From Candidatus Saccharibacteria bacterium RIFCSPHIGHO2_12_FULL_44_22 (GTDB lineage: Bacteria; Patescibacteriota; Saccharimonadia; Saccharimonadales; Saccharimonadaceae): a DNA stretch of 58,603 nucleotides. The DNA is taken from contig MGCS01000015.1 of assembly GCA_001790515.1 (NCBI GenBank), forward strand, positions 1 through 58,603, given 5' to 3'. The notes under the pieces are model-generated. The model was given only the letters and a program-made list of their open reading frames with translations, was not told the origin of the DNA and made no database searches. Positions within the stretch are counted from its first letter, which is position 1. Each line of letters opens with the position of its first letter. Below are positions 1 to 58,603 of this stretch, piece by piece. The position numbers and the translations under genes are program-made.

Positions 1-1
1 G

Positions 2-361
2 CACGTCATAAACAAAACGATGGGATACAGTATGGCGCGATTTATTATCGCAGTTCATCCAACATCCGACATCGACCAAGTAACAGGGATTATTAACCAG
101 CTTGGCGTCAAACTGTCCGAGGAAGAAAAATGGAAATCAAAGATCATTGAACCGCCAGCATTTGTGTCTGTCGGAGAATTTACCGGCAATTCACTCGAGA
201 TTATTATCGCCGGCAAGACACAGCCGTCAGATCAATGGTCAGTTATCGCCGAGATGCGTCGCCGCTTACTTGAAGCGCTTGAACGAACAGGTATCGAACT
301 GGCTGTCGTGCCAACCTTCCCACTAAACCGCGCCAACGAAAAGCAAAAAAAGAAAAAATAA
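2..361 (+). CDS. MscS-family mechanosensitive channel, C-terminal fragment (cut by window edge)
   Basis: The reading frame is open from the first bases of the window with no upstream stop, so the gene begins outside it. The first visible residues (HVINKT, then GYSMARF) match the start of the cytoplasmic MscS beta domain. They are followed by a weak AVHPTSDID segment and the typical C-terminal block IIAGKTQPSDQW...EMRRRLLEALERTGIEL. Known role of the family: a heptameric inner-membrane channel that opens under membrane tension and releases osmolytes. Only about 119 residues are visible and no transmembrane helix is included. The lysine-rich tail (KQKKKK) lies at the end. The ATG at position 20 is probably an internal methionine. 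The next gene is convergent, with its stop abutting this one. Confidence 0.8.
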   Translation, partial: HVINKTMGYSMARFIIAVHPTSDIDQVTGIINQLGVKLSEEEKWKSKIIEPPAFVSVGEFTGNSLEIIIAGKTQPSDQWSVIAEMRRRLLEALERTGIELAVVPTFPLNRANEKQKKKK

Positions 362-754
362 TTACTGGGTCGCGGTCGGCTGCTCGTCGATACCAAGCGC
401 TTGGTCGCTCAGAACGTCACTCGTAAATACTTCTACCGTGGTTGCATCCTTCAGACGAGCATCATACAGTGCTTTGAATTTATCGAGTTCAGTCGCATTG
501 GTTGAACCCGATGCTGAAAATCCCTTAAAATCATCGTCGGGCTTGATTTGATCGCGAACCGCCTGATAGTCTGGGCGGCTGAGGTCTAGCTGCGCCGTTC
601 CACTGGATGTGTATAACGCTAGACTAACACCGACAAGGATCAACGCGATAGCAATACTACTTACGATCAAGACGATAAAGCGATATTTTGCCCACTTAGG
701 ATGTGCGGCGTCTTCGGCTGCATCGCTAAGAATATGCGGATTGTGCTGATCCAT
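362..754 (-). CDS. Single-pass membrane protein of unknown function (130 aa)
   Basis: I do not recognise a family. The protein has a short hydrophilic N-terminus, one strong transmembrane helix at about residues 27-50 (FIVLIVSSIAIALILVGVSL) and an acidic exported C-terminal domain of about 80 residues without cysteines. Its ATG overlaps the stop of the upstream secreted-protein gene by one base (TAATG), and GGAGGA lies 9 nt upstream, so the pair is one operon with coupled translation. The two products probably act together at the cell envelope; that is inference from the overlap only. Confidence 0.7.
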   Translation of the reverse strand: MDQHNPHILSDAAEDAAHPKWAKYRFIVLIVSSIAIALILVGVSLALYTSSGTAQLDLSRPDYQAVRDQIKPDDDFKGFSASGSTNATELDKFKALYDARLKDATTVEVFTSDVLSDQALGIDEQPTATQ

Positions 755-1302
755 TACTGAGATCCTCCGGTTGATGATTGCTCAAATTTACTACGCGACG
801 ATACAAATTCTGCTTCGTAGTCAATAATCGATCTGTTCAATGTAAGCGTATTTTGATGCACCAGTTCTCGCGATGCCCGAGCTTTTGCTACCGCATCATA
901 AAACGCCACTGGTTGACGGCGACAATCCATCTGCAGTACGCTGCTCATTTGGTCGTCGTATTTTTTGTAGTTAACACGAAAAGACGCCAACTCTTGATCA
1001 TAGCTAGCGGTAATCTTTACTAGTGACGATCCATCTAGTTTATTGAGTGCTAATCGGCTGTTCATAGGCGCCATCAGTTTGGTCGACATCGAATCATATG
1101 CCTGTCCACGGTTCACACGTACCAATCGATCGTTGGTATGGATTTGCTGCAAAGATCCTATCGCTTCGCTACAGTTTTGTTGAATACGCTGCATATGTGC
1201 ATCGGTCATCTGCGTCGACTGCTGTTGAGCAGACACAACGGACGCCGCGAATAACGCGCTTATCGTCACGACAGATATCGTTACTACTAGGATTTTTTTC
1301 AT
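754..1302 (-). CDS. Secreted protein of unknown function (182 aa)
   Basis: A clear Sec signal peptide is visible (MKKI, hydrophobic core, then SVVSAQQQ with an AxA-like cleavage site near residue 26). The mature part is about 155 residues, mostly predicted helical and rich in Q, N, S and R, with two cysteines (NCSEA and DCRRQ) that could form a disulfide. No known domain is recognised. A GATAAT hexamer at 1311-1316 ends 8 nt before the ATG, so this is the first gene of a two-gene operon and its mRNA is probably leaderless. Confidence 0.7.
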   Translation of the reverse strand: MKKILVVTISVVTISALFAASVVSAQQQSTQMTDAHMQRIQQNCSEAIGSLQQIHTNDRLVRVNRGQAYDSMSTKLMAPMNSRLALNKLDGSSLVKITASYDQELASFRVNYKKYDDQMSSVLQMDCRRQPVAFYDAVAKARASRELVHQNTLTLNRSIIDYEAEFVSSRSKFEQSSTGGSQ

Positions 1303-1310
1303 CTTTGTCT

Positions 1311-1316
1311 ATTATC
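1311..1316 (-). promoter_or_regulatory. -10 element of leaderless promoter for the secreted-protein operon
   Basis: GATAAT on the minus strand, 8 nt before the ATG at 1302. Initiation 6-8 nt downstream would place the transcript 5' end at or next to the A of the start codon. Confidence 0.55.
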
Positions 1317-1327
1317 GCCTGGCGACT

Positions 1328-2134
1328 CTATTTGGTCAAATGTATACTACCGTTTGATGTCGTCACAACCAAACCATCACGGACTAAACCAGTCAGCGCA
1401 GTGTCAAACCGGTCATCAACGGTGATGCTTTTTGTCAATTCATCGTGCGATGTTGTTCCAGCAGTAGCAAGATATTTCAGAATCTGCCCACGTATTTCAC
1501 GCACACTACCTTTGAGTGCAGATTGCTTTTTGTAGTGTTTACTTTGCTGCAATCGCCCAGCGCCACTACGCTTTAGCCAACTGCCGTAGTCCATCAGCGC
1601 CCAATAAAACTCACGTGGGTGTTCGTGGTCAATCGTTTGTTCGAGTAGTGTGACAATCTGCTTGTCGTCAACTATATCGCCATCAGCAAAAAAGTGATGG
1701 AAATACACGGTGCGGACATTTGTTTCCACAAAAATTGCCGGTTGGTTGAAGGCGTATGCCCGTATCGCTCCACAGGTGTTTTTGCCTACACCAGACAACG
1801 TCAGCAAGTTTATTTCTGTATCAGGAAAGGCGCCGTTGTAGTCATGGACAATCGTTTTGGCAGCTTCGTGCAAAAACTTTGCCCGGCGATTATAGCCTAA
1901 CCCACTCCAGAGCGTTAACACATCAGCCAGTGATGCGGCGGCGAGTGATCGTTCGTCTGGAAACGCTGAAATAAAAGCCTCAAATTTTGGAATGACACGG
2001 TCGACCTGCGTCTGCTGTAGCATTAATTCACTGACCAATACATAGTATGGCCGCGTATCATTCCGCCACGGCATATCCCGGTACAGATCGCGGCCACGGT
2101 CAGCTAATAATTCTTGAAACTCACGTATATCCAT
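1328..2134 (-). CDS. MutY-like adenine DNA glycosylase (HhH-GPD), without iron-sulfur cysteines
   Basis: The core matches HhH-GPD base-excision glycosylases. It has MPWR, SELMLQQTQVDRV (the Glu is the MutY general acid), WSGLGYNRRAKFLHEAA and the helix-hairpin-helix LSGVGKNTCGAI. It differs from typical MutY in three ways. The catalytic-Asp segment (usually DGNV) reads VETNVRTV. The HhH residue that is Lys in Nth or Ser in MutY is Asn. The C-terminal Cys-x6-Cys-x2-Cys-x5-Cys cluster is missing altogether. It may remove A opposite 8-oxoG or a related mispair. I chose the ATG at 2134 because an extended -10 (TGC-TATCAT) ends 7 nt upstream, as for other first genes here. The frame is open up to 2521, so a 397-aa form starting at TTG is possible. 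Confidence 0.75.
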   Translation of the reverse strand: MDIREFQELLADRGRDLYRDMPWRNDTRPYYVLVSELMLQQTQVDRVIPKFEAFISAFPDERSLAAASLADVLTLWSGLGYNRRAKFLHEAAKTIVHDYNGAFPDTEINLLTLSGVGKNTCGAIRAYAFNQPAIFVETNVRTVYFHHFFADGDIVDDKQIVTLLEQTIDHEHPREFYWALMDYGSWLKRSGAGRLQQSKHYKKQSALKGSVREIRGQILKYLATAGTTSHDELTKSITVDDRFDTALTGLVRDGLVVTTSNGSIHLTK

Positions 2135-2521
2135 GCTACTAATGATAGCATTCTGATAGTCGAGGCCTAGATATTGTCTGTGGGTTTCGCGCTTAGCTCG
2201 AAGTCTGCTGCCGTCAAAGTATCTGATGCGAGTGTTTTGTGAGCGTCGATAAACATCATTCCAACTGCTCGATCTGCAGTTTTCTTTTTGTATTTCGCGT
2301 AGACTACGCTCGGCCACAATAAGTTTATGAACCGCCTCGACGGCGTCCGTATACAATGTATCAAGATTTTGCACAGCGTCAATTACATTAGGATCACGAT
2401 AAAGATGATCGTGGTGAACTCCGAATATCCAAAGATTTGAATTAGGTAGTTCAGTCTGGTCAGGTACAGCCTGCGGATTAATTGCTGCAATAACAAAGAG
2501 TATGACTCGCGCAACAGACAA
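2135..2521 (-). other. Open segment in frame with the MutY-like gene, coding status unclear
   Basis: The frame stays open for 129 codons upstream of the preferred MutY start, beginning at a TTG. The encoded residues resemble no known domain and no ribosome site is evident at the TTG. The stretch separates the divergent mutY-like and msrA genes. It could be an N-terminal extension, a separate small gene fused in frame, or untranslated sequence. The internal extended -10 at 2142-2147 favours the last. I see no convincing gene on the plus strand here. Confidence 0.35.
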
Positions 2522-2524
2522 GAG

Positions 2525-2530
2525 TATAAT
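2525..2530 (+). promoter_or_regulatory. -10 element of leaderless msrA promoter
   Basis: Consensus TATAAT ending 6 nt before the msrA ATG. A TTGACA-like TATGACT lies around 2501-2507 at a suitable spacing. The start point should coincide with the start codon. Confidence 0.65.
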
Positions 2531-2536
2531 AAATAT

Positions 2537-3061
2537 ATGACTACATATGTACTAGGTGGCGGGTGTTTTTGGTGTTTAGATGCGGCGTACCGACGAATCC
2601 GTGGCGTCACCGAGGTGGTGAGTGGCTACGCAGGTGGTGAGACTGAGAACCCTGACTACTACCAGGTAGGTAGCGGCAGGACTGGCCATGCCGAAGTGAT
2701 TCAAATCACTTTTGATGAAGCGGTCATTCCAGCAGAAATTATCCTTGATATATTCTTTACACTCCACGATCCGACAACGCTCAATCGTCAAGGTGCCGAC
2801 CATGGTACGCAATATCGATCTATCATGCTATACGCAGATAATGATCAAAAAGCTGAATTTGAAGCAAGCATCGAACGTGCAAAAGCAATCTGGGATGACC
2901 CGATTGTCACTGAAGTGGTACCGCTCGAGACATTTTATGCAGCAGAGCCCGAGCACCAAGATTATTTTAATAACAATCCAACGAATGGCTATTGTTCAAT
3001 TGTTATTACACCTAAAATCGTAAAAGTACGCAGCCACTACAACGAGTGGTTTATCAACTAA
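2537..3061 (+). CDS. msrA: Peptide-methionine (S)-S-oxide reductase MsrA
   Basis: The N-terminus VLGGGCFWCLDAAYRRIRGV carries the GCFW active site (nucleophilic Cys near residue 10). It is followed by VSGYAGG, the substrate-pocket segments and HGTQYRSIMLY, all diagnostic for MsrA. The C-terminal NPTNGYC cysteine is a plausible resolving residue. At 174 aa it has normal length. It repairs methionine-S-sulfoxide in proteins at the expense of thioredoxin. There is no ribosome-binding site; the -10 hexamer 6 nt upstream implies a leaderless mRNA. An AT-rich hairpin follows the stop. Confidence 0.95.
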   Translation: MTTYVLGGGCFWCLDAAYRRIRGVTEVVSGYAGGETENPDYYQVGSGRTGHAEVIQITFDEAVIPAEIILDIFFTLHDPTTLNRQGADHGTQYRSIMLYADNDQKAEFEASIERAKAIWDDPIVTEVVPLETFYAAEPEHQDYFNNNPTNGYCSIVITPKIVKVRSHYNEWFIN

Positions 3062-3087
3062 ATTATTACAGGTTGTGTGTAATAATT
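3061..3087 (+). terminator. AT-rich hairpin after msrA
   Basis: AATTATTACA and TGTAATAATT form a perfect 10-bp stem around a 7-nt loop immediately after the msrA stop, followed by CTTACTTTT. The T-run is interrupted, so termination strength is uncertain. Confidence 0.5.
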
Positions 3088-3114
3088 CTTACTTTTCCTA
3101 GATACATTTGATTC

Positions 3115-3120
3115 TATAGT
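3115..3120 (+). promoter_or_regulatory. -10 element for the GlsB/YeaQ-like gene
   Basis: TATAGT 29 nt upstream of the ATG. It gives a short leader that contains the AAAGGAG ribosome site, in contrast to the leaderless genes nearby. Confidence 0.5.
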
Positions 3121-3149
3121 AGAAACATCACTAAACAAAGGAGAAATAC

Positions 3150-3422
3150 ATGATTCTAAACATCGTATTATGGATAATTTTCGGAGCATTAGCTGGTTGG
3201 ATTGCATCTATGATCATGAAAACAAACGCGAGTATGGGAGCAATGGCGAACATCGTCGTTGGTATCCTCGGAGCGTTTATCGGTGGATTCCTTGTTCAGA
3301 CCCTGACTGGAACAGCCGTTGAAGGATTCAATATCTCAAGCTTCGTTGTCGCAATTCTTGGCGCAGTCATTTTGTTGGCTATCGTCAAAGCCGTTCGCGG
3401 CGGCACCCCGCACCACGCATAA
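3150..3422 (+). CDS. GlsB/YeaQ/YmgE-family stress-response membrane protein
   Basis: A 90-aa, almost wholly hydrophobic protein with three membrane segments and the family's glycine pattern: WIIFGALAGWIASMIM, NIVVGILGAFIGGFL and SFVVAILGAVILLAIV. This matches the transglycosylase-associated / GlsB-type family of small inner-membrane proteins induced by envelope or general stress. Their biochemical role is not settled. AAAGGAG lies 8 nt before the ATG. The gene is monocistronic, bounded by hairpins on both sides. Confidence 0.85.
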   Translation: MILNIVLWIIFGALAGWIASMIMKTNASMGAMANIVVGILGAFIGGFLVQTLTGTAVEGFNISSFVVAILGAVILLAIVKAVRGGTPHHA

Positions 3423-3462
3423 TTTCGGCACCTACCCACTCTATTTAAAATATCCCCACTCT

Positions 3463-3489
3463 CAAGAGCCGGCTCCCCACCGGCTCTTG
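3463..3489 (+). terminator. Intrinsic terminator after the GlsB-like gene
   Basis: CAAGAGCCGG and CCGGCTCTTG pair perfectly over 10 bp around a 7-nt loop and are followed by TTTT. This is a standard rho-independent terminator. Confidence 0.85.
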
Positions 3490-3518
3490 TTTTATGAAGA
3501 TACCAAGATCAAGAAAGG

Positions 3519-3524
3519 TATACT
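3519..3524 (+). promoter_or_regulatory. -10 element of leaderless promoter for the MBL-fold gene
   Basis: TATACT ends 6 nt before the ATG at 3531, so transcript and reading frame should start at almost the same base. Confidence 0.6.
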
Positions 3525-3530
3525 AGTACT

Positions 3531-4172
3531 ATGAAGATTACCAAATATGAACACGCGTGCTTCACCGTCGAACATGAGGGCAAGCTACTGATCGTTGACC
3601 CAGGCGCCTTTACAACAAGCCTTACAGCACCCGAAAATGTCGTTGCCGTGGTCGTCACGCACGAACATTCGGATCATTTTGATGTGGCCGCATTAGGCGC
3701 GATAATTGCACACAACCCTGATGCTATTATTGTCGCGCATTCTGATATTACTCGCCAGTTCGGCGACGCCACTCTTCCCTATCACTCAGTAGCGGCAGGT
3801 GACGCCTATGATGTTGCGTCGTTTCATCTAGAATTCTTTGGTGGGAGTCACGCCACCATTCATCCAGCTATGCCCGCCGTATCTAATCTTGGCGTTATGA
3901 TCAACGATAAGGTGTTTTATCCTGGCGATTCGTTCGTCCTACCAAACAAGCCCGTCGACACATTAGCATTGCCCGTTGCCGCACCATGGCTAAAAATCAG
4001 TGAAGCAATTGATTATGTGATGGCGGTCAAACCACGCTTGGCCTTTCCGACGCATGATGCTGTATTGTCAGACATTGGCAAATCAATGCCAGATCGCATG
4101 ATTCCTAGTTTTAGCGAACAAGAAGGCACGACATATAAACGACTGAGCACATTAGCGTCAATCGAAATTTAG
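3531..4172 (+). CDS. MBL-fold metal-dependent hydrolase (UlaG-like branch)
   Basis: The N-terminus has beta-strand patterns of the metallo-beta-lactamase fold (KITKYEHACFTVE, LLIVDPG) and the metal motif THEHSDH (HxHxDH) near residue 43. A later GGSH and GDS supply further ligands and PTHDA near residue 175 the last histidine. At 213 aa it matches the short YtxG/UlaG-like hydrolases found in many bacteria. Two zinc or manganese ions are expected. The substrate cannot be told from sequence. It is co-transcribed with the downstream DNA glycosylase gene, whose ATG starts 2 nt after this stop. No signal peptide, so cytoplasmic. Confidence 0.85.
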   Translation: MKITKYEHACFTVEHEGKLLIVDPGAFTTSLTAPENVVAVVVTHEHSDHFDVAALGAIIAHNPDAIIVAHSDITRQFGDATLPYHSVAAGDAYDVASFHLEFFGGSHATIHPAMPAVSNLGVMINDKVFYPGDSFVLPNKPVDTLALPVAAPWLKISEAIDYVMAVKPRLAFPTHDAVLSDIGKSMPDRMIPSFSEQEGTTYKRLSTLASIEI

Positions 4173-4174
4173 CA

Positions 4175-4795
4175 ATGAATATACAAACTGCACTCGATCA
4201 TTTGTCCGACAACGACCCTATCATGGCGATATTAATTGACACGTACCCAGCACCGTCCTTTATCGCTCATACAAATTATTATCAGGCACTCGTCGAGAGC
4301 ATCATCGGACAACAACTAAGTGTCAAAGCAGCCGCAGCTATTCGTGATAGGTTTGTTGGATTGTTTGACGATGTATTTCCTACGCCTGAACAGATTATTA
4401 CTATCGACGTAGAGGTCTATCGATCTATTGGGTTATCACGACCAAAAGCTCGCTATATCATCGATCTTGCAGAGCACGTGATTGATGGCCGAGTGCGGTT
4501 TGATCACCTTGATGCGCTGTCGAACCAAGAAGTTATCGACGAGTTAACGGCAGTCAAAGGTATTGGTGCATGGACCGTCCATATGTTTTTGATGTTTTGT
4601 ATGGGACGATTGGACGTTCTACCTGTAGGCGATCTAGGGATCCGCAATGCTATCGAGAAAAATTACGAGTTGGATTTTGTAGGCGCAAGTGGCGCCGTCG
4701 AAAATGTCGCAAAACACTACAGCTGGCATCCATATGAATCGATTGCAAGCTATTATTTATGGCAATCACTAGAGAATAAACCCGCCGTCTCTTGA
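4175..4795 (+). CDS. DNA-3-methyladenine glycosylase II (AlkA type)
   Basis: HhH-GPD superfamily, AlkA branch. It shows ALVESIIGQQLSVKAA near residue 35, IGLSRPKARYI, the helix-hairpin-helix VKGIGAWTVHMFLMF and the catalytic Asp in LPVGDLGIRNA. It lacks the N-terminal AlkA domain of E. coli, as do many 200-230 aa relatives. It excises alkylated purines in base-excision repair. Downstream of the MBL-fold gene with a 2-nt gap, so translation is coupled. An O6-alkylguanine methyltransferase is encoded elsewhere in the window, so two alkylation repair routes are present. A strong bidirectional hairpin follows. Confidence 0.9.
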   Translation: MNIQTALDHLSDNDPIMAILIDTYPAPSFIAHTNYYQALVESIIGQQLSVKAAAAIRDRFVGLFDDVFPTPEQIITIDVEVYRSIGLSRPKARYIIDLAEHVIDGRVRFDHLDALSNQEVIDELTAVKGIGAWTVHMFLMFCMGRLDVLPVGDLGIRNAIEKNYELDFVGASGAVENVAKHYSWHPYESIASYYLWQSLENKPAVS

Positions 4796-4835
4796 CACCT
4801 TGACGCCCCCGAAAACACACTCGTTCATATTCTCA

Positions 4836-4877
4836 CTATAAAACATGCTACAGAGTATCCTGCAGCATGTTTTATAG
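4836..4877. terminator. Bidirectional hairpin terminator between convergent genes
   Basis: CTATAAAACATGCT pairs with AGCATGTTTTATAG over 14 bp, with a further partial ACAG/CTGC pairing inside. The A-rich and T-rich arms give a T-run on both strands. It sits between the convergent alkA-like and ytxH-like genes and can serve both. Confidence 0.8.
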
Positions 4878-4889
4878 CTATAGCTTGAA

Positions 4890-5267
4890 TTATTTTACGT
4901 GCTTTTCAGCTTCTTTTTGGATAGTACGGCCAGTCACTTTTGCATCTTCGGTAACGCGTGTCGCGCGCGTTCGGGCTTCGCCACCGAGATCATTTACTTC
5001 TGCAGCAATTCGTTCAGCAGTTGTTTTAGCACTTTTACCAAATTCGGCAGCTTCTTTGCTAGCTTTGTCAGCGCCTTTACGCAAAGTCACAGCAGCTTCT
5101 TTGCTTGCCGCTTTTACTTCCGCAGCTTTATCGCGAGCAGCAACTTTAGCTTCGTTAGTTTTTACCTTGATATCTTCGCGAGTTTCTTTGCCACTTTTTG
5201 GTGCAAGCAAAATTCCTGCAATGAATCCACCAGCTGCGGCTGCGACTACTTTAAGTAATTTTGACAT
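4890..5267 (-). CDS. YtxH-like membrane-anchored stress protein
   Basis: The N-terminus MSKLLKVVAAAAGGFIAGILLAP has the short glycine-rich membrane segment and the LLAPKSGKETREDI motif typical of YtxH-domain proteins. Then about 95 residues of charged, alanine-rich amphipathic helix with apolipoprotein-like 11-residue periodicity (A, K, E, D, R). At 125 aa it is usual for the family, which is linked to general stress in Gram-positive bacteria. AAAGGAG precedes the ATG. It lies 31 nt downstream of a small membrane-protein gene in the same operon. That promoter carries a TGTAA-N6-TTACA site. Confidence 0.8.
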   Translation of the reverse strand: MSKLLKVVAAAAGGFIAGILLAPKSGKETREDIKVKTNEAKVAARDKAAEVKAASKEAAVTLRKGADKASKEAAEFGKSAKTTAERIAAEVNDLGGEARTRATRVTEDAKVTGRTIQKEAEKHVK

Positions 5268-5298
5268 ACTATATTCTCCTTTAGTAATTGACTGTTAA

Positions 5299-5517
5299 TT
5301 ATTTGCGGAACACACCGGCAATGGTACTGAAAACTTTGACAGGTGACAGCCACTCTGTTGCCGACGCGACATTTGTCGTGACTGCATCAATTTTTTTTGC
5401 TATGTGGTTCACTTTGATTAGCACCACTGTTACCGTGGCCAATAATGCAAAGATGACAAGTGATAGCAAAATCACCGCTACCGTCAAAAGAGTGACGAGT
5501 ACGTTAAGATCATCCAT
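5299..5517 (-). CDS. Small single-pass membrane protein (72 aa), first gene of the YtxH operon
   Basis: One long transmembrane helix occupies residues 6-35 (LVTLLTVAVILLSLVIFALL...). It is followed by a short amphipathic tail (KVNHIAKKIDAV) resembling DUF948-type partners of YtxH proteins, though much shorter. DUF948-YtxH pairs are common in Firmicutes, so the adjacency supports a joint envelope-stress role; this is inference. GAAAGGAT is a suitable ribosome site. Two -10 candidates lie upstream (TATAAT at 5563-5568 and TACAAT at 5551-5556). Confidence 0.7.
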   Translation of the reverse strand: MDDLNVLVTLLTVAVILLSLVIFALLATVTVVLIKVNHIAKKIDAVTTNVASATEWLSPVKVFSTIAGVFRK

Positions 5518-5550
5518 GCTTGTATCCTTTCTGTTTATTATTACCCTATT

Positions 5551-5568
5551 ATTGTACGTCAGATTATA
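5551..5568 (-). promoter_or_regulatory. Promoter region of the YtxH operon (two -10 candidates)
   Basis: On the minus strand TATAAT (5568 to 5563) and TACAAT (5556 to 5551) both precede the first gene. With the second one, the start point is about 5544 and the upstream TGTAA-N6-TTACA site is centred near -41, the classical position for a class II Crp activator. Confidence 0.5.
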
Positions 5569-5576
5569 AAGATGTA

Positions 5577-5592
5577 TGTAATTTTTCTTACA
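5577..5592. promoter_or_regulatory. Candidate Crp/Fnr-family operator, TGTAA-N6-TTACA (site 1)
   Basis: A perfect 5+5 inverted repeat with a 6-bp spacer, the spacing of CRP sites. It lies 20 bp upstream of the TACAAT -10 element of the YtxH operon. Identical half-sites recur at 19951-19966 and 20347-20362 next to the Crp-type regulator gene. Confidence 0.6.
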
Positions 5593-5600
5593 ACGAATAT

Positions 5601-5633
5601 AGTATATAGTTGTTAAATTAACAACTATATACT
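5601..5633. repeat. 33-bp perfect palindrome
   Basis: A 16-bp arm on each side of a single central A, read from AGTATATAGTTG to CAACTATATACT. It lies between the stop of the HAD gene and the YtxH-operon promoter. As RNA from the HAD side it could form a hairpin but lacks a clean T-run. It could instead be an operator or cruciform. Function unknown. Confidence 0.6.
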
Positions 5634-5646
5634 TAACTGCCAGATC

Positions 5647-6423
5647 TTATACTAAAGATTCTACGGAATCATCTAATACGAATCTGTGCATTGCTTCTGC
5701 AAATCCATCATCAGCCAATGTACTAACGACATAGTCAGCTTGAGATTTGAGTCTATCAGTTGCATTCCCCATCGCAACTTTGACTCTAGCATTCTGAAAT
5801 AACGAGAGGTCGTTATCACCATCGCCAATCGCCAGCGTCTGGTCTTTCGTCAACCCTACGATGTCATGCAGCGCGGAAACGCCATAAAATTTGTCAGCCT
5901 GGAAGTGACAGGTCTGGATTCCGATAGTGCTCGGATCATCCAGCGTTATTGCATGGGCAACCACACCTGCAACCTGTTCAATTTGAGCGAAAATTCCAGG
6001 TACATCGTTTATATGAACTTCCGCATAGACGTACGGAGCTGGATCAGTGATCGTGTCGATGTCAATCTGATCTGACCTAGTTTCGTTCCACCCCTCTTTG
6101 TAGTCAATAATCTTGGTATGAGGCAACATAATTGCAACGAGGCTTTTAAGCGTATCGACATCGAGCCATTTACGCCAAACGATTTCTCCGGAAGTTGAAT
6201 GAACTACCGTTGCGCCACCGTCAACAACACATAATCCGTCAATGCCCAAAACCGTAAAAACATTTTTTGCAAATTCATATGGTCGCGCAGTCACGGCTGC
6301 AACCTGCACTCCTTTTTCTTCAGCGGCGATGATCGCCGAGCGAACAGCTTCAGATGCGGTATGCTGCTTTGTCGCAACAATCGTGCCATCCATATCCGTA
6401 ACAACTAGTTTAATCGAATGCAT
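5647..6423 (-). CDS. HAD-superfamily (Cof-type) phosphatase
   Basis: Motif I is VVTDMDGTIV (DxDGT) at the N-terminus, motif II is in VAAVTARP, and motif IV is LAIGDGDNDLSLF, with the C2 cap typical of Cof/YidA phosphatases between them. The C-terminal KVAMGNATDRLKSQADYV is also diagnostic. At 258 aa it has family length. It probably dephosphorylates a sugar phosphate or other small metabolite; the substrate is not predictable. It starts 3 nt after the aspS stop without an evident ribosome site, so translation is likely coupled to aspS. Confidence 0.9.
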   Translation of the reverse strand: MHSIKLVVTDMDGTIVATKQHTASEAVRSAIIAAEEKGVQVAAVTARPYEFAKNVFTVLGIDGLCVVDGGATVVHSTSGEIVWRKWLDVDTLKSLVAIMLPHTKIIDYKEGWNETRSDQIDIDTITDPAPYVYAEVHINDVPGIFAQIEQVAGVVAHAITLDDPSTIGIQTCHFQADKFYGVSALHDIVGLTKDQTLAIGDGDNDLSLFQNARVKVAMGNATDRLKSQADYVVSTLADDGFAEAMHRFVLDDSVESLV

Positions 6424-6426
6424 CGT

Positions 6427-8199
6427 CTATTCTTCGATTTGAAGTGATAAATCTTTTAGTTGTACAGCGTCAACAGTACTTGGCGAGCTCATCATGACAT
6501 CGACACCCGACCCATTCTTTGGGAAGGCTACAACTTCACGAATGTTTGACTCGTCGCTTAGTACCATAAATATACGGTCGATTCCAAATGCAGCACCGGC
6601 ATGTGGTGGTGCACCGAATTTAAATGCACTCAACATCGCGCCAAATTTATCCTCGACGTATTCCCGACTATAGCCAAGGACACCGAATGCTTCATACATA
6701 ACCTCTGGGTTGTGGTTTCGGACTGCGCCCGATGCGATTTCGTAGCCGTTCATAACCATGTCGTATTGATCAGCAACAATAGTAAGCTTCTTTTCATCTG
6801 TGTCCGCCGCCGTAAGTACTTCGGCTCCGCCGCGAGGCATACTAAATGGGTTATGACCAAAATCAACTTTTTTCGCTCCTTCATCCCACTCGTAAAAAGG
6901 AAAATCGACGATCCATGCAAGCGCAACTTTATTTGGATCTTTGAGGCCGAAATGATCGGCAAATTCTGAACGTAATTTGCCCAGAACTTTGTTTACTGTT
7001 TCACGTTTGTCGGTGCCGAAAAACACCGTGTCACCGTCTGACGCGTGCATCTTTGTTTTGATTACATCTAATTCGCTAGCAGACAAAAACTTCGCAATAG
7101 GTGATTTTGACTCACCGTTTTCGTAACTAATATACGCCAGTCCGCCGGCACCTTCACGTTTTGCAATATCGGTAAATTTGTCTATTTGCGAGCGACTGAG
7201 GCTTGCCCCGCCCTCGACTCGGATCGCTTTGACAACACCGCCACTTGCGAGCGTATTTTTGAACACACCAAACTCAGTGTCTGCAAGTTCTTCTGAAAGA
7301 TCCGTCAGCTCCATTGCGAATCGAAGATCAGGTTTGTCTGAACCAAATCGATCCATAGCTTCTTGATAAGGAATGCGCGGGGTGTCACTACTTACAAGTT
7401 GTTTCCCGCCAAATTCTGTGACAAGTCGTTTGATGAGTGGTTCCATTGTCGAACGAATTACTTCTCCGTCGTCGACGAATGACATCTCAAGATCGAGCTG
7501 ATAAAAATCACCATACAGGCGATCTGCGCGAGGGTCTTCGTCGCGAAAACACGTCGCAATTTGGTAATAACGATCGAGCCCACCAACCATCAAGAGTTGC
7601 TTGAATTGTTGCGGTGCTTGCGGCAATGCATAAAATTTACCGGGATGAACGCGTGATGGTACCAAGAAATCTCGCGCACCTTCTGGGCTGGAGTTGGCTA
7701 ATATTGGCGTCGTTACCTCTGTAAATGATTGTTCATCCATGTACTGTCGAAGAATCTTGTAATAATCTGACCGGCGTTTCAATGTTTGTTGCATACTTGG
7801 ACGACGTAGGTCAAGATAGCGATATTTAAGGCGCAGCTCTTCGTTTGACTGCTGTCCATCATCGGACACTGCAACCGGAAGCGGGTCTGATTTGTTCAAA
7901 ATAGTGATAGTTTCGGCAACGATCTCGATCGTACCTGTCGCGAGGTTTGGGTTTTTGAGGTTTTCGTCACGTTCAGTCACGACACCTGTAATTGCTAAAA
8001 CGTACTCGTCACGAATTGTTTCTGCAAGCGAAAAAGCATCATGCGCTTCTGGATTGACAACGATCTGTACGACACCCGTGTGATCACGTACATCAATAAA
8101 GATAAGTCCGCCATGGTCACGGCGACTGTTCACCCAACCACTGACACTAATAGTTTCATCAATATGTTCAATGGTTGCCGTTGCTAAGATTCTGGTCAT
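6427..8199 (-). CDS. aspS: Aspartyl-tRNA synthetase, bacterial type, possibly non-discriminating
   Basis: Class II synthetase with an N-terminal OB fold (SGWVNSRRDHGGLIFIDVRD), motif 1 region, YRYLDLRRP, motif 2 (FRDEDPRADRLYGDFYQLD), the GAD insertion and motif 3 (GAAFGIDRIFMVL). At 590 aa it is the usual bacterial length. It charges tRNA-Asp. In the anticodon-binding loop the position that is Leu in discriminating enzymes such as E. coli is His (RRDHGG), as in non-discriminating enzymes that also charge tRNA-Asn for GatCAB. A second diagnostic position is Asn rather than the Lys or Gly of the two classes, so the call is open. A structured leader precedes it. Confidence 0.95.
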   Translation of the reverse strand: MTRILATATIEHIDETISVSGWVNSRRDHGGLIFIDVRDHTGVVQIVVNPEAHDAFSLAETIRDEYVLAITGVVTERDENLKNPNLATGTIEIVAETITILNKSDPLPVAVSDDGQQSNEELRLKYRYLDLRRPSMQQTLKRRSDYYKILRQYMDEQSFTEVTTPILANSSPEGARDFLVPSRVHPGKFYALPQAPQQFKQLLMVGGLDRYYQIATCFRDEDPRADRLYGDFYQLDLEMSFVDDGEVIRSTMEPLIKRLVTEFGGKQLVSSDTPRIPYQEAMDRFGSDKPDLRFAMELTDLSEELADTEFGVFKNTLASGGVVKAIRVEGGASLSRSQIDKFTDIAKREGAGGLAYISYENGESKSPIAKFLSASELDVIKTKMHASDGDTVFFGTDKRETVNKVLGKLRSEFADHFGLKDPNKVALAWIVDFPFYEWDEGAKKVDFGHNPFSMPRGGAEVLTAADTDEKKLTIVADQYDMVMNGYEIASGAVRNHNPEVMYEAFGVLGYSREYVEDKFGAMLSAFKFGAPPHAGAAFGIDRIFMVLSDESNIREVVAFPKNGSGVDVMMSSPSTVDAVQLKDLSLQIEE

Positions 8200-8240
8200 T
8201 GCATTATTCCCTGTGTTAAGTGATTTAATGGCTGATCTTG

Positions 8241-8279
8241 GGGTCGATTACAAATAGAGCGCCAGCTATTTGCCGACCC
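8241..8279 (-). promoter_or_regulatory. Two-part stem-loop in the aspS leader
   Basis: GGGTCG pairs with CGACCC (6 bp) and, inside, CAAATAG pairs with CTATTTG (7 bp), enclosing an 8-nt loop. The structure lies 42-80 nt before the aspS ATG. A GATAAT hexamer just beyond it (about 8290) could start the leader. There is no T-run after the hairpin, so it is not a simple terminator of the upstream CBS gene. I see no T-box signature. Regulatory role is inference. Confidence 0.45.
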
Positions 8280-8349
8280 GCAAATTATTATCGTACGTTG
8301 CATGCCATGTCATAATATGATCTATAATAGCACTTTACCTCTGTGGATA

Positions 8350-9306
8350 CTAGTGTCTTGAAGGAATGAACTCGTCATCAAGCCGTCGACCAAACAACGC
8401 TTCAATGACATCTTCGATCGTCAACAGACCAACTGTTTCACCTTTTTTGTCAACAACAATCAACAGATGATGGTGATGGTGTAAAAACGCACCAAGTGCC
8501 TGACGAAGTGTATCTGACGCATGAATATACTCGACTCTCACGTCCATTGCTTTCTCTGCAGTTGACGTCTTTTTGCCCGAGTCGAGCGTTAGCAGATCAC
8601 GAAGATGCAATATACCGATAATCGAATCAAGGTCACGATCAATCACCGGAAACCGGTTGTGACCCGTTTTGTGAAGGTCATCAAGAACGAGCGGACCAAG
8701 CAATTCATTCTTTGGGACTGTCGCGATGCTTTCGCGCGGAACCATAAGCTCGCTTACCGTTCGTTCGTTAAATCGAAGGCTATGCATGAGCATATCGCGC
8801 TCCGTGACAGACAGTGCCGCTCCACTATGCTCAACAACATGAAGTAATTCATCACGAGAATGAATCTTGGATTCAGACGAGACAGCTATCCGAGGAGCAC
8901 TCAGTATGGCACGCACAACAGACGAACGAGCAATCGCATCAATTAATACCGGGCTATGTTTTTCAAAGTAACGCTGCGGCAGAGTTGTCACGAAACGAAG
9001 TCGAGCAATGGGCATATACACCAACGCGACGATCAATAGTATCGCTAAACCTGCACCCGTTCCAAAATAAACAAGACTCGTGACTACCGCACCCAGAAGT
9101 AATAATAGCGAAAGCAAACGAAGAAATGCTGACAGTTCATTCCGATATGTCTCTTGATACTGCTCCTTTAGCGCCCGGGTATCACCGTTATTCGCTAAGC
9201 GTTTTAGTTCGTATTTACTCAGACGCGTAGAGCGAACATTCACTCCAGCCACTGCAGCGGCACATAGTGTCAGCAGCACAACAACTAAACTAATGATAAG
9301 CGTCAT
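8350..9306 (-). CDS. CBS-domain membrane protein (CNNM/CorC-like)
   Basis: An N-terminal membrane segment (residues 2-22) and a hydrophobic hairpin at about 63-100 stand where CNNM/CorC proteins have a DUF21 domain, but the region is shorter. The conserved connector ERDMLMHSLRFNERTVSELMVPR leads into a CBS pair (residues about 195-310) that ends GLLTIEDVIEALFG, the signature of this family. Members are linked to magnesium or cobalt efflux and membrane ion homeostasis. A run of five histidines lies within the second CBS domain. No CorC_HlyC domain follows. TACAAT with an extended TGG ends 9 nt before the ATG, consistent with a leaderless mRNA. Confidence 0.85.
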   Translation of the reverse strand: MTLIISLVVVLLTLCAAAVAGVNVRSTRLSKYELKRLANNGDTRALKEQYQETYRNELSAFLRLLSLLLLLGAVVTSLVYFGTGAGLAILLIVALVYMPIARLRFVTTLPQRYFEKHSPVLIDAIARSSVVRAILSAPRIAVSSESKIHSRDELLHVVEHSGAALSVTERDMLMHSLRFNERTVSELMVPRESIATVPKNELLGPLVLDDLHKTGHNRFPVIDRDLDSIIGILHLRDLLTLDSGKKTSTAEKAMDVRVEYIHASDTLRQALGAFLHHHHHLLIVVDKKGETVGLLTIEDVIEALFGRRLDDEFIPSRH

Positions 9307-9315
9307 AATACCACC

Positions 9316-9321
9316 ATTGTA
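9316..9321 (-). promoter_or_regulatory. Extended -10 of the CBS-protein promoter
   Basis: TGG-TACAAT on the minus strand, 9 nt before the ATG at 9306. It is back to back with the DsbA-like promoter region. Confidence 0.5.
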
Positions 9322-9349
9322 CCACCTTGCCGACCAGTTGCGTTTCTAC

Positions 9350-9364
9350 TACAATAAGTATAGT
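9350..9364 (+). promoter_or_regulatory. -10 candidates for the DsbA-like gene
   Basis: TACAAT (9350-9355) and TATAGT (9359-9364) lie 18-27 nt before the start. Either gives a short leader containing AAAGGAG. Confidence 0.45.
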
Positions 9365-9381
9365 AAACAAAGGAGTTTTAG

Positions 9382-10125
9382 GTGAATACAAAATCATGGG
9401 TTATCTTTGGCGCAATATGTGTGCTACTTTTCGGTGGACTGATTTACTTTTCAAGGCAGAACAAGGTAAGCGTCGATCTTAATGGTGTTGATATCAATAA
9501 GGCAATTGCAGCATCAGATCAAAACGGCAACATCGCAGATCACACACTTGGTGATCCGAATGCCAATGTCGTACTGATTGAATACGGCGATATTCAATGT
9601 CCTAGTTGCGGTGGCGCGCATCCTGGCATCAAGCAAATCACCGAAGACTATGGTGACAAAATCGGATTTATCTTCCGTAACTTCCCACTCACGTCAGCAC
9701 ACCCGAATGCATTTGCCGCGGCAACTGCAGCCGAAGCAGCAGGCCTACAGGGTAAATACTGGGAGATGCACAACATTTTGTTCGAAGATCAGAATACATG
9801 GAGTAGCCTGTCAGCCGAACAGCGCACATCCAAATTCATCGATTACGCTCGACAATCTGGCGTAACAGACCAAGCAAAGTTTGAGTCAGACTTATCTGCA
9901 GGTTCAATTAGTACCAAAATCGGTTTTGACCAGGCAGTTGCGCGACAAAAAGAAGTTTCAGCAACACCAACATTCTTCTTAAACGGAGAGAAGGTCGACT
10001 CTGATACATCAGGCAAACTCGTACAAGGTGATGCGTCTGCAATTCGCGCATTGATCGACCGCAAGCTGAAAGAAAATAATATCGAGCCACCGGCATCAAC
10101 AGCAGCAACGACCGGAACTAATTAA
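9382..10125 (+). CDS. Membrane-anchored DsbA-family thiol oxidoreductase
   Basis: An uncleaved signal anchor (residues 6-25) is followed by a DSBA/thioredoxin_4-type domain. Features are VVLIEYGDIQCPSCGGAHP with the CPSC active site near residue 72, FRNFPLTSAHPNAFAAA, and the cis-proline loop SATPTFFLNGE. It is expected to oxidise or isomerise disulfides in exported proteins, several of which in this window carry cysteines. No DsbB or VKOR partner is encoded in the window. The start is GTG, chosen because AAAGGAG lies 6 nt upstream and the signal anchor follows at once. A strong terminator follows. Confidence 0.9.
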   Translation: MNTKSWVIFGAICVLLFGGLIYFSRQNKVSVDLNGVDINKAIAASDQNGNIADHTLGDPNANVVLIEYGDIQCPSCGGAHPGIKQITEDYGDKIGFIFRNFPLTSAHPNAFAAATAAEAAGLQGKYWEMHNILFEDQNTWSSLSAEQRTSKFIDYARQSGVTDQAKFESDLSAGSISTKIGFDQAVARQKEVSATPTFFLNGEKVDSDTSGKLVQGDASAIRALIDRKLKENNIEPPASTAATTGTN

Positions 10126-10142
10126 CTAGTCAAAAATGAATA

Positions 10143-10168
10143 AACCACCTCGGTGCCTTGAGGTGGTT
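10143..10168. terminator. Strong intrinsic terminator after the DsbA-like gene
   Basis: AACCACCTC pairs with GAGGTGGTT (9 bp, 8-nt loop), followed by CTTTTTTT on the plus strand. On the minus strand the stem is followed by a weaker TTTATTC, so it may also end the small unit at 10.2-10.4 kb. Confidence 0.9.
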
Positions 10169-10206
10169 CTTTTTTTGATTTTGAAGTTCCTTCTATTACA
10201 GGATCA

Positions 10207-10439
10207 TTACTTCGATTCATTCACTAATGAGCGATATACAGTTGCCATTCGGCAGGCACCACATCCACTGCTATCTTTTTGGCCCGTGAGGACACAAACG
10301 AGATGGCTATAGGCATGGGTTATTGTACTCCTTGTACTATATGCAGCCCCGCGCACTTCGACCTTTAAAAATGTAATTTTTCGTGTTATTTGGCGCGGAA
10401 CACATATATGATCATACCAATTCATCATTGGTACGTCAA
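10207..10439 (-). other. Small transcription unit with strong promoter, product undecided
   Basis: On the minus strand TTGACG (10439 to 10434), exactly 17 bp, then TATGAT (10416 to 10411) form a near-consensus promoter. Downstream lie three competing short frames. A 22-codon frame starts 5 nt after the -10 (10405 to 10337). A 30-codon frame follows AAGGAG (10316 to 10224). A 73-codon open frame runs through the whole stretch (10428 to 10207), but its ATG lies upstream of the predicted start point. None resembles a known family. A small RNA of roughly 250 nt ending at the terminator near 10150 is equally possible. Confidence 0.4.
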
Positions 10440-10479
10440 GACATGAATAATAGGCATCGCGCTTTTGCTTTATACTATA

Positions 10480-11415
10480 TTAGAACACTCGAAAGCGCTT
10501 CGCAAGAGCATAAACGGAAAACACAACAAAAACAGAGAATCCAACAATTAGAAGATACGCCCAAGGCTGATGCTGGAACGGCAAATCGACATTCATACCA
10601 AACATTCCGTAGAACACGTTCGGTAGCGCAATAAGTACGGTCAACATTGTTAGCGCTTTCATACGCTGGTTCAATGTATTGTTTGCAATCGTACTATAAG
10701 CATTCCTAATGCTATTCACCGTCTGGTTGTGGCTTGCGACTGCATTCAGCAGCTGTTTGACGTACAACCGAGTGTCATCGAGTACTTCTACTTCTTTTGG
10801 CTTGAACAGCCCATGTGCGTTTTCTTTTAACCGATCAACAACTGCAAGCGTGTCTTGCAGGCAGAATTGATATTCGTTAAGATTATCTTCGATAGTAACA
10901 AAATGAATAAAATCTTTGTTGCCGACTTCGTGGTTTTGCAATTTTCGCCGAACGCCTTTTATATATGTACCTGTATGTTGAACAAGTGTTTCATAGCCGG
11001 CCGTTACTGTCATGAGCGTTAGGAGGAGCATGCCAGCCGTATCGCTTGTGCGGATATCCTTTTCGGCACAAACATCAATAATCGTGCCTGCCGTCACAGT
11101 ACTGGTTGAGGCGATCGTAATAAATGTCGTCGGTGTGACAATCGCAAGCAATGGCGATGTCGATACTTCTCCGTGAGATGTTCGCGTCGCTGGGCGCATA
11201 AATACATAGAGATTGCCTGCACTATATTCACTTCGCGGCAGCTCACCCTTGTCGAGAACATCACGAACAATATTCGCATCAAGACCATACTTTTCAACGA
11301 TCGAGTCAAGTTCGGCTGTCGACGGCTGATCAGCATGCGTCCATGATCCCTCAACCGGCGTACGAATACTCTGGAATGGTTCATGGAGTGTGTGTTTTTT
11401 ATAGTGATGTAACAT
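10480..11415 (-). CDS. CorA-family divalent cation transporter (copy 1)
   Basis: The cytoplasmic N-terminal domain of about 240 residues ends in a long stalk helix. It is followed by two transmembrane helices at the C-terminus with the signature YGMFGMN between them; GMN is the CorA selectivity motif. At 311 aa it is usual for the family. The pentameric channel imports Mg2+ (sometimes Co2+ or Ni2+). TATACT ends 8 nt before the ATG, so the mRNA is probably leaderless. A second, diverged CorA is encoded 2 kb away, on the other side of an efflux operon. Confidence 0.93.
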   Translation of the reverse strand: MLHHYKKHTLHEPFQSIRTPVEGSWTHADQPSTAELDSIVEKYGLDANIVRDVLDKGELPRSEYSAGNLYVFMRPATRTSHGEVSTSPLLAIVTPTTFITIASTSTVTAGTIIDVCAEKDIRTSDTAGMLLLTLMTVTAGYETLVQHTGTYIKGVRRKLQNHEVGNKDFIHFVTIEDNLNEYQFCLQDTLAVVDRLKENAHGLFKPKEVEVLDDTRLYVKQLLNAVASHNQTVNSIRNAYSTIANNTLNQRMKALTMLTVLIALPNVFYGMFGMNVDLPFQHQPWAYLLIVGFSVFVVFSVYALAKRFRVF

Positions 11416-11423
11416 TCATAAGC

Positions 11424-11429
11424 AGTATA
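11424..11429 (-). promoter_or_regulatory. -10 element of leaderless corA copy 1 promoter
   Basis: TATACT, 8 nt before the ATG at 11415, just downstream of the efflux-operon terminator. Confidence 0.55.
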
Positions 11430-11449
11430 GCGCTCTTGGGGCAAAATAA

Positions 11450-11483
11450 AAAGATAGACCCCTGTGAAATGAGGTCTACCTTT
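11450..11483 (-). terminator. Intrinsic terminator of the AbrB-MFS operon
   Basis: A 13-bp stem with two G-T wobbles (AAAGGTAGACCTC with GGGGTCTATCTTT) around an 8-nt loop, followed on the minus strand by TTTTTATTTTG. Confidence 0.85.
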
Positions 11484-11496
11484 AGATAGTATCGGA

Positions 11497-13185
11497 TTAC
11501 GCGACACCAGGGGTTTTGTCTGGATCTGACGCTTTGAGCGGTTTTTCTTTGAGCATAAACACAAGAACCGTCGCAATCAGCATCAAAATCGATGAGACAA
11601 CAAAGATATGCTGCAAACTATCACTGAACGCATGCGTCACTTTACTTCCAAATGCATCTTGATTCGTCTTGAAATCATTACTCACTTGATCTTTGGTAGA
11701 TTCTGGCAATTTCGCAACCCCTTCCTCAAATCCACTTGTGATCGCACTTTTCGTATCAGGCATATTCAAATTCAAAAGCGTATTTGAATCGCCCAGATCA
11801 CCAACCTTACTCGTCGCAGGATTTTGTTCAAGTGTTTTAATATATGCGCTATCTTGCACACCAGTCAGTCCATTCGTTAATCCTGCTGTCAACATTGCAC
11901 CAAACACCGCGACACCAACTGTTGATCCAAGGCTTCGGAATAGCTGACTTGAACTGGTAGCTGCGCCAAGCTCATGTTGCTTAAACTCGTTCTGCACAGC
12001 AAGGTTCATGACTGGCATAACAACACCAAGCCCCGCACCGAGGAATCCCATAATGATCGCTTCGTACAAATAGCTACTTTCTGGTGTCAAAGTTGCGAGC
12101 AGCGCCACCATTGATGTTGCCAGAACGATACCGCATTGCATGAATATTTTGTAGCGACCAGTTCGCGAAATGATCTGACCTGACGTAATTGATGTCAGCA
12201 TCAGACCACCGATCATCGGTAGCAGCATCAAGCCAGACTCTGTTGGCGTTGCGCCAAAGACCTGCTGATTAAACTGCGTGAGGTACAAAATTGAACCAAG
12301 GAATGCTGCACCAAATAACGTCGCAATACCCATAATTAGTACATAATTGCGGTTTCTGAAAAATGCTGGCGGGAGGATTGGCTCGCGAGCTCGACGTTCA
12401 ACCCAGACAAACGTAGCCGTCGCAACTGCAACAATAGAGAACATGATAACGCGTAGAGCCATTAAGCTCATGCCCGTCGCTTCAAGCAGATCTTTGAAGA
12501 TCATTTCTGTATTATCGACGGCGAGAATAAGTGTGCCGAGCGCAATCGTAAGCAGCACCGCACCTTTGTAGTCAATGATAGGTTTTTTATCATGCCGGAG
12601 TGCTGGGCAGAATATGGCGATTAACGCAAACGCGGCGATGGCAATAGGTACATTGATAAAGAACGTCCAACGCCAATCGGTCGTCAGTCCAAATAAATTA
12701 TGTGCATCGGTAAGCCAGCCGCCAAGAAGCGGCCCAACGATTGAGCTCAATCCAAACACGGCGCCAAATAATCCCTGCCATTTTCCTCGTTCACGCGCTT
12801 CGAACAAGTCGCCTATTATCGTAAAAGCATTCGCTGTAATAATACCGCCGCCAATACCTTGAATCGCACGCCAAGCAATGAGTTCAGTGACAGTGCCCGA
12901 CGTTCCACTAAGGAGTGATGCGATACCAAATATCGCGACACCGATCAGCAGAATCATACGTCGACCAAAAAGATCCGACAACTTACCAGCGATCGGAACA
13001 GTGATCGTTGTTGTTAATAAATACGCAGTGACGATCCAACTCAGCGAACTGAAGGCATTGAATTCCTCAACAATTTTGCCAAGCGCCGTAGCAATGATTG
13101 TTTGGTCGAGCGCAACCAAAAAAAGACTGGCCATGACCGACAACATAATAATCAGTTTGCTACGGAGCGTCATATGATGATGCAT
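11497..13185 (-). CDS. MFS multidrug efflux transporter, DHA2 (14-TMS, EmrB/QacA) family
   Basis: Fourteen hydrophobic segments are visible. The motif LDQTIIATALGKI in TM1 and the loop 2-3 motif GKLSDLFGRRMILL are diagnostic for drug:H+ antiporters of the DHA2 family. GAGLGVVMPVMNLAVQ is a likely motif C counterpart. At 562 aa it fits, with an extra exported loop of about 80 residues before the last helix, as in QacA. It presumably exports toxic hydrophobic compounds. It starts 5 nt after the AbrB-type regulator stop, and AAAGGAG spans that stop, so expression is coupled to the regulator. A strong terminator follows. Confidence 0.92.
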   Translation of the reverse strand: MHHHMTLRSKLIIMLSVMASLFLVALDQTIIATALGKIVEEFNAFSSLSWIVTAYLLTTTITVPIAGKLSDLFGRRMILLIGVAIFGIASLLSGTSGTVTELIAWRAIQGIGGGIITANAFTIIGDLFEARERGKWQGLFGAVFGLSSIVGPLLGGWLTDAHNLFGLTTDWRWTFFINVPIAIAAFALIAIFCPALRHDKKPIIDYKGAVLLTIALGTLILAVDNTEMIFKDLLEATGMSLMALRVIMFSIVAVATATFVWVERRAREPILPPAFFRNRNYVLIMGIATLFGAAFLGSILYLTQFNQQVFGATPTESGLMLLPMIGGLMLTSITSGQIISRTGRYKIFMQCGIVLATSMVALLATLTPESSYLYEAIIMGFLGAGLGVVMPVMNLAVQNEFKQHELGAATSSSQLFRSLGSTVGVAVFGAMLTAGLTNGLTGVQDSAYIKTLEQNPATSKVGDLGDSNTLLNLNMPDTKSAITSGFEEGVAKLPESTKDQVSNDFKTNQDAFGSKVTHAFSDSLQHIFVVSSILMLIATVLVFMLKEKPLKASDPDKTPGVA

Positions 13186-13190
13186 AAGAC

Positions 13191-13439
13191 TTACTCCTTT
13201 GTTTTATTTTGTAATGCTCGGAAGTCCTCTACTTGGGCTGTTAAACTTGCTACCATCGATTCAAGCATTTCTTCTTTCAGACATACAATACCAGAACCAT
13301 TCATCGCGTTGAGTATATACAGGCGATCGCCTGGTTGTATGTTTAACTCTTCACGAGCATCTGACGGAATAACAATTTGGCCTTTCGTGCCGACCGTTGC
13401 TGTCCCATATAGTTTTTTAGTGATTAACGGTGATCCCAT
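13191..13439 (-). CDS. AbrB/SpoVT-type DNA-binding regulator
   Basis: An 82-aa protein with the swapped-hairpin AbrB fold: GTATVGTKGQIVIPSDAREELNIQPGDRLYIL. The GQIVIP segment and following RExLxIxPGDRL are the family signature. The C-terminal 35 residues form a probable helix for oligomerisation. It precedes a drug-efflux gene and likely controls it and itself. The promoter just upstream contains repeated CATACTTTT units and a GTATG/CATAC inverted pair across the -35 box, which are possible binding sites. AGAGAGGA is the ribosome site. Confidence 0.85.
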   Translation of the reverse strand: MGSPLITKKLYGTATVGTKGQIVIPSDAREELNIQPGDRLYILNAMNGSGIVCLKEEMLESMVASLTAQVEDFRALQNKTKE

Positions 13440-13462
13440 AGTAAAATCCTCTCTTGATTACT

Positions 13463-13492
13463 ATTGTATCAAAAGTATGAAAAGTATGTCAA
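13463..13492 (-). promoter_or_regulatory. Promoter of the AbrB-MFS operon
   Basis: TTGACA (13492 to 13487), 18-bp spacer, TACAAT (13468 to 13463). The spacer holds two tandem CATACTTTT repeats, and GTATG...CATAC flank the -35 box. These could bind the AbrB-type product (inference). Confidence 0.75.
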
Positions 13493-13508
13493 GTCATACA
13501 AAATTTAT

Positions 13509-14426
13509 TTACCGCTGTCGTATAAAGTAAAGGCTAAGTCCTAGCGCAGACATTGCACTGAGCACAACAACACCCCAGAAAACAAATGGGGATTGATCGT
13601 CTATCGGCAGTGGCACATTCATACCGAATAATCCTGCAAGCATCGTGGGTATTGTTAGCGCCAACGTAATGACAGTTAGCAAACGAACCGTTTCGTTGAC
13701 GCGCGTATCAATTACCGCCCGATACGAATCACGCACATTTGTAATCGTACGGAGCAAACTTTTACAACGTGAAATAATCTGCTCTAGATCAATCGATACA
13801 TCTTCGACAAGATCCTTATCGTCGTCGTATAGCTTCAGCACCTTTCCGCTCAATAGTTTTTCAACCGCCGAGTTAGTTGCCTGCAGTGCATCCAGATAGT
13901 CGTTCAATTTTCGTTCAAAGTTAGCAAGCACCGCGATGTCGTTTGAACGAAGCTTACGGACGTCACCTGTCGTTGCTCGCATCTGCCGATTGATCGTAGC
14001 CACCCGCGTTTGATATTGACGAACAATCGCATCCAGCATCAACAAAAAAAACTTAGACTGTTGCGTGGTAGGTGCTTCTGTTTTATCGATGAATGGTTGC
14101 CACATTCGCCCTAACGAATCACGGCTGACCGTCACCAGTGATTCTTGTCCAAGTGCAAACAAAATTGGCGTCGTATAATCGTTGAAATCATCATCAGTGT
14201 CAGGAAGGCGCGTAATAAAATACGTCCATCCATCGTCAAGTTCTACACGCGGAACTTCATGAGGGTCAAGTGCGTCTGTCAGGATGTCTGCATCAATACC
14301 ACTTTTTACAAGCTGCTCTAGTTCGTCTTCGTTTGGGCGCTCGCAACGTACCCAACTGCCGGGCTGCAACGTGTCACGTTGCTTGATCTCTGGTCGATAA
14401 TGCGTCGATCGAAGATAGTTAATCAT
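13509..14426 (-). CDS. CorA-family divalent cation transporter (copy 2, diverged)
   Basis: Same architecture as copy 1: an N-terminal cytoplasmic domain rich in D and E, a long stalk, and two C-terminal helices with LAGLFGMNVPLP carrying the GMN motif. The frame opens at 14483 and would overlap the upstream methyltransferase gene by 26 nt. I prefer the ATG at 14426 (MINYLRSTHYRP), because a TACTAT/TATAGG -10-like sequence and AGGGAT lie immediately upstream and family similarity starts there. The product is then 305 aa. It likely transports Mg2+ or another divalent ion. Confidence 0.88.
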   Translation of the reverse strand: MINYLRSTHYRPEIKQRDTLQPGSWVRCERPNEDELEQLVKSGIDADILTDALDPHEVPRVELDDGWTYFITRLPDTDDDFNDYTTPILFALGQESLVTVSRDSLGRMWQPFIDKTEAPTTQQSKFFLLMLDAIVRQYQTRVATINRQMRATTGDVRKLRSNDIAVLANFERKLNDYLDALQATNSAVEKLLSGKVLKLYDDDKDLVEDVSIDLEQIISRCKSLLRTITNVRDSYRAVIDTRVNETVRLLTVITLALTIPTMLAGLFGMNVPLPIDDQSPFVFWGVVVLSAMSALGLSLYFIRQR

Positions 14427-14457
14427 ATCCCTATAGTAACACTCTTTAAATAACCGA

Positions 14458-15072
14458 CTATTCTGGTAGCTTGATGATGCCAAGCGAGGCTTCGACGGAT
14501 AATGCTGCAGTGTGGGTTTGGAGCCACTGATCTACTGCTTTAGCTGCACCTGGTAATGCTTCGTTGGCATAATCATCAACAACGACAATTGCTCCAGGAG
14601 AAAGTCGCGGCCAAATAAGTCGTAGCGGATCCATAATTGATTCGTAATAATCACCATCCAAAAAAGCATACGATATCACAACAGGAATATCAGTTTGTGT
14701 TAATTCAGAAAACCAGCCCTTCTTTATGCGTGGCATGGGCGTATTCATTTGTCTAAGATTTTTAATGAGTTGCTTTTTTGCTGCCTTTAGCTCACCTGTT
14801 TTGAATTGCATCCCGGCCGGACTTTCATCAAACGCCGTTTTGTCCGGCAACCCTTCAAACGAATCATACAAATACAGATGTTTGTCTGTCGCTTGCAAAA
14901 AGTATGCTAAATGAACGCTTGTCGTACCTTCGTAGCAACCAAACTCCACGACATCACCAACGACATGCCTATCAAGCGTTTTTGTCAGTTCACGCAAAAT
15001 AATCTCTACTTCGCGTTTACTGACTTGATCGGAAAGAAGTGTCAATCCAGAAACATACGTTGCAATATTCAT
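14458..15072 (-). CDS. TylF/MycF-type class I SAM-dependent methyltransferase
   Basis: The SAM-binding motif I reads VVEFGCYEGTTSVHLA. YLYDSFEGLP and FLDGDYYESIMDPLRLIWP with VVVDDYAN match the macrocin-O-methyltransferase (TylF) family, whose Asp pair binds Mg2+. At 204 aa it is slightly short. Family members methylate sugar hydroxyls in antibiotics or in cell-surface glycans. Its position just downstream of a polysaccharide operon suggests a glycan substrate, but it has its own -10 element (TACACT, 7 nt before the ATG), so it is not obligatorily co-transcribed. Confidence 0.8.
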   Translation of the reverse strand: MNIATYVSGLTLLSDQVSKREVEIILRELTKTLDRHVVGDVVEFGCYEGTTSVHLAYFLQATDKHLYLYDSFEGLPDKTAFDESPAGMQFKTGELKAAKKQLIKNLRQMNTPMPRIKKGWFSELTQTDIPVVISYAFLDGDYYESIMDPLRLIWPRLSPGAIVVVDDYANEALPGAAKAVDQWLQTHTAALSVEASLGIIKLPE

Positions 15073-15079
15073 GTCTACT

Positions 15080-15085
15080 AGTGTA
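15080..15085 (-). promoter_or_regulatory. -10 element of leaderless methyltransferase promoter
   Basis: TACACT, 7 nt before the ATG at 15072. Confidence 0.45.
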
Positions 15086-15106
15086 CGCCATCTCGACCAC
15101 TCACAG

Positions 15107-16624
15107 TTAATCAGCTATCGTAATCAGAGGATCGTATCGTATTTTATAACTGTATACCCATAAGTTTTTACTAAATTCTTTGGCACTCGTCCGTTCGTAG
15201 TGACCATCCATGTACTTACGAATAGTTTCATTATATCCCTGATCGTAGCTCAGCATTACCCAGGCATTCTGATATGATTGAGTCGTACTTTTTATATCTT
15301 CGGGCAATTTCGCTTCATCAAACGCCGGAACACTACCTTGACTAAATCGATCCCACATCGGTTCAGTGACAATCTTCGTATCACCTTTGTAATAATATTC
15401 CGTCGGATAAATAGTAAATGGCGCGGATAGAATAATCACATCGCGATTAGATGCCTTCTCGCTTAAATACCCCACCGCATCACGATAGTCTTCTTTAACC
15501 GGCGTATTTGGATTGACTACTTGAACCGTGAAGAGTGTTGCAATAATAAACACGAGTAGCGATTTTAATACGAGTGATATTCGACGTGGATATTGTGACA
15601 GTGTCCATGCGACAAATATCATGAGCGCCGGCAACGCAACGATCAGATAGCGACTTTGGAAAAACGGAGTAATTGTAATACTGACGATAAATGCCCCTAA
15701 AACAGGAACAATTGCAGCGGCCACAAAGAATATTGCTTCGCGAGGTGTACTTTTGTTCTTTTGCAGACCGAAAAAAGCAAGCAACACAACAATTGGCCAC
15801 ATCGAAACGATAATAGTATTCAATGAATCTACTTGAAACCCAAAGATAAATTGAGCATACGTATTGAAAAGATCGACACTCGTTGGTTCGTTCAAACTTG
15901 GCTGTGTATTACTTGCAAACCCCAGACTATTCACATACAGCAACCATGGTGTAATCGATGCAACGACAAGAATACCAGCTATCAAAAATTTACGGAATGC
16001 TTTCGGTGCAGCAAAGTCATTTCGTGCAAACAAATAAAACACAACTTCCGTAAGTAGCACGAAAGCAAAGAAATAATGAGTGTACATTCCGGCAATTGCC
16101 GTTAGTGTATACCATACCCAGTGAACCGATTTACCTTCTTTGAATAACTTTAGGAACGCAAGTTGGTGAATGACCGTAAAGAACGCCAGCATAACGTACA
16201 TCCGTGCTTCTGACCCATACCAGTCCATAAATGGCGATATGGTTATTAGGGCGGCTGCAAACAATCCTACTCGTCGGTTAAATGCATACGATGCAAGCGC
16301 ATAGACAGCTGGTATCAGTACCACAAAGAACACGAGTGACATGTACCTCGCGGTTTGAATATCATTTCCAAAAATAAGTTGCCAGTAGTGAAGTAAAATA
16401 TGATATCCAGGAACATGGACATCTTGCGCCACAAGGTTCAAAACGCCGCCAATATCTCGGTTTGTTTGGAACAGACTCTGCGCCTCATCAAGCCTCAAAC
16501 TGGTTTTTGTAAATACTGTAACGCTGAAATATACAGCAAACGTGATTAATAGTCCGAGAACTAGTCCAACGACCCACCAACGAGGTTCTTTATGAAGATC
16601 ACGCGCTTTTCTAATCCACATCAT
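15107..16624 (-). CDS. GT39/ArnT-like polytopic glycosyltransferase
   Basis: A protein with about 11-12 transmembrane segments. The first exported loop has RLDEAQS with the acidic pair required in GT-C enzymes of the PMT/ArnT type, and DVHVPGYHILLHYW follows. The C-terminal 100 residues form a soluble exported domain. Family members transfer sugars from polyprenyl-phosphate carriers to lipids, proteins or glycans on the outer face of the membrane. Its ATG overlaps the GT2 stop (ATGA), so it is the last gene of the exopolysaccharide operon. It may decorate the polymer or its anchor; that is inference. Confidence 0.8.
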   Translation of the reverse strand: MMWIRKARDLHKEPRWWVVGLVLGLLITFAVYFSVTVFTKTSLRLDEAQSLFQTNRDIGGVLNLVAQDVHVPGYHILLHYWQLIFGNDIQTARYMSLVFFVVLIPAVYALASYAFNRRVGLFAAALITISPFMDWYGSEARMYVMLAFFTVIHQLAFLKLFKEGKSVHWVWYTLTAIAGMYTHYFFAFVLLTEVVFYLFARNDFAAPKAFRKFLIAGILVVASITPWLLYVNSLGFASNTQPSLNEPTSVDLFNTYAQFIFGFQVDSLNTIIVSMWPIVVLLAFFGLQKNKSTPREAIFFVAAAIVPVLGAFIVSITITPFFQSRYLIVALPALMIFVAWTLSQYPRRISLVLKSLLVFIIATLFTVQVVNPNTPVKEDYRDAVGYLSEKASNRDVIILSAPFTIYPTEYYYKGDTKIVTEPMWDRFSQGSVPAFDEAKLPEDIKSTTQSYQNAWVMLSYDQGYNETIRKYMDGHYERTSAKEFSKNLWVYSYKIRYDPLITIAD

Positions 16625-18129
16625 AATGCAACCTTCTTTTCAGGCACGATCTTTATTTCGTCATCATCAGGCGATGTTTTTTCAAATGCGGCCATAATGA
16701 ACGGCGTGAATATTGCTATATAAATTACCGCCCATGCTGTATTTGTGATGATGGCAGCCGACAGTCCTTCACGGACTAACCCAACGATAATCCCCAAAAT
16801 AACCAAGCCTATGTACACAAGGTGTGGTGTCACGAGGTACCTAAAATTACCACTCACTTTCTTTTTTGACGTCACAACAAAACCGCTTTTTTTGCCTGTC
16901 AGAATTTGCCAGACTGCTTTGCAATGAATTGGGAAGGAACTCAGGCTGAATGACAACGCGCGGAATGTGTAACTGAAGTTACTCGTTAGTTGAATTGTAT
17001 AGAGTACGACAAATATATATGGAAGGAATATCAATGCAAGTGACATTGTGTTGATTTGCAGTGGTTCAAGTGCTGCGTAAAAGTAGAGTAATGGCAATAA
17101 CGCGTTTACGACAACGATCAGACCTGACAAATAGAAGCTTGCTGACGACAAATACTGGATTCGCTGTCCTATCGTAAGTCCTCGACGGAATAACGGATTG
17201 TACTTAAATACAACCTCAAGGCTCCCACGAGCCCAGCGAAATTGCTGTTTATAATATGACAAGAAATCTTCCGGCGCTAGTCCTTCTGCAAGTACTTCAT
17301 CTACATAGACGGATTTCCATTTTTTTTCGTGGATTAGCAGCGATGTCAAGAAATCTTCTGCGATACTTGTTTCACACATACCGCCGGCTTCCATGAGTGC
17401 CGTTCGACGAAGCACCATGTTGGTTCCGCACATGAATGCCGTATCCGCAGTATCTTTGCCTTTGAGAATCGCACCAAAAAAAAGCGCTTGCTGCTCCCAA
17501 GCGCCGCCAGTTACCATGTTTTCATCATGGTTTTTGTAGTACTGTGGTGATTGCACAAAGGCCACACGTTCATCGCTGAAATACCCCATCATCGCTCGTA
17601 GGAAGTGTGTTTTTGGTACATGATCTGCATCGAATATTACCGTAAATTCTTCTTTTGTTTGTGCAAGTGCGTGATTGATATTACCAGCTTTTGCTCCACC
17701 TGGAGTTGTCCTGGTGATGCACTGTATCTTGTGTTTTTTTGCCAAGATTTCTGCTTCTTTCCAGTTATCACGATTTGCGACTTTCCCGTCATTCAAAATA
17801 TAGATTGAAAAGTTGGGATAATCCATCGCCTTCGCTGCAACGACCGTTTCTTCGACAATATCGTTTGGCTCACCACAAACCGTGATAAATACTCCGACGG
17901 GTGGCGTAAACGTAGCATCAAACTGCCGAACTCTTTTTCGTGGCCACACACTATGCAGATATCCAAGCACTTGCCATAAATGGAATAGTCCAGCGGCAAC
18001 CAATATGCCAAACATAACAGGGTTTCCTATTGGTGAAAATGCTGCTATGAATACAAAATAGGCAACAGAGAGTAGTAAGTTTATAGTCAGTAGTATTGGG
18101 CTAGCTCGGATAGTTTTCAGAAATTCCAC
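16621..18129 (-). CDS. Processive family 2 glycosyltransferase, BcsA-like
   Basis: Two N-terminal membrane helices, a cytoplasmic GT-A domain and about five C-terminal membrane helices. The motifs of processive synthases are present in order: ITVCGEPNDIVEETV, YILNDGK (first acidic motif), FDADHVPK (DxD), SIAEDFLTS (TED-like) and QQFRWARGS (QxxRW). This matches cellulose synthase and related beta-glucan synthases. The C-terminal PilZ domain that makes proteobacterial BcsA respond to cyclic di-GMP is absent: only about 25 charged residues follow the last helix. Start GTG with AAAGGAT upstream. Paired with a GH8 gene as in bcs operons. The polymer may be cellulose or another beta-glucan. Confidence 0.9.
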   Translation of the reverse strand: MEFLKTIRASPILLTINLLLSVAYFVFIAAFSPIGNPVMFGILVAAGLFHLWQVLGYLHSVWPRKRVRQFDATFTPPVGVFITVCGEPNDIVEETVVAAKAMDYPNFSIYILNDGKVANRDNWKEAEILAKKHKIQCITRTTPGGAKAGNINHALAQTKEEFTVIFDADHVPKTHFLRAMMGYFSDERVAFVQSPQYYKNHDENMVTGGAWEQQALFFGAILKGKDTADTAFMCGTNMVLRRTALMEAGGMCETSIAEDFLTSLLIHEKKWKSVYVDEVLAEGLAPEDFLSYYKQQFRWARGSLEVVFKYNPLFRRGLTIGQRIQYLSSASFYLSGLIVVVNALLPLLYFYAALEPLQINTMSLALIFLPYIFVVLYTIQLTSNFSYTFRALSFSLSSFPIHCKAVWQILTGKKSGFVVTSKKKVSGNFRYLVTPHLVYIGLVILGIIVGLVREGLSAAIITNTAWAVIYIAIFTPFIMAAFEKTSPDDDEIKIVPEKKVAL

Positions 18130-18163
18130 GGTCGAATCCTTTCGGGATGATGGTTATGGTTTG

Positions 18164-19372
18164 TTACAAATCTGCGGCCAAATTCTCTAGTTTATTATCA
18201 TGCAGTGCGATAGAAAACCACGTCCAGTTGTCTCCGTAATAGGTCATCTCACCTGCCCAGGAATTGGTATTCTGGTCATAAAGCGTTCTGAGTTTTTTGT
18301 CGAATACTTCGGATGCTATTTCGGGATCAGTTATCGTAAAGTACGATAACGCCGTCGCATAACTTTCTGCTACTTCGTCAGTTTTCACCGTTTTACCGTC
18401 ATGCGAATAGGTAGAATATAGCTTACCGTTCTCTTGCCACTGGTTTTTGAGGAAACTCATTTTATTTAGCGTCGACTTTGCTCGCTCATCTTTGTTCCAT
18501 TTGTAATCGAGCGCCAGTCGCCATGGCGTTCGCATTGCGTCATAGCCATAGTTTGTCGTCAACGTATCGCTACCTTGAATTGCGCTGATGGCACCAGTGT
18601 CTTTATTTAATGAAATCCAATCAGGAGGTAAACCAACTGACTTCGTCTTATCAATCGGCTCGTCTATCGACTTGTTGATAAGTTCGTATGAACTATCGAT
18701 TAATCCGTTCCAATCATGCCGAGTATCAATCTTTGCAAAGTAGCGATACGCATATGGAGCAAAATACGATACATTCATAACAGCATCTTGCTTTGAAGCT
18801 TTTTCTAAACTATTGCTTGCGAGATACGGCTTGCCTGCCGCCGTAATAACCTCTTCTTCCCAAATTGCCGGAATGATGTCACGAGCCGAATCAAGATAGT
18901 CTTTATTTTGCCAGCGACTTGCTGCCATAACAAGCGCGAGCGCGATATCACTATCAGCATCAGATGCTGTATTTTCACCGCCCTGTTCTGTCAGCAAACC
19001 GTACGTTCCATCTGGTTTTTGCCCCCATTTCCACGAAAACAGTTTGTCCTCACGCTGCAATTGTACTTTTGTGAATTCCCATGTTTTATCAAACGTAGCT
19101 TGGTCGCTTTCCCATACTGCGCGAAGCATCGTATAGCTCTGACCTTCGGAAGTCGTTATGTCGTTCTGTTGCTTATCGAGTGTTCGACCAGATCCCGACT
19201 CCCAGTATATCTTTTTGTAGTTATCCCATAGTCCTGATAATAGCGTTCTGTCGGCGAATACAAGGTTTTTGTCGACGTTATCACTACTACGGAATGCAGC
19301 GTACCCAGCGAGTGACACTCCTACAATTACAAGCAATACAGCAAAAAAGCGAATAAGAAATTTTTTAGTCAT
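18164..19372 (-). CDS. Membrane-anchored GH8 glycoside hydrolase (BcsZ-like endoglucanase)
   Basis: An N-terminal anchor (residues 5-26) is followed by a GH8 (alpha/alpha)6 barrel. TTSEGQSYTMLRAVWESD holds the catalytic acid Glu, SDADSDIALALVMA the conserved Asp pair, and NYGYDAMRTPWRLALDY the substrate-binding Arg region. GH8 enzymes cleave beta-1,4 bonds in cellulose, chitosan or xylan, and in bcs operons BcsZ trims nascent cellulose. The gene is 34 nt upstream of the BcsA-like synthase and 27 nt downstream of a small membrane-protein gene. The ribosome site is weak. Confidence 0.9.
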   Translation of the reverse strand: MTKKFLIRFFAVLLVIVGVSLAGYAAFRSSDNVDKNLVFADRTLLSGLWDNYKKIYWESGSGRTLDKQQNDITTSEGQSYTMLRAVWESDQATFDKTWEFTKVQLQREDKLFSWKWGQKPDGTYGLLTEQGGENTASDADSDIALALVMAASRWQNKDYLDSARDIIPAIWEEEVITAAGKPYLASNSLEKASKQDAVMNVSYFAPYAYRYFAKIDTRHDWNGLIDSSYELINKSIDEPIDKTKSVGLPPDWISLNKDTGAISAIQGSDTLTTNYGYDAMRTPWRLALDYKWNKDERAKSTLNKMSFLKNQWQENGKLYSTYSHDGKTVKTDEVAESYATALSYFTITDPEIASEVFDKKLRTLYDQNTNSWAGEMTYYGDNWTWFSIALHDNKLENLAADL

Positions 19373-19399
19373 GGAAAAAGTTACGGCCTTTCGGAAGAA

Positions 19400-19879
19400 T
19401 TATTTTATATATAATGGACGTCTTGATGCAACGACGTTTCTTTGCGAGAGTCGCATGAGTGTCATTCCATACAGCGATGATCCAACGATTACAACCGACG
19501 TTGCAATGGCATACAATTGATCGCGTTTGTCGTTATCGATACGCAGCGACGGATAGGTGACGACAGTAGATGCCTGTCTTGTTTGAGCAGACGCTAATTG
19601 CCTTACGATAGGCGCCGTATCGGTAGTTGCTGACTCAACTGGAGTAATCGTAGCCGTCTCGGCCGGAGCGGACTGAACCTTCACCTGAGCTAGCCTCGCT
19701 GGAGTTGACGATGAGTCATTTGTCGAACGCGCAGTTTGTGCTGCAGTCGGTGGTTGGCTTGAGCTAGCTTGCTGGGCTGAAGATGTCCGAAGCATCGCAG
19801 CTGATGGCATAATGTTGAATGCAATAACTGATACACCAACTGCGAAAATGAATAGAGGCACTGACTGAATTTTTTTCAC
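19400..19879 (-). CDS. Two-helix membrane protein of unknown function, first gene of the exopolysaccharide operon
   Basis: The sequence has a signal-anchor-like helix at residues 8-30, about 95 residues of low-complexity S/T/A/P/Q-rich exported linker, and a second helix near residues 126-146, then a short basic cytoplasmic tail. No domain is recognised. The layout could connect the synthase to the wall or form a spacer through it. GTG start preceded by AAGGAAC. A CATACT -10-like hexamer at 19921-19926 and a TGTAA-N6-TTACA site 24 bp further upstream indicate a regulated operon promoter here. Confidence 0.65.
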   Translation of the reverse strand: MKKIQSVPLFIFAVGVSVIAFNIMPSAAMLRTSSAQQASSSQPPTAAQTARSTNDSSSTPARLAQVKVQSAPAETATITPVESATTDTAPIVRQLASAQTRQASTVVTYPSLRIDNDKRDQLYAIATSVVIVGSSLYGMTLMRLSQRNVVASRRPLYIK

Positions 19880-19920
19880 GAACTTGTTCCTTACTATGCA
19901 GTTGATGGCATAATTACTTT

Positions 19921-19926
19921 AGTATG
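19921..19926 (-). promoter_or_regulatory. -10-like element of the exopolysaccharide operon
   Basis: CATACT on the minus strand, 41 nt before the GTG start. It is imperfect, as expected for an activator-dependent promoter. Confidence 0.4.
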
Positions 19927-19950
19927 TTAACCAATTGTGAGCACGCTGTT

Positions 19951-19966
19951 TGTAATATTTATTACA
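19951..19966. promoter_or_regulatory. Candidate Crp/Fnr-family operator, TGTAA-N6-TTACA (site 2)
   Basis: A perfect inverted repeat, here extended to GTTTGTAATA/TATTACAAAC (10 bp each side of TT). It lies 24 bp upstream of the CATACT -10-like element of the exopolysaccharide operon, centred near -44. Confidence 0.65.
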
Positions 19967-20119
19967 AACAAGAACGGAATATGCTTTACCCCGCCTAAAG
20001 TTTCAAGTAGCTATTGAACTACAGTTCTACTAAATGACTACGCATTTTACTTCGCTGATAAGGCTCTAATCGTTTTGTTCGACGTCGTTTTGACTGCATA
20101 CGAAACGAATGTGACATAG

Positions 20120-20287
20120 TTACTTTTTACTCCCGCTTGGCACAACTGGCATAGCTAGCGGTTCATAATAGATTCCGGATATAGCAGATTCACGTTTATA
20201 AGATGCTCCAGCCGTATCGCCCATTGTTGCCAACTTTCGGTGAATAAAATTGCTGATCTTTGCGTCTATATAACGATAGCTGCTCAT
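20120..20287 (-). CDS. Small protein of 55 aa under a candidate Crp-type site
   Basis: ATG at 20287 is preceded by GGAGGA, the best ribosome site in this region, and a TATACT -10 (20325 to 20320). The frame runs 55 codons to TAA. The product begins MSSYRYIDAKISNFIHRK and ends PVVPSGSKK. It is soluble, basic and has no cysteine or membrane segment. I know no family. The TGTAA-N6-TTACA site at 20347-20362 is centred exactly at -41.5 from the predicted start point. Gene status rests on start, ribosome site and promoter agreement, not on homology. Confidence 0.6.
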   Translation of the reverse strand: MSSYRYIDAKISNFIHRKLATMGDTAGASYKRESAISGIYYEPLAMPVVPSGSKK

Positions 20288-20319
20288 AGTATTCCTCCTC
20301 TATTATTAACTCTATATAC

Positions 20320-20325
20320 AGTATA
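20320..20325 (-). promoter_or_regulatory. -10 element of the 55-aa gene
   Basis: TATACT on the minus strand. The start point is expected near 20313, which leaves a 25-nt leader with GGAGGA. Confidence 0.5.
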
Positions 20326-20346
20326 GAAAATGCTCGCATGTCACTA

Positions 20347-20362
20347 TGTAAACTATCTTACA
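20347..20362. promoter_or_regulatory. Candidate Crp/Fnr-family operator, TGTAA-N6-TTACA (site 3, shared)
   Basis: A perfect 5+5 inverted repeat between divergent genes. It is centred at -41.5 for the 55-aa gene (21 bp from its -10) and close to -62 for the regulator gene on the other side, the class II and class I positions of CRP. Confidence 0.7.
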
Positions 20363-20403
20363 AACAGATGGTTAAAATATTCATAAGACAGATTAAGTGA
20401 TAT

Positions 20404-20409
20404 TATAGT
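20404..20409 (+). promoter_or_regulatory. -10 element of the Crp/Fnr regulator gene
   Basis: TATAGT ending 8 nt before the ATG, giving a leaderless or nearly leaderless mRNA. AGAGG overlaps the same interval. Confidence 0.5.
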
Positions 20410-20417
20410 AAGAGGTT

Positions 20418-21083
20418 ATGGAAAGTCTGAATACACTCCCACTCACCAGGTCAACGAAGCGTACAATCAAAAAACGCACTATTTTGCTGTATCAGGGTGA
20501 AGTGCCGCGTCAGGCGTATCTTGTGCAAAAAGGCACCGTCAAAGTATATCGACTTGGCCGAAATGGAGATGAGCAGATCATTGGGTTTCGAATGCCGGGT
20601 GATATGTTTCCGGAGACATGGCTATTCAACAAGACTTCTAGTGCACTGTATTATTACGAAGCAATGGATGACTGCGAGATTGTTACGGTTGAACGCACCG
20701 TCCTGCGCGAACATATTGAAAATACACCGGGACTTGAACGCGAACTGCTCGATTACTTCATCAATAGCCATGCCAGTCAGTTACTACAGATAACTGCACT
20801 TGAACAATCACGTGCAGCCGATAAGTTATTGTTGATTCTTTATTACCTTCTTTTCCGTTATTCACGCAAATTAAATGACAACGACTTTGAATTGAAGTTT
20901 CATCTTACCCATACGACACTTGGCAACCTTACTGGTTTAACTCGAGAAACAACGAGTGTTGAGCTAGGTAAGTTACGACGTAAAAAAATTGTGACCTACA
21001 GTGGCACACAATTTATTATTCATCGTTCTGCGCTTGAACAGTACCTAGCTAAAGAAAGCTTTAGTGACGTCCAGTTGGACTGA
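20418..21083 (+). CDS. Crp/Fnr-family transcription regulator
   Basis: The N-terminal cyclic-nucleotide-binding-like beta barrel (residues about 15-115: LLYQGEVPRQAYLVQKGTVK, IIGFRMPGDMF) leads through a long dimer helix to a C-terminal winged helix. Its HTH_Crp recognition helix is LTRETTSVELGKLRRKKIV. The Arg-Glu pair matches CRP R180/E181, while the place of CRP R185 is Val. The cAMP-binding Arg-Ser pair of CRP is not evident and there are no Fnr iron-sulfur cysteines, so the ligand is unknown. At 221 aa it has normal length. The likely sites are the three TGTAA-N6-TTACA repeats. Its 3' end overlaps the convergent response-regulator gene by 23 nt. Confidence 0.85.
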   Translation: MESLNTLPLTRSTKRTIKKRTILLYQGEVPRQAYLVQKGTVKVYRLGRNGDEQIIGFRMPGDMFPETWLFNKTSSALYYYEAMDDCEIVTVERTVLREHIENTPGLERELLDYFINSHASQLLQITALEQSRAADKLLLILYYLLFRYSRKLNDNDFELKFHLTHTTLGNLTGLTRETTSVELGKLRRKKIVTYSGTQFIIHRSALEQYLAKESFSDVQLD

Positions 21084-21465
21084 GTCCATCGTCTTTGGTT
21101 TCCAATGCGTCATGAACCAAATTAAGAATTTCTCGTGGCGATGCCCATGCCTTTAAAATGTACCGATCTGCACCCAGTCGATATGCTTCATCGATTTCAT
21201 CTTGCATGTCATAATTACTAAATACAATCACTTTTACATTCGGATGTTTGTGAGATAGATCGTATTCTTTCAAAAATCCTACGCCGTCAAGCACGGGCAT
21301 ACGTAGGTCAAGAAGAATAAGTTCAGGATCAAACTCTTTTACTTTTTCAAGTGCATCACGCCCATCTTGAGCAACGACAACATCATACTTCGCCTGTTTT
21401 AACAGCATATGATAGGCTTCAGACAAAGAGACTTCGTCTTCGACAATGAGGATCTTATGAGCCAT
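21061..21465 (-). CDS. Single-domain response regulator (REC only)
   Basis: A complete receiver domain: KILIVEDE (acidic pair), LILLDLRMP with the phospho-accepting Asp near residue 53, VIVFSNYD (Ser in place of Thr) and YILKAW with the conserved Lys. Nothing follows except 20 flexible residues, so there is no DNA-binding or enzymatic output domain; it must act by protein-protein contact or pass phosphate on. It is the last gene of the PAS-kinase-regulator operon, 68 nt after the kinase, with GGAG 8 nt before its ATG. Confidence 0.9.
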   Translation of the reverse strand: MAHKILIVEDEVSLSEAYHMLLKQAKYDVVVAQDGRDALEKVKEFDPELILLDLRMPVLDGVGFLKEYDLSHKHPNVKVIVFSNYDMQDEIDEAYRLGADRYILKAWASPREILNLVHDALETKDDGLSPTGRH

Positions 21466-21533
21466 GGTTTTTTCTCCGAATCTTATTACCTATTATTGTA
21501 CTACATATTTTTCACGTTTATTAGTGAATTTTT

Positions 21534-23309
21534 TCACAGCTTTTCGTCTGAGTGAGGCAAATATATTGAAAACGTCGATCCTTTGCCCAATTGAGATTCG
21601 ACCGATATGTCACCACCATGCAACCTGATGAGATGTTGCGCCAAATACAGCCCGACTCCTGTACCAGTAACAAGGTGACTACGCTTGTTCATTAAACGAG
21701 AGAACTGCTTGAATAGCTTTGGTGTGTCTTCAAAGGCAATACCAACTCCTGTGTCTTGTATAGACAGATTATAGCCTGTTTCGTCTGTTTTTAGCTGAAC
21801 GGTTATTCTGCCCCTTGCATCGGTGTATTTGATAGCATTGCTCATGATATTTTCAACCGCCATACGAACCATATGCTTGTCGGCGTATAGCGTTGCATGT
21901 TTTGGTAATTTGGTAGTCAGTTTCAGCTTGGCAGATTTTAGCTCTTGGTTCTGCTCGTCAAGAACGTCTTTTACTAGTTCGCTCAAATTAAATCTACTCT
22001 TCGCAAGAACGATCCGTCCTAGATCTAGTTTAGCTAAATGGAGAATATCATTTATCACTCGAAGTTGTCGTTCGTTACTTTTATATGCTTTCGTCAGCAG
22101 TTCAATTTGCGTATCTGAGACAGGTCCTGCAAATCCCTGCAGTATCATGCCGACATACTGCTTGACTCCTGTCGCTGGTGTTCGTAATTGATGCGACGCG
22201 AGTGACAGCAGCTCGTCTTTTGCCCTCGTTACATCGCGCTCCTTATCAAGCAGTAGGCGATGATGACGACCGCGCAGAAAGAAAAATGTTATTGTTCCTA
22301 TCAAAATTGCAACAATAATACCAAATGATACTGTATAAATCGGCGAGCGTAGCTGCGTGTCTGATACCAAGAAATTACTATCGAAATCATATTTGATAGT
22401 AAATGTCTGTCCATAAAAATTCAGTGTCTGTATTCTTGTGATTTGCGGTCCGCTTGCTTTTGTCGCCGCTGCTTTATACACCTGCGATTGCCCATCACCA
22501 ATACCCATAAAGACTGTCATTCCGACATGTGTTCTGTCAATGCTGCTAAATATCTGATCAAAGACACGCTCAGTTCTAAACGATGCGCCGACATGACCCA
22601 TCACGGCAGCTCGTCGCTCTTCAACCGTCGCTATTGGCGCACCCGGCGTGTAGTAAGGCGCATACATCAAGAACGCTGCTCCGTCGGATGTTTGCTCCTG
22701 GCGAGCGTCGGCGATTAATTCTAATTGATCCGACATAACAATCTCGTTTTTATCTGTAGCTTGTTGAGCTGCTCGCTGTCGAGTTGAATCACTATAGATG
22801 TTGAATCCAATGTTTCTTATTGTCGTTGCACGCTCAGGGCTAGCATAGCTCAACACATTCATGTCGGTCTGGTCGTTTGCCATACCCGTTGCCTCCACTG
22901 ATTGTCCATACTGATCAGACAATTGCTGCATGTACGTTTCATACTCCCCTGGTCGAACAACATGCGTCAGGATCATGCTGGAAATCGCCGGGATCGATGA
23001 GCTCAGTTCATAGGTGCCAATAAATTGCCCCCACGATGTTCGATCTACTGCGCCAGAGTTTACTCGACCAACTCCACTTCGCACAACCTGAGCATACGAC
23101 GTAAAGCTACTTTGCAGTAACAATTCGTTTTCTTTTAACTGCTTGTCAACTGCCTGCACCTGCACTGCCAACAAATTACGCTGAATAATTCCACCAATGA
23201 TGATCGTTGCCGCCATAATCGAAACAGTCACTAGCACTGATGTTACTTTTATATACGTGACGCGTCGAACGTATAATTGTTTAAGTGTTTGCGTAAAAGG
23301 CTTACTCAC
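21534..23309 (-). CDS. CHASE-domain sensor histidine kinase
   Basis: TM1 is at about residues 20-42. A 270-residue extracellular domain matches CHASE sensors: SSSIPAISSMILTHVV, RNIGFNIYSDSTRQRAAQQA and AAFLMYAPYYT. TM2 is at about residues 325-345. Then a HisKA helix with ELLSLASHQLRTPATGV (phospho-accepting His) and an HATPase_c domain with NIMSNAIKYTD (N box), IQDTGVGI (G1) and GTGVGLYLAQHLI (G2). CHASE domains bind small ligands such as cytokinin-like adenines or peptides; the ligand here is unknown. GTG start, 11 nt after the PAS gene. Partner of the REC protein downstream. Confidence 0.9.
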   Translation of the reverse strand: MSKPFTQTLKQLYVRRVTYIKVTSVLVTVSIMAATIIIGGIIQRNLLAVQVQAVDKQLKENELLLQSSFTSYAQVVRSGVGRVNSGAVDRTSWGQFIGTYELSSSIPAISSMILTHVVRPGEYETYMQQLSDQYGQSVEATGMANDQTDMNVLSYASPERATTIRNIGFNIYSDSTRQRAAQQATDKNEIVMSDQLELIADARQEQTSDGAAFLMYAPYYTPGAPIATVEERRAAVMGHVGASFRTERVFDQIFSSIDRTHVGMTVFMGIGDGQSQVYKAAATKASGPQITRIQTLNFYGQTFTIKYDFDSNFLVSDTQLRSPIYTVSFGIIVAILIGTITFFFLRGRHHRLLLDKERDVTRAKDELLSLASHQLRTPATGVKQYVGMILQGFAGPVSDTQIELLTKAYKSNERQLRVINDILHLAKLDLGRIVLAKSRFNLSELVKDVLDEQNQELKSAKLKLTTKLPKHATLYADKHMVRMAVENIMSNAIKYTDARGRITVQLKTDETGYNLSIQDTGVGIAFEDTPKLFKQFSRLMNKRSHLVTGTGVGLYLAQHLIRLHGGDISVESQLGKGSTFSIYLPHSDEKL

Positions 23310-23320
23310 GTTGCATAACT

Positions 23321-23707
23321 TTAGTTAAATTTCAGTCGATCAGTAACATCAATGACGATGCCCGCGATTTTTAATGTGTCGCCGTCTTTATAGACAATCT
23401 TGCCGCGATCATAGAATGTAATGTAATGACCTTTTTTGTGCTTGATCCTGTAGCGCGTTTCGTAGTGAGGCACTTTTCCTTCTAGGTGATCCTTCATCGC
23501 TTTCATCGCGGATTCATAGTCATCTGGATGAATCAGGTCAGTGAAATGCGTATAATGCGTAAAATCACCAGCCTTCCGACCAATCATATTTGTTTTATTC
23601 TCACTAAAAAAGACGACACCGGAAGGAATTTCCATTTCCCACCAAGCTATACCGCCAGCTTCGAGTGCGATTTCAAGCCGCGTAAAGATGTCATCAAGAC
23701 CAATCAT
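23321..23707 (-). CDS. Stand-alone PAS-domain protein
   Basis: A single PAS_3-type fold fills the 128 residues: GIAWWEMEIPSGVVFFSE, DLIHPDDYESAMKAM, YRIKHKKGHYITFYDRG and the terminal LKIAGIVIDVTDR. No output domain is attached, so it may sense a ligand and modulate the adjacent kinase. It is the first gene of the operon. The promoter is near consensus and ends 6 nt before the ATG, hence a leaderless mRNA; there is no ribosome site. Confidence 0.85.
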   Translation of the reverse strand: MIGLDDIFTRLEIALEAGGIAWWEMEIPSGVVFFSENKTNMIGRKAGDFTHYTHFTDLIHPDDYESAMKAMKDHLEGKVPHYETRYRIKHKKGHYITFYDRGKIVYKDGDTLKIAGIVIDVTDRLKFN

Positions 23708-23713
23708 ACGTTC

Positions 23714-23742
23714 ACTATAGAGGTATTTAAATACGAGGTCAA
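23714..23742 (-). promoter_or_regulatory. Near-consensus leaderless promoter of the PAS-kinase-REC operon
   Basis: TTGACC (23742 to 23737), exactly 17 bp, TATAGT (23719 to 23714), then 6 nt to the ATG at 23707. Both boxes plus optimal spacing make this one of the clearest leaderless starts in the window. The -35 box overlaps the stop of the upstream gene. Confidence 0.8.
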
Positions 23743-24386
23743 ATACGCACGGCTGTTTGCGACTTCATGCTGTCAGCACTCATGCGAGCATTAAATAATC
23801 GTGTATCTGGCTGCAAAAGCGCACCATTTTTTAATACTCCTAGATCAACACCGTCGAACCCGAGTGCTTCCACGTATGCCATAGCTGTCAGCTTGGCATC
23901 TCTATCATCACCAGCAATTCCTATGGCACGATAACCCTTACTTTGAAGTGGTAGCGCATGCTCTTCGATTTCGTTATATGCAATGTGATTTAATGTCTTT
24001 ATGACATGCGCATCATGTAGGTACTGCTGCACCATTTCACTTGATGTGATGGTTGCATCGGCAAATTCGGCAATGTCCCCCTCGACAGGTGCCCAATAAT
24101 TCATCGCATCAATCACAATTTTGCCTATGAATAGCTGAGGGGTTAGCGATTTATAGTAGCGAAGAGGGAAGGCTAAAATGACAATATCACTCTTACTGAT
24201 CGTCTCGTCGATAGTTGCAGCAATAGCACCAGGTAACAACACACTCAAAAGTAACTCTAAACTTTCCGGCCCACGCGAATTACTAATACGTACTTCGTAT
24301 CCAACGCTCAGCGACTGTTTTGCCAGTGCCGTCCCAAGTCTACCGGCGCCAATGACACCAATCCGTGGAAGATTATTTTTTACCAC
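23739..24386 (-). CDS. NAD(P)-binding oxidoreductase of the F420_oxidored (NADP:F420 / Fno-like) family
   Basis: A Rossmann fold begins with IGVIGAGRLGTALAKQSL (GxGxxG/A) and RISNSRGPESL, in which the Asn-Ser-Arg triplet fits NADPH selection. VILAFPLRYY and IDAMNYWAPVEG with VIKTLNHIAY follow the Fno-like pattern. At 215 aa it has family length. Whether the partner cofactor is F420 or something else cannot be told. It overlaps the upstream LLM oxidoreductase gene by 14 nt, so the two form a redox operon and may share a substrate or cofactor. Confidence 0.8.
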   Translation of the reverse strand: MVKNNLPRIGVIGAGRLGTALAKQSLSVGYEVRISNSRGPESLELLLSVLLPGAIAATIDETISKSDIVILAFPLRYYKSLTPQLFIGKIVIDAMNYWAPVEGDIAEFADATITSSEMVQQYLHDAHVIKTLNHIAYNEIEEHALPLQSKGYRAIGIAGDDRDAKLTAMAYVEALGFDGVDLGVLKNGALLQPDTRLFNARMSADSMKSQTAVRI

Positions 24387-25416
24387 TCGCCAGCGCCTTC
24401 CTTACTTTTGGCGCAACGACTGTTCCCAGCAGTTCAATTGAATGCAAGAATTTGTCATGCGGCAACTGTCCGACGTCCATCTGAAAAATGTGGCGAGAAT
24501 GACCAATCCGTTTATGAAGTTCGATGATTCGATCAGCGATTTCGTCGGCACTGCCAGCAAATAGTGCACCGTCGTGATTTGACTCAGCGTCATAATGAGC
24601 ACGATCGGGTGCTGCAAACCCGCGTACTTTTCCAAGTTCAGTCATCGTCCATCCCCACGCCTTCCAAAATGTCTCTTTTGCATCTTGCGCGCTATCGGCG
24701 ATATAGCCAGGGCTTGCAATTGACACCTGAAGAGCGTCCGATTCAGTGCCGTACTGCTTTGCGGCTGCATGATATAAATCAACAAGTGGCGCAAACCGAG
24801 AAATTCTTCCGCCAATAACAGCATACGCGATTGGCAACCCGAGCGCTGCTGCTCGAATTGACGAATCTGGATTGCCTCCCGTAGCTAGCCAGATTTTCAG
24901 TGGATCATCCGATTGTGGTACGATCTGTGCGTCTTGCAATGGTGCACGATGAATACCCTCCCATGTAATACGTTCATTCTTGTCAAGGTTGTTTAATTGT
25001 AAAAGCAAATCAAGCTTTTCAGTATACAATGCATCGTAATCTTTTAATTCATACCCGAATAGTGGAAACGACTCCGTCGACGAACCACGGCCTGCAATCA
25101 CCTCTACGCGACCACCTGAAATAATATTAGCCGTCGCAAATTGTTGATATATACGAACAGGATCATCAGTGCTTAGTACTGATACGGCACTACCTAGTTT
25201 TATCTGTTTTGTTGTTGCCGCAGCTGCCGCAAGTATCGTGCCCGGCGATGAGGCAGGAAAATAACTCGTATGATGCTCTCCGACCCCAAAGAAATCGAGT
25301 CCAACTTTGTCGGCAATTTGCATCGCTTCAAGAAGATTAGTAATCCCCTCACTCGTTGATCCGAGCTTTTTACCATTCCGCTGTACATCGCCGAAACTAT
25401 AGACACCGAGTTCCAT
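24373..25416 (-). CDS. LLM-class (luciferase-like) flavin-dependent oxidoreductase
   Basis: A TIM-barrel bacterial-luciferase-like protein: FFGVGEHHTSYFPASSPGTIL, the strand IKLGSAVSVLSTDDPVRIYQQFATA, GRVEVIAGRGSS and KIWLATGGNPDSS. This matches the MsnO8/atypical LLM subgroup of FMN- or F420-dependent oxidoreductases (usual length 330-350 aa). It lies divergent from the carotenoid operon with about 100 bp between. TATACT/TATAGT hexamers and AAAGG lie upstream of the ATG. Substrate unknown. Confidence 0.88.
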   Translation of the reverse strand: MELGVYSFGDVQRNGKKLGSTSEGITNLLEAMQIADKVGLDFFGVGEHHTSYFPASSPGTILAAAAATTKQIKLGSAVSVLSTDDPVRIYQQFATANIISGGRVEVIAGRGSSTESFPLFGYELKDYDALYTEKLDLLLQLNNLDKNERITWEGIHRAPLQDAQIVPQSDDPLKIWLATGGNPDSSIRAAALGLPIAYAVIGGRISRFAPLVDLYHAAAKQYGTESDALQVSIASPGYIADSAQDAKETFWKAWGWTMTELGKVRGFAAPDRAHYDAESNHDGALFAGSADEIADRIIELHKRIGHSRHIFQMDVGQLPHDKFLHSIELLGTVVAPKVRKALASGKK

Positions 25417-25505
25417 ATGATACTTTCTATATTACCTTTTACTATATTTAGTATAGCATATATTTTGCACCCCTTGATTGCAGAATGAAAAGGATCAAAA
25501 CAAGC

Positions 25506-25511
25506 TATAAT
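25506..25511 (+). promoter_or_regulatory. -10 element of the leaderless carotenoid operon promoter
   Basis: TATAAT ending 8 nt before the crtE-like ATG. The -35 region is poor, so an activator or weak expression is possible. Confidence 0.6.
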
Positions 25512-25519
25512 AAGATGTA

Positions 25520-26590
25520 ATGAACACCTCAGATGCGACGATAGACACACAAACAGCCGAGGTTAACCGTGTCATTGACCAATACTTTGAGCAATCAATC
25601 ATCGACGCCAGCACGATAAGTCAGTCTTATGAACTACTTTGGAAACACCTTCAAACACTCCTTCGATCTGGCGGCAAACGAGTTCGTCCACAGATGACAC
25701 TTCTTGCCTATGATGCCTTTGGTGGTAAAAATCACACGACGCTCCTTCCTATTGCCGCCGCTCAAGAACTGCTTCACTTTAGCCTATTGATTCACGACGA
25801 CATCATCGACCGCGACTACATTCGCTACGGAGTTCCAAATATCGCTGGACAATACGACACGCAGTATCATCCATATGTTCATGATAAAGTTGAACGTATC
25901 CATTATGCCAACAGTGCGGCGATTCTTGGTGGCGATTTGATGCTGTCTGGTGCGTATCAAATGATCGCAGGCTCACATTTGTCTAGCAGCGATAAGATCA
26001 TTGCTCAATCACTCCTTGGCCAAAGTATTTTTGAAGTTGCTGGCGGCGAACTACTCGACACCGAAGCCGCATTCATGCCCGTCAAACCGGGTGATGCCGT
26101 GCAGATTGCACGGTATAAAACGGCTAGTTATTCCTTTGTCATCCCACTTTTGACGGGTGCTCGACTGGCTGGCGCAAGCGAATCGCAACAGCAAGTACTA
26201 CGCACGTTTGCAATAAAACTTGGTATCGCCTATCAACTCGTCGACGACCTTTTGGGTGTTTTTGGTATCGAAGAGAAAACTGGTAAATCGACATCTGGCG
26301 ATATTCGTGAAGGCAAACACACATTCATGGTTGAACAATGCTTAGAGCGACTTGATACAGAGCAGCGTATGCTGTTTGATATATCTTTTGGAGACCCCGA
26401 CGCGACGACCGCAACAATTGCAAAAGTAAAAGAATTGTTTGTCACGTCAGGTGCAAAAGAAGTGACTGAGCGAACGATTTCGCAATATGCAACCGATGCA
26501 CGTGTTGCACTTCAAGACCTGACAATTGATCCTAAGCATTTAGCGTCATTCGAGCAGTTTATTACAAAAGTCACGGATAGAACTTCCTAA
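25520..26590 (+). CDS. crtE: Geranylgeranyl diphosphate synthase (CrtE-like)
   Basis: Trans-isoprenyl diphosphate synthase with LRSGGKRVRPQM (IPP binding) and the first Asp-rich motif LIHDDIIDRD near residue 94. The second is QLVDDLLGVFG, a DDxxG form common in actinobacterial enzymes, followed by KSTSGDIREGKHTFMV. At 356 aa it fits. Its place before phytoene synthase identifies the product as C20-GGPP for carotenoids. The stop overlaps the next ATG by one base (TAATG). Confidence 0.92.
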   Translation: MNTSDATIDTQTAEVNRVIDQYFEQSIIDASTISQSYELLWKHLQTLLRSGGKRVRPQMTLLAYDAFGGKNHTTLLPIAAAQELLHFSLLIHDDIIDRDYIRYGVPNIAGQYDTQYHPYVHDKVERIHYANSAAILGGDLMLSGAYQMIAGSHLSSSDKIIAQSLLGQSIFEVAGGELLDTEAAFMPVKPGDAVQIARYKTASYSFVIPLLTGARLAGASESQQQVLRTFAIKLGIAYQLVDDLLGVFGIEEKTGKSTSGDIREGKHTFMVEQCLERLDTEQRMLFDISFGDPDATTATIAKVKELFVTSGAKEVTERTISQYATDARVALQDLTIDPKHLASFEQFITKVTDRTS

Positions 26591-27420
26591 TGGATTTGTA
26601 CACTTCCGTTGCCTATGCGTCAAGTAAACAACTGACACTTCGTTATTCCAGTTCGTTTGGCACCAGTAGTCGTTTGTTCGATCGCGCCATTCAACCTCAT
26701 ATTTTTGCAATCTACGGGCTAGTACGAATCGCCGATGAAGTTGTAGACACCTATCGCGGCAACGATACAAGGACGATTCTTGATCAACTTGAAAATGACA
26801 CCTACTCGGCTATTGAGTCAGGCTATAGTACAAATCCAATCATCCATTCATTCGCACTGACTGCACAGAAATTCGGTATTTCCCAAGATCTCATTGCACC
26901 GTTCTTTTCTAGCATGCGCACGGATATTCCGCCCAGTAGCTACACTTCGGATAAGTACCACTCGTATATTCATGGATCTGCGGAAGTAGTTGGACTCATG
27001 TGTCTTCGCGTGTTTTGTAGTGGCGATCAATCCTACTATGATCAACTACAGCCCGGTGCAATCGCGCTCGGTGCCGCATATCAAAAAGTAAATTTCCTTC
27101 GTGACCTAGCGGCTGATTACACTGAACTTGGACGAGTGTATTTTCCGGGAGTAGCGTTCGAAACGTTTGACGATACTGCCAAACAAGCGATCATAGACGA
27201 CATCCAAGCAGATTTCAAATCTGCAAATATCGCTATTTCCGCACTTCCTCGCTCTAGCCGTATTGCCGTGCGTGTCAGTTATCGCTATTATACTCAGCTA
27301 CTCCGCCAACTAGAGCACACGCCAGCAAGCATCATCAAACAAACTCGCGTCCGGATATCGAAACCCCATAAATTATGGCTGCTTGCACAAACCCTTGTTA
27401 CTGAAGGAGTTCATTCATGA
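26590..27420 (+). CDS. crtB: Phytoene synthase (CrtB)
   Basis: The protein shows FGTSSRLFDRAIQPHIFAIYGLVRIADEVVDTY, with the first Asp-rich motif in ADEVVD, and the second motif NFLRDLAADYTELGRVYFP, both signatures of squalene/phytoene synthases. At 276 aa it is on the short side but complete. It condenses two GGPP to phytoene. Overlaps crtE (TAATG) and crtI (ATGA), so the genes are translationally coupled; GAAGGAG within its last codons serves crtI. Confidence 0.92.
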   Translation: MDLYTSVAYASSKQLTLRYSSSFGTSSRLFDRAIQPHIFAIYGLVRIADEVVDTYRGNDTRTILDQLENDTYSAIESGYSTNPIIHSFALTAQKFGISQDLIAPFFSSMRTDIPPSSYTSDKYHSYIHGSAEVVGLMCLRVFCSGDQSYYDQLQPGAIALGAAYQKVNFLRDLAADYTELGRVYFPGVAFETFDDTAKQAIIDDIQADFKSANIAISALPRSSRIAVRVSYRYYTQLLRQLEHTPASIIKQTRVRISKPHKLWLLAQTLVTEGVHS

Positions 27421-28940
27421 AACATATCGTCATCATCGGTGCAGGAATTGGCGGGATAGCAACAGCGAACCTCCTGGCCAAAGCCGGTTACAAGGTGACT
27501 ATTTACGAAAAAAATAGCACACCTGGCGGCCGAGCCGGGCTCCTTGAAATTGATGGTTTTCGATTTGATACTGGCCCATCGTGGTATCTAATGCCCGACG
27601 TATTTAAACATTATTTTGAACTTCTTGATCGCGACGTTTCATCAGAACTCGATTTAGTTCGGCTGTCGCCTGCCTATAAAGTGTTTTTTGAATCGCAACC
27701 ACCACTCACTGTTACTAGCAATATCGATACTGACGCGGCAACATTTGAATCTATCGAACCTGGCGCTGGACTGCAACTTCGTAAGTATATTGACGACGGT
27801 GACATCATCTATCAATTATCACTTCGTCATTTTTTATATAGCAACTTTTCATCACTGTCAGATTTTCTAAAACGTGACATCTTAGTCCGATCCGTTTCGT
27901 TACTAAAGCGCGCCTTTACTCCAATTGACCGTTACGTCAGTGGATTTGTTCATGACCAGCGACTCAAACAAATTCTTGAATACCCTATGGTATTTCTAGG
28001 GACGTCACCATTTGCGGCTCCAGCTATCTATAGTCTGATGAGTGCACTTGATTTTCGTGAGAGCGTGTTTTATCCACGCGGCGGCATGTATACAATCATC
28101 GAACGATTAGTTGCTATCGGCAGCGACCTAGGCGTAACATACCATTTTGATACACCAGTGGATCGCATCATGACGACGAATGGCACCGCTACGGGTATTC
28201 GACTTTCGAACGGCAAAGAATTGACTGCTGACATCGTTATTTCGAATGCTGATCTTCATTTCACCGAAACAAAGTTATTAGACGAACCTGACAGGTCATA
28301 TCCACAAACATATTGGCAAAAACAGCAAGCGGGGCCAAGCGCATTGTTGATGTATCTGGGTATAAAAGGAAGTTTGCCAACAATGGAACATCATAACTTG
28401 CTATTCGTTGATAATTGGGAACAAAATTTCAAAGACATCTACATCGATAAACGCAATCCTAGCCCGGCATCAATCTACGTCTGCAAACCAAGCGCCTCTG
28501 ACGATACCGTTGCACCGAACGGTCATGAGAATGTGTTTATTCTTGTACCGCTTCCTCCTGATGCGACAGTAGACGATACCGATATTGAATCTCTTGCCGA
28601 TCAATATATCATACAATTTTCACAGATGACGGGCATTGCTGATTTTGCCGAACGTATCGTCAGTAGAGAGTTATTTGGGCCTAACGATTTTCGAACGAAG
28701 TTTCATGCCTGGCAAGCAACCGCACTTGGGCCATCGCATATCCTGAAACAAAGCGCATTATTCAGAACTTCAAACAAGAGCAAGAAAGTTAAAAATCTTT
28801 ACTATGTCGGCGGCTCAACGACACCAGGTATTGGCCTGCCGATGTGCTTGATTGGTGCCGAATTAATCTACAAGCGATTATCAGGTGATACGCGTGGTGG
28901 AGCGGTCGTAAAAATCGAACATATAGAGGAATCGTCATGA
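27417..28940 (+). CDS. crtI: Phytoene desaturase (CrtI)
   Basis: The N-terminus VIIGAGIGGIATANLLAKAG is the FAD dinucleotide-binding motif, followed by YEKNSTPGGRAG and FRFDTGPSWYLMPD, both typical of CrtI. The C-terminal LYYVGGSTTPGIGLPMCLIGAELI is the bacterial-type phytoene dehydrogenase signature. At 507 aa it is normal. It introduces four double bases of desaturation to give lycopene. The last codons overlap the first cyclase subunit gene (ATGA). Confidence 0.94.
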   Translation: MKHIVIIGAGIGGIATANLLAKAGYKVTIYEKNSTPGGRAGLLEIDGFRFDTGPSWYLMPDVFKHYFELLDRDVSSELDLVRLSPAYKVFFESQPPLTVTSNIDTDAATFESIEPGAGLQLRKYIDDGDIIYQLSLRHFLYSNFSSLSDFLKRDILVRSVSLLKRAFTPIDRYVSGFVHDQRLKQILEYPMVFLGTSPFAAPAIYSLMSALDFRESVFYPRGGMYTIIERLVAIGSDLGVTYHFDTPVDRIMTTNGTATGIRLSNGKELTADIVISNADLHFTETKLLDEPDRSYPQTYWQKQQAGPSALLMYLGIKGSLPTMEHHNLLFVDNWEQNFKDIYIDKRNPSPASIYVCKPSASDDTVAPNGHENVFILVPLPPDATVDDTDIESLADQYIIQFSQMTGIADFAERIVSRELFGPNDFRTKFHAWQATALGPSHILKQSALFRTSNKSKKVKNLYYVGGSTTPGIGLPMCLIGAELIYKRLSGDTRGGAVVKIEHIEESS

Positions 28941-29257
28941 TAGAAAATTGGTATTACTTATTCGCGCTCGTTTTTTCGATCAGCGGGTTAACAGTACTAG
29001 ACTGGCGATATAAACTTGCATTTTGGGTTGATCAAAAACGGGCGACAATGACCATTGCCATCACGATGCTTGTATTCGTTATTTGGGATTTACTTGGCAT
29101 TCGTTTGGGTATATTTTTTCACGGAGGAAGCGATTACACATTACCGTTACGCATCTTGCCTGAATTTCCTATCGAAGAGCTCTTCTTTTTGTTTCTGCTC
29201 TGCTATGTCACACTACTGCTCTATACAGGAGGTCACCGATTATGGTCACGTATTTAA
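28937..29257 (+). CDS. Lycopene cyclase subunit, CrtYc/CrtYe type
   Basis: A 106-aa protein with three membrane helices and the motif LPEFPIEELFFLFLLCYVTLLLY, typical of the heterodimeric lycopene cyclases of actinobacteria and related to the archaeal/fungal CrtYcd fold. It works only with the next gene's product. Whether it forms beta, epsilon or gamma rings, on C40 or C50 chains, cannot be read from the sequence; the elongase downstream argues for C50. It overlaps crtI by 4 nt and its partner by 16 nt. Confidence 0.88.
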   Translation: MIENWYYLFALVFSISGLTVLDWRYKLAFWVDQKRATMTIAITMLVFVIWDLLGIRLGIFFHGGSDYTLPLRILPEFPIEELFFLFLLCYVTLLLYTGGHRLWSRI

Positions 29258-29535
29258 TACTTAATTTGGCAGTGCTTGCTGTCGTAGCGACTGTTTTTTA
29301 CAAGCACCTCCACAAACCGTCACGCGCCTGGGTAAGTATGCTTATTATCCTTCTTGTCATGACGGCGATATTTGACTCGTTAATAATCATGATGGAAATC
29401 GTTGGATATGACACTACGAAAATTCTTGGCATTTATATTGGCCGAGCCCCTATCGAAGATTTCTTCTATGCGATCCTTGCGGCAGTATTAGTTCCACTTT
29501 TATGGCAGAATGGAAAGTCGCATCATGCTGAATAG
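29242..29535 (+). CDS. Lycopene cyclase subunit, CrtYd/CrtYf type
   Basis: A 97-aa, three-helix partner with the conserved IGRAPIEDFFYAILAAVLVPLLW; PIEDFF is the second-half counterpart of PIEELF in the first subunit. The 16-nt overlap with the first subunit gene implies coupled, equimolar synthesis. ACAGGAGG lies just before the ATG. Confidence 0.88.
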   Translation: MVTYLILNLAVLAVVATVFYKHLHKPSRAWVSMLIILLVMTAIFDSLIIMMEIVGYDTTKILGIYIGRAPIEDFFYAILAAVLVPLLWQNGKSHHAE

Positions 29536-30391
29536 CCTCAAAAAACTTTTTGTTATCTCTCGACCTATATCATGGCCAAATACCGCCTATCCATTTGCTG
29601 CGGGCTATTTGGTTTCGGGTGGGTCTATCGATGCGGTATTTATTGTCGCAACGCTGTACTTTTTGATTCCCTACAATTTATTAATGTACGGAGTAAATGA
29701 TGTCTTCGACTACGAATCTGATATACGCAACCCCCGAAAAGGCGGCATCGAAGGCGCTCGCGAACAAAAAGCATTCCACCCCATCATCATGTGGTCGGCA
29801 TTGCTCACCAATATACCGTTTGTCGGCTATTTATTAGTAGCAGGCACGCTCCTTTCTGCAGCGACACTACTCATCGTTATTTTCTTTGTCGTTGCCTATT
29901 CCATTGCCAAACTTCGATTCAAAGAAATACCCGTACTCGATTCAATCACAAGCAGCATTCACTTTGTTGGACCACTCGTCTATGCGCTGTCCGTAACTGG
30001 ATTCTCAGCCGAGCAATTCCCTTACGTTGTTGCGTTCTTCTTATGGGGAATCGCCAGTCATGCTTTTGGTGCAGTCCAAGATATCATCCCTGATCGAGAA
30101 GGTAACCTTGCGTCTATCGCAACCGTTTTTGGCGCACGTTGGACTGTACGAGTTGTCTTTGTCTTTTATCTCATCAGTGCGGGTCTTATTGCAAGCCAAG
30201 GTATACCTGGATTAATTGTTGGCATAGCAGGACTACTCTATGCCGCTAATATCGTCCCGTATTTACACATTACCGACAAAACTTCAGGCATAGCCAATAT
30301 AGCTTGGAGACGATTCATCTGGCTGAATTTAGTTACAGGGTTTGTTATTACGATGGTTCTTATCGCTACTGAAAGCTCTATTCTTGGCTAG
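29525..30391 (+). CDS. Lycopene elongase, UbiA prenyltransferase family (CrtEb/CrtE2-like)
   Basis: A polytopic UbiA-fold protein with eight to nine helices. It has SRPISWPNTAYPFAAGYL, the first Asp-rich motif GVNDVFDYESD (NDxxDxxxD) and the second in GAVQDIIPDREG. The SWPNTAYPFA segment is typical of lycopene elongases that add two C5 units to lycopene to give C50 flavuxanthin-type products. I prefer the ATG at 29525 (MLNSLKK), since GGAAAG lies 7 nt upstream; the frame opens at 29510. It overlaps the second cyclase gene by 11 nt and ends the operon, six nucleotides from a convergent gene. Confidence 0.88.
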   Translation: MLNSLKKLFVISRPISWPNTAYPFAAGYLVSGGSIDAVFIVATLYFLIPYNLLMYGVNDVFDYESDIRNPRKGGIEGAREQKAFHPIIMWSALLTNIPFVGYLLVAGTLLSAATLLIVIFFVVAYSIAKLRFKEIPVLDSITSSIHFVGPLVYALSVTGFSAEQFPYVVAFFLWGIASHAFGAVQDIIPDREGNLASIATVFGARWTVRVVFVFYLISAGLIASQGIPGLIVGIAGLLYAANIVPYLHITDKTSGIANIAWRRFIWLNLVTGFVITMVLIATESSILG

Positions 30392-30396
30392 AGAAT

Positions 30397-31095
30397 TTAC
30401 AGAGCACTCATAACCAAACCGGCATTGCGATTTTGTATTGCCAACCAGTGTGCAGTACACCGTTCATTCGATAGATACGTACCATTATAAATAGCTACGT
30501 CACTGAGGCAGCCATTAAATCGACTTGCGATTGAACTATTAGACGCACCGATCTTGAAGTCAGTACCAGCAGCTTCTGCCGTCGTTGGGAGTTGAGTAGC
30601 ACCACTCACCCTTCTGCCATCAATCCACAGTTCGCGCCTTGCGTCTGATCCGCGGTGTCTTACGATAACGTGATGCCAGTCCGTATCTTGAATGCTATAC
30701 CCAGTCGTCCATCTTGACCCGGTGCCTCCAATGTCAAATAAGATACTCGAGCCGCCTAAAAAGAAAAGTGAGTATTGTCGACCATCTGTCGTGCTATTGC
30801 GATAGGATAGAATTGCCTTTGTTTCGGTGTCTAATGAGTTTCGTCTGAGACAAAATTCAATCGTCAAACTCGTATCGATCAGCCAAGCAAAACTTGCTGG
30901 TATGGACTGAACGCGAAACTCGCCCTGCGTATCAATATTAATACCTTGATTGGCATAATTTTTAACACCGTATTTCAATACACCCACTGGCGTAGCTACA
31001 ACTGAACCCATAGAATCAATAATGTCACCACTCGGCTCATTCATCTTCCAGTACGCAGTCGGCTGATCTGCAATCACCTCATCAGAATAGCTCAT
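30397..31095 (-). CDS. LamG / concanavalin A-like lectin domain protein
   Basis: The protein starts SYSDEVIADQPTAYWKMNEPSG, the usual opening of LamG_3 repeats. It continues with SLTIEFCLRRNS, DTDWHHVIVRHRG, RELWIDGRRVSG and SRFNGCLSDVAIYNGTYLS. It is one jelly-roll domain of about 230 residues. There is no signal peptide, as in phage tail-associated proteins. The ATG at 31095 follows a perfect AGGAGGT with 7 nt spacing and lies 2 nt after the upstream stop, so it is co-translated with the tail-fibre-like gene. It probably binds glycans or another surface ligand. Confidence 0.82.
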   Translation of the reverse strand: MSYSDEVIADQPTAYWKMNEPSGDIIDSMGSVVATPVGVLKYGVKNYANQGINIDTQGEFRVQSIPASFAWLIDTSLTIEFCLRRNSLDTETKAILSYRNSTTDGRQYSLFFLGGSSILFDIGGTGSRWTTGYSIQDTDWHHVIVRHRGSDARRELWIDGRRVSGATQLPTTAEAAGTDFKIGASNSSIASRFNGCLSDVAIYNGTYLSNERCTAHWLAIQNRNAGLVMSAL

Positions 31096-31097
31096 TA

Positions 31098-32276
31098 TTA
31101 CACCTCCTGTGCGGCAGAGACTAAATCCCATTTAGTATCGTCGGCATTGTAAATGAACATACAATAGAGTGTTTTGCCTGCAAATGTAGTTAGTGGCAGT
31201 GGCGTGCCCATAGCCCGATAAATAGCATCCCACGTTACTGCTCGTGCTATGCCATTATCTTTAATGCGAATAATCAACTTCTGAGCAGGTGATGGCGTAC
31301 CAGTAGGCACAGCAAAGCTCGCATTCGCAGCCAATGCCGTAACCTTATACATATCATCGGTGGCCACGTTTGGTGTTATTGTAGCGGACGAAGCAACGCC
31401 CGTAACGCGTGGATCAATTCGTTTATTTGTAAGTGTCTGGGTTGCATTATTACTTGTCGCGTTCGCATCAAGCGGCTGACGAGTTGCTACCTGCGCATCA
31501 ACATATGTTTTGACCGCACTTTGCGTAGGGTATAACGTATTAGATACACCTAGGGCTGCTGAGGTGCTTTTATTACTACTTAATTCATGCAGTGTATCGT
31601 TTGCGAAAATAACTGTTGGGTTTGTGGCAGTCCCGCCCAGATCACCAGCTAATTGAACAATGCCTTTAGTCGAATTTGATGCATCGGTAATCGCGGGAAT
31701 AGCTGGTTTGTTCGTCAAATCAACGTACGAGCCAGAAGTCGCAACCGCCGATAGCGCGCTTGCATTCGCTTTTAGATCAAGCGATTGCTGCACAAGTGTC
31801 GAAACAGGCTTCGCAGCATCACTTGTGTTATCGACATCGCCCAGACCAATACTACTTTTATCAATCACAACTGCTCCGGTTTGCGTATTGACAGAAATGA
31901 CTGGCGCGGACTGTAGTGCAGTGTCTGCCTTGTCAAGGGATGTGCGGACACTCGCTACCAATTTTGTTGCAGTAATGCTATCGTCCGCTATTACGGAGGG
32001 TGTATTCAGCTTAGTCTGGACGCTTGTATCAAGAAGCGTTTCGGTTATAGTACCGTCAGCAATTGTAGATGCGTTGACAGAATTACTGGCAAGTGAAGCA
32101 TTCGTGACCGAATTTGGCGCTAATGCAGTCGCAGTTACTGCGTTATCTTGCAGTTGTGGTGCTCCGACAGCATCATCTTTGATGGCACCGGCGGCAGTAT
32201 GTGACTGCATTAAATAGTCATTGAGTATGTTCCCCCAATTTCCATTATCTGCACCAGGTTGCGGTAGACGTGCCAT
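31098..32276 (-). CDS. Phage tail-fibre-like protein
   Basis: The N-terminus RLPQPGADNGNWGNILNDYL is followed by short repeats of the type IADGTITETLL / AVTATALAPNSV. Then come VNTQTGAVVIDKSSIGLGDVDNTSD, a well-known tail-fibre and adhesin repeat, and TNKRIDPRV, which often opens the C-terminal receptor-binding part. The composition is S, T, A, N, D rich with almost no cysteine, as in trimeric fibres. No capsid, terminase or lysis gene is near, so this is more likely a domesticated surface or contractile-tail fibre than a prophage remnant. No signal peptide is visible, so the export route is unclear. Confidence 0.78.
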   Translation of the reverse strand: MARLPQPGADNGNWGNILNDYLMQSHTAAGAIKDDAVGAPQLQDNAVTATALAPNSVTNASLASNSVNASTIADGTITETLLDTSVQTKLNTPSVIADDSITATKLVASVRTSLDKADTALQSAPVISVNTQTGAVVIDKSSIGLGDVDNTSDAAKPVSTLVQQSLDLKANASALSAVATSGSYVDLTNKPAIPAITDASNSTKGIVQLAGDLGGTATNPTVIFANDTLHELSSNKSTSAALGVSNTLYPTQSAVKTYVDAQVATRQPLDANATSNNATQTLTNKRIDPRVTGVASSATITPNVATDDMYKVTALAANASFAVPTGTPSPAQKLIIRIKDNGIARAVTWDAIYRAMGTPLPLTTFAGKTLYCMFIYNADDTKWDLVSAAQEV

Positions 32277-32408
32277 GTTGTATTGCTTTTGCTTTCTTGT
32301 ATACGTTAATAAGCACCTTTGAGAGGTGTACTAATAGTAGTATACACCATACTTATGCTTAGAATGTACCGCCAGTGTAGGCTACTCACTAGCCTAGAGC
32401 TAGACTAT

Positions 32409-33404
32409 CTAATAGCGCTCGATTTTTATTGACGATGCACCAACGTCGGATATGATCGTTATCTTCTTTGCCGCTTGGTTATAGTCTTTCGATTCGTAAA
32501 CGCCATTTGATACTTCGTAAATATCTTCAAAGTTTTTGCTTGATAACCCACCTTCACTCTCAACACGAACGCCGCTATCTTTCGGCACTCGTAGTGTAAT
32601 TGAGCTTGCGCCAGCGTCAATCGACACTTTTACGGTATCCTCTTTGTTTCCGATAGTTGCCTTTAGACTGCTGGCGCCAGCATCGACAGTGAATTCCTTG
32701 ATTCGTATATCGGCCAAGTTTGCATCCAGTGAAGCTGCGCCTGCATCCATACGCAGCATAACTGGAATATCTTTTGTTATTTGTACGTTCAATTTGTTAT
32801 TCGACAGTCCTGTCCAACCGAAACCAGATCCTTTTGTCGAAATTGTCGTTTGCTGAGTAGTATTTGATACCGTTGTATCAGCTTTTAGTTCAAAGCGCCT
32901 ATTGCCGTCTAGCATTGCCTTGGCAATCTGACTACCATTGAGCGGATCGATCACGACTTTCATCGCACCCGTTTCAATTTTCAGATCTAGTGAATCAACA
33001 CTGTTCGCCTTTTTACCGACAGCTACTTCTGACTGCTTTCTGTTTTCATCTTTACTGCCAACGAGTCGACCGCCCTCTTCGTTCGTAATTGTTACATACA
33101 ACAACCCTAGACTTGCCACAATAAATAGCCCTACGACGCTATTTTTCCATGCACCTTTCAGATGAAGAAATGATATGCCGACACCGACAATAACCAGTGG
33201 CCAAAGTTGCCAAATGTTTCCTAGGTAAATATCAACGATATTCAATGTACCAAGCAAAAATACTATGCCGGCCGTGATCAACCCAACGCCCAGTAAGACT
33301 GTTCCCGTATCCCATCCCTTGTCGTCGGTAGGCTTCGCTTTATCTACTGAAGTCTTTTCTTTCACTTCTGGTTTATGTTTAGATTCATGATTAGATTTTG
33401 CCAT
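32409..33404 (-). CDS. LiaF-like membrane protein with toastrack domain
   Basis: A charged cytoplasmic N-terminus of about 30 residues is followed by DUF5668/LiaI-LiaF-type helices (VLLGVGLITAGIVFLLGTL, LWPLVIVGVGISFL and a third). The C-terminal 200 residues form a right-handed beta solenoid (DUF2154/DUF4097-like toastrack) with repeated DAGAASLDANL, DAGASSLKATI and DAGASSITLRV. LiaF-type proteins sense or signal cell-envelope stress; no Lia kinase is adjacent. AAGGGAAGG is the ribosome site and TATAGT (33445 to 33440) a likely -10. Confidence 0.8.
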   Translation of the reverse strand: MAKSNHESKHKPEVKEKTSVDKAKPTDDKGWDTGTVLLGVGLITAGIVFLLGTLNIVDIYLGNIWQLWPLVIVGVGISFLHLKGAWKNSVVGLFIVASLGLLYVTITNEEGGRLVGSKDENRKQSEVAVGKKANSVDSLDLKIETGAMKVVIDPLNGSQIAKAMLDGNRRFELKADTTVSNTTQQTTISTKGSGFGWTGLSNNKLNVQITKDIPVMLRMDAGAASLDANLADIRIKEFTVDAGASSLKATIGNKEDTVKVSIDAGASSITLRVPKDSGVRVESEGGLSSKNFEDIYEVSNGVYESKDYNQAAKKITIISDVGASSIKIERY

Positions 33405-33536
33405 GGATATACCTTCCCTTGTTGCAATTACTACGTATTACTATATACATTTATGCGACATTATGAAATGTATAATCAATCATATACTCGTATTGCAGCT
33501 ACTCTCCATACGTCCTATACTTTTTAATGAGATATC

Positions 33537-34037
33537 ATGAAAAACCTACGCATTATAACAAGCAATACCCCTGATGGTGATTTTCACATGGTCGTCGATG
33601 GCGACGATGTGGTACGGGCATCTGGTTACGGGTCGACGGGCGATCTCATTAAAAGATACGACTCATTACTAGACGTTACTACCGTCACGCACACCGACAA
33701 CCACCCATATCTAGACGACGTATCAGCATATTACAACGGGGACACGACTGCGCTTGACAAGATTCCACGACTACAAGACGGCACCGAGTTTCAAAAGCGC
33801 GTATGGCAAGCAATGTCAGACATACCCTACGGCCATACACTGTCGTACAAACAATTAGCCGAAGCATCCGGTAATCCAGCGGCTATACGCGCAGCGGGAA
33901 CGATATGCGGACTCAACAGGCTAATACTGCTCGTTCCATGCCACCGCATACTCAAAAGTAACGGAAGTATTGGTAATTACTTGTATGGTCAAGCGATTAA
34001 AGAATCACTCCTTCGCCATGAAGGCGCGATCAACTAA
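33537..34037 (+). CDS. Methylated-DNA-protein cysteine methyltransferase (Ogt type)
   Basis: The C-terminal domain has FQKRVWQAMSDIPYGHTLSYKQLA, the Arg-finger helix PAAIRAAGTICGLNR and the active site LLVPCHRILKSNGS, whose Cys accepts the O6-alkyl group. The N-terminal ribonuclease-like domain is short. At 166 aa it is usual for Ogt. It directly reverses O6-methylguanine in DNA and complements the AlkA-type glycosylase. No ribosome site precedes the ATG; TATACT at 33516-33521 gives a leader of about 9 nt. Confidence 0.93.
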   Translation: MKNLRIITSNTPDGDFHMVVDGDDVVRASGYGSTGDLIKRYDSLLDVTTVTHTDNHPYLDDVSAYYNGDTTALDKIPRLQDGTEFQKRVWQAMSDIPYGHTLSYKQLAEASGNPAAIRAAGTICGLNRLILLVPCHRILKSNGSIGNYLYGQAIKESLLRHEGAIN

Positions 34038-34079
34038 CTTCGTTGCAGCACTCTGATTTGTATGTTTTAATGTAGAGCA

Positions 34080-34838
34080 ATGAAACATATTAGCCATTTA
34101 CACCTCATGTCATTCAAGAAGCTATATCAAAACAAGAGCTATCTCATTATCACTGTTGTAGCTGTGCTAATTTTAGGTACTGGCAGTGTGGTACTTGCGC
34201 TATCAAATAGCAAGAACTCGAACAGAGATTCAAAAATAAGCTCGTTGAGTCAATCCAAGTCGGCGTCACCCGCAGACAAGACAATCGTAGATAAAGATCA
34301 ACCAGTAGCTGATACGAGTGAAGCTACCGATACTGAATCGAATGGGACGTCGAGCAGCACAGACACGGACAAACAACAGCAAGCAACCAAGTCATCTGAA
34401 AAATCTGGCACATCAAATAATTCTAATAAAAGTACATCAGCACCGCAGTCAAGCATTGCCCCGCCAGAACCATACATACCCGTTGCCCCGAATCCGTATT
34501 GCCCAGCGCCAAATTTCATTTTTTCGGTTCAGCGCGAGGTAAATTCATATAATACGAGACTCAACGTCTCGTCTTCGCCTAGCGATCCAAGTAATACCCC
34601 GGCCTGTGGTGGTGGAATTAATTATTCCTATCCAACAGTTACTCGACCCTCTAATGGTCCAATCTGTGATGGGATAGTGTACCCGATCGACAACTATAAT
34701 TGGGGCGTCTCTTGTTCAATCTATGGCAATGCAGTGTATGGGAACTACACATTTACTTTCACTACGACTGGTACTAATGGATATGGTCAGAAAACTACTC
34801 GCACCATCAATCATACGATAAACTATCAGCCGCAATAG
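34080..34838 (+). CDS. Membrane-anchored exported protein of unknown function (252 aa)
   Basis: One N-terminal helix (residues about 22-42, LIITVVAVLILGTGSVVLAL) anchors an S/T/D/N/K-rich linker of about 90 residues. The C-terminal domain of about 110 residues has six cysteines (PYCPAP, PACGGG, PICDG, VSCSIYG) and Y/T-rich strands ending HTINYQ. It is probably an Ig-like fold stabilised by disulfides, which would be a substrate for the DsbA-like enzyme. An upstream TTTAAT ends 8 nt before the ATG. A start at residue 10 (MSFKK) is possible. Confidence 0.7.
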   Translation: MKHISHLHLMSFKKLYQNKSYLIITVVAVLILGTGSVVLALSNSKNSNRDSKISSLSQSKSASPADKTIVDKDQPVADTSEATDTESNGTSSSTDTDKQQQATKSSEKSGTSNNSNKSTSAPQSSIAPPEPYIPVAPNPYCPAPNFIFSVQREVNSYNTRLNVSSSPSDPSNTPACGGGINYSYPTVTRPSNGPICDGIVYPIDNYNWGVSCSIYGNAVYGNYTFTFTTTGTNGYGQKTTRTINHTINYQPQ

Positions 34839-34858
34839 TAATTCAGCATGGAATAAAA

Positions 34859-35881
34859 CTAGAGTTTTCGCATGCCACCGTTGCCACGACCGTGACTACG
34901 AAGCACCCCACCTTTTTTGCGGTGACGAATCAGTAGAATGATCCCAACGATCAGCGCAATCAAGATCAAGATACCAATAACACCAAGAATAATCAGCAAT
35001 TGCGGGACAACCCAGAATGACTTTGTTACTTCGACAGACTGGTTAGTCGTACCGTACGTAAAAGTGGCACTAACGGTATAATTACCAAAACTACCAATGT
35101 TCTTTAGCGGAACATCCCAACGACGAGCACTATCAGTGAGTACGACATCACGTTGATCTTTGTTATTGAAGTCGACGTCATAGACAACTTTGTCTCCCTG
35201 TTTAACAGAGATTTTACCGATTGGCCCTAATTGAATACCACCAGAGTTTTTGAAACGGAATGCAGCCTGGAGATCATTTGAACTGGTGAAGTATTCTGAC
35301 GTTTTACCGCCCTGTTGAATATTAAATTCAGTCAGATCAAGCTTTTCGACGACATCGCCAGGGACTGTCAGTAGCATTAGCGAAGCAACGCTCGCACTGA
35401 GGTTTACTTGTCCACCACCATCTGGTGTTGTTGGTGCAAAACGTACCGCACCGTAATACCCACCTGGCTGTGCACTTGCCGGAACATTAATCACAACATC
35501 GATAGCCTTAGACTTATTGGCAGGAATAGTCGTATCCGCTACGGGTGCCATAAATCGTTTCAAACTATGTGTTGGTGCAAATTTATCAGCATCTAGAATA
35601 AGTGCGGGCGTACCGCGTTCGTCACCTGCGACAAAGTCATTCTGGATAGGACGGACGGAGATTGCAGAATTCGTCGTATTCGTCACTACTACTTGAATCT
35701 TTTTACTCTCGCCTGGTTCTACTGAAAAGTCACTGCGAACAGGGGCAACCTTTAGTGTGTTTGCCGTAGTTTGGGCGGATGCCGTTTGGTGCAATCCCAT
35801 AAATAGCGTGCCGATCGTTGCAAATGCAACAATAACGACGATCGCGCGAACGTTTACTATGACGCGTTGTTTCACCAACAT
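34859..35881 (-). CDS. Membrane-anchored DUF916/PapD-like surface protein B
   Basis: Signal peptide (residues about 8-36, ending QTASAQT), then two Ig-like domains: LKVAPVRSDFSVEPGESKKIQVVVTN and IPANKSKAIDVVINVPASAQPGGYYGAVRF. A C-terminal transmembrane helix (LLIILGVIGILILIALIVG) and a basic tail follow. The layout matches WxL-interacting (DUF916) proteins of Gram-positive bacteria. I prefer ATG at 35881; the frame opens 43 codons earlier, but that part overlaps the previous gene's terminator and a TATGAT -10. Neighbouring genes encode the secreted proteins it could hold at the surface (inference). Confidence 0.78.
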   Translation of the reverse strand: MLVKQRVIVNVRAIVVIVAFATIGTLFMGLHQTASAQTTANTLKVAPVRSDFSVEPGESKKIQVVVTNTTNSAISVRPIQNDFVAGDERGTPALILDADKFAPTHSLKRFMAPVADTTIPANKSKAIDVVINVPASAQPGGYYGAVRFAPTTPDGGGQVNLSASVASLMLLTVPGDVVEKLDLTEFNIQQGGKTSEYFTSSNDLQAAFRFKNSGGIQLGPIGKISVKQGDKVVYDVDFNNKDQRDVVLTDSARRWDVPLKNIGSFGNYTVSATFTYGTTNQSVEVTKSFWVVPQLLIILGVIGILILIALIVGIILLIRHRKKGGVLRSHGRGNGGMRKL

Positions 35882-35944
35882 ACCTAATTTCCCCTTTACG
35901 TAATTACTTTCAATCATACCAGATTCGCTTATGTTTTCATAGCA

Positions 35945-35973
35945 AAACGACACCCCTTTGCGAGATGTCGTTT
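35945..35973 (-). terminator. Hairpin after the secreted protein gene at 36-37 kb
   Basis: AAACGACA and TGTCGTTT pair over 8 bp with further partial pairing inside, followed by TTTT read on the minus strand. Confidence 0.6.
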
Positions 35974-35990
35974 CATTAGCTTGATGTAGT

Positions 35991-37112
35991 TTAGAACTTA
36001 CCGGTTGCAATTAAGCTAAGGTCTGTGGAGTAGAGACCAGCGGGAGTATTCTGATTGATACTAGCCCCAAATATTAGTGGCATATTCTGATCATTTGCAG
36101 GTTCTTCGTCGGTATCCAAGATTGGATCTCCGTATGTACTTGTAATACCTGACGTATTATTAGAGAGGTAATTCAATGCATATGTAGAGGCATTATACCC
36201 CGAGCCGAGAACTGGTTGTAGTGTTCCGATTGCATTAGTCGCAGTGGACGTAACCGTACCTGTTCGTACGCCGAATTTTGCGTCACCATCAGCAATACCT
36301 CCTGTTAGCGCTGGTAAGATATCGCACGTTGTCGTACCGACACGTTTGAGTCCACCACATGCTGTAGCGCTTTTTAGGTTAATAATCGCTCCGTTCGCAG
36401 CATTTGTAGTGAGTTGCGTGTAGATAGTCCCTGTGCTCGTAGCACCTGGAGAGAGCGCGATGATATCACCCGTACCTTCACCCAATTTTAGAACTGGTGG
36501 CTGGTTGGCTTGAACCGCACAACCTTCGCCAATTGTTGCGTTTGAAATACAAAATGAAAGCGTTTCAAGTACAGCACCAGATACGCTAGCAGTGTCTGTG
36601 ATCGAAAGAACTACGCCACCTTCATCAATTTTTGCACCGGGAGTTTCAGACGTATACGCAGTTGCGGCAGTATTGTCTGCAAAGGTGACAATACGCGCAT
36701 ACAGTACACCGGCAGCATCTGGGTTGGTAATATTATCTAGAGACAAAGTCGTAGGTATTCCTTGTGTGATAGAACCGGTTGCCACAACTTTATTTGCTGT
36801 CTTCGTCACCGTAAATCCAGACGTCGAAGTCGTCGCTGCTGCCGCATCAAATCCTACAGGTGGTGTACATTCTTCGCCAACTAAAGGACTGTTACTACAA
36901 AAGTCTACGACGACTGCACCAGCAGCTGCCGCAGCGGTGAATGTAACCAAATAGGTCACACCCGGAGCCTCTTTAGATGCGCTACTCAATTGAATTGAGC
37001 GTTCCGTTACCTGTGCAGCTGATGCAAACGACGTGATGACAAACGCCAGCAAAAGCGCCAGTGCCATAGCAAACGCGCCATATCTACGATCTAATACTCT
37101 AAAAGAATTCAT
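35991..37112 (-). CDS. Secreted surface protein, local WxL-like family member 4 (373 aa)
   Basis: Signal peptide (residues about 12-33, SFASAA) then TERSIQLSSASKEAPGVTYLVTFT. This opening (ERSxxLSS...PG...Y.V.F) recurs in the proteins at 39.3 and 40.5 kb. It continues VVVDFCSNSPLVGEECTPPVGF with paired cysteines and ends NTPAGLYSTDLSLIATGKF. The closing PAGxYxTxxxxxxxxF/Y is shared by all four relatives and recalls the last strands of WxL domains, though no Trp-x-Leu is present. Probably an adhesin or fibre subunit. AAGGGA precedes the ATG. Confidence 0.75.
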   Translation of the reverse strand: MNSFRVLDRRYGAFAMALALLLAFVITSFASAAQVTERSIQLSSASKEAPGVTYLVTFTAAAAAGAVVVDFCSNSPLVGEECTPPVGFDAAAATTSTSGFTVTKTANKVVATGSITQGIPTTLSLDNITNPDAAGVLYARIVTFADNTAATAYTSETPGAKIDEGGVVLSITDTASVSGAVLETLSFCISNATIGEGCAVQANQPPVLKLGEGTGDIIALSPGATSTGTIYTQLTTNAANGAIINLKSATACGGLKRVGTTTCDILPALTGGIADGDAKFGVRTGTVTSTATNAIGTLQPVLGSGYNASTYALNYLSNNTSGITSTYGDPILDTDEEPANDQNMPLIFGASINQNTPAGLYSTDLSLIATGKF

Positions 37113-37169
37113 ATTCCCTTTTCCTCACACTCATTTTTAAATTATTTGTTTTTTCCTCGTAACGAGTCC

Positions 37170-37200
37170 AGTGTAGCACGATAGCCCTTATGGTTGTCAA
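37170..37200 (-). promoter_or_regulatory. Promoter of surface protein family member 4
   Basis: TTGACA (37200 to 37195), 19-bp spacer, then TACACT with an extended TGC (37175 to 37170). It leaves a leader of about 50 nt. Confidence 0.55.
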
Positions 37201-37234
37201 GTACTTTTTTACTACTTGCTAGAAAGTTGTGATC

Positions 37235-38167
37235 CTACGCATCTTTATAGGCATCACGCTCTTTCATCATCTTGTGTCGTAACGAAACGATCTGACTACG
37301 ACGCCCCAAAAAGAACGCAGGAATTAAAAGCGCAGTTGATATAGCAGCAGGTATCCATAGCACTTTTGTTTGTGCGGGTGCTTGCGCACCATTGTCTGCG
37401 TTGGCAGCCGCTGCGGCTGCGCCGTCTACTTTGCCGTTCGCGAGAGCGATCACCTGCAAGAATGCACTGACGCCATTGACGTCTGACACTTTAATATTTA
37501 CCTGATAAATGCCTGCTTGTTTGTACGTGTGGTTGATCGTTACCACACCCGAAAGTGCTTGGCTTTTTAGTTCTGCCGGCGATCCATCACCCCAGTCAAT
37601 ACTAAACGCATATGGCCCTGTACCTCCAGATAGTTGTAATGGCCAACTGAGTGGCGTTCCCGCTGCGGCAGATCGTCGTCCATACGAACTAGTCAGAGTT
37701 ACTAACGCGCCGAACGCGGTGAAGCGAGTGTCAGTGTAGTTAACCGTGACAATATTTGATGTTGGACCAGCCTGATCGAGGTCATCGTAGACAATTGCAC
37801 TCAGTTCATTCGTTCCGGCGAATAAACTTACCTGTAATGTAAAGCTGCCATTCGCGCACATCACCGACCCTACCATCACACCATTATTAAGTACCTGCAC
37901 CAACAAACCTGCGGGACATATACCATTTACTGTAATCGGCGATGCAGAAAATCCTGCTCCGTTTCCCGGGGTCGTAATCGTCGCACCCTGGGTTGGTGCT
38001 GGTTGTTTCTTTGTCGCCTCCAGACCTATAGATCCTGGTTTTGGCGCCGGTGTTGGTAGGGGCGTCAGGGCGGATGCTGGTCGTGTAAATACAAACAGCG
38101 CCAGCAGACATACACCGATCGTAACCGGTAGTATCCACTGTGCGCTGAAGTGTTTCATATGTACCAT
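37235..38167 (-). CDS. Exported PKD/Ig-like domain protein with C-terminal membrane anchor
   Basis: Signal sequence (residues about 12-32), a proline-rich segment, then an Ig-like domain (ITVNGICPAGLLVQVLNNGVMVGSVMC, two cysteines). A PKD domain follows with FSIDWGDGSPAEL and NHTYKQAGIYQVNIKVSD. A final helix (VLWIPAAISTALLIPAFFLG) has a basic tail. PKD domains mediate protein or glycan contacts on cell surfaces. ATG at 38167 (MVHMKHF) is chosen because TACAAT lies 10 nt upstream; the frame opens at 38197. It sits between the two DUF916-like genes. Confidence 0.78.
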   Translation of the reverse strand: MVHMKHFSAQWILPVTIGVCLLALFVFTRPASALTPLPTPAPKPGSIGLEATKKQPAPTQGATITTPGNGAGFSASPITVNGICPAGLLVQVLNNGVMVGSVMCANGSFTLQVSLFAGTNELSAIVYDDLDQAGPTSNIVTVNYTDTRFTAFGALVTLTSSYGRRSAAAGTPLSWPLQLSGGTGPYAFSIDWGDGSPAELKSQALSGVVTINHTYKQAGIYQVNIKVSDVNGVSAFLQVIALANGKVDGAAAAAANADNGAQAPAQTKVLWIPAAISTALLIPAFFLGRRSQIVSLRHKMMKERDAYKDA

Positions 38168-38212
38168 GCTACTGCTTATTGTACCGCGGCGATGCACGAT
38201 ACAAAAGTTTAT

Positions 38213-39271
38213 TTATTTTCGGCGTAATAGTTTTTTACGTTTAGTCGTATGGTGTTTACCGCGGAACTTACGAACGAGTAGCGTAATTCCGATTGCGATT
38301 GCACCGAATAGTACTAGAACAGTTATCACGAACCACCACGGTAGATACCAGAACCCTGCAATGCTTGTTGCTTCTTTGGTTGCATTACCATTCTGGCCAT
38401 AGACAAGGTTTAGCGTCGCTTTATAATAACCTGGCCAAAGACCTGGATCAGCGCATTGTTTTGATTCCGTTTTTGTACCGTTGAAGTCAACATCCTGCGA
38501 TTTTAACTTTATACATGTTACAAATGTACGAGTCTGTTCAATCAAGGCCAATGATTCGTTCGGATTTATATTCGCGATCGTCTGCTCTTTACTGAATGTA
38601 CCCTTCAATGTAATAGTACCGGTTGGAGCCTCTGTAACATTACCGTTGTTCTTTAGTGTATACGCAATATTCTGAGGCTGGGTAGTTGTCAATGAAGTAT
38701 AGGCTGCAGGTTTGTCGCCATTTGCTAAATTATACGCGCCAAATTTTTCAATTTTCAGATCTTGATTTACCTGCCCCGGAATGTTCGCAAATACCAACGT
38801 CACACCTGATGCGCTCAGACCGACATTTCCACCGTCTGATGCACCAGTTGAGTACACAATCGCGCTATACAGGCTACCCGCACCGCGATTTGAAGGTATT
38901 TTGACACTCATGTCAATCGTTTTGCTTTTACCTGGTTCAACTTTGACTGTCTTCGGAATAGTTAAGTACTGCTTCAAAGACCATTTTGTCTGCTGAGCAT
39001 CTGGATCTAACAGCAACTTTGGGGTACCGCCGTCATCGGTAAATGTAAAGTCAATAACGCGCAAGTTTAATTCAAGGGGAATATCTGAGTCAATGTTTCG
39101 AATTGTAAGTTTATCATTGACAGTTTTACCTGACTCAATCTGATACGTCTTTTTTGGTACAATACTAAGCGCCGCTGAAGACTGAGCGGATGCCGTTTGC
39201 GCAGGCGCGATTGACGCAGTAACAGTCAAAACCGCAAACGCGGCCATAAATGTGCTGATTAAGCGTTTCAT
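38213..39271 (-). CDS. Membrane-anchored DUF916/PapD-like surface protein A
   Basis: Signal peptide (SIAPAQTASAQ, residues about 8-30), two Ig-like domains and a C-terminal helix WWFVITVLVLFGAIAIGITLL with a very basic tail (KRKKLLRRK). Domain 1 is IVPKKTYQIESGKTVNDKLTI; domain 2 holds KVEPGKSKTIDMSVKIPSNRGAGSLYSAIVY. The plan is the same as in protein B at 34.9 kb, but identity is low, so they are old paralogues. Likely membrane receptors for the secreted family members. The leader GGTGAGGGAAAA resembles that of the gene at 37112. Confidence 0.78.
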   Translation of the reverse strand: MKRLISTFMAAFAVLTVTASIAPAQTASAQSSAALSIVPKKTYQIESGKTVNDKLTIRNIDSDIPLELNLRVIDFTFTDDGGTPKLLLDPDAQQTKWSLKQYLTIPKTVKVEPGKSKTIDMSVKIPSNRGAGSLYSAIVYSTGASDGGNVGLSASGVTLVFANIPGQVNQDLKIEKFGAYNLANGDKPAAYTSLTTTQPQNIAYTLKNNGNVTEAPTGTITLKGTFSKEQTIANINPNESLALIEQTRTFVTCIKLKSQDVDFNGTKTESKQCADPGLWPGYYKATLNLVYGQNGNATKEATSIAGFWYLPWWFVITVLVLFGAIAIGITLLVRKFRGKHHTTKRKKLLRRK

Positions 39272-39328
39272 TATTTCTATTTTCCCTCACCTATTTTTAC
39301 TATTATAAGTATAAGCCGTATTGTACCA

Positions 39329-40402
39329 CTAAAAGCGTCCACTGACTATGTAGGTAATCGTTGTACTATATACACCAGCTTTCAGATCTTTACTAGAATT
39401 TACGATATAACTCACGGTAAATTTCTTCATCAGACTGACATTTGGAGAATACGCCACGACATCACCAGACACGTATTTATACCTGTTTGCAAGAGCATAG
39501 TCCGGTGACGGAATCGCGTTTGCCCATTCTCCTTCTGGGTTACTACCGACAATAGGCGCATCGTTAGCAACCAGATTAAGTCCGAATTGGTTAGTACCCT
39601 GTATACTTTCCGTCGGCAATGTCGGTGAATCGATCACATTCATACCTGCACTCATTGGCGTACCGTTCGCCGTAATAGCAAAGCCACCCGATGCATTTGT
39701 ACCGACTGCCATTTGCGACTGAGCTAAAAGTGTTGAACGTTCACTCAGTTCACCCATGTCTTTGTAATTGTTATCATTCGTTGATGTGCAGTTCTCAGAC
39801 ACTTCTTCGGCAACACAAAATATCAACATCGGCGGCACCTGAGTAGCGATCTGAACCCCACTGGACACCTGCCCTTTGACGGATCCAAAGTCAGTCTGCT
39901 CTCCTGTTGCATTGGTTGTTATATGACTGCGCAGACGTATAGAAAACGACTGACTAGTGTCCGTTGGATTGACAATGTTATCAAACTTATACGAAGATCC
40001 GCTCGATTGGATCATGCTCGGAGCGCGCGTCAGAACTATATGGTTGGTTGATTTTGATAATATTGAATATCCAGTTTCACCCGTCTGTTCGCTCAATACA
40101 GCATTGGAGGCGTTCAGCCCTGGTGGTGTTACGCACTCATGATGTGGAATAGGGTCTACACAGAACAATAGATCAACAGAACCAACAACAACGGGGCTCA
40201 TATATCGAAACGCAACTGTATATGACGAAGTGGCGCCAGGTTCATTATTTGCGATGAATAGACTGCGTTCCTGAAACCTCATAGCAGCAGATGCGGGCAC
40301 CACCAGTATGAATGTCGCGATAAATATAGCCAAGAAAGATTCGGACCAAAAAGAATGCCACATAGCAGTGACTGCATGGAATCGAAACAACTTATGCTGC
40401 AT
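39329..40402 (-). CDS. Secreted surface protein, local WxL-like family member 3 (357 aa)
   Basis: Signal peptide (residues about 20-40, VPASAA). The shared opening is QERSLFIANNEPGATSSYTVAF, followed by VGSVDLLFCVDPIPHHECVTPPG, in which the two Cys match those in member 4. LMKKFTVSYIVNSSKDLKAG then leads to the closing AGVYSTTITYIVSGRF. A central NQFGLNLVAN block is shared with members 1 and 2 (EQFGIN/EQFGLG). TACAAT ends 7 nt before the ATG, so the mRNA is probably leaderless. Confidence 0.75.
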   Translation of the reverse strand: MQHKLFRFHAVTAMWHSFWSESFLAIFIATFILVVPASAAMRFQERSLFIANNEPGATSSYTVAFRYMSPVVVGSVDLLFCVDPIPHHECVTPPGLNASNAVLSEQTGETGYSILSKSTNHIVLTRAPSMIQSSGSSYKFDNIVNPTDTSQSFSIRLRSHITTNATGEQTDFGSVKGQVSSGVQIATQVPPMLIFCVAEEVSENCTSTNDNNYKDMGELSERSTLLAQSQMAVGTNASGGFAITANGTPMSAGMNVIDSPTLPTESIQGTNQFGLNLVANDAPIVGSNPEGEWANAIPSPDYALANRYKYVSGDVVAYSPNVSLMKKFTVSYIVNSSKDLKAGVYSTTITYIVSGRF

Positions 40403-40409
40403 AGCTGTA

Positions 40410-40415
40410 ATTGTA
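40410..40415 (-). promoter_or_regulatory. -10 element of leaderless promoter for family member 3
   Basis: TACAAT on the minus strand, 7 nt before the ATG at 40402. Confidence 0.5.
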
Positions 40416-40509
40416 TCAAATTATAGGTATAAAACGTAGCCGTGCACAACTAAATACCGACCCTATGACTGGGTCGGTATTTGATCTGTTCCAGATTTAG
40501 CGCTATGGC

Positions 40510-42129
40510 TTAGTACTGAGGAGCTGCAAGATAGTTAATCTTGGTTGTATAGACACCAGCTGGTGTGTCTGCAGCGATGTTACCTACGTAACGCATCTTT
40601 GCAGTAGCACAGCTAATGACTTGATCGTTTTGCTGCGCGATTGGCTCAGGAACAGTAGAGCTAGTCTTGCTGAACTTGAATGCTGCATCAGCAGGAACGG
40701 TAGCTGTGTCGCTTGTTCCGGTTCCTGTAGCATCACCGTAGTCGACAGTATGTGTCTGTGCAGGCAATGTACTTGTATCAAACTTGCCAGAAGTTTGAGT
40801 TGTCAATGTCCTGAACGGGAAGCTATCGATATCTTGCAATCCCGTAGGAGCTGCGGTTCGGTCAGCTACGAATTCAGCCGATCCTGCCTCTGGAGCAACG
40901 AACCCAAGACCAAATTGTTCTGAACCTGGATTGCTTGTCGCTTTAGTCGGCATGTCAGCAATCTCGTCACCTACAGTATTTGCTAATGTATTACCCGAGT
41001 AATAGACAGTTGCACCACCTGATGAGTTAGAGCTCAGACGCCAGTAAGAGTAGACGCTCCATGCTTTCCCTGTTTCAAGTGAATACTCTGCATTCGGGTC
41101 ACCGAGGTTTAGTCGGTTATTATTTATATTCTGAACGGCATCACATGGACCATGAGTATAACTACCACCCGAAACACCTAAACAACCATCGGCAATTTGC
41201 TGTGGCGTACCAGTATATCCGGCACAGTTAAGTGTTACTGTATCTCGGTTACGTGTACCGACTGAGAAGGCCATCGTTTCCAACACCTTCGTAGTGATAT
41301 GGATTGAGTCTGTCATGACATTCGCCACAGTCACACCACCATCGATATTCGCTGAACCACCAGGAATATGGTCCAAGGTATCTTCACTATTGTAAGTATT
41401 CAACTTCACGAAGAATGCATCCGCACCAGGGTTAGTGATGTACACTGACTCCGAAGCTTTAAACGTCACTTCTACCTGCGTACCACCGGTAGTTGGCGTA
41501 GCAGCAGTATCGTTCGTTAGCGTGATATAGTTGTTTTTTCCTGATTTAGCTTCAGTATGATCTTGATCTTCTTTGTTGCTTGCTGCGAATTCCCAACCAG
41601 TCTGGGCTACTCCGCCAATTGTCACCTGAAATTGACCAGCGCTCGCGCCTTCAACAAATCCAGGAGTAACATTTAAGTCACTTCTTTGATTTGGCCAAGC
41701 ATCGGCATTAGATTCACGTGTTGATGGTCCTGCAGCAGCATCACCAGTATTATTACCAGGGCCGCGGCACTTACCAGCTGCAGTAGTACAGTACTGGAAA
41801 GTTAATCCTTTGATCGTACCGTCGCTGCTTACCTTAAAGGTAAAGGTTTCACCGGATTTTTTACCGTTCGGCCCCGAACCAGCAGGAGCGTATGTTCCTG
41901 GTGTAGTACCGCCAGCCGCAGGGTTTCCGACAGTGGTTGAGTAGCCTGAACCGTCTGTATCGACGAATCCTGGAGCAGACGAGCTAAGTAGTAGCGAACG
42001 CTCTGTTAATGGGTTCAACTCCGCAGCGAATGCAGGTGCAGCCGGAAGAATAATTGACACCACAAGGGCGCCAACAGCTCCAAACAGCGTGCTACGCTGA
42101 GCAATTGATTTGAGTGTATACATACTCAT
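40510..42129 (-). CDS. Secreted surface protein, local WxL-like family member 2 (539 aa)
   Basis: The largest relative. It has a signal peptide (to about residue 36, PAFAAE), LTERSLLLSSSAPGFVDTDGSGYST, FKVSSDGTIKGLTFQYCTTAAGKC with paired Cys, the shared EQFGLGFVAPEAG block and the closing DTPAGVYTTKINYLAAPQY. Rich in G, T, N and S, as expected for an extracellular beta-rich protein. ATG at 42129 or 42123 follows AGGAG; the frame opens at 42201, but that is upstream of the predicted start point (-10 at 42206-42211). The leader can fold. Confidence 0.75.
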   Translation of the reverse strand: MSMYTLKSIAQRSTLFGAVGALVVSIILPAAPAFAAELNPLTERSLLLSSSAPGFVDTDGSGYSTTVGNPAAGGTTPGTYAPAGSGPNGKKSGETFTFKVSSDGTIKGLTFQYCTTAAGKCRGPGNNTGDAAAGPSTRESNADAWPNQRSDLNVTPGFVEGASAGQFQVTIGGVAQTGWEFAASNKEDQDHTEAKSGKNNYITLTNDTAATPTTGGTQVEVTFKASESVYITNPGADAFFVKLNTYNSEDTLDHIPGGSANIDGGVTVANVMTDSIHITTKVLETMAFSVGTRNRDTVTLNCAGYTGTPQQIADGCLGVSGGSYTHGPCDAVQNINNNRLNLGDPNAEYSLETGKAWSVYSYWRLSSNSSGGATVYYSGNTLANTVGDEIADMPTKATSNPGSEQFGLGFVAPEAGSAEFVADRTAAPTGLQDIDSFPFRTLTTQTSGKFDTSTLPAQTHTVDYGDATGTGTSDTATVPADAAFKFSKTSSTVPEPIAQQNDQVISCATAKMRYVGNIAADTPAGVYTTKINYLAAPQY

Positions 42130-42152
42130 GTATCTCCTATTATGTGTTTGTT

Positions 42153-42177
42153 TTATATTTTGAGCCTTAAAATATAA
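42153..42177 (-). promoter_or_regulatory. Hairpin in the leader of family member 2
   Basis: TTATATTTT and AAAATATAA pair over 9 bp around a 7-nt loop, upstream of the AGGAG. It may influence translation or mRNA stability. Confidence 0.4.
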
Positions 42178-42205
42178 GGGGTTCAACGCGAATTTTACCA
42201 TTAGT

Positions 42206-42233
42206 AGTATAGCCAGCGCAATAGTTTTGACAA
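42206..42233 (-). promoter_or_regulatory. Promoter of family member 2
   Basis: TTGTCA (42233 to 42228), 16-bp spacer, TATACT (42211 to 42206). The start point is near 42199, which leaves a leader of about 70 nt. Confidence 0.6.
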
Positions 42234-42280
42234 CATTTTACATATTAATCCCGAGTTATACACAGTTTGTCCACAGGTGG

Positions 42281-43030
42281 CTAATATATAGGCGTAACGA
42301 CTGCCGAAAATTCGCCAATATAATGTCCGGCGGGCGTATTGTTCGAAATATTTACAATCATGCTCACTGTATAGTCAGTCCGTCCTGATTCGGTCAGACT
42401 TTTCGCAACAATGTCGCCGTTCACGTACTTGAACATATTTGGCACGCTATACGCCGTTTCAGCTTCACCAAAGCTGGTTTGATCAGATGGTACCTGAACA
42501 GGAATAGCCCCAACGTCCGGTATTGTGTTCTTAGCGAGATTAATACCGAATTGTTCGGTTCCTGGCTGTGACGACGCAGCGGTCGACGATGTATTCAATT
42601 TATGAGTACCATACTTTGGTGCATCACCAACAATTTGCAGTGTATAGCCACCACTTAGATACGTACGAACCTGGACGGTCATTGTTTTTGACGCTGTCGT
42701 CTCTGAATTCAACACACCTAGGTTGGATTGTCCCGGACCAACGATGACTTCTAGTAGTGGGTCAGCCTCAATAATTGGGCCAAATGTTGCCGTAGGTCCA
42801 GTGCCGTTGCTACTTTTGGCGCGTCCAGCCGACATATCACCGATAGACGCTTGCGCGCAATACGCTTCCGAACAGCTCTTTAACGTGTCTGACCCGAACT
42901 GCGTTTCGGATACCTGGTAATTGTTAGAACTTGACGTCTGCGCATAGACAGTCGCACTACCAGCACCAGCAAATACTACCGCAATAAACAGCAGTAGTCG
43001 TGAATAGTGCCACAATCTCCCTCTTCGCAT
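42281..43030 (-). CDS. Secreted surface protein, local WxL-like family member 1 (249 aa)
   Basis: The smallest relative. Signal peptide to about residue 32 (ATVYAQT), a cysteine pair (LKSCSEAYCAQ), TMTVQVRTYLSGGYTLQIVGD, the shared GTEQFGINLAKNT and FKYVNGDIVAKS blocks (the latter also in member 3) and the closing NTPAGHYIGEFSAVVTPIY. ATG at 43030 is chosen because a promoter with optimal spacing lies just upstream and the signal peptide follows at once. It is divergent from the beta-solenoid gene. Confidence 0.75.
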   Translation of the reverse strand: MRRGRLWHYSRLLLFIAVVFAGAGSATVYAQTSSSNNYQVSETQFGSDTLKSCSEAYCAQASIGDMSAGRAKSSNGTGPTATFGPIIEADPLLEVIVGPGQSNLGVLNSETTASKTMTVQVRTYLSGGYTLQIVGDAPKYGTHKLNTSSTAASSQPGTEQFGINLAKNTIPDVGAIPVQVPSDQTSFGEAETAYSVPNMFKYVNGDIVAKSLTESGRTDYTVSMIVNISNNTPAGHYIGEFSAVVTPIY

Positions 43031-43045
43031 AAGCTTTATGTTCGT

Positions 43046-43074
43046 ATTATCCTCTACCACTGGTAAAAATACAA
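43046..43074 (-). promoter_or_regulatory. Promoter of family member 1
   Basis: TTGTAT (43074 to 43069), exactly 17 bp, GATAAT (43051 to 43046). The leader is only about 9 nt. Confidence 0.6.
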
Positions 43075-43147
43075 CTAGCGCCACGTCGGTAAGTATAGTA
43101 AGCTAGACGTAAGCATAATCGAAAAATAAAACAAACTATAGACAACT

Positions 43148-44167
43148 ATGGAGCCCGACAAAAACTCATCCCCATCAACAGACAGCCAATCAGGCAACGA
43201 CGATCAGCAAGCTCCTGTTGATGCGTTGAGTCGTACGCCAGACGAATTAGACGAAGAACAGGCGGCAAAAGAAGCAGCCAATCCACTGCCAAAGCCTGAA
43301 GAAGGTACCGAAAAAAAAGTTTCCCCGATCAAGAAATTCTTTCGAAAAGTGAACTTATACTTTTTGATTTTTATCCTTATCGTCGTCGTTGCCGGTGTAT
43401 TTACTATCGTCAACTATCTGAACAGTCAAAAAATTGAACCAACACCAGAGATTGCTAGTCAAGGTCTTACCGAAGAAGCACTGAAAGACTTGGCAAATAC
43501 TGACGCGTCAGTTGGCAACACGTCACAGACACTGACTATTCAAGGTAACGCTATTATTGCGGGCCAAACGCTGCTTCGTGGCAATCTGAACGTCGCTGGC
43601 AACATACAAAGCGGCGGTAGTATCCAAGGACCAAGCCTTACCATATCTGGCGCATCAAATCTTGGTGAAGCACAGATAAATAGCCTGCAGGTAGCGACAA
43701 ATACTGCCGTGCAAGGAAGCACAACACTCCGTGATTTGAGCGTTTCTGGCACCTCGACATTTAGCGGCGCAATGACTGCTTCGCAAATCACAACATCACG
43801 GCTTGTCCTAAGTGGCAATGCAGTACTGCAAATACCAAACCATATCAGTTTTACCGGTCCAACGCCTAGTCGCACGATCAATAACGCAGTGCTAGGCAGC
43901 GGCGGATCTGCATCCATCAGCGGGTCTGACACAACTGGAACGATCAATATCAACACCGGCAGCAATACAACACCTGGCTGCTTTGCGCGTATCAACTTCC
44001 AGCAGGTATTTACCACACAGCCACATGTCATTGTTAGTCCAATCGGCGCAGGCGCAGGACAAACCCAATATTACGTCGACCGAAACAATACCGGATTTAG
44101 TATTTGTACCGCCAACCCCGCTCCAGCGAACCAAGTGTTTGCGTTCGATTATTTTGTCACTGGATAG
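43148..44167 (+). CDS. Membrane-anchored beta-solenoid, tail-fibre-like surface protein
   Basis: An acidic cytoplasmic N-terminus of about 70 residues, one helix (LYFLIFILIVVVAGVFTIV) and an exported part with short repeats (GNAIIAGQTLLRGNLNVAGNI, SLQVATNTAVQGSTTLRDLSVSG) typical of a bactofilin-like or fibre beta solenoid. The C-terminal 90 residues (SGSDTTGTININTG, FTTQPHVIVSP, DRNNTGFSI, VFAFDYFVTG) match a fibre tip domain seen in many tail-fibre and CPR surface proteins. A type II membrane orientation is expected. TATAGA ends 5 nt before the ATG, so the mRNA may be leaderless. Confidence 0.75.
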   Translation: MEPDKNSSPSTDSQSGNDDQQAPVDALSRTPDELDEEQAAKEAANPLPKPEEGTEKKVSPIKKFFRKVNLYFLIFILIVVVAGVFTIVNYLNSQKIEPTPEIASQGLTEEALKDLANTDASVGNTSQTLTIQGNAIIAGQTLLRGNLNVAGNIQSGGSIQGPSLTISGASNLGEAQINSLQVATNTAVQGSTTLRDLSVSGTSTFSGAMTASQITTSRLVLSGNAVLQIPNHISFTGPTPSRTINNAVLGSGGSASISGSDTTGTININTGSNTTPGCFARINFQQVFTTQPHVIVSPIGAGAGQTQYYVDRNNTGFSICTANPAPANQVFAFDYFVTG

Positions 44168-44208
44168 TGTCAACTTTCTACCCCTGTCATTAAAAACTAG
44201 AGCTCTAT

Positions 44209-45648
44209 CTAACCAGCAAGGCTGAAATAGTCCCACGGAACATGGATAACAGTTCTATCTTTAGATAATGTTAAGGCGTCATCACAAATAACAAGCCCAT
44301 ACTTACATTCTATTCTCTTCATAGTTTCACGAACCTGACGACTTGATTTACTCCCTCTTCCAATCTCGATAGCTATCCTTGAATTGGGAAGTTTGACTAT
44401 AAAGTCCGCTGAACCTTCGGAGCTGTCATAGGAGACATTTCCATATTTCAAGGCATCAAAGCTTCGATAGTAATGTAAGCCAGCAATATCTTCGTATAGG
44501 CGGCCTTCTCTCGTCGCAACAGTAGCCGAAGACCCTGCCATGTGAAAGAATGCGGCTCTGACAACGGAACTCATAAATAAATATTTCGATGGCTTTTTGA
44601 CTGCAGACGCCTGTGAACCATACGGAGGGATGCGCACGAGTAATTCTGCCTTAACCAACACGTCCAGAATTTCTGCCACCGTTACCGGAGTTACTCCCAA
44701 TATATCACTCAATTTGTTATTACTTATAACATCGCTCTCCGCAAGAACATATAAAAGCCGCTTGATCACTGGCGTTGTCTCAGGCTTAAACCTGCCAAGT
44801 TGTTGAATATCACGCGATATTACTTTATCCACAGAAGACAAAACTGCATCGTATACATCTGCTAATGTTTTTTCCTTTAGTGCAAACGGCAGACTACCGG
44901 CGTATACATAGAACCTCCAACTACTACGGTCTATTTTTGCCCAATACTTATCGACTGTATTCTTTAAGTCCAACAAGCGCTCGTAGCACTGAGCAGCATC
45001 ATTGCTGTAATATAGTGCATTCTTAAGCTCATCTTTTAGTCCGCGTTCTGGGTACTTATCATGGTGAACCATTTCAAACTCAGTAAGGTTCATAGGGTAC
45101 AGCCTCTCTACTGCGGCACGCCTGCCAGGTATATCCGCATCATCTTGGAGATGTACTGCCGATGAACCACTACATACAAGAAAAACTTGAGATGCCCTTT
45201 CGTGTAATGCCTTTAACACCGGCGCCCACTTAGGATCACTCTGCACTTCATCAATCATGATAACTGTCGGCTTCGAAAGTACCTCATAGCTTTCACCAAT
45301 TAGCCGTTCATATTCAGCAAGTACGGACGTCAGATCGGTACCTAGCGTATCCACCGCTTCATTGAGGGAAAAATACAGTAAATTTATTCGATCGCCATAT
45401 TTCGCAGTAAGCTCATAGAATGTTTGTGCCAGAATTGTTGTCTTTCCGGTACCTCGGAGGCCCGGAATAATCACCCAGCGCTTCACATCTTCAGCACCCG
45501 ACAAAAAGTCGTCTACATATTTCCATGTTTTAATGTAAATATTCCTCTTTGCGTACGTCTTCCCTCCTGAGGTTGCGACATATTTTCGTAGACGAGCCTT
45601 ACCAAGTGCCATTTGTCTTTGCAGATATTCAGTTTCATTTCGATCCAT
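44209..45648 (-). CDS. AAA_14 / DUF4143-type P-loop ATPase
   Basis: Walker A is IIPGLRGTGKTTILAQ near residue 62 and Walker B is TVIMIDEVQSDP near residue 128, followed by VFLVCSGSSAVHL (sensor 1) and ERLYPMNLTEF, the hallmark of the AAA_14 family. A winged helix lies in the middle (NNKLSDILGVTPVTVAEILDVLVKAELL). The C-terminal third resembles a DUF4143 restriction-nuclease-like fold (EGSADFIVKLPNSRIAIEIGRG). The family is widespread and mobile, with poorly known function; some members are thought to act as toxins or DNA repair factors. The promoter is leaderless and carries a 17-bp direct repeat. Confidence 0.85.
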   Translation of the reverse strand: MDRNETEYLQRQMALGKARLRKYVATSGGKTYAKRNIYIKTWKYVDDFLSGAEDVKRWVIIPGLRGTGKTTILAQTFYELTAKYGDRINLLYFSLNEAVDTLGTDLTSVLAEYERLIGESYEVLSKPTVIMIDEVQSDPKWAPVLKALHERASQVFLVCSGSSAVHLQDDADIPGRRAAVERLYPMNLTEFEMVHHDKYPERGLKDELKNALYYSNDAAQCYERLLDLKNTVDKYWAKIDRSSWRFYVYAGSLPFALKEKTLADVYDAVLSSVDKVISRDIQQLGRFKPETTPVIKRLLYVLAESDVISNNKLSDILGVTPVTVAEILDVLVKAELLVRIPPYGSQASAVKKPSKYLFMSSVVRAAFFHMAGSSATVATREGRLYEDIAGLHYYRSFDALKYGNVSYDSSEGSADFIVKLPNSRIAIEIGRGSKSSRQVRETMKRIECKYGLVICDDALTLSKDRTVIHVPWDYFSLAG

Positions 45649-45699
45649 ATTACTAATATAGTGTAGTTACATAGAAAAGTCAATTACTAGTATAGTGTA
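45649..45699. repeat. 17-bp direct repeat over the AAA_14 ATPase promoter
   Basis: ATTACTAATATAGTGTA (45649-45665) and ATTACTAGTATAGTGTA (45683-45699) differ at one base and are 34 bp apart, so they face nearly the same side of the helix. One copy covers the -10 box and reaches the base next to the start codon; the other touches the -35 box. An operator pair, possibly for autoregulation through the protein's winged helix, is a reasonable inference. Confidence 0.65.
45655..45683 (-). promoter_or_regulatory. Near-consensus leaderless promoter of the AAA_14 ATPase gene
   Basis: TTGACT (45683 to 45678), exactly 17 bp, TATATT (45660 to 45655), then 6 nt to the ATG at 45648. Confidence 0.75.
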
Positions 45700-45771
45700 A
45701 CCATTTAGTAATATTTAGCCTCTTGAGTAAAACGATACTCACACAGAACTTAATATTGAACTACACAAAAG

Positions 45772-45812
45772 TAAGGGTACCTAACATAAAATGCTTATGT
45801 TAGGTACCCTTA
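45772..45812 (-). terminator. Terminator of the F1-ATPase-like operon
   Basis: A perfect 18-bp stem (TAAGGGTACCTAACATAA with its complement) and a 5-nt loop, followed on the minus strand by CTTTTG. It is about 100 nt after the last gene of the operon. Confidence 0.75.
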
Positions 45813-45911
45813 AGACTTGATAATAGTGTCGTAGTTGAATTCGAATAAAAATACAGTGATGCATTTCATAAAACATTCAGGACAAAATACAAAAAAGCAA
45901 ACTGCGCAGGC

Positions 45912-46222
45912 TTAGACGTCGACAAAGACAGTCACGCTATCAGCCTTAACATGCATCAGTGCACGGTGAATCTTGATGACTTTTTCACCATCGGGTGTCT
46001 GCACCTTTATTTCACATGGCACTAACATACACAAAAAATTATGATGATGGGGCAAGATATCAAACGGCCCCGTAGCATTTACTGCACTCAAACTATACCC
46101 CTCGCCTTCGTAGTAGATCTTGAATGGCGCATAGATCTTGATAGCCATCGTTAGTTTGCCGTTAGATCTTGGCGTTGTCTGTGCTGGTTCAGTTATCTCT
46201 GGTTGAGGTTTTTCGTCCGCCA

Positions 46223-46223
<1 letters not shown>
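45912..46223 (-). CDS. Short F1 epsilon-like subunit
   Basis: After a 25-residue P/E/T-rich lead, the sequence MAIKIYAPFKIYYEGEGYSLSAVNATGPFDILPHHHNFLCML and the closing HVKADSVTVFVDV match the N-terminal beta sandwich of ATP synthase epsilon. The C-terminal helical hairpin, which inhibits ATPase in bacterial enzymes, is absent, so the protein ends at 103 aa. Its ATG overlaps the beta stop by one base (TAATG). It is the last gene before the terminator. It probably binds gamma in the rotor; the loss of the inhibitory helices would leave the ATPase unrestrained. Confidence 0.8.
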
Positions 46224-48564
<2,341 letters not shown>

Positions 48565-48622
48565 TAATTGCATCTCCGGACTATGAGACAAACATGGCTA
48601 CTCTTTTCCCTTGAATGCATCA

Positions 48623-50200
48623 TCATTTCTTATCCTTTTTGTCATCTGGTTTTGCGGATTCAGCCGCCGCACTTGCTTCGGCTGCGGCTGCGTTTTCCGC
48701 TTCTTCAGTTTGGTGTCGTTTCTCGATCTCGATCTTTGCAGCTTTTTCGATTGCTATCTTTTTCGCTTCATCAATTGTCGTCACATCTGCTTTCAGTGCG
48801 GCTTCAAGTTCGTCAAAATTACCATTCATATCTTTGTCTTCTTGCAATTTTGTCGCATAGTCGTGCACTTTTTCTTTGAGCAATTTGACGTTAATGATCT
48901 CTTCGGGGCTACTTCCAAGTACAATACTCATGATAAATTGCTGCTCGGCAAAACTATAAATTTCACCAATTGCTTGATTCATGAGCTTAAACAACACTTT
49001 ACCTTTGTCGTACATCGCCTGCGAATCAGCACTCAGTTCGGTACCAAAGTGCGCATATTCTTCGGCTGTTCGATAGCCAGCCAATGTCAGGTTGAGTTTG
49101 TCAGCAAATCCTTTTTGCCGTTTGTTTTGACCGACACCACCGACACGCGTGACCGATAGCGCAGTACTGACTGCGGGGCGCATCGTGTCTTTGAATATCT
49201 TCTCATCTAATATCCATTGTCCGTCTGTGATCGACATGATATTCGTCGGCAGATACGCCGTAATGTCGCCGCCAGGTGCGTAGACGATCGGAATCAGCGT
49301 CTGGCTGGCATGATTTGATTCTGTCTTGCCGCCACGCTCAAGCAAACTTGAGTGCGTATAGAACATGTCACCAGGGTACGAGTCGCGCCCTGGTGAGACA
49401 CCGGCGATGAGTGATATTTCGCGGTAGGCTTGGGCGTGCGCCGTTAGGTCGTCATAGATTACCAGCGTATCCATATTGAGTTGGTGCCAGAAATATTCAC
49501 CGTGAGCCGCACCGACGTATGGCACGAGGTACGTCAAAATGAGTGATTCAAATGAATTACTGACGACAACGATAGCTTTTCGGAGCGCATCATTTTTTTC
49601 AAGGTTACTGACAAGTTCTGCTACATCGTGCTGACGTTTGGCAATAAGCACGTAAATCACCGTAATGTCAGTGTTTTTCTGATTAATAGCCACCTGCGCC
49701 GCAAGTGCAGTCTTGCCGACCTTGCTATCACCAAGCATCGCCATACGTTGTCCACGCGCAAGCGAATATTCAAGATCAAGGATTGTTACGCCCGTCTCGA
49801 CCGGAGTATCGAGAAGTTCACGTTCGTAGAGCATCGGTGCACTATGAAACACATCCCATTCTTGGTCGGCGACGATGTCACCCTTGCCGTCAAGCGGCTC
49901 GCCAAATACATTGACGACTCGCCCAATGAAATTTTTACCAACAGGAACCATAATGTCACGCGCTTCGATGACGCAAACAGCACCAATGTGGAGCGGTGAC
50001 GGATCAAGCTTCATCACGACAACATGATCTTCAAGAACCTGGTGAACATAGCCACGAGTATCGTCATCAAATCGCACCGTTGCGTGCACATTCGTGGGCT
50101 GCAAACCGCGCACACTCACCATGAACGAATCAATACCAATAATTTCGCCGACTGGGTTTCCTGCAGTCACTAATTTTTCAAATATTTTACTTGCTTCCAC
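48623..50200 (-). CDS. F1-type ATPase alpha subunit
   Basis: The P-loop is GDSKVGKTALAAQ. The sequence also has VIYDDLTAHAQAYREISLI, SPGRDSYPGDMFYTHSSLLER, SITDGQWILDE and RPAVSTALSVTRVGGVGQ, whose Arg is the alpha arginine finger. At about 525 aa it has normal length, but the N-terminal crown segment is short and a charged A/E/K-rich tail of about 60 residues is added. I prefer the GTG start at 50200, with GGAG 7 nt before it; it overlaps the delta-like gene by 14 nt. The frame opens at 50230. Divergent but clearly alpha. Confidence 0.9.
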   Translation of the reverse strand: MEASKIFEKLVTAGNPVGEIIGIDSFMVSVRGLQPTNVHATVRFDDDTRGYVHQVLEDHVVVMKLDPSPLHIGAVCVIEARDIMVPVGKNFIGRVVNVFGEPLDGKGDIVADQEWDVFHSAPMLYERELLDTPVETGVTILDLEYSLARGQRMAMLGDSKVGKTALAAQVAINQKNTDITVIYVLIAKRQHDVAELVSNLEKNDALRKAIVVVSNSFESLILTYLVPYVGAAHGEYFWHQLNMDTLVIYDDLTAHAQAYREISLIAGVSPGRDSYPGDMFYTHSSLLERGGKTESNHASQTLIPIVYAPGGDITAYLPTNIMSITDGQWILDEKIFKDTMRPAVSTALSVTRVGGVGQNKRQKGFADKLNLTLAGYRTAEEYAHFGTELSADSQAMYDKGKVLFKLMNQAIGEIYSFAEQQFIMSIVLGSSPEEIINVKLLKEKVHDYATKLQEDKDMNGNFDELEAALKADVTTIDEAKKIAIEKAAKIEIEKRHQTEEAENAAAAEASAAAESAKPDDKKDKK

Positions 50201-50705
50201 GATACGACTCCAATTCTGCGACAAGCGCATCGTGTTGACCGTTCAACGCACCACGCAAACTAAAATCATGAACGTGATTTGGTGTTCGTAAATAGACACC
50301 CGCAACAAGCCCAGGTTGTAGTCCAGGTACTATCACCGCCTGTGGATGAACGGTGGTTCGTACCCACTGCGCAAGCTGCTGCAAACTCGTCGCGTCCGCT
50401 GGTACCGCAAATGTCATATGAAGTACTGGCACTTTGTCTTTGAGCAGCCGCACTTGTTTGATCAATTCTGCACGCTCTTGATTGTTATCAAGCCTCAATT
50501 TGTTTTGGTGTAAAAACTCTGTTAATTGTTCTGACAAAACCGGCATTGTTCGATCTGGAGATCCAGCTTTTACGCGAATCATCAGGGCAGCAATCTCGGT
50601 GTCGACTCGCTCCAATTCTGTGACAAGCCGCGATACATCGACCTTCGTCACGATGCTTGACGGCAGTACAAAGTCGACATATGTTTTTATCGGTGCGTCG
50701 GTCAT
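50187..50705 (-). CDS. F1 delta/OSCP-like subunit
   Basis: A 172-aa soluble protein, mostly helical in the first 110 residues. Its C-terminal HMTFAVPADATSLQQLAQWV, VIVPGLQPGLVAGVYLRTPNHVHDFSLRGAL follows the end of delta subunits (DPxLIGGxxIxxxDxVxDxSxRxxL). The similarity is weak and rests mainly on this segment plus position before alpha. In classical enzymes delta joins the peripheral stalk to the top of alpha3beta3. ATGA overlap with the upstream coiled-coil gene. Confidence 0.65.
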   Translation of the reverse strand: MTDAPIKTYVDFVLPSSIVTKVDVSRLVTELERVDTEIAALMIRVKAGSPDRTMPVLSEQLTEFLHQNKLRLDNNQERAELIKQVRLLKDKVPVLHMTFAVPADATSLQQLAQWVRTTVHPQAVIVPGLQPGLVAGVYLRTPNHVHDFSLRGALNGQHDALVAELESYRGSK

Positions 50706-51451
50706 AATTTCATATCTTCCACGATAGCTTGTTTGTTTGCTTCCATCTGTTTGATAATCGAAGGCAACTGCGCTTTCATATCGTATTGATCACCCAGCGC
50801 ACCTAGCAAATAGTGCTCTATAATTCGTGCCATATTCTGTTCGAATGCACCAGTCAACATCGCCTCTTGTGCTACGACATTTTTTTGCAATGTGGTGCCA
50901 AGCTGCTGATATTGTTCTTGGAGCGCTAGAACACTCTGGTTGAGCGACTGGATTGCGGCATCCTGCGCCTTTTCCGTCGCTTCAACCCGAGCGGTGTCTT
51001 GTTCAAGCATCTTTGTTAACACCGACTCGTGATGAGCAACGTTCTTTTGCAACACTTCACTTAGCTGCTGGTGTTTTTCTTGCACCGCTTGCGCACTGTC
51101 ATTGAGCGATTTCAACGCTACGTCTTGCGCGTCTTTCATAGCTTTGCCGTATTGCAGTGATTGCGCCTCAAGCTGTTTGGCGACATCCGCATTGATCTGA
51201 TCGATCGTCCTTCCAAGCTGCGTTGTAATGTGTTCTTTTAGCTCACTGTGAACTTGGACGATCGTTGCGTCCAGATCTTTTTTAAAGACAGCGGCATTCT
51301 CATCAATGACTTTTTCAAAATACTCACGGCCGCGCGTACGGAGCTCTTCGCGGAAATAATCATCAAAGAAATGTAGGGCGCCGTCAGGTTCATCGGCAGC
51401 TTTTGGCTGCTTTTTTGACGATTGTTTATTTTGAAATAGTCCCATGTTCAT
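50702..51451 (-). CDS. Soluble coiled-coil protein in the b-subunit position
   Basis: Some 249 residues, almost all alpha-helical heptads rich in Q, A, K, E and L. No transmembrane segment is present, unlike a true ATP-synthase b subunit. Two internal repeats of about 75 residues are visible (QEKHQQLSEVLQKNVAHHE and QEQYQQLGTTLQKNVVAQE). An N-terminal FDDYFREELRTRGREYFEKVI block may form a docking site. By position it could be the stalk of the F1-like complex, held to the membrane by another protein. ATG 51451 or 51445 follows AGGGTGG. Confidence 0.6.
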   Translation of the reverse strand: MNMGLFQNKQSSKKQPKAADEPDGALHFFDDYFREELRTRGREYFEKVIDENAAVFKKDLDATIVQVHSELKEHITTQLGRTIDQINADVAKQLEAQSLQYGKAMKDAQDVALKSLNDSAQAVQEKHQQLSEVLQKNVAHHESVLTKMLEQDTARVEATEKAQDAAIQSLNQSVLALQEQYQQLGTTLQKNVVAQEAMLTGAFEQNMARIIEHYLLGALGDQYDMKAQLPSIIKQMEANKQAIVEDMKL

Positions 51452-51467
51452 CCACCCTATTTACGCA

Positions 51468-52343
51468 TCATAGCTTCAGTAGTAAATATACCGCAAATAG
51501 GCCAATAATTAAAGTAAGGATACTGGTTAAGATAATTTCAAGAAGCGCTCTAAAGATTGACTTTTTTGACATTGGATTGCGCCCAATCGAAATGATTGCA
51601 CTACGAATACCTGAATACAAAATCGCGATCGATGCGATAATACTGATGACCGTAATGGCCATACTGATATAAATACGTATCGCACTGACTTCTTTTTCGG
51701 CAATCGCTTGGCCGATGCGCTCTAGCGCCTCTGGAACCTGTACCTTCGTGCTCTTTTCGTTCGGGTTGTTTTTTATGTCAATTGTCACGGGAATCGACCC
51801 AAGCGTTACTGTTTTATTCTCTTTACCGGTCGTGTCTTTTAATTTCGTTGTCCCAAGCGTGACACCTTTGCCGTCAAATGACCCGTTTGCTCGCCCAAAG
51901 ATCGTCTTTTCTTCGGTTCCAGCTTTCATCGCGACACCGTTTACTGCCGATAATGTCACGTAGTCGCCAGTATTAATCGCACCACCTTGTGTACTGACGA
52001 GAACATTATACGTTCCGGATGCTGCGACAAATGTCTCGTTCTGTAGCGCTTCGTTGGTGATTGTCATCGACAACTGATTGCGATCAACAACAACACCAAA
52101 CATATTTTGTAGTTCTGACTGCATGGCAATTTTGACACGGTTAGCGTCTTTGCCAGCAAGCTGAACGATTGTACCTGTGTCGAGCGGTGCGTCAGCCGAA
52201 TAACCTTGCACACTTCCGCCGCCGTACGTAACGGCGTGTACAGGCAAGGCAAACAACGCGACTACCCCGGTAGTCACTGCGACACCAACGACACTTCGTA
52301 TAACCCCAATCTTCACTGTTTGTTTCCACTCCCTGCGCCACAT
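51468..52343 (-). CDS. Exported-domain membrane protein with ATP-synthase c-like hairpin
   Basis: First gene of the F1-like operon. A signal peptide (residues about 10-37, VHAVT) is followed by an exported domain of about 180 residues rich in T, V, N and G, containing SAFT-like strands (GTYNVLVSTQGGAINTGDYVTLSAV). A C-terminal pair of helices of about 75 residues follows. Between them stands IGRNPMSKK, like the RQP loop of subunit c, and the first helix is followed by the same length of chain. A Glu lies 12 residues after the Pro, not at 18 where c has its ion-binding Asp/Glu. Resemblance to c is thus partial. Start ATG 52343, or GTG 52316. Confidence 0.6.
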   Translation of the reverse strand: MWRREWKQTVKIGVIRSVVGVAVTTGVVALFALPVHAVTYGGGSVQGYSADAPLDTGTIVQLAGKDANRVKIAMQSELQNMFGVVVDRNQLSMTITNEALQNETFVAASGTYNVLVSTQGGAINTGDYVTLSAVNGVAMKAGTEEKTIFGRANGSFDGKGVTLGTTKLKDTTGKENKTVTLGSIPVTIDIKNNPNEKSTKVQVPEALERIGQAIAEKEVSAIRIYISMAITVISIIASIAILYSGIRSAIISIGRNPMSKKSIFRALLEIILTSILTLIIGLFAVYLLLKL

Positions 52344-52360
52344 TGTGCGCGTATGGGATC

Positions 52361-52366
52361 ATTATA
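52361..52366 (-). promoter_or_regulatory. Extended -10 of the F1-ATPase-like operon
   Basis: TGG-TATAAT on the minus strand, a consensus extended -10; start point near 52354, 11 nt before the ATG. The -35 region is poor. Confidence 0.6.
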
Positions 52367-52483
52367 CCATAATCGGTATACGTACGACGCCAGCATTGGC
52401 GGCTATAAAGTCACGGAATCAATACATCAACAATCATCATTCGTAACAACCATAAAATCCTGTATAGCATCACCTTAAAAACA

Positions 52484-52512
52484 TTGCCATAGATACGTGC
52501 TAATGCTACAAT
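52484..52512 (+). promoter_or_regulatory. Promoter of the 1033-aa surface protein gene
   Basis: TTGCCA (52484-52489), 17 bp, TACAAT (52507-52512) with an extended TGC before it. Start point near 52519, which gives a leader of about 80 nt. Confidence 0.7.
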
Positions 52513-52530
52513 AAATCCAAGCTTTTTGAT

Positions 52531-52608
52531 GGCACCACACATCTAAGTGAAATAAACATATTGCTCACATCTCACAGATGTAGAAACAAAAAATATAAAT
52601 GTGGTGCC
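52531..52608 (+). promoter_or_regulatory. Foldable leader that can pair over the start codon of the surface protein gene
   Basis: GGCACCAC (52531-52538) is complementary to GTGGTGCC (52601-52608), which begins at the third base of the ATG. Within the loop ACATCT (52567-52572) pairs with AGATGT (52576-52581). The outer helix would hide the start codon, so translation may be regulated. No AGGAG-like site is present near the ATG. Confidence 0.5.
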
Positions 52609-55600
52609 ACCTTTCCACTGGTCTTGGACGTCTTCGTTCGTTACGTTTTGTAGCGATGATATTGACGACAGTAGCGTTATTCACAACGTTATTTTTCGCC
52701 CATAGCGTGTCCGCAGTCCAGAGCACAAACAAAACAGTCAGCTTCCAGGGGCGACTGCAAACCGCTTCAGGGGCGGTTGTTGCTGATGGTCACTACAATA
52801 TGCAGTTCAAGATCTACCAGGACGGCTCAGGCGCAAGCGTGGGAAATCCTGGCGGTTCATTGAAATGGACCGAATCATACATCAACAACGGCGGTACTAA
52901 TGGAGTCGAGGTGAGGGGCGGGTATTTCTCGGTCAACCTCGGCTCTCTCAACTCTTTCGGCACTTCTGTCGATTGGGATCAGGACACATTGTGGCTATCG
53001 ATGAACGTAGCAGGCACGTCAGCTGCCTGTACGACATTCGGTAGCGCACCATGTGCTGCGGACGGCGAAATGCTGCCGATGAAGCGGATTACTGCAACAC
53101 CATATGCAATCAATGCAGGGGCTGTTGGCGGTAAAACAGCAGATAACTTTGTTCAAATGGCGCAGGGCGTACAAACGGATGCGAGCTTAAATACCAGTAG
53201 CATCCATATCAACAAAACCGGCACAGGAAATCTTATTCAACTACAAAATACTGGCAATACTGTTTTCACCGTCACCAATTCCGGAGATTTAGAGTTCGGC
53301 AGCGGAGGGACGCGTGCTCTATACGTCGGCAATGCAGCGGCCGGTACGTCTGGAGACAACCTTGTCGTTCATGCAGGCTACGGTGGAAGTGGCAGTGGTA
53401 GCATAGGTGGCGGCCTTTTCCTTCAGGGTGGAAGCGCAGGTGGAGACAACGGTGAAGGCGGAAGCGTTGCAATAACTGGTGGAGTTGGGACGGGTACTGG
53501 CAAAAACGGAAGCATTTACATCGGAGCAAGCGATACCGATGCAGTACAGATTGGTAGTAATTCGCTTGCAAGTGGCTCTCAGACAATTAATATCGGTAAT
53601 AGCGATACAGCTGGCGGATCAACACATGTCACTATCGGTAACGGTGGCAATGCGGCGACCGGCACAACAACAGTACAAGCGAAAAATTCGGTAACTATCA
53701 AAACAAACGGCACGACACGTGCAACGTTCTCTGACACGGCTAACACCGTGTACTTTGGTAATGGCGTTAGCTCGGCAACACCAAACGACTTCACTATCCA
53801 AGGCACAAATAGCTCAGCAACCGCCGTCGCAGGTGGCTCACTTACCGTCCAGGGCGGTAATGCGACAGCTGGAAATGCCAACGGAGGCAATGTCACGATA
53901 TCGGGCGGTGCGGGCAACGGCACTGGTGCGAGTGGACTTGTCGTTATGACCACTCCAACCTTCCAAACAGTCACAAATGACGCAAATTGCTACACAAGCG
54001 GCGCTTCAGTTGCGGCAAACTGTACAATTGCCCTCGTCAATGTAAATAATTCGTCGGCCGTTATCGTCGGGTTCAGTACGACAGATCGAACAGCAACACT
54101 CCCCGACCCAACAAACACAACGGCCGGACGAGCTTTCTATGTTTCTGCCGCCAATGGATCGCAGCCGTTTACTCTCCGGGCGAATGTCGGCGCCGGAACC
54201 GGAATCGAACAAGCCATTCCAATGAAAGCAAACACAACGACAAGCCTGTTCTGGAATGGCACCGACTGGACGCCAGCGGGTGGATCAAGCTCCGCAACCC
54301 TTCAAGATGCCTACGATAACATAGCACAAACACAAGGCGGGGCTGACATTCTCTTAAATAGTAGTGAGTCAAATAGCGGACTGACGATTCGAGACGGCAA
54401 TACAACGCCAACCACCAGCACGCTTTTGGAAGTACAGAGTGGTTCAGCATCTACACTCTTCTCTATCAATAGCGGCACGAACGAGTACGCAGCAAACGGT
54501 GGAGCAGAAATCGCTGGCACAACAGCAACAACATTCCCCGCTAATAGCTGGGGAATCGCCGGCGTCGCAACGGTTGACCGTAATACAACTCAATCTAGCT
54601 TTATCGCATCAGGTAAAGCGTCGGTTGAAGTCTCGTCTGGTGCCGCTTACTCAGGTGGTTTCAATAGGCTCAAAAGCACCCTTGCTGTAAACAAAACGTA
54701 CAATGTCTCGATGTCAGTCAAATTAGAAAGCGGAACATTCAATGACTTTGCTATATTTTATGTCAATGATGGCAATAACCTGTCGTCCATGTGTCAAGAC
54801 AATATTACACTATCGACAACCGACTGGACCCGTATTGACTGCTCGTTTACCACGCCTGCAAGTGGTATCACCAGTGATAATGCTGTAGCTTTCGGTCAGA
54901 TTGGAGCTGGCAACCATAATTATTACATCGACAACCTAAGCGTCACGGCAAGCGACGAAACAGCCGGAGGAACCACGAATAGTACACCAAATGTCAAAAT
55001 CGGTGGCGGCGCCAACGGAGGATCAACAACACTCTTCACGATCGACAAAGCAGCATCTGCACCGACAGCTGCAAATAATGATGCGCTCTTGGGAAGCATG
55101 TATTATGACACCACCATCGGAAAAGTGCAGTGCTACGAAGCAGAAGGCTGGGGATCTTGCGGCGCAAGCCCGGATACTTTTGTCACTCTGTCTCCTGAAT
55201 TCCCAAATGCCGTCACAAACGGAGCTGGTACGGGTACCATGACATCTGACATCTGTTCTGATGCGCTTAACATCAACGATAGTGGCGCTGGAACAACGGT
55301 CTGTGGCACCAACGAAACATATAATTTCTACAAGTGGGCGGCAACTAGTGGCACGGATCAGACAAAGAGTATTTATGTTACCTACAAATTACCATCATCA
55401 TTCAAACAGTTCGCCGAAGGAACAACATCACTGATGGCACGTACCGACAACGTCAATTCGACTGTCAACTACCAGGTGTACCGCAATACAAATGCTGGAC
55501 TTACGGCGTGTGGCTCGGCAACAACTGCATCGACAGGTGTCCAAACGACATGGCAGAAAGCAACCGCCACCACAACAGCTGATCCTGCAAACTGCAGTTT

Positions 55601-55700
55601 TGCTGCGGGCGATGATGTCGTCATCAGGATAAATATGACAGGCCGAAATGCAACCAGCGCTTATGTTAGCAACCTTTCCTTTACATTCAACAACAAATAG
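52599..55700 (+). CDS. Giant secreted adhesin-like surface protein (1033 aa)
   Basis: Signal peptide with a basic n-region, cleavage near AHSVSA (about residue 39). Region 1 (about 45-185) is the SFQGRLQTASG...DGHYNMQFKIY domain, found in CPR surface proteins and fibre-like proteins. Region 2 (about 190-460) is G/S/T/N-rich with short beta repeats (GGSVAITGG, GGNVTISGG). Region 3 (about 465-620) carries further fibre-like segments. Region 4 (about 640-790) looks like a CBM4/9-type jelly roll (YNVSMSVKLESGTFNDFAIFY, TDWTRIDCSF). Region 5 (860-1033) is an uncharacterised C-terminal domain with several Cys. No transmembrane anchor follows. It is divergent from the F1-like operon. ATG 52656 is an alternative start. 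Confidence 0.78.
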   Translation: MWCHLSTGLGRLRSLRFVAMILTTVALFTTLFFAHSVSAVQSTNKTVSFQGRLQTASGAVVADGHYNMQFKIYQDGSGASVGNPGGSLKWTESYINNGGTNGVEVRGGYFSVNLGSLNSFGTSVDWDQDTLWLSMNVAGTSAACTTFGSAPCAADGEMLPMKRITATPYAINAGAVGGKTADNFVQMAQGVQTDASLNTSSIHINKTGTGNLIQLQNTGNTVFTVTNSGDLEFGSGGTRALYVGNAAAGTSGDNLVVHAGYGGSGSGSIGGGLFLQGGSAGGDNGEGGSVAITGGVGTGTGKNGSIYIGASDTDAVQIGSNSLASGSQTINIGNSDTAGGSTHVTIGNGGNAATGTTTVQAKNSVTIKTNGTTRATFSDTANTVYFGNGVSSATPNDFTIQGTNSSATAVAGGSLTVQGGNATAGNANGGNVTISGGAGNGTGASGLVVMTTPTFQTVTNDANCYTSGASVAANCTIALVNVNNSSAVIVGFSTTDRTATLPDPTNTTAGRAFYVSAANGSQPFTLRANVGAGTGIEQAIPMKANTTTSLFWNGTDWTPAGGSSSATLQDAYDNIAQTQGGADILLNSSESNSGLTIRDGNTTPTTSTLLEVQSGSASTLFSINSGTNEYAANGGAEIAGTTATTFPANSWGIAGVATVDRNTTQSSFIASGKASVEVSSGAAYSGGFNRLKSTLAVNKTYNVSMSVKLESGTFNDFAIFYVNDGNNLSSMCQDNITLSTTDWTRIDCSFTTPASGITSDNAVAFGQIGAGNHNYYIDNLSVTASDETAGGTTNSTPNVKIGGGANGGSTTLFTIDKAASAPTAANNDALLGSMYYDTTIGKVQCYEAEGWGSCGASPDTFVTLSPEFPNAVTNGAGTGTMTSDICSDALNINDSGAGTTVCGTNETYNFYKWAATSGTDQTKSIYVTYKLPSSFKQFAEGTTSLMARTDNVNSTVNYQVYRNTNAGLTACGSATTASTGVQTTWQKATATTTADPANCSFAAGDDVVIRINMTGRNATSAYVSNLSFTFNNK

Positions 55701-55730
55701 TCCCTCATAGGTTCAGAGTACTTGTTATGC

Positions 55731-55736
55731 TAGAAT
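55731..55736 (+). promoter_or_regulatory. -10 element upstream of the 260-aa membrane protein
   Basis: Extended TGC-TAGAAT, about 70 nt before the GTG start; the leader includes the hairpin at 55758-55782. Confidence 0.45.
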
Positions 55737-55757
55737 AACAGCAGTAGATAAGTCAAC

Positions 55758-55782
55758 TTATCATACGGTTGTCGTATGATAA
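55758..55782 (+). repeat. Hairpin between the giant gene and the next gene
   Basis: TTATCATACG and CGTATGATAA form a perfect 10-bp stem with a 5-nt loop. There is no T-run behind it. It may be an operator or leader structure for the downstream gene rather than a terminator. Confidence 0.5.
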
Positions 55783-55807
55783 ACATCGAACGTAGGATAG
55801 ATAGAGC

Positions 55808-56590
55808 GTGGAATTCAAAAAGACAAATAGACGACCTCAGGGGCGACCAATACCTCGCCCTGCTGAGCGTCGCACCGTCCCGTCCATTGGCGCTCGCCCT
55901 GAACTTCAACCGAAGTTATCAGACACCGATCACTATAGCACCAAAAAAACACCAACCAAAGAATCAAATCCTTCATCACAGAAGACAATTAACATTCATA
56001 TTGATTTTGGTGTGTTCACAAAGATTAAATGGCCAACAAAAGCAGGCCTGGTAGCAAAAACAAAGGCGCTCTTTTCTTCGCGAAAAAGAATTGGCGTTGC
56101 TGTATTTGCATTTGTCATCATGGGCACAATTGGTATCACGTCGGCTGTGGCGCGCGAACAACGGGTTGCAGAAATCGAAAATACACAGAATACTACAGAC
56201 GAGATCATTGAGAACCTTGAATACCAAACCGTCCTACCAGAATCAAAATCGATCAGTCAATTAGGCGGCTGGAAACGTGTCAGTCCACCAGACAGCGAAC
56301 CGGTCTATGCGTATTCAGATAAAATTGGCGACACACCTATCAGTGTCAGTCAGCAACCGCTCCCTGAATCGTTCAAGAAAGGTGGCATTGATAATCAAGT
56401 GGCCGATCTAGCAAAAAAATTTAATGCAACAACAACGTTCGATGCAGACACAACAACTGCCTATATTGGTACTTCGGCCAAAGGACCTCAGTCTGTTATC
56501 TTTACCAAAAACAGCCTCTTAATTTTAATTAAATCCCAAGCAAAAATCGACGATACGGCTTGGGTTCGATATGTAAAATCACTTAATTAA
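55808..56590 (+). CDS. Membrane-anchored protein of unknown function (260 aa)
   Basis: A very basic, proline-rich cytoplasmic N-terminus of about 95 residues (FKKTNRRPQGRPIPRPAERR) comes first. One helix follows at about 98-117 (IGVAVFAFVIMGTIGITSAVA), then an exported C-terminal domain of about 140 residues ending SLLILIKSQAKIDDTAWVRYVKSLN. I know this general type from CPR genomes but no function. GTG start; AGGATAGATAG may act as a weak ribosome site. Confidence 0.65.
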   Translation: MEFKKTNRRPQGRPIPRPAERRTVPSIGARPELQPKLSDTDHYSTKKTPTKESNPSSQKTINIHIDFGVFTKIKWPTKAGLVAKTKALFSSRKRIGVAVFAFVIMGTIGITSAVAREQRVAEIENTQNTTDEIIENLEYQTVLPESKSISQLGGWKRVSPPDSEPVYAYSDKIGDTPISVSQQPLPESFKKGGIDNQVADLAKKFNATTTFDADTTTAYIGTSAKGPQSVIFTKNSLLILIKSQAKIDDTAWVRYVKSLN

Positions 56591-56655
56591 ATAGAGTATT
56601 TCTAACGACGCTATGTTTGGCCTGAGAGTAGTGTTTTCAGGCGTTACAGTCTAGA

Positions 56656-57252
56656 TTACTTCGTTTGTTTGTATTGATCGATTGATTTTGCAACTTTGCC
56701 GTCAGATTTGAGATTTTCATAAAACAGCATTTGATTCTTCGATACTATCATCTCATCCTCTGGCCCATGAATCTCGTCACCGAGTTTGATCAACTGCACA
56801 TCACTCTGATCAGTTGATGTCTCCTGAGGGTTTTTTGAATCCGTCGCCTCACCAGATTGCTGTGACTGAAGATAATAAATATCTGTCAGTTTCATGTATT
56901 CGCTATTAAATGATGCCAGTTTGCCAAAATAGACTTGACCGTTCGTAAAGAACACTGCTTGGTACTTGCCGCCATCAATAGCCGTTGCTGTCGCCTGCAT
57001 CTTAGACCATGCAAACAATCCGCCAGCAATAACAATAATTGCGATAAGCAGTGCAATAATCGGCAAGACGAATCGCTTCTTAGATTTGTCTTGCTTTGTA
57101 GTGTGATGTGGAGTCACTGTTCTATGCACAGTTTTAGGCTCCTCTGTTGTTATTTGCGGCTGTTCAGGCTGACGCTGCTGCACCGGTTCCTGTCGAGTGA
57201 CAGTACGTCTAGTATCTGTTGGTCGTGACCCACGAAACGGTCCCCCATCCAT
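56656..57252 (-). CDS. Conserved CPR-type single-pass membrane protein (198 aa)
   Basis: The cytoplasmic N-terminus is rich in R, T, P and Q. One helix follows (FVLPIIALLIAIIVIAGGLFAW). The exported part then carries KYQAVFFTNGQVYFGKLASFNSEYMKLTDIYYLQ, a motif I recall from small hypothetical proteins of Patescibacteria, and VQLIKLGDEIHGPEDEMIVSKNQMLFYENL. ATG 57252 is preceded by AGGGAG at 8 nt; the frame opens at 57294, which overlaps a TATGAT -10 (57295 to 57290) and is therefore unlikely. Function unknown. Confidence 0.75.
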   Translation of the reverse strand: MDGGPFRGSRPTDTRRTVTRQEPVQQRQPEQPQITTEEPKTVHRTVTPHHTTKQDKSKKRFVLPIIALLIAIIVIAGGLFAWSKMQATATAIDGGKYQAVFFTNGQVYFGKLASFNSEYMKLTDIYYLQSQQSGEATDSKNPQETSTDQSDVQLIKLGDEIHGPEDEMIVSKNQMLFYENLKSDGKVAKSIDQYKQTK

Positions 57253-57289
57253 GTCTGCTTCTCCCTGATTCCCTATTATTACTGGCTCT

Positions 57290-57295
57290 ATCATA
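57290..57295 (-). promoter_or_regulatory. -10 element for the CPR-type membrane protein gene
   Basis: TATGAT on the minus strand; start point near 57283, about 30 nt before the ATG at 57252. Confidence 0.45.
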
Positions 57296-57366
57296 CCATA
57301 AGAGATATCGAGCTATCAATGGAGTCGATAGTCGCTACCTAGCAAGCTTTTGCCGGTGTCGTGGCA

Positions 57367-57927
57367 CTAGTCGTTTGGTTGCATCAACCGGCCGCTTCGC
57401 GACAAATCCGGGTCGGTACAAGCAGCCAGATTAAAGCAGCACGGTCGCCGTTTACCAGAGTTCATCTTCGAAATCGACACTTTGACCCGCCGATCACGCG
57501 TTGACTGCTCTCTCGTAGCATTCACCCATCGGATCCATTCCCAGCGTGCCATTGGAGTAATATCATGCCACATTGCCTGGACATTGTCTGGCGCCGATGC
57601 GAGAGCAACAACAAAGTCGTCAGGCACTGTTGGCTCTGGCCAGTCGGATCGCTGTGTGATCACCACGGTGACCGTATCACCAGACTTGACACCAGCAGTA
57701 GCCCGCATCTCTGGAGTCACTTTGCACCAATGGCTCCATCTGCCATCTGGTTCTAAAACAATCTGGAACGAATGGCCGCGTATCGTCACGTCTGTACTCA
57801 CCTGCCCACGAGATGACAACTTCACGCTCTCGTCTTCTGGAACTTGCAAAATAGTCCAGTCACTTATCGTGACGAGCGTTGCCTTGAACTGAATGGTAGC
57901 GTTTTCAGTAGATAGCTTTGCGTTCAT
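57367..57927 (-). CDS. YdeI/OmpD-associated family protein with DUF1905 domain
   Basis: The N-terminal DUF1905 barrel (FKATLVTISDWTILQVPED, TIRGHSFQIVLEPDGRWSHWCKVT, VKSGDTVTVVI) is followed by the YdeI-type helical domain (VPDDFVVALASAPDNVQAMW, ARWEWIRWVNATRE, TRDRRVKVSISKMNSGKRRPCCF). RPCCFN is the family's end motif. At 186 aa it is complete. Proteins of this family are annotated as possible bacteriocin-protection factors; the mechanism is unknown. TATAGT (with TGG) ends 8 nt before the ATG, consistent with a leaderless mRNA. Confidence 0.88.
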   Translation of the reverse strand: MNAKLSTENATIQFKATLVTISDWTILQVPEDESVKLSSRGQVSTDVTIRGHSFQIVLEPDGRWSHWCKVTPEMRATAGVKSGDTVTVVITQRSDWPEPTVPDDFVVALASAPDNVQAMWHDITPMARWEWIRWVNATREQSTRDRRVKVSISKMNSGKRRPCCFNLAACTDPDLSRSGRLMQPND

Positions 57928-57935
57928 ATAGCTCT

Positions 57936-57941
57936 ACTATA
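57936..57941 (-). promoter_or_regulatory. Extended -10 of the leaderless YdeI-like gene
   Basis: TGG-TATAGT on the minus strand, 8 nt before the ATG at 57927. Confidence 0.6.
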
Positions 57942-58018
57942 CCAAACTTGCCTTTTGATTCGATAGCCGCCGGTTCAGCGTGAACAAATTTACTATACGA
58001 ACCACTTCTTTATATCAA

Positions 58019-58453
58019 TTACTGTTTTTCTGCTAATTCTTTGACTTTGTCGAGTGCCTTTGGATAATTACGCATGAAATACTCTTCCATCTTTAGGGGC
58101 ACATCAAACGTAACCGATACGGTCGTAATGTCGTCCTTCTCTGTCAATGAGTACACTTCCACACCGCCAGTCCATTCCTTTTCGCGCTCATGGCCTCCTT
58201 CATCTTGAGTATCGGCGCTATGACGAAGCACTAGGTATTCGTTGTCGATCAATGTTTCGACAATGCTCGTTACACCATACCCACCATCCGCGGAGATAAA
58301 CTGCACTTCGTTTCCCTGCTTTAATTCGCCGACCATATACGTTTCGGGGTCAATGACGCTCGCCCACTGCCGAAATGTCTCATCGCGCCACAGCGTATTC
58401 CAGACAACTGCTTTGTTTGCTTTTATAGAAACCGAGAACTGCATCTCTTTCAT
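58019..58453 (-). CDS. SRPBCC / AHSA1-type domain protein
   Basis: A 144-aa helix-grip fold: MQFSVSIKANKAVVWNTLWRDETFRQWAS is the typical opening of Aha1-C-like (AHSA1) proteins. GNEVQFISADGGYGVTSIVETLIDNEYLVLRH and a C-terminal long helix (YPKALDKVKELAEKQ) follow. The fold binds hydrophobic ligands or client proteins; many are stand-alone with unknown ligand. TATAAT ends 6 nt before the ATG, so the mRNA is probably leaderless. Confidence 0.85.
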   Translation of the reverse strand: MKEMQFSVSIKANKAVVWNTLWRDETFRQWASVIDPETYMVGELKQGNEVQFISADGGYGVTSIVETLIDNEYLVLRHSADTQDEGGHEREKEWTGGVEVYSLTEKDDITTVSVTFDVPLKMEEYFMRNYPKALDKVKELAEKQ

Positions 58454-58459
58454 ATACTT

Positions 58460-58465
58460 ATTATA
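58460..58465 (-). promoter_or_regulatory. -10 element of the leaderless AHSA1-like gene
   Basis: Consensus TATAAT on the minus strand, 6 nt before the ATG at 58453. Confidence 0.65.
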
Positions 58466-58603
58466 ACTTATATTGAAATAGTGGTATTATTCGACCAAAT
58501 AAATTGCGTATATTCTCGTCATATTTAGCTAGCCTGCACTACATTTTTGTACTAATATTTTGACCAAATATCATACCGCTTACTATGCGATTATTCAATA
58601 AGT

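Follow-up and report, generated by a model that had tools for sequence, protein, structure and literature searches.

Clusters for C50 carotenoids occur in Micrococcales, including Agreia, Arthrobacter, Cellulomonas, Leucobacter, and others, and Micrococcus luteus has a sarcinaxanthin cluster. In Corynebacterium glutamicum, the cluster crtE-cg0722-crtBIYeYfEb encodes a heterodimeric C50 cyclase and the elongase CrtEb, and deletion and complementation show that decaprenoxanthin is formed via lycopene and flavuxanthin (PMC3598387). Among Patescibacteria, the bacterioruberin genes lyeJ, crtD, and cruF have been reported from Lake Baikal, including Saccharibacteria G46 (PMC9948471), and saccharibacterial rhodopsins have been proposed to depend on the isoprenoid material of another cell, namely host retinal (PMC9296517).

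Here, we analyzed a window of 58,603 nucleotides, which is contig 15 of the genome of Candidatus Saccharibacteria bacterium RIFCSPHIGHO2_12_FULL_44_22, and found in it a six-gene carotenoid operon. We consider it likely, with a probability of roughly 0.78, that this operon makes a cyclic C50 carotenoid from C5 units or short prenyl diphosphates that are taken from the host or from neighboring cells. On the best reading, with enzyme activities assigned by orthology, the product would be of the decaprenoxanthin or sarcinaxanthin type. The literature searched, which did not extend to preprints and most subscription papers, gave no earlier description of such a cyclic C50 gene cluster from Saccharibacteria.

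Gene content and order of the operon

The operon consists of six intact open reading frames on the plus strand (25520-30391), with neighboring genes overlapping by 1-26 bases. The first gene, crtE (25520-26590), encodes a GGPP synthase (E-polyprenyl diphosphate synthase) of the actinobacterial type (PF00348, 159 bits), with DDIID as the first Asp motif and DDLLG as the second. It is followed by crtB for phytoene synthase (26590-27420; PF00494, 133 bits), in which the motifs DEVVD and NFLRDLAAD are retained, and by crtI for phytoene desaturase, acting to lycopene (27417-28940; TIGR02734 crtI_fam, 521 bits against a cut-off of 238). Two half-size subunits of a C50 carotenoid cyclase come next, both with the TIGR03462 CarR domain (53 and 50 bits, respectively; cut-off 39): the CrtYe-like subunit A (28937-29257) carries a PIEE motif, and the CrtYf-like subunit B (29242-29535) carries a PIED motif and also matches Lycopene_cyc (PF18916). 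The last gene (29510-30391) encodes a CrtEb-like lycopene elongase of the UbiA prenyltransferase type, with the motifs NDVFDYESD and DIIPD and matches to PF01040 and to NCBIfam PRK13105 (402 bits against a cut-off of 217), while quinone-type profiles were absent or far lower. Upstream of crtE, an intergenic region of 103 bases (25417-25519, plus strand) faces a divergent LLM gene and presumably holds the operon promoter; a scan for promoter and terminator consensus sequences gave nothing beyond chance level.

The sequence-only reading had claimed a complete, overlapping operon of crtE, crtB, crtI, two half-cyclases, and a UbiA-type elongase in a CPR-type genome. The intact reading frames and the profile matches bear out the predicted operon, and the genome is indeed of that type, at 1.23 Mb in 16 contigs and 99.45% completeness.

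The gene order is that of the actinobacterial crtE-B-I-Ye-Yf-Eb arrangement. The enzymes and their order are the same as in C. glutamicum, although in the window crtE is followed directly by crtB, without a cg0722-type membrane protein gene, and no MarR-type CrtR regulator was seen adjoining the operon. Most Micrococcales loci share the identical order, and their elongases are 50-56% identical to that of the window over the matched part. All six genes also occur in identical order in 18 further genomes of the window's family, with two more loci cut by contig ends. Because this order recurs in these 18 genomes as well as in the named Micrococcales and Corynebacterium, the operon is not a chance assembly. 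We also rejected misbinning, since the operon is present in three family genomes (G072, G077, and G111) that were each assembled as a single contig of 0.90-1.04 Mb, and its GC content equals that of the window.

In the Baikal Patescibacteria, too, genes for C50 carotenoids include a lycopene elongase, but those genes are scattered and belong to an acyclic route (PMC9948471), whereas the window's operon is complete for a cyclic C50 carotenoid and includes crtE, crtB, crtI, and a cyclase of its own. An acyclic product like that proposed for the Baikal bacteria, of either the bacterioruberin or the flavuxanthin type, would be in keeping with those reported genes and with the fact that the elongase by itself would yield an acyclic C50 compound. 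Such a product is nevertheless quite improbable, as both cyclase subunits are intact and retain PIEE and PIED, their genes occur in all uncut operons of the window's family, and the surroundings of the operon in the window showed no further CrtI/CrtD-like gene. Neither crtD nor cruF was seen in the operon or its neighboring genes.

Several other genes were identified in the window. A luciferase-like monooxygenase gene and an F420-oxidoreductase-like gene (23739-25416) adjoin the operon, and the same pair lies near crt genes, in differing positions, at three other loci (L041, L073, and L091). A CHASE-domain histidine kinase is encoded upstream (21534-23309); related kinases were found near 11 other crt loci, although they belong to a large family. 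Two genes for ATP synthase alpha/beta-type subunits, one of them matching a V/A-type C-terminal domain, are located at 46223-50230.

Some loci of other Saccharimonadia families (L065, L066, L068, L069, L220, L221, and L222; for example, L069:10215-12230) encode fusion proteins of 666-684 aa, in which the lycopene elongase is followed at its C-terminus by a GT2 glycosyltransferase domain. The GT2 domain of these fusions matches HpnB and, in L221, also the carotenoid glycosyltransferase CruG, and no such fusion was present in the Actinobacteria loci compared. The genes for C50 carotenoid glycosylation in C. glutamicum were unknown as of PMC3598387, and the fusion protein is a candidate for this step.

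Enzyme conservation, distribution, and ancestry

The window proteins were scored against alignment columns that are at least 95% conserved in Actinobacteria. The elongase keeps 80 of 81 such columns, CrtE 33 of 34, CrtB 56 of 66, CrtI 104 of 117, and cyclase subunits A and B 13 of 14 and 8 of 9, respectively, and the catalytic Asp-rich motifs are intact in this comparison. A possible grouping of the elongase with quinone-type UbiA enzymes had been raised in advance; by profile, tree, and conserved columns, it sides with actinobacterial CrtEb. The outgroups of the elongase tree were LyeJ-type Actinobacteria and haloarchaea, and its sequences included no menaquinone or ubiquinone enzyme. A search of solved structures with the elongase gave chance-level matches only.

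When relatives were compared, most pairs showed saturated or nearly saturated synonymous sites, and pN was mostly 0.13-0.35, indicating that all six genes are under purifying selection. The sequence-only reading had named the absence of any precursor route, combined with inactive enzymes, as speaking against a working pathway. Precursor genes were indeed not found, as described below, but purifying selection argues against inactivity.

Phytoene synthase (crtB) was found in 46 of 393 sampled Saccharimonadia genomes, belonging to 33 of 153 genera. The gene order of the window also occurs in three genomes of other Saccharimonadia families, and in several deeper families crtI-crtE-crtB is divergent from cycA-cycB-elongase, with these loci adjoining a conserved block that we read from the sequences as putative secE-nusG-rplK-rplA. 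In a few genomes, crtB stands alone or is accompanied only by crtE, with no other gene of the set close by. One further locus (L062 of genome G299, 4351-10319) contains crtI, crtB, a gene for a fused CarR cyclase (246 aa), and crtE, without an elongase and with a DNA photolyase gene downstream, and looks like the C40 carotenoid cluster of another Saccharimonadia genome. Among public contigs, one labeled 'Chloroflexi bacterium isolate PMG_070' (L073) carries the crt operon of the window's family, with 74% elongase identity, and is probably from a mislabeled Saccharibacterium; 'bacterium isolate Co_bin.139' (L091) likewise groups with Saccharibacteria.

Trees of CrtE, CrtB, CrtI, and the six concatenated proteins each had one branch that splits Saccharibacteria from Actinobacteria (SH-aLRT 100), and the CycA tree gave the same split (SH-aLRT 93). 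The CycB tree leaves it unresolved, requiring one more change. For the elongase, an earlier tree rooted on haloarchaea alone placed most Actinobacteria inside Saccharibacteria; with the nearer LyeJ-type outgroups added, a quick search recovered the two separate groups with weak support. The Actinobacteria sample was at first biased to near relatives and was later widened. For each of the six proteins, the closest relatives belong to other Saccharibacteria, with up to 77% identity. In these comparisons, the window-type sequences form a saccharibacterial group apart from C. glutamicum and apart from Micrococcales, which do not appear as a recent source, and the operon has a GC content of 44-46%, equal to that of the window (about 45%).

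Taken together, profiles, gene order, and trees support the claim that a Saccharibacterium carries the C50 gene set of the actinobacterial type, with its heterodimeric cyclase and elongase, but they do not support the accompanying suggestion of transfer from a present-day actinobacterial host. Cultured Saccharibacteria live on Actinobacteria, and recent acquisition from such a host would fit this habit as well as the gene order common to Micrococcales and the elongase identity of up to 54% to that order. It is largely refuted, and we regard it as very improbable, given the branch that parts both groups in five of the trees, the saccharibacterial nearest relatives of all six proteins, the matching GC content, and the occurrence of crtB across so many sampled genera. 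Given that the GC content of the operon matches that of the window and that so many genera carry the trait, any exchange must be old. The trees point to one old exchange of the operon between Saccharibacteria and Actinobacteria, without a recent gift from a host. The operon thus has a long history in Saccharibacteria, where it was inherited or passed between members of the group, probably with frequent losses.

Source of isoprenoid precursors

A search for precursor genes had been proposed along with the operon and was carried out here. Controls matched in family searches of the source genome, but searches for GHMP kinase, IspH, HMG-CoA reductase, and type-2 IPP isomerase gave no hit; neither an MEP route, which C. 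glutamicum has, nor a mevalonate route was found. To our knowledge, a GHMP kinase is required by the MEP route and by all known variants of the mevalonate route. This family was absent from 43 of the 46 crtB-positive genomes. Among the three with a match, one protein is a heptose kinase and two weakly match homoserine-kinase-like profiles; we rejected them as kinases of an IPP route, since they are unlike mevalonate or MEP kinases. Type-2 IPP isomerase was above the cut-off in only two genomes.

Downstream uses of prenyl diphosphates were detected. UppS was present in 40 of the 46 crtB-positive genomes, which indicates that these cells also use IPP for the cell-wall carrier, and crtE was the sole PF00348 member (E-prenyl diphosphate synthase) found in the whole source genome. 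The UppS of the source genome (contig 2; L223:7413-8424) is a divergent form common to the window's nearest relatives, scoring 123 bits against about 230-275 in most crt-positive relatives. Its gene adjoins one for a WhiB-type transcription factor (PF02467), a family typical of Actinobacteria.

In CPR classes except Gracilibacteria, just the C10-C20 isoprenoid steps have been described (PMC9166423), and scavenging of IPP was considered probable in a Saccharibacterium (PMC6031116). These reports, together with the precursor genes not found here, make import the best reading, with C5 units or short prenyl diphosphates probably coming from another cell. No conserved neighbor gene for a prenyl diphosphate importer was seen among the crt loci compared.

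The missing precursor route would also be consistent with a cell that takes up a finished C40 carotenoid, lycopene or another, from its host and then only elongates and cyclizes it, and the proposed use of host retinal by saccharibacterial rhodopsins (PMC9296517) offers a parallel. We consider this unlikely, because crtE, crtB, and crtI are under purifying selection just as the later genes are, these three genes are retained in the operon of all uncut family members, and the elongase requires DMAPP anyway. In contrast to the rhodopsin case, the gene set suggests that the cell would make the carotenoid itself. A rhodopsin search of the source genome gave no match, but control genomes gave none either.

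Proposed pathway and its meaning for Saccharibacteria

For the synthesis of a cyclic C50 carotenoid from acquired precursors, CrtE would build GGPP from C5 units or short prenyl diphosphates supplied by the host or neighbors, CrtB would join two GGPP into phytoene, and CrtI would desaturate phytoene to lycopene. The elongase would then attach a C5 unit from DMAPP to each end of lycopene, giving a flavuxanthin-type intermediate, and the heterodimeric cyclase would close both rings to yield the decaprenoxanthin- or sarcinaxanthin-type product. This pigment would be yellow and probably lies across the membrane, where it may stiffen the bilayer and quench reactive oxygen.

Fatty acid synthesis was not found in these CPR groups (PMC9166423). 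A bilayer-spanning C50 carotenoid would let the cell adjust a membrane of acquired lipids and quench reactive oxygen. More broadly, and at slightly below even odds in our estimation, many Saccharibacteria may build a C50 pigment de novo, drawing entirely on C5 or short prenyl diphosphates that they acquire from another cell through an undescribed uptake route, and may use it to adjust a membrane for which they cannot make the fatty acids either. That the operon even went from Saccharibacteria to Micrococcales is a further and much less likely part of this idea.

What makes this system noteworthy is how broadly the operon occurs in the class, how old it is, and how it relies on precursors that the cell apparently cannot make. 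A reduced, host-dependent bacterium invests about 5 kb of its genome and ten C5 units per molecule in a pigment, apparently without making any C5 unit. The carotenoid and the widespread UppS make the source of isoprenyl diphosphates in Patescibacteria a testable question. In co-culture, the carotenoid would serve as a visible and measurable marker of crt-positive Saccharibacteria by color or Raman signal, and the dependence of the pigment on the host could be traced by isotope label.
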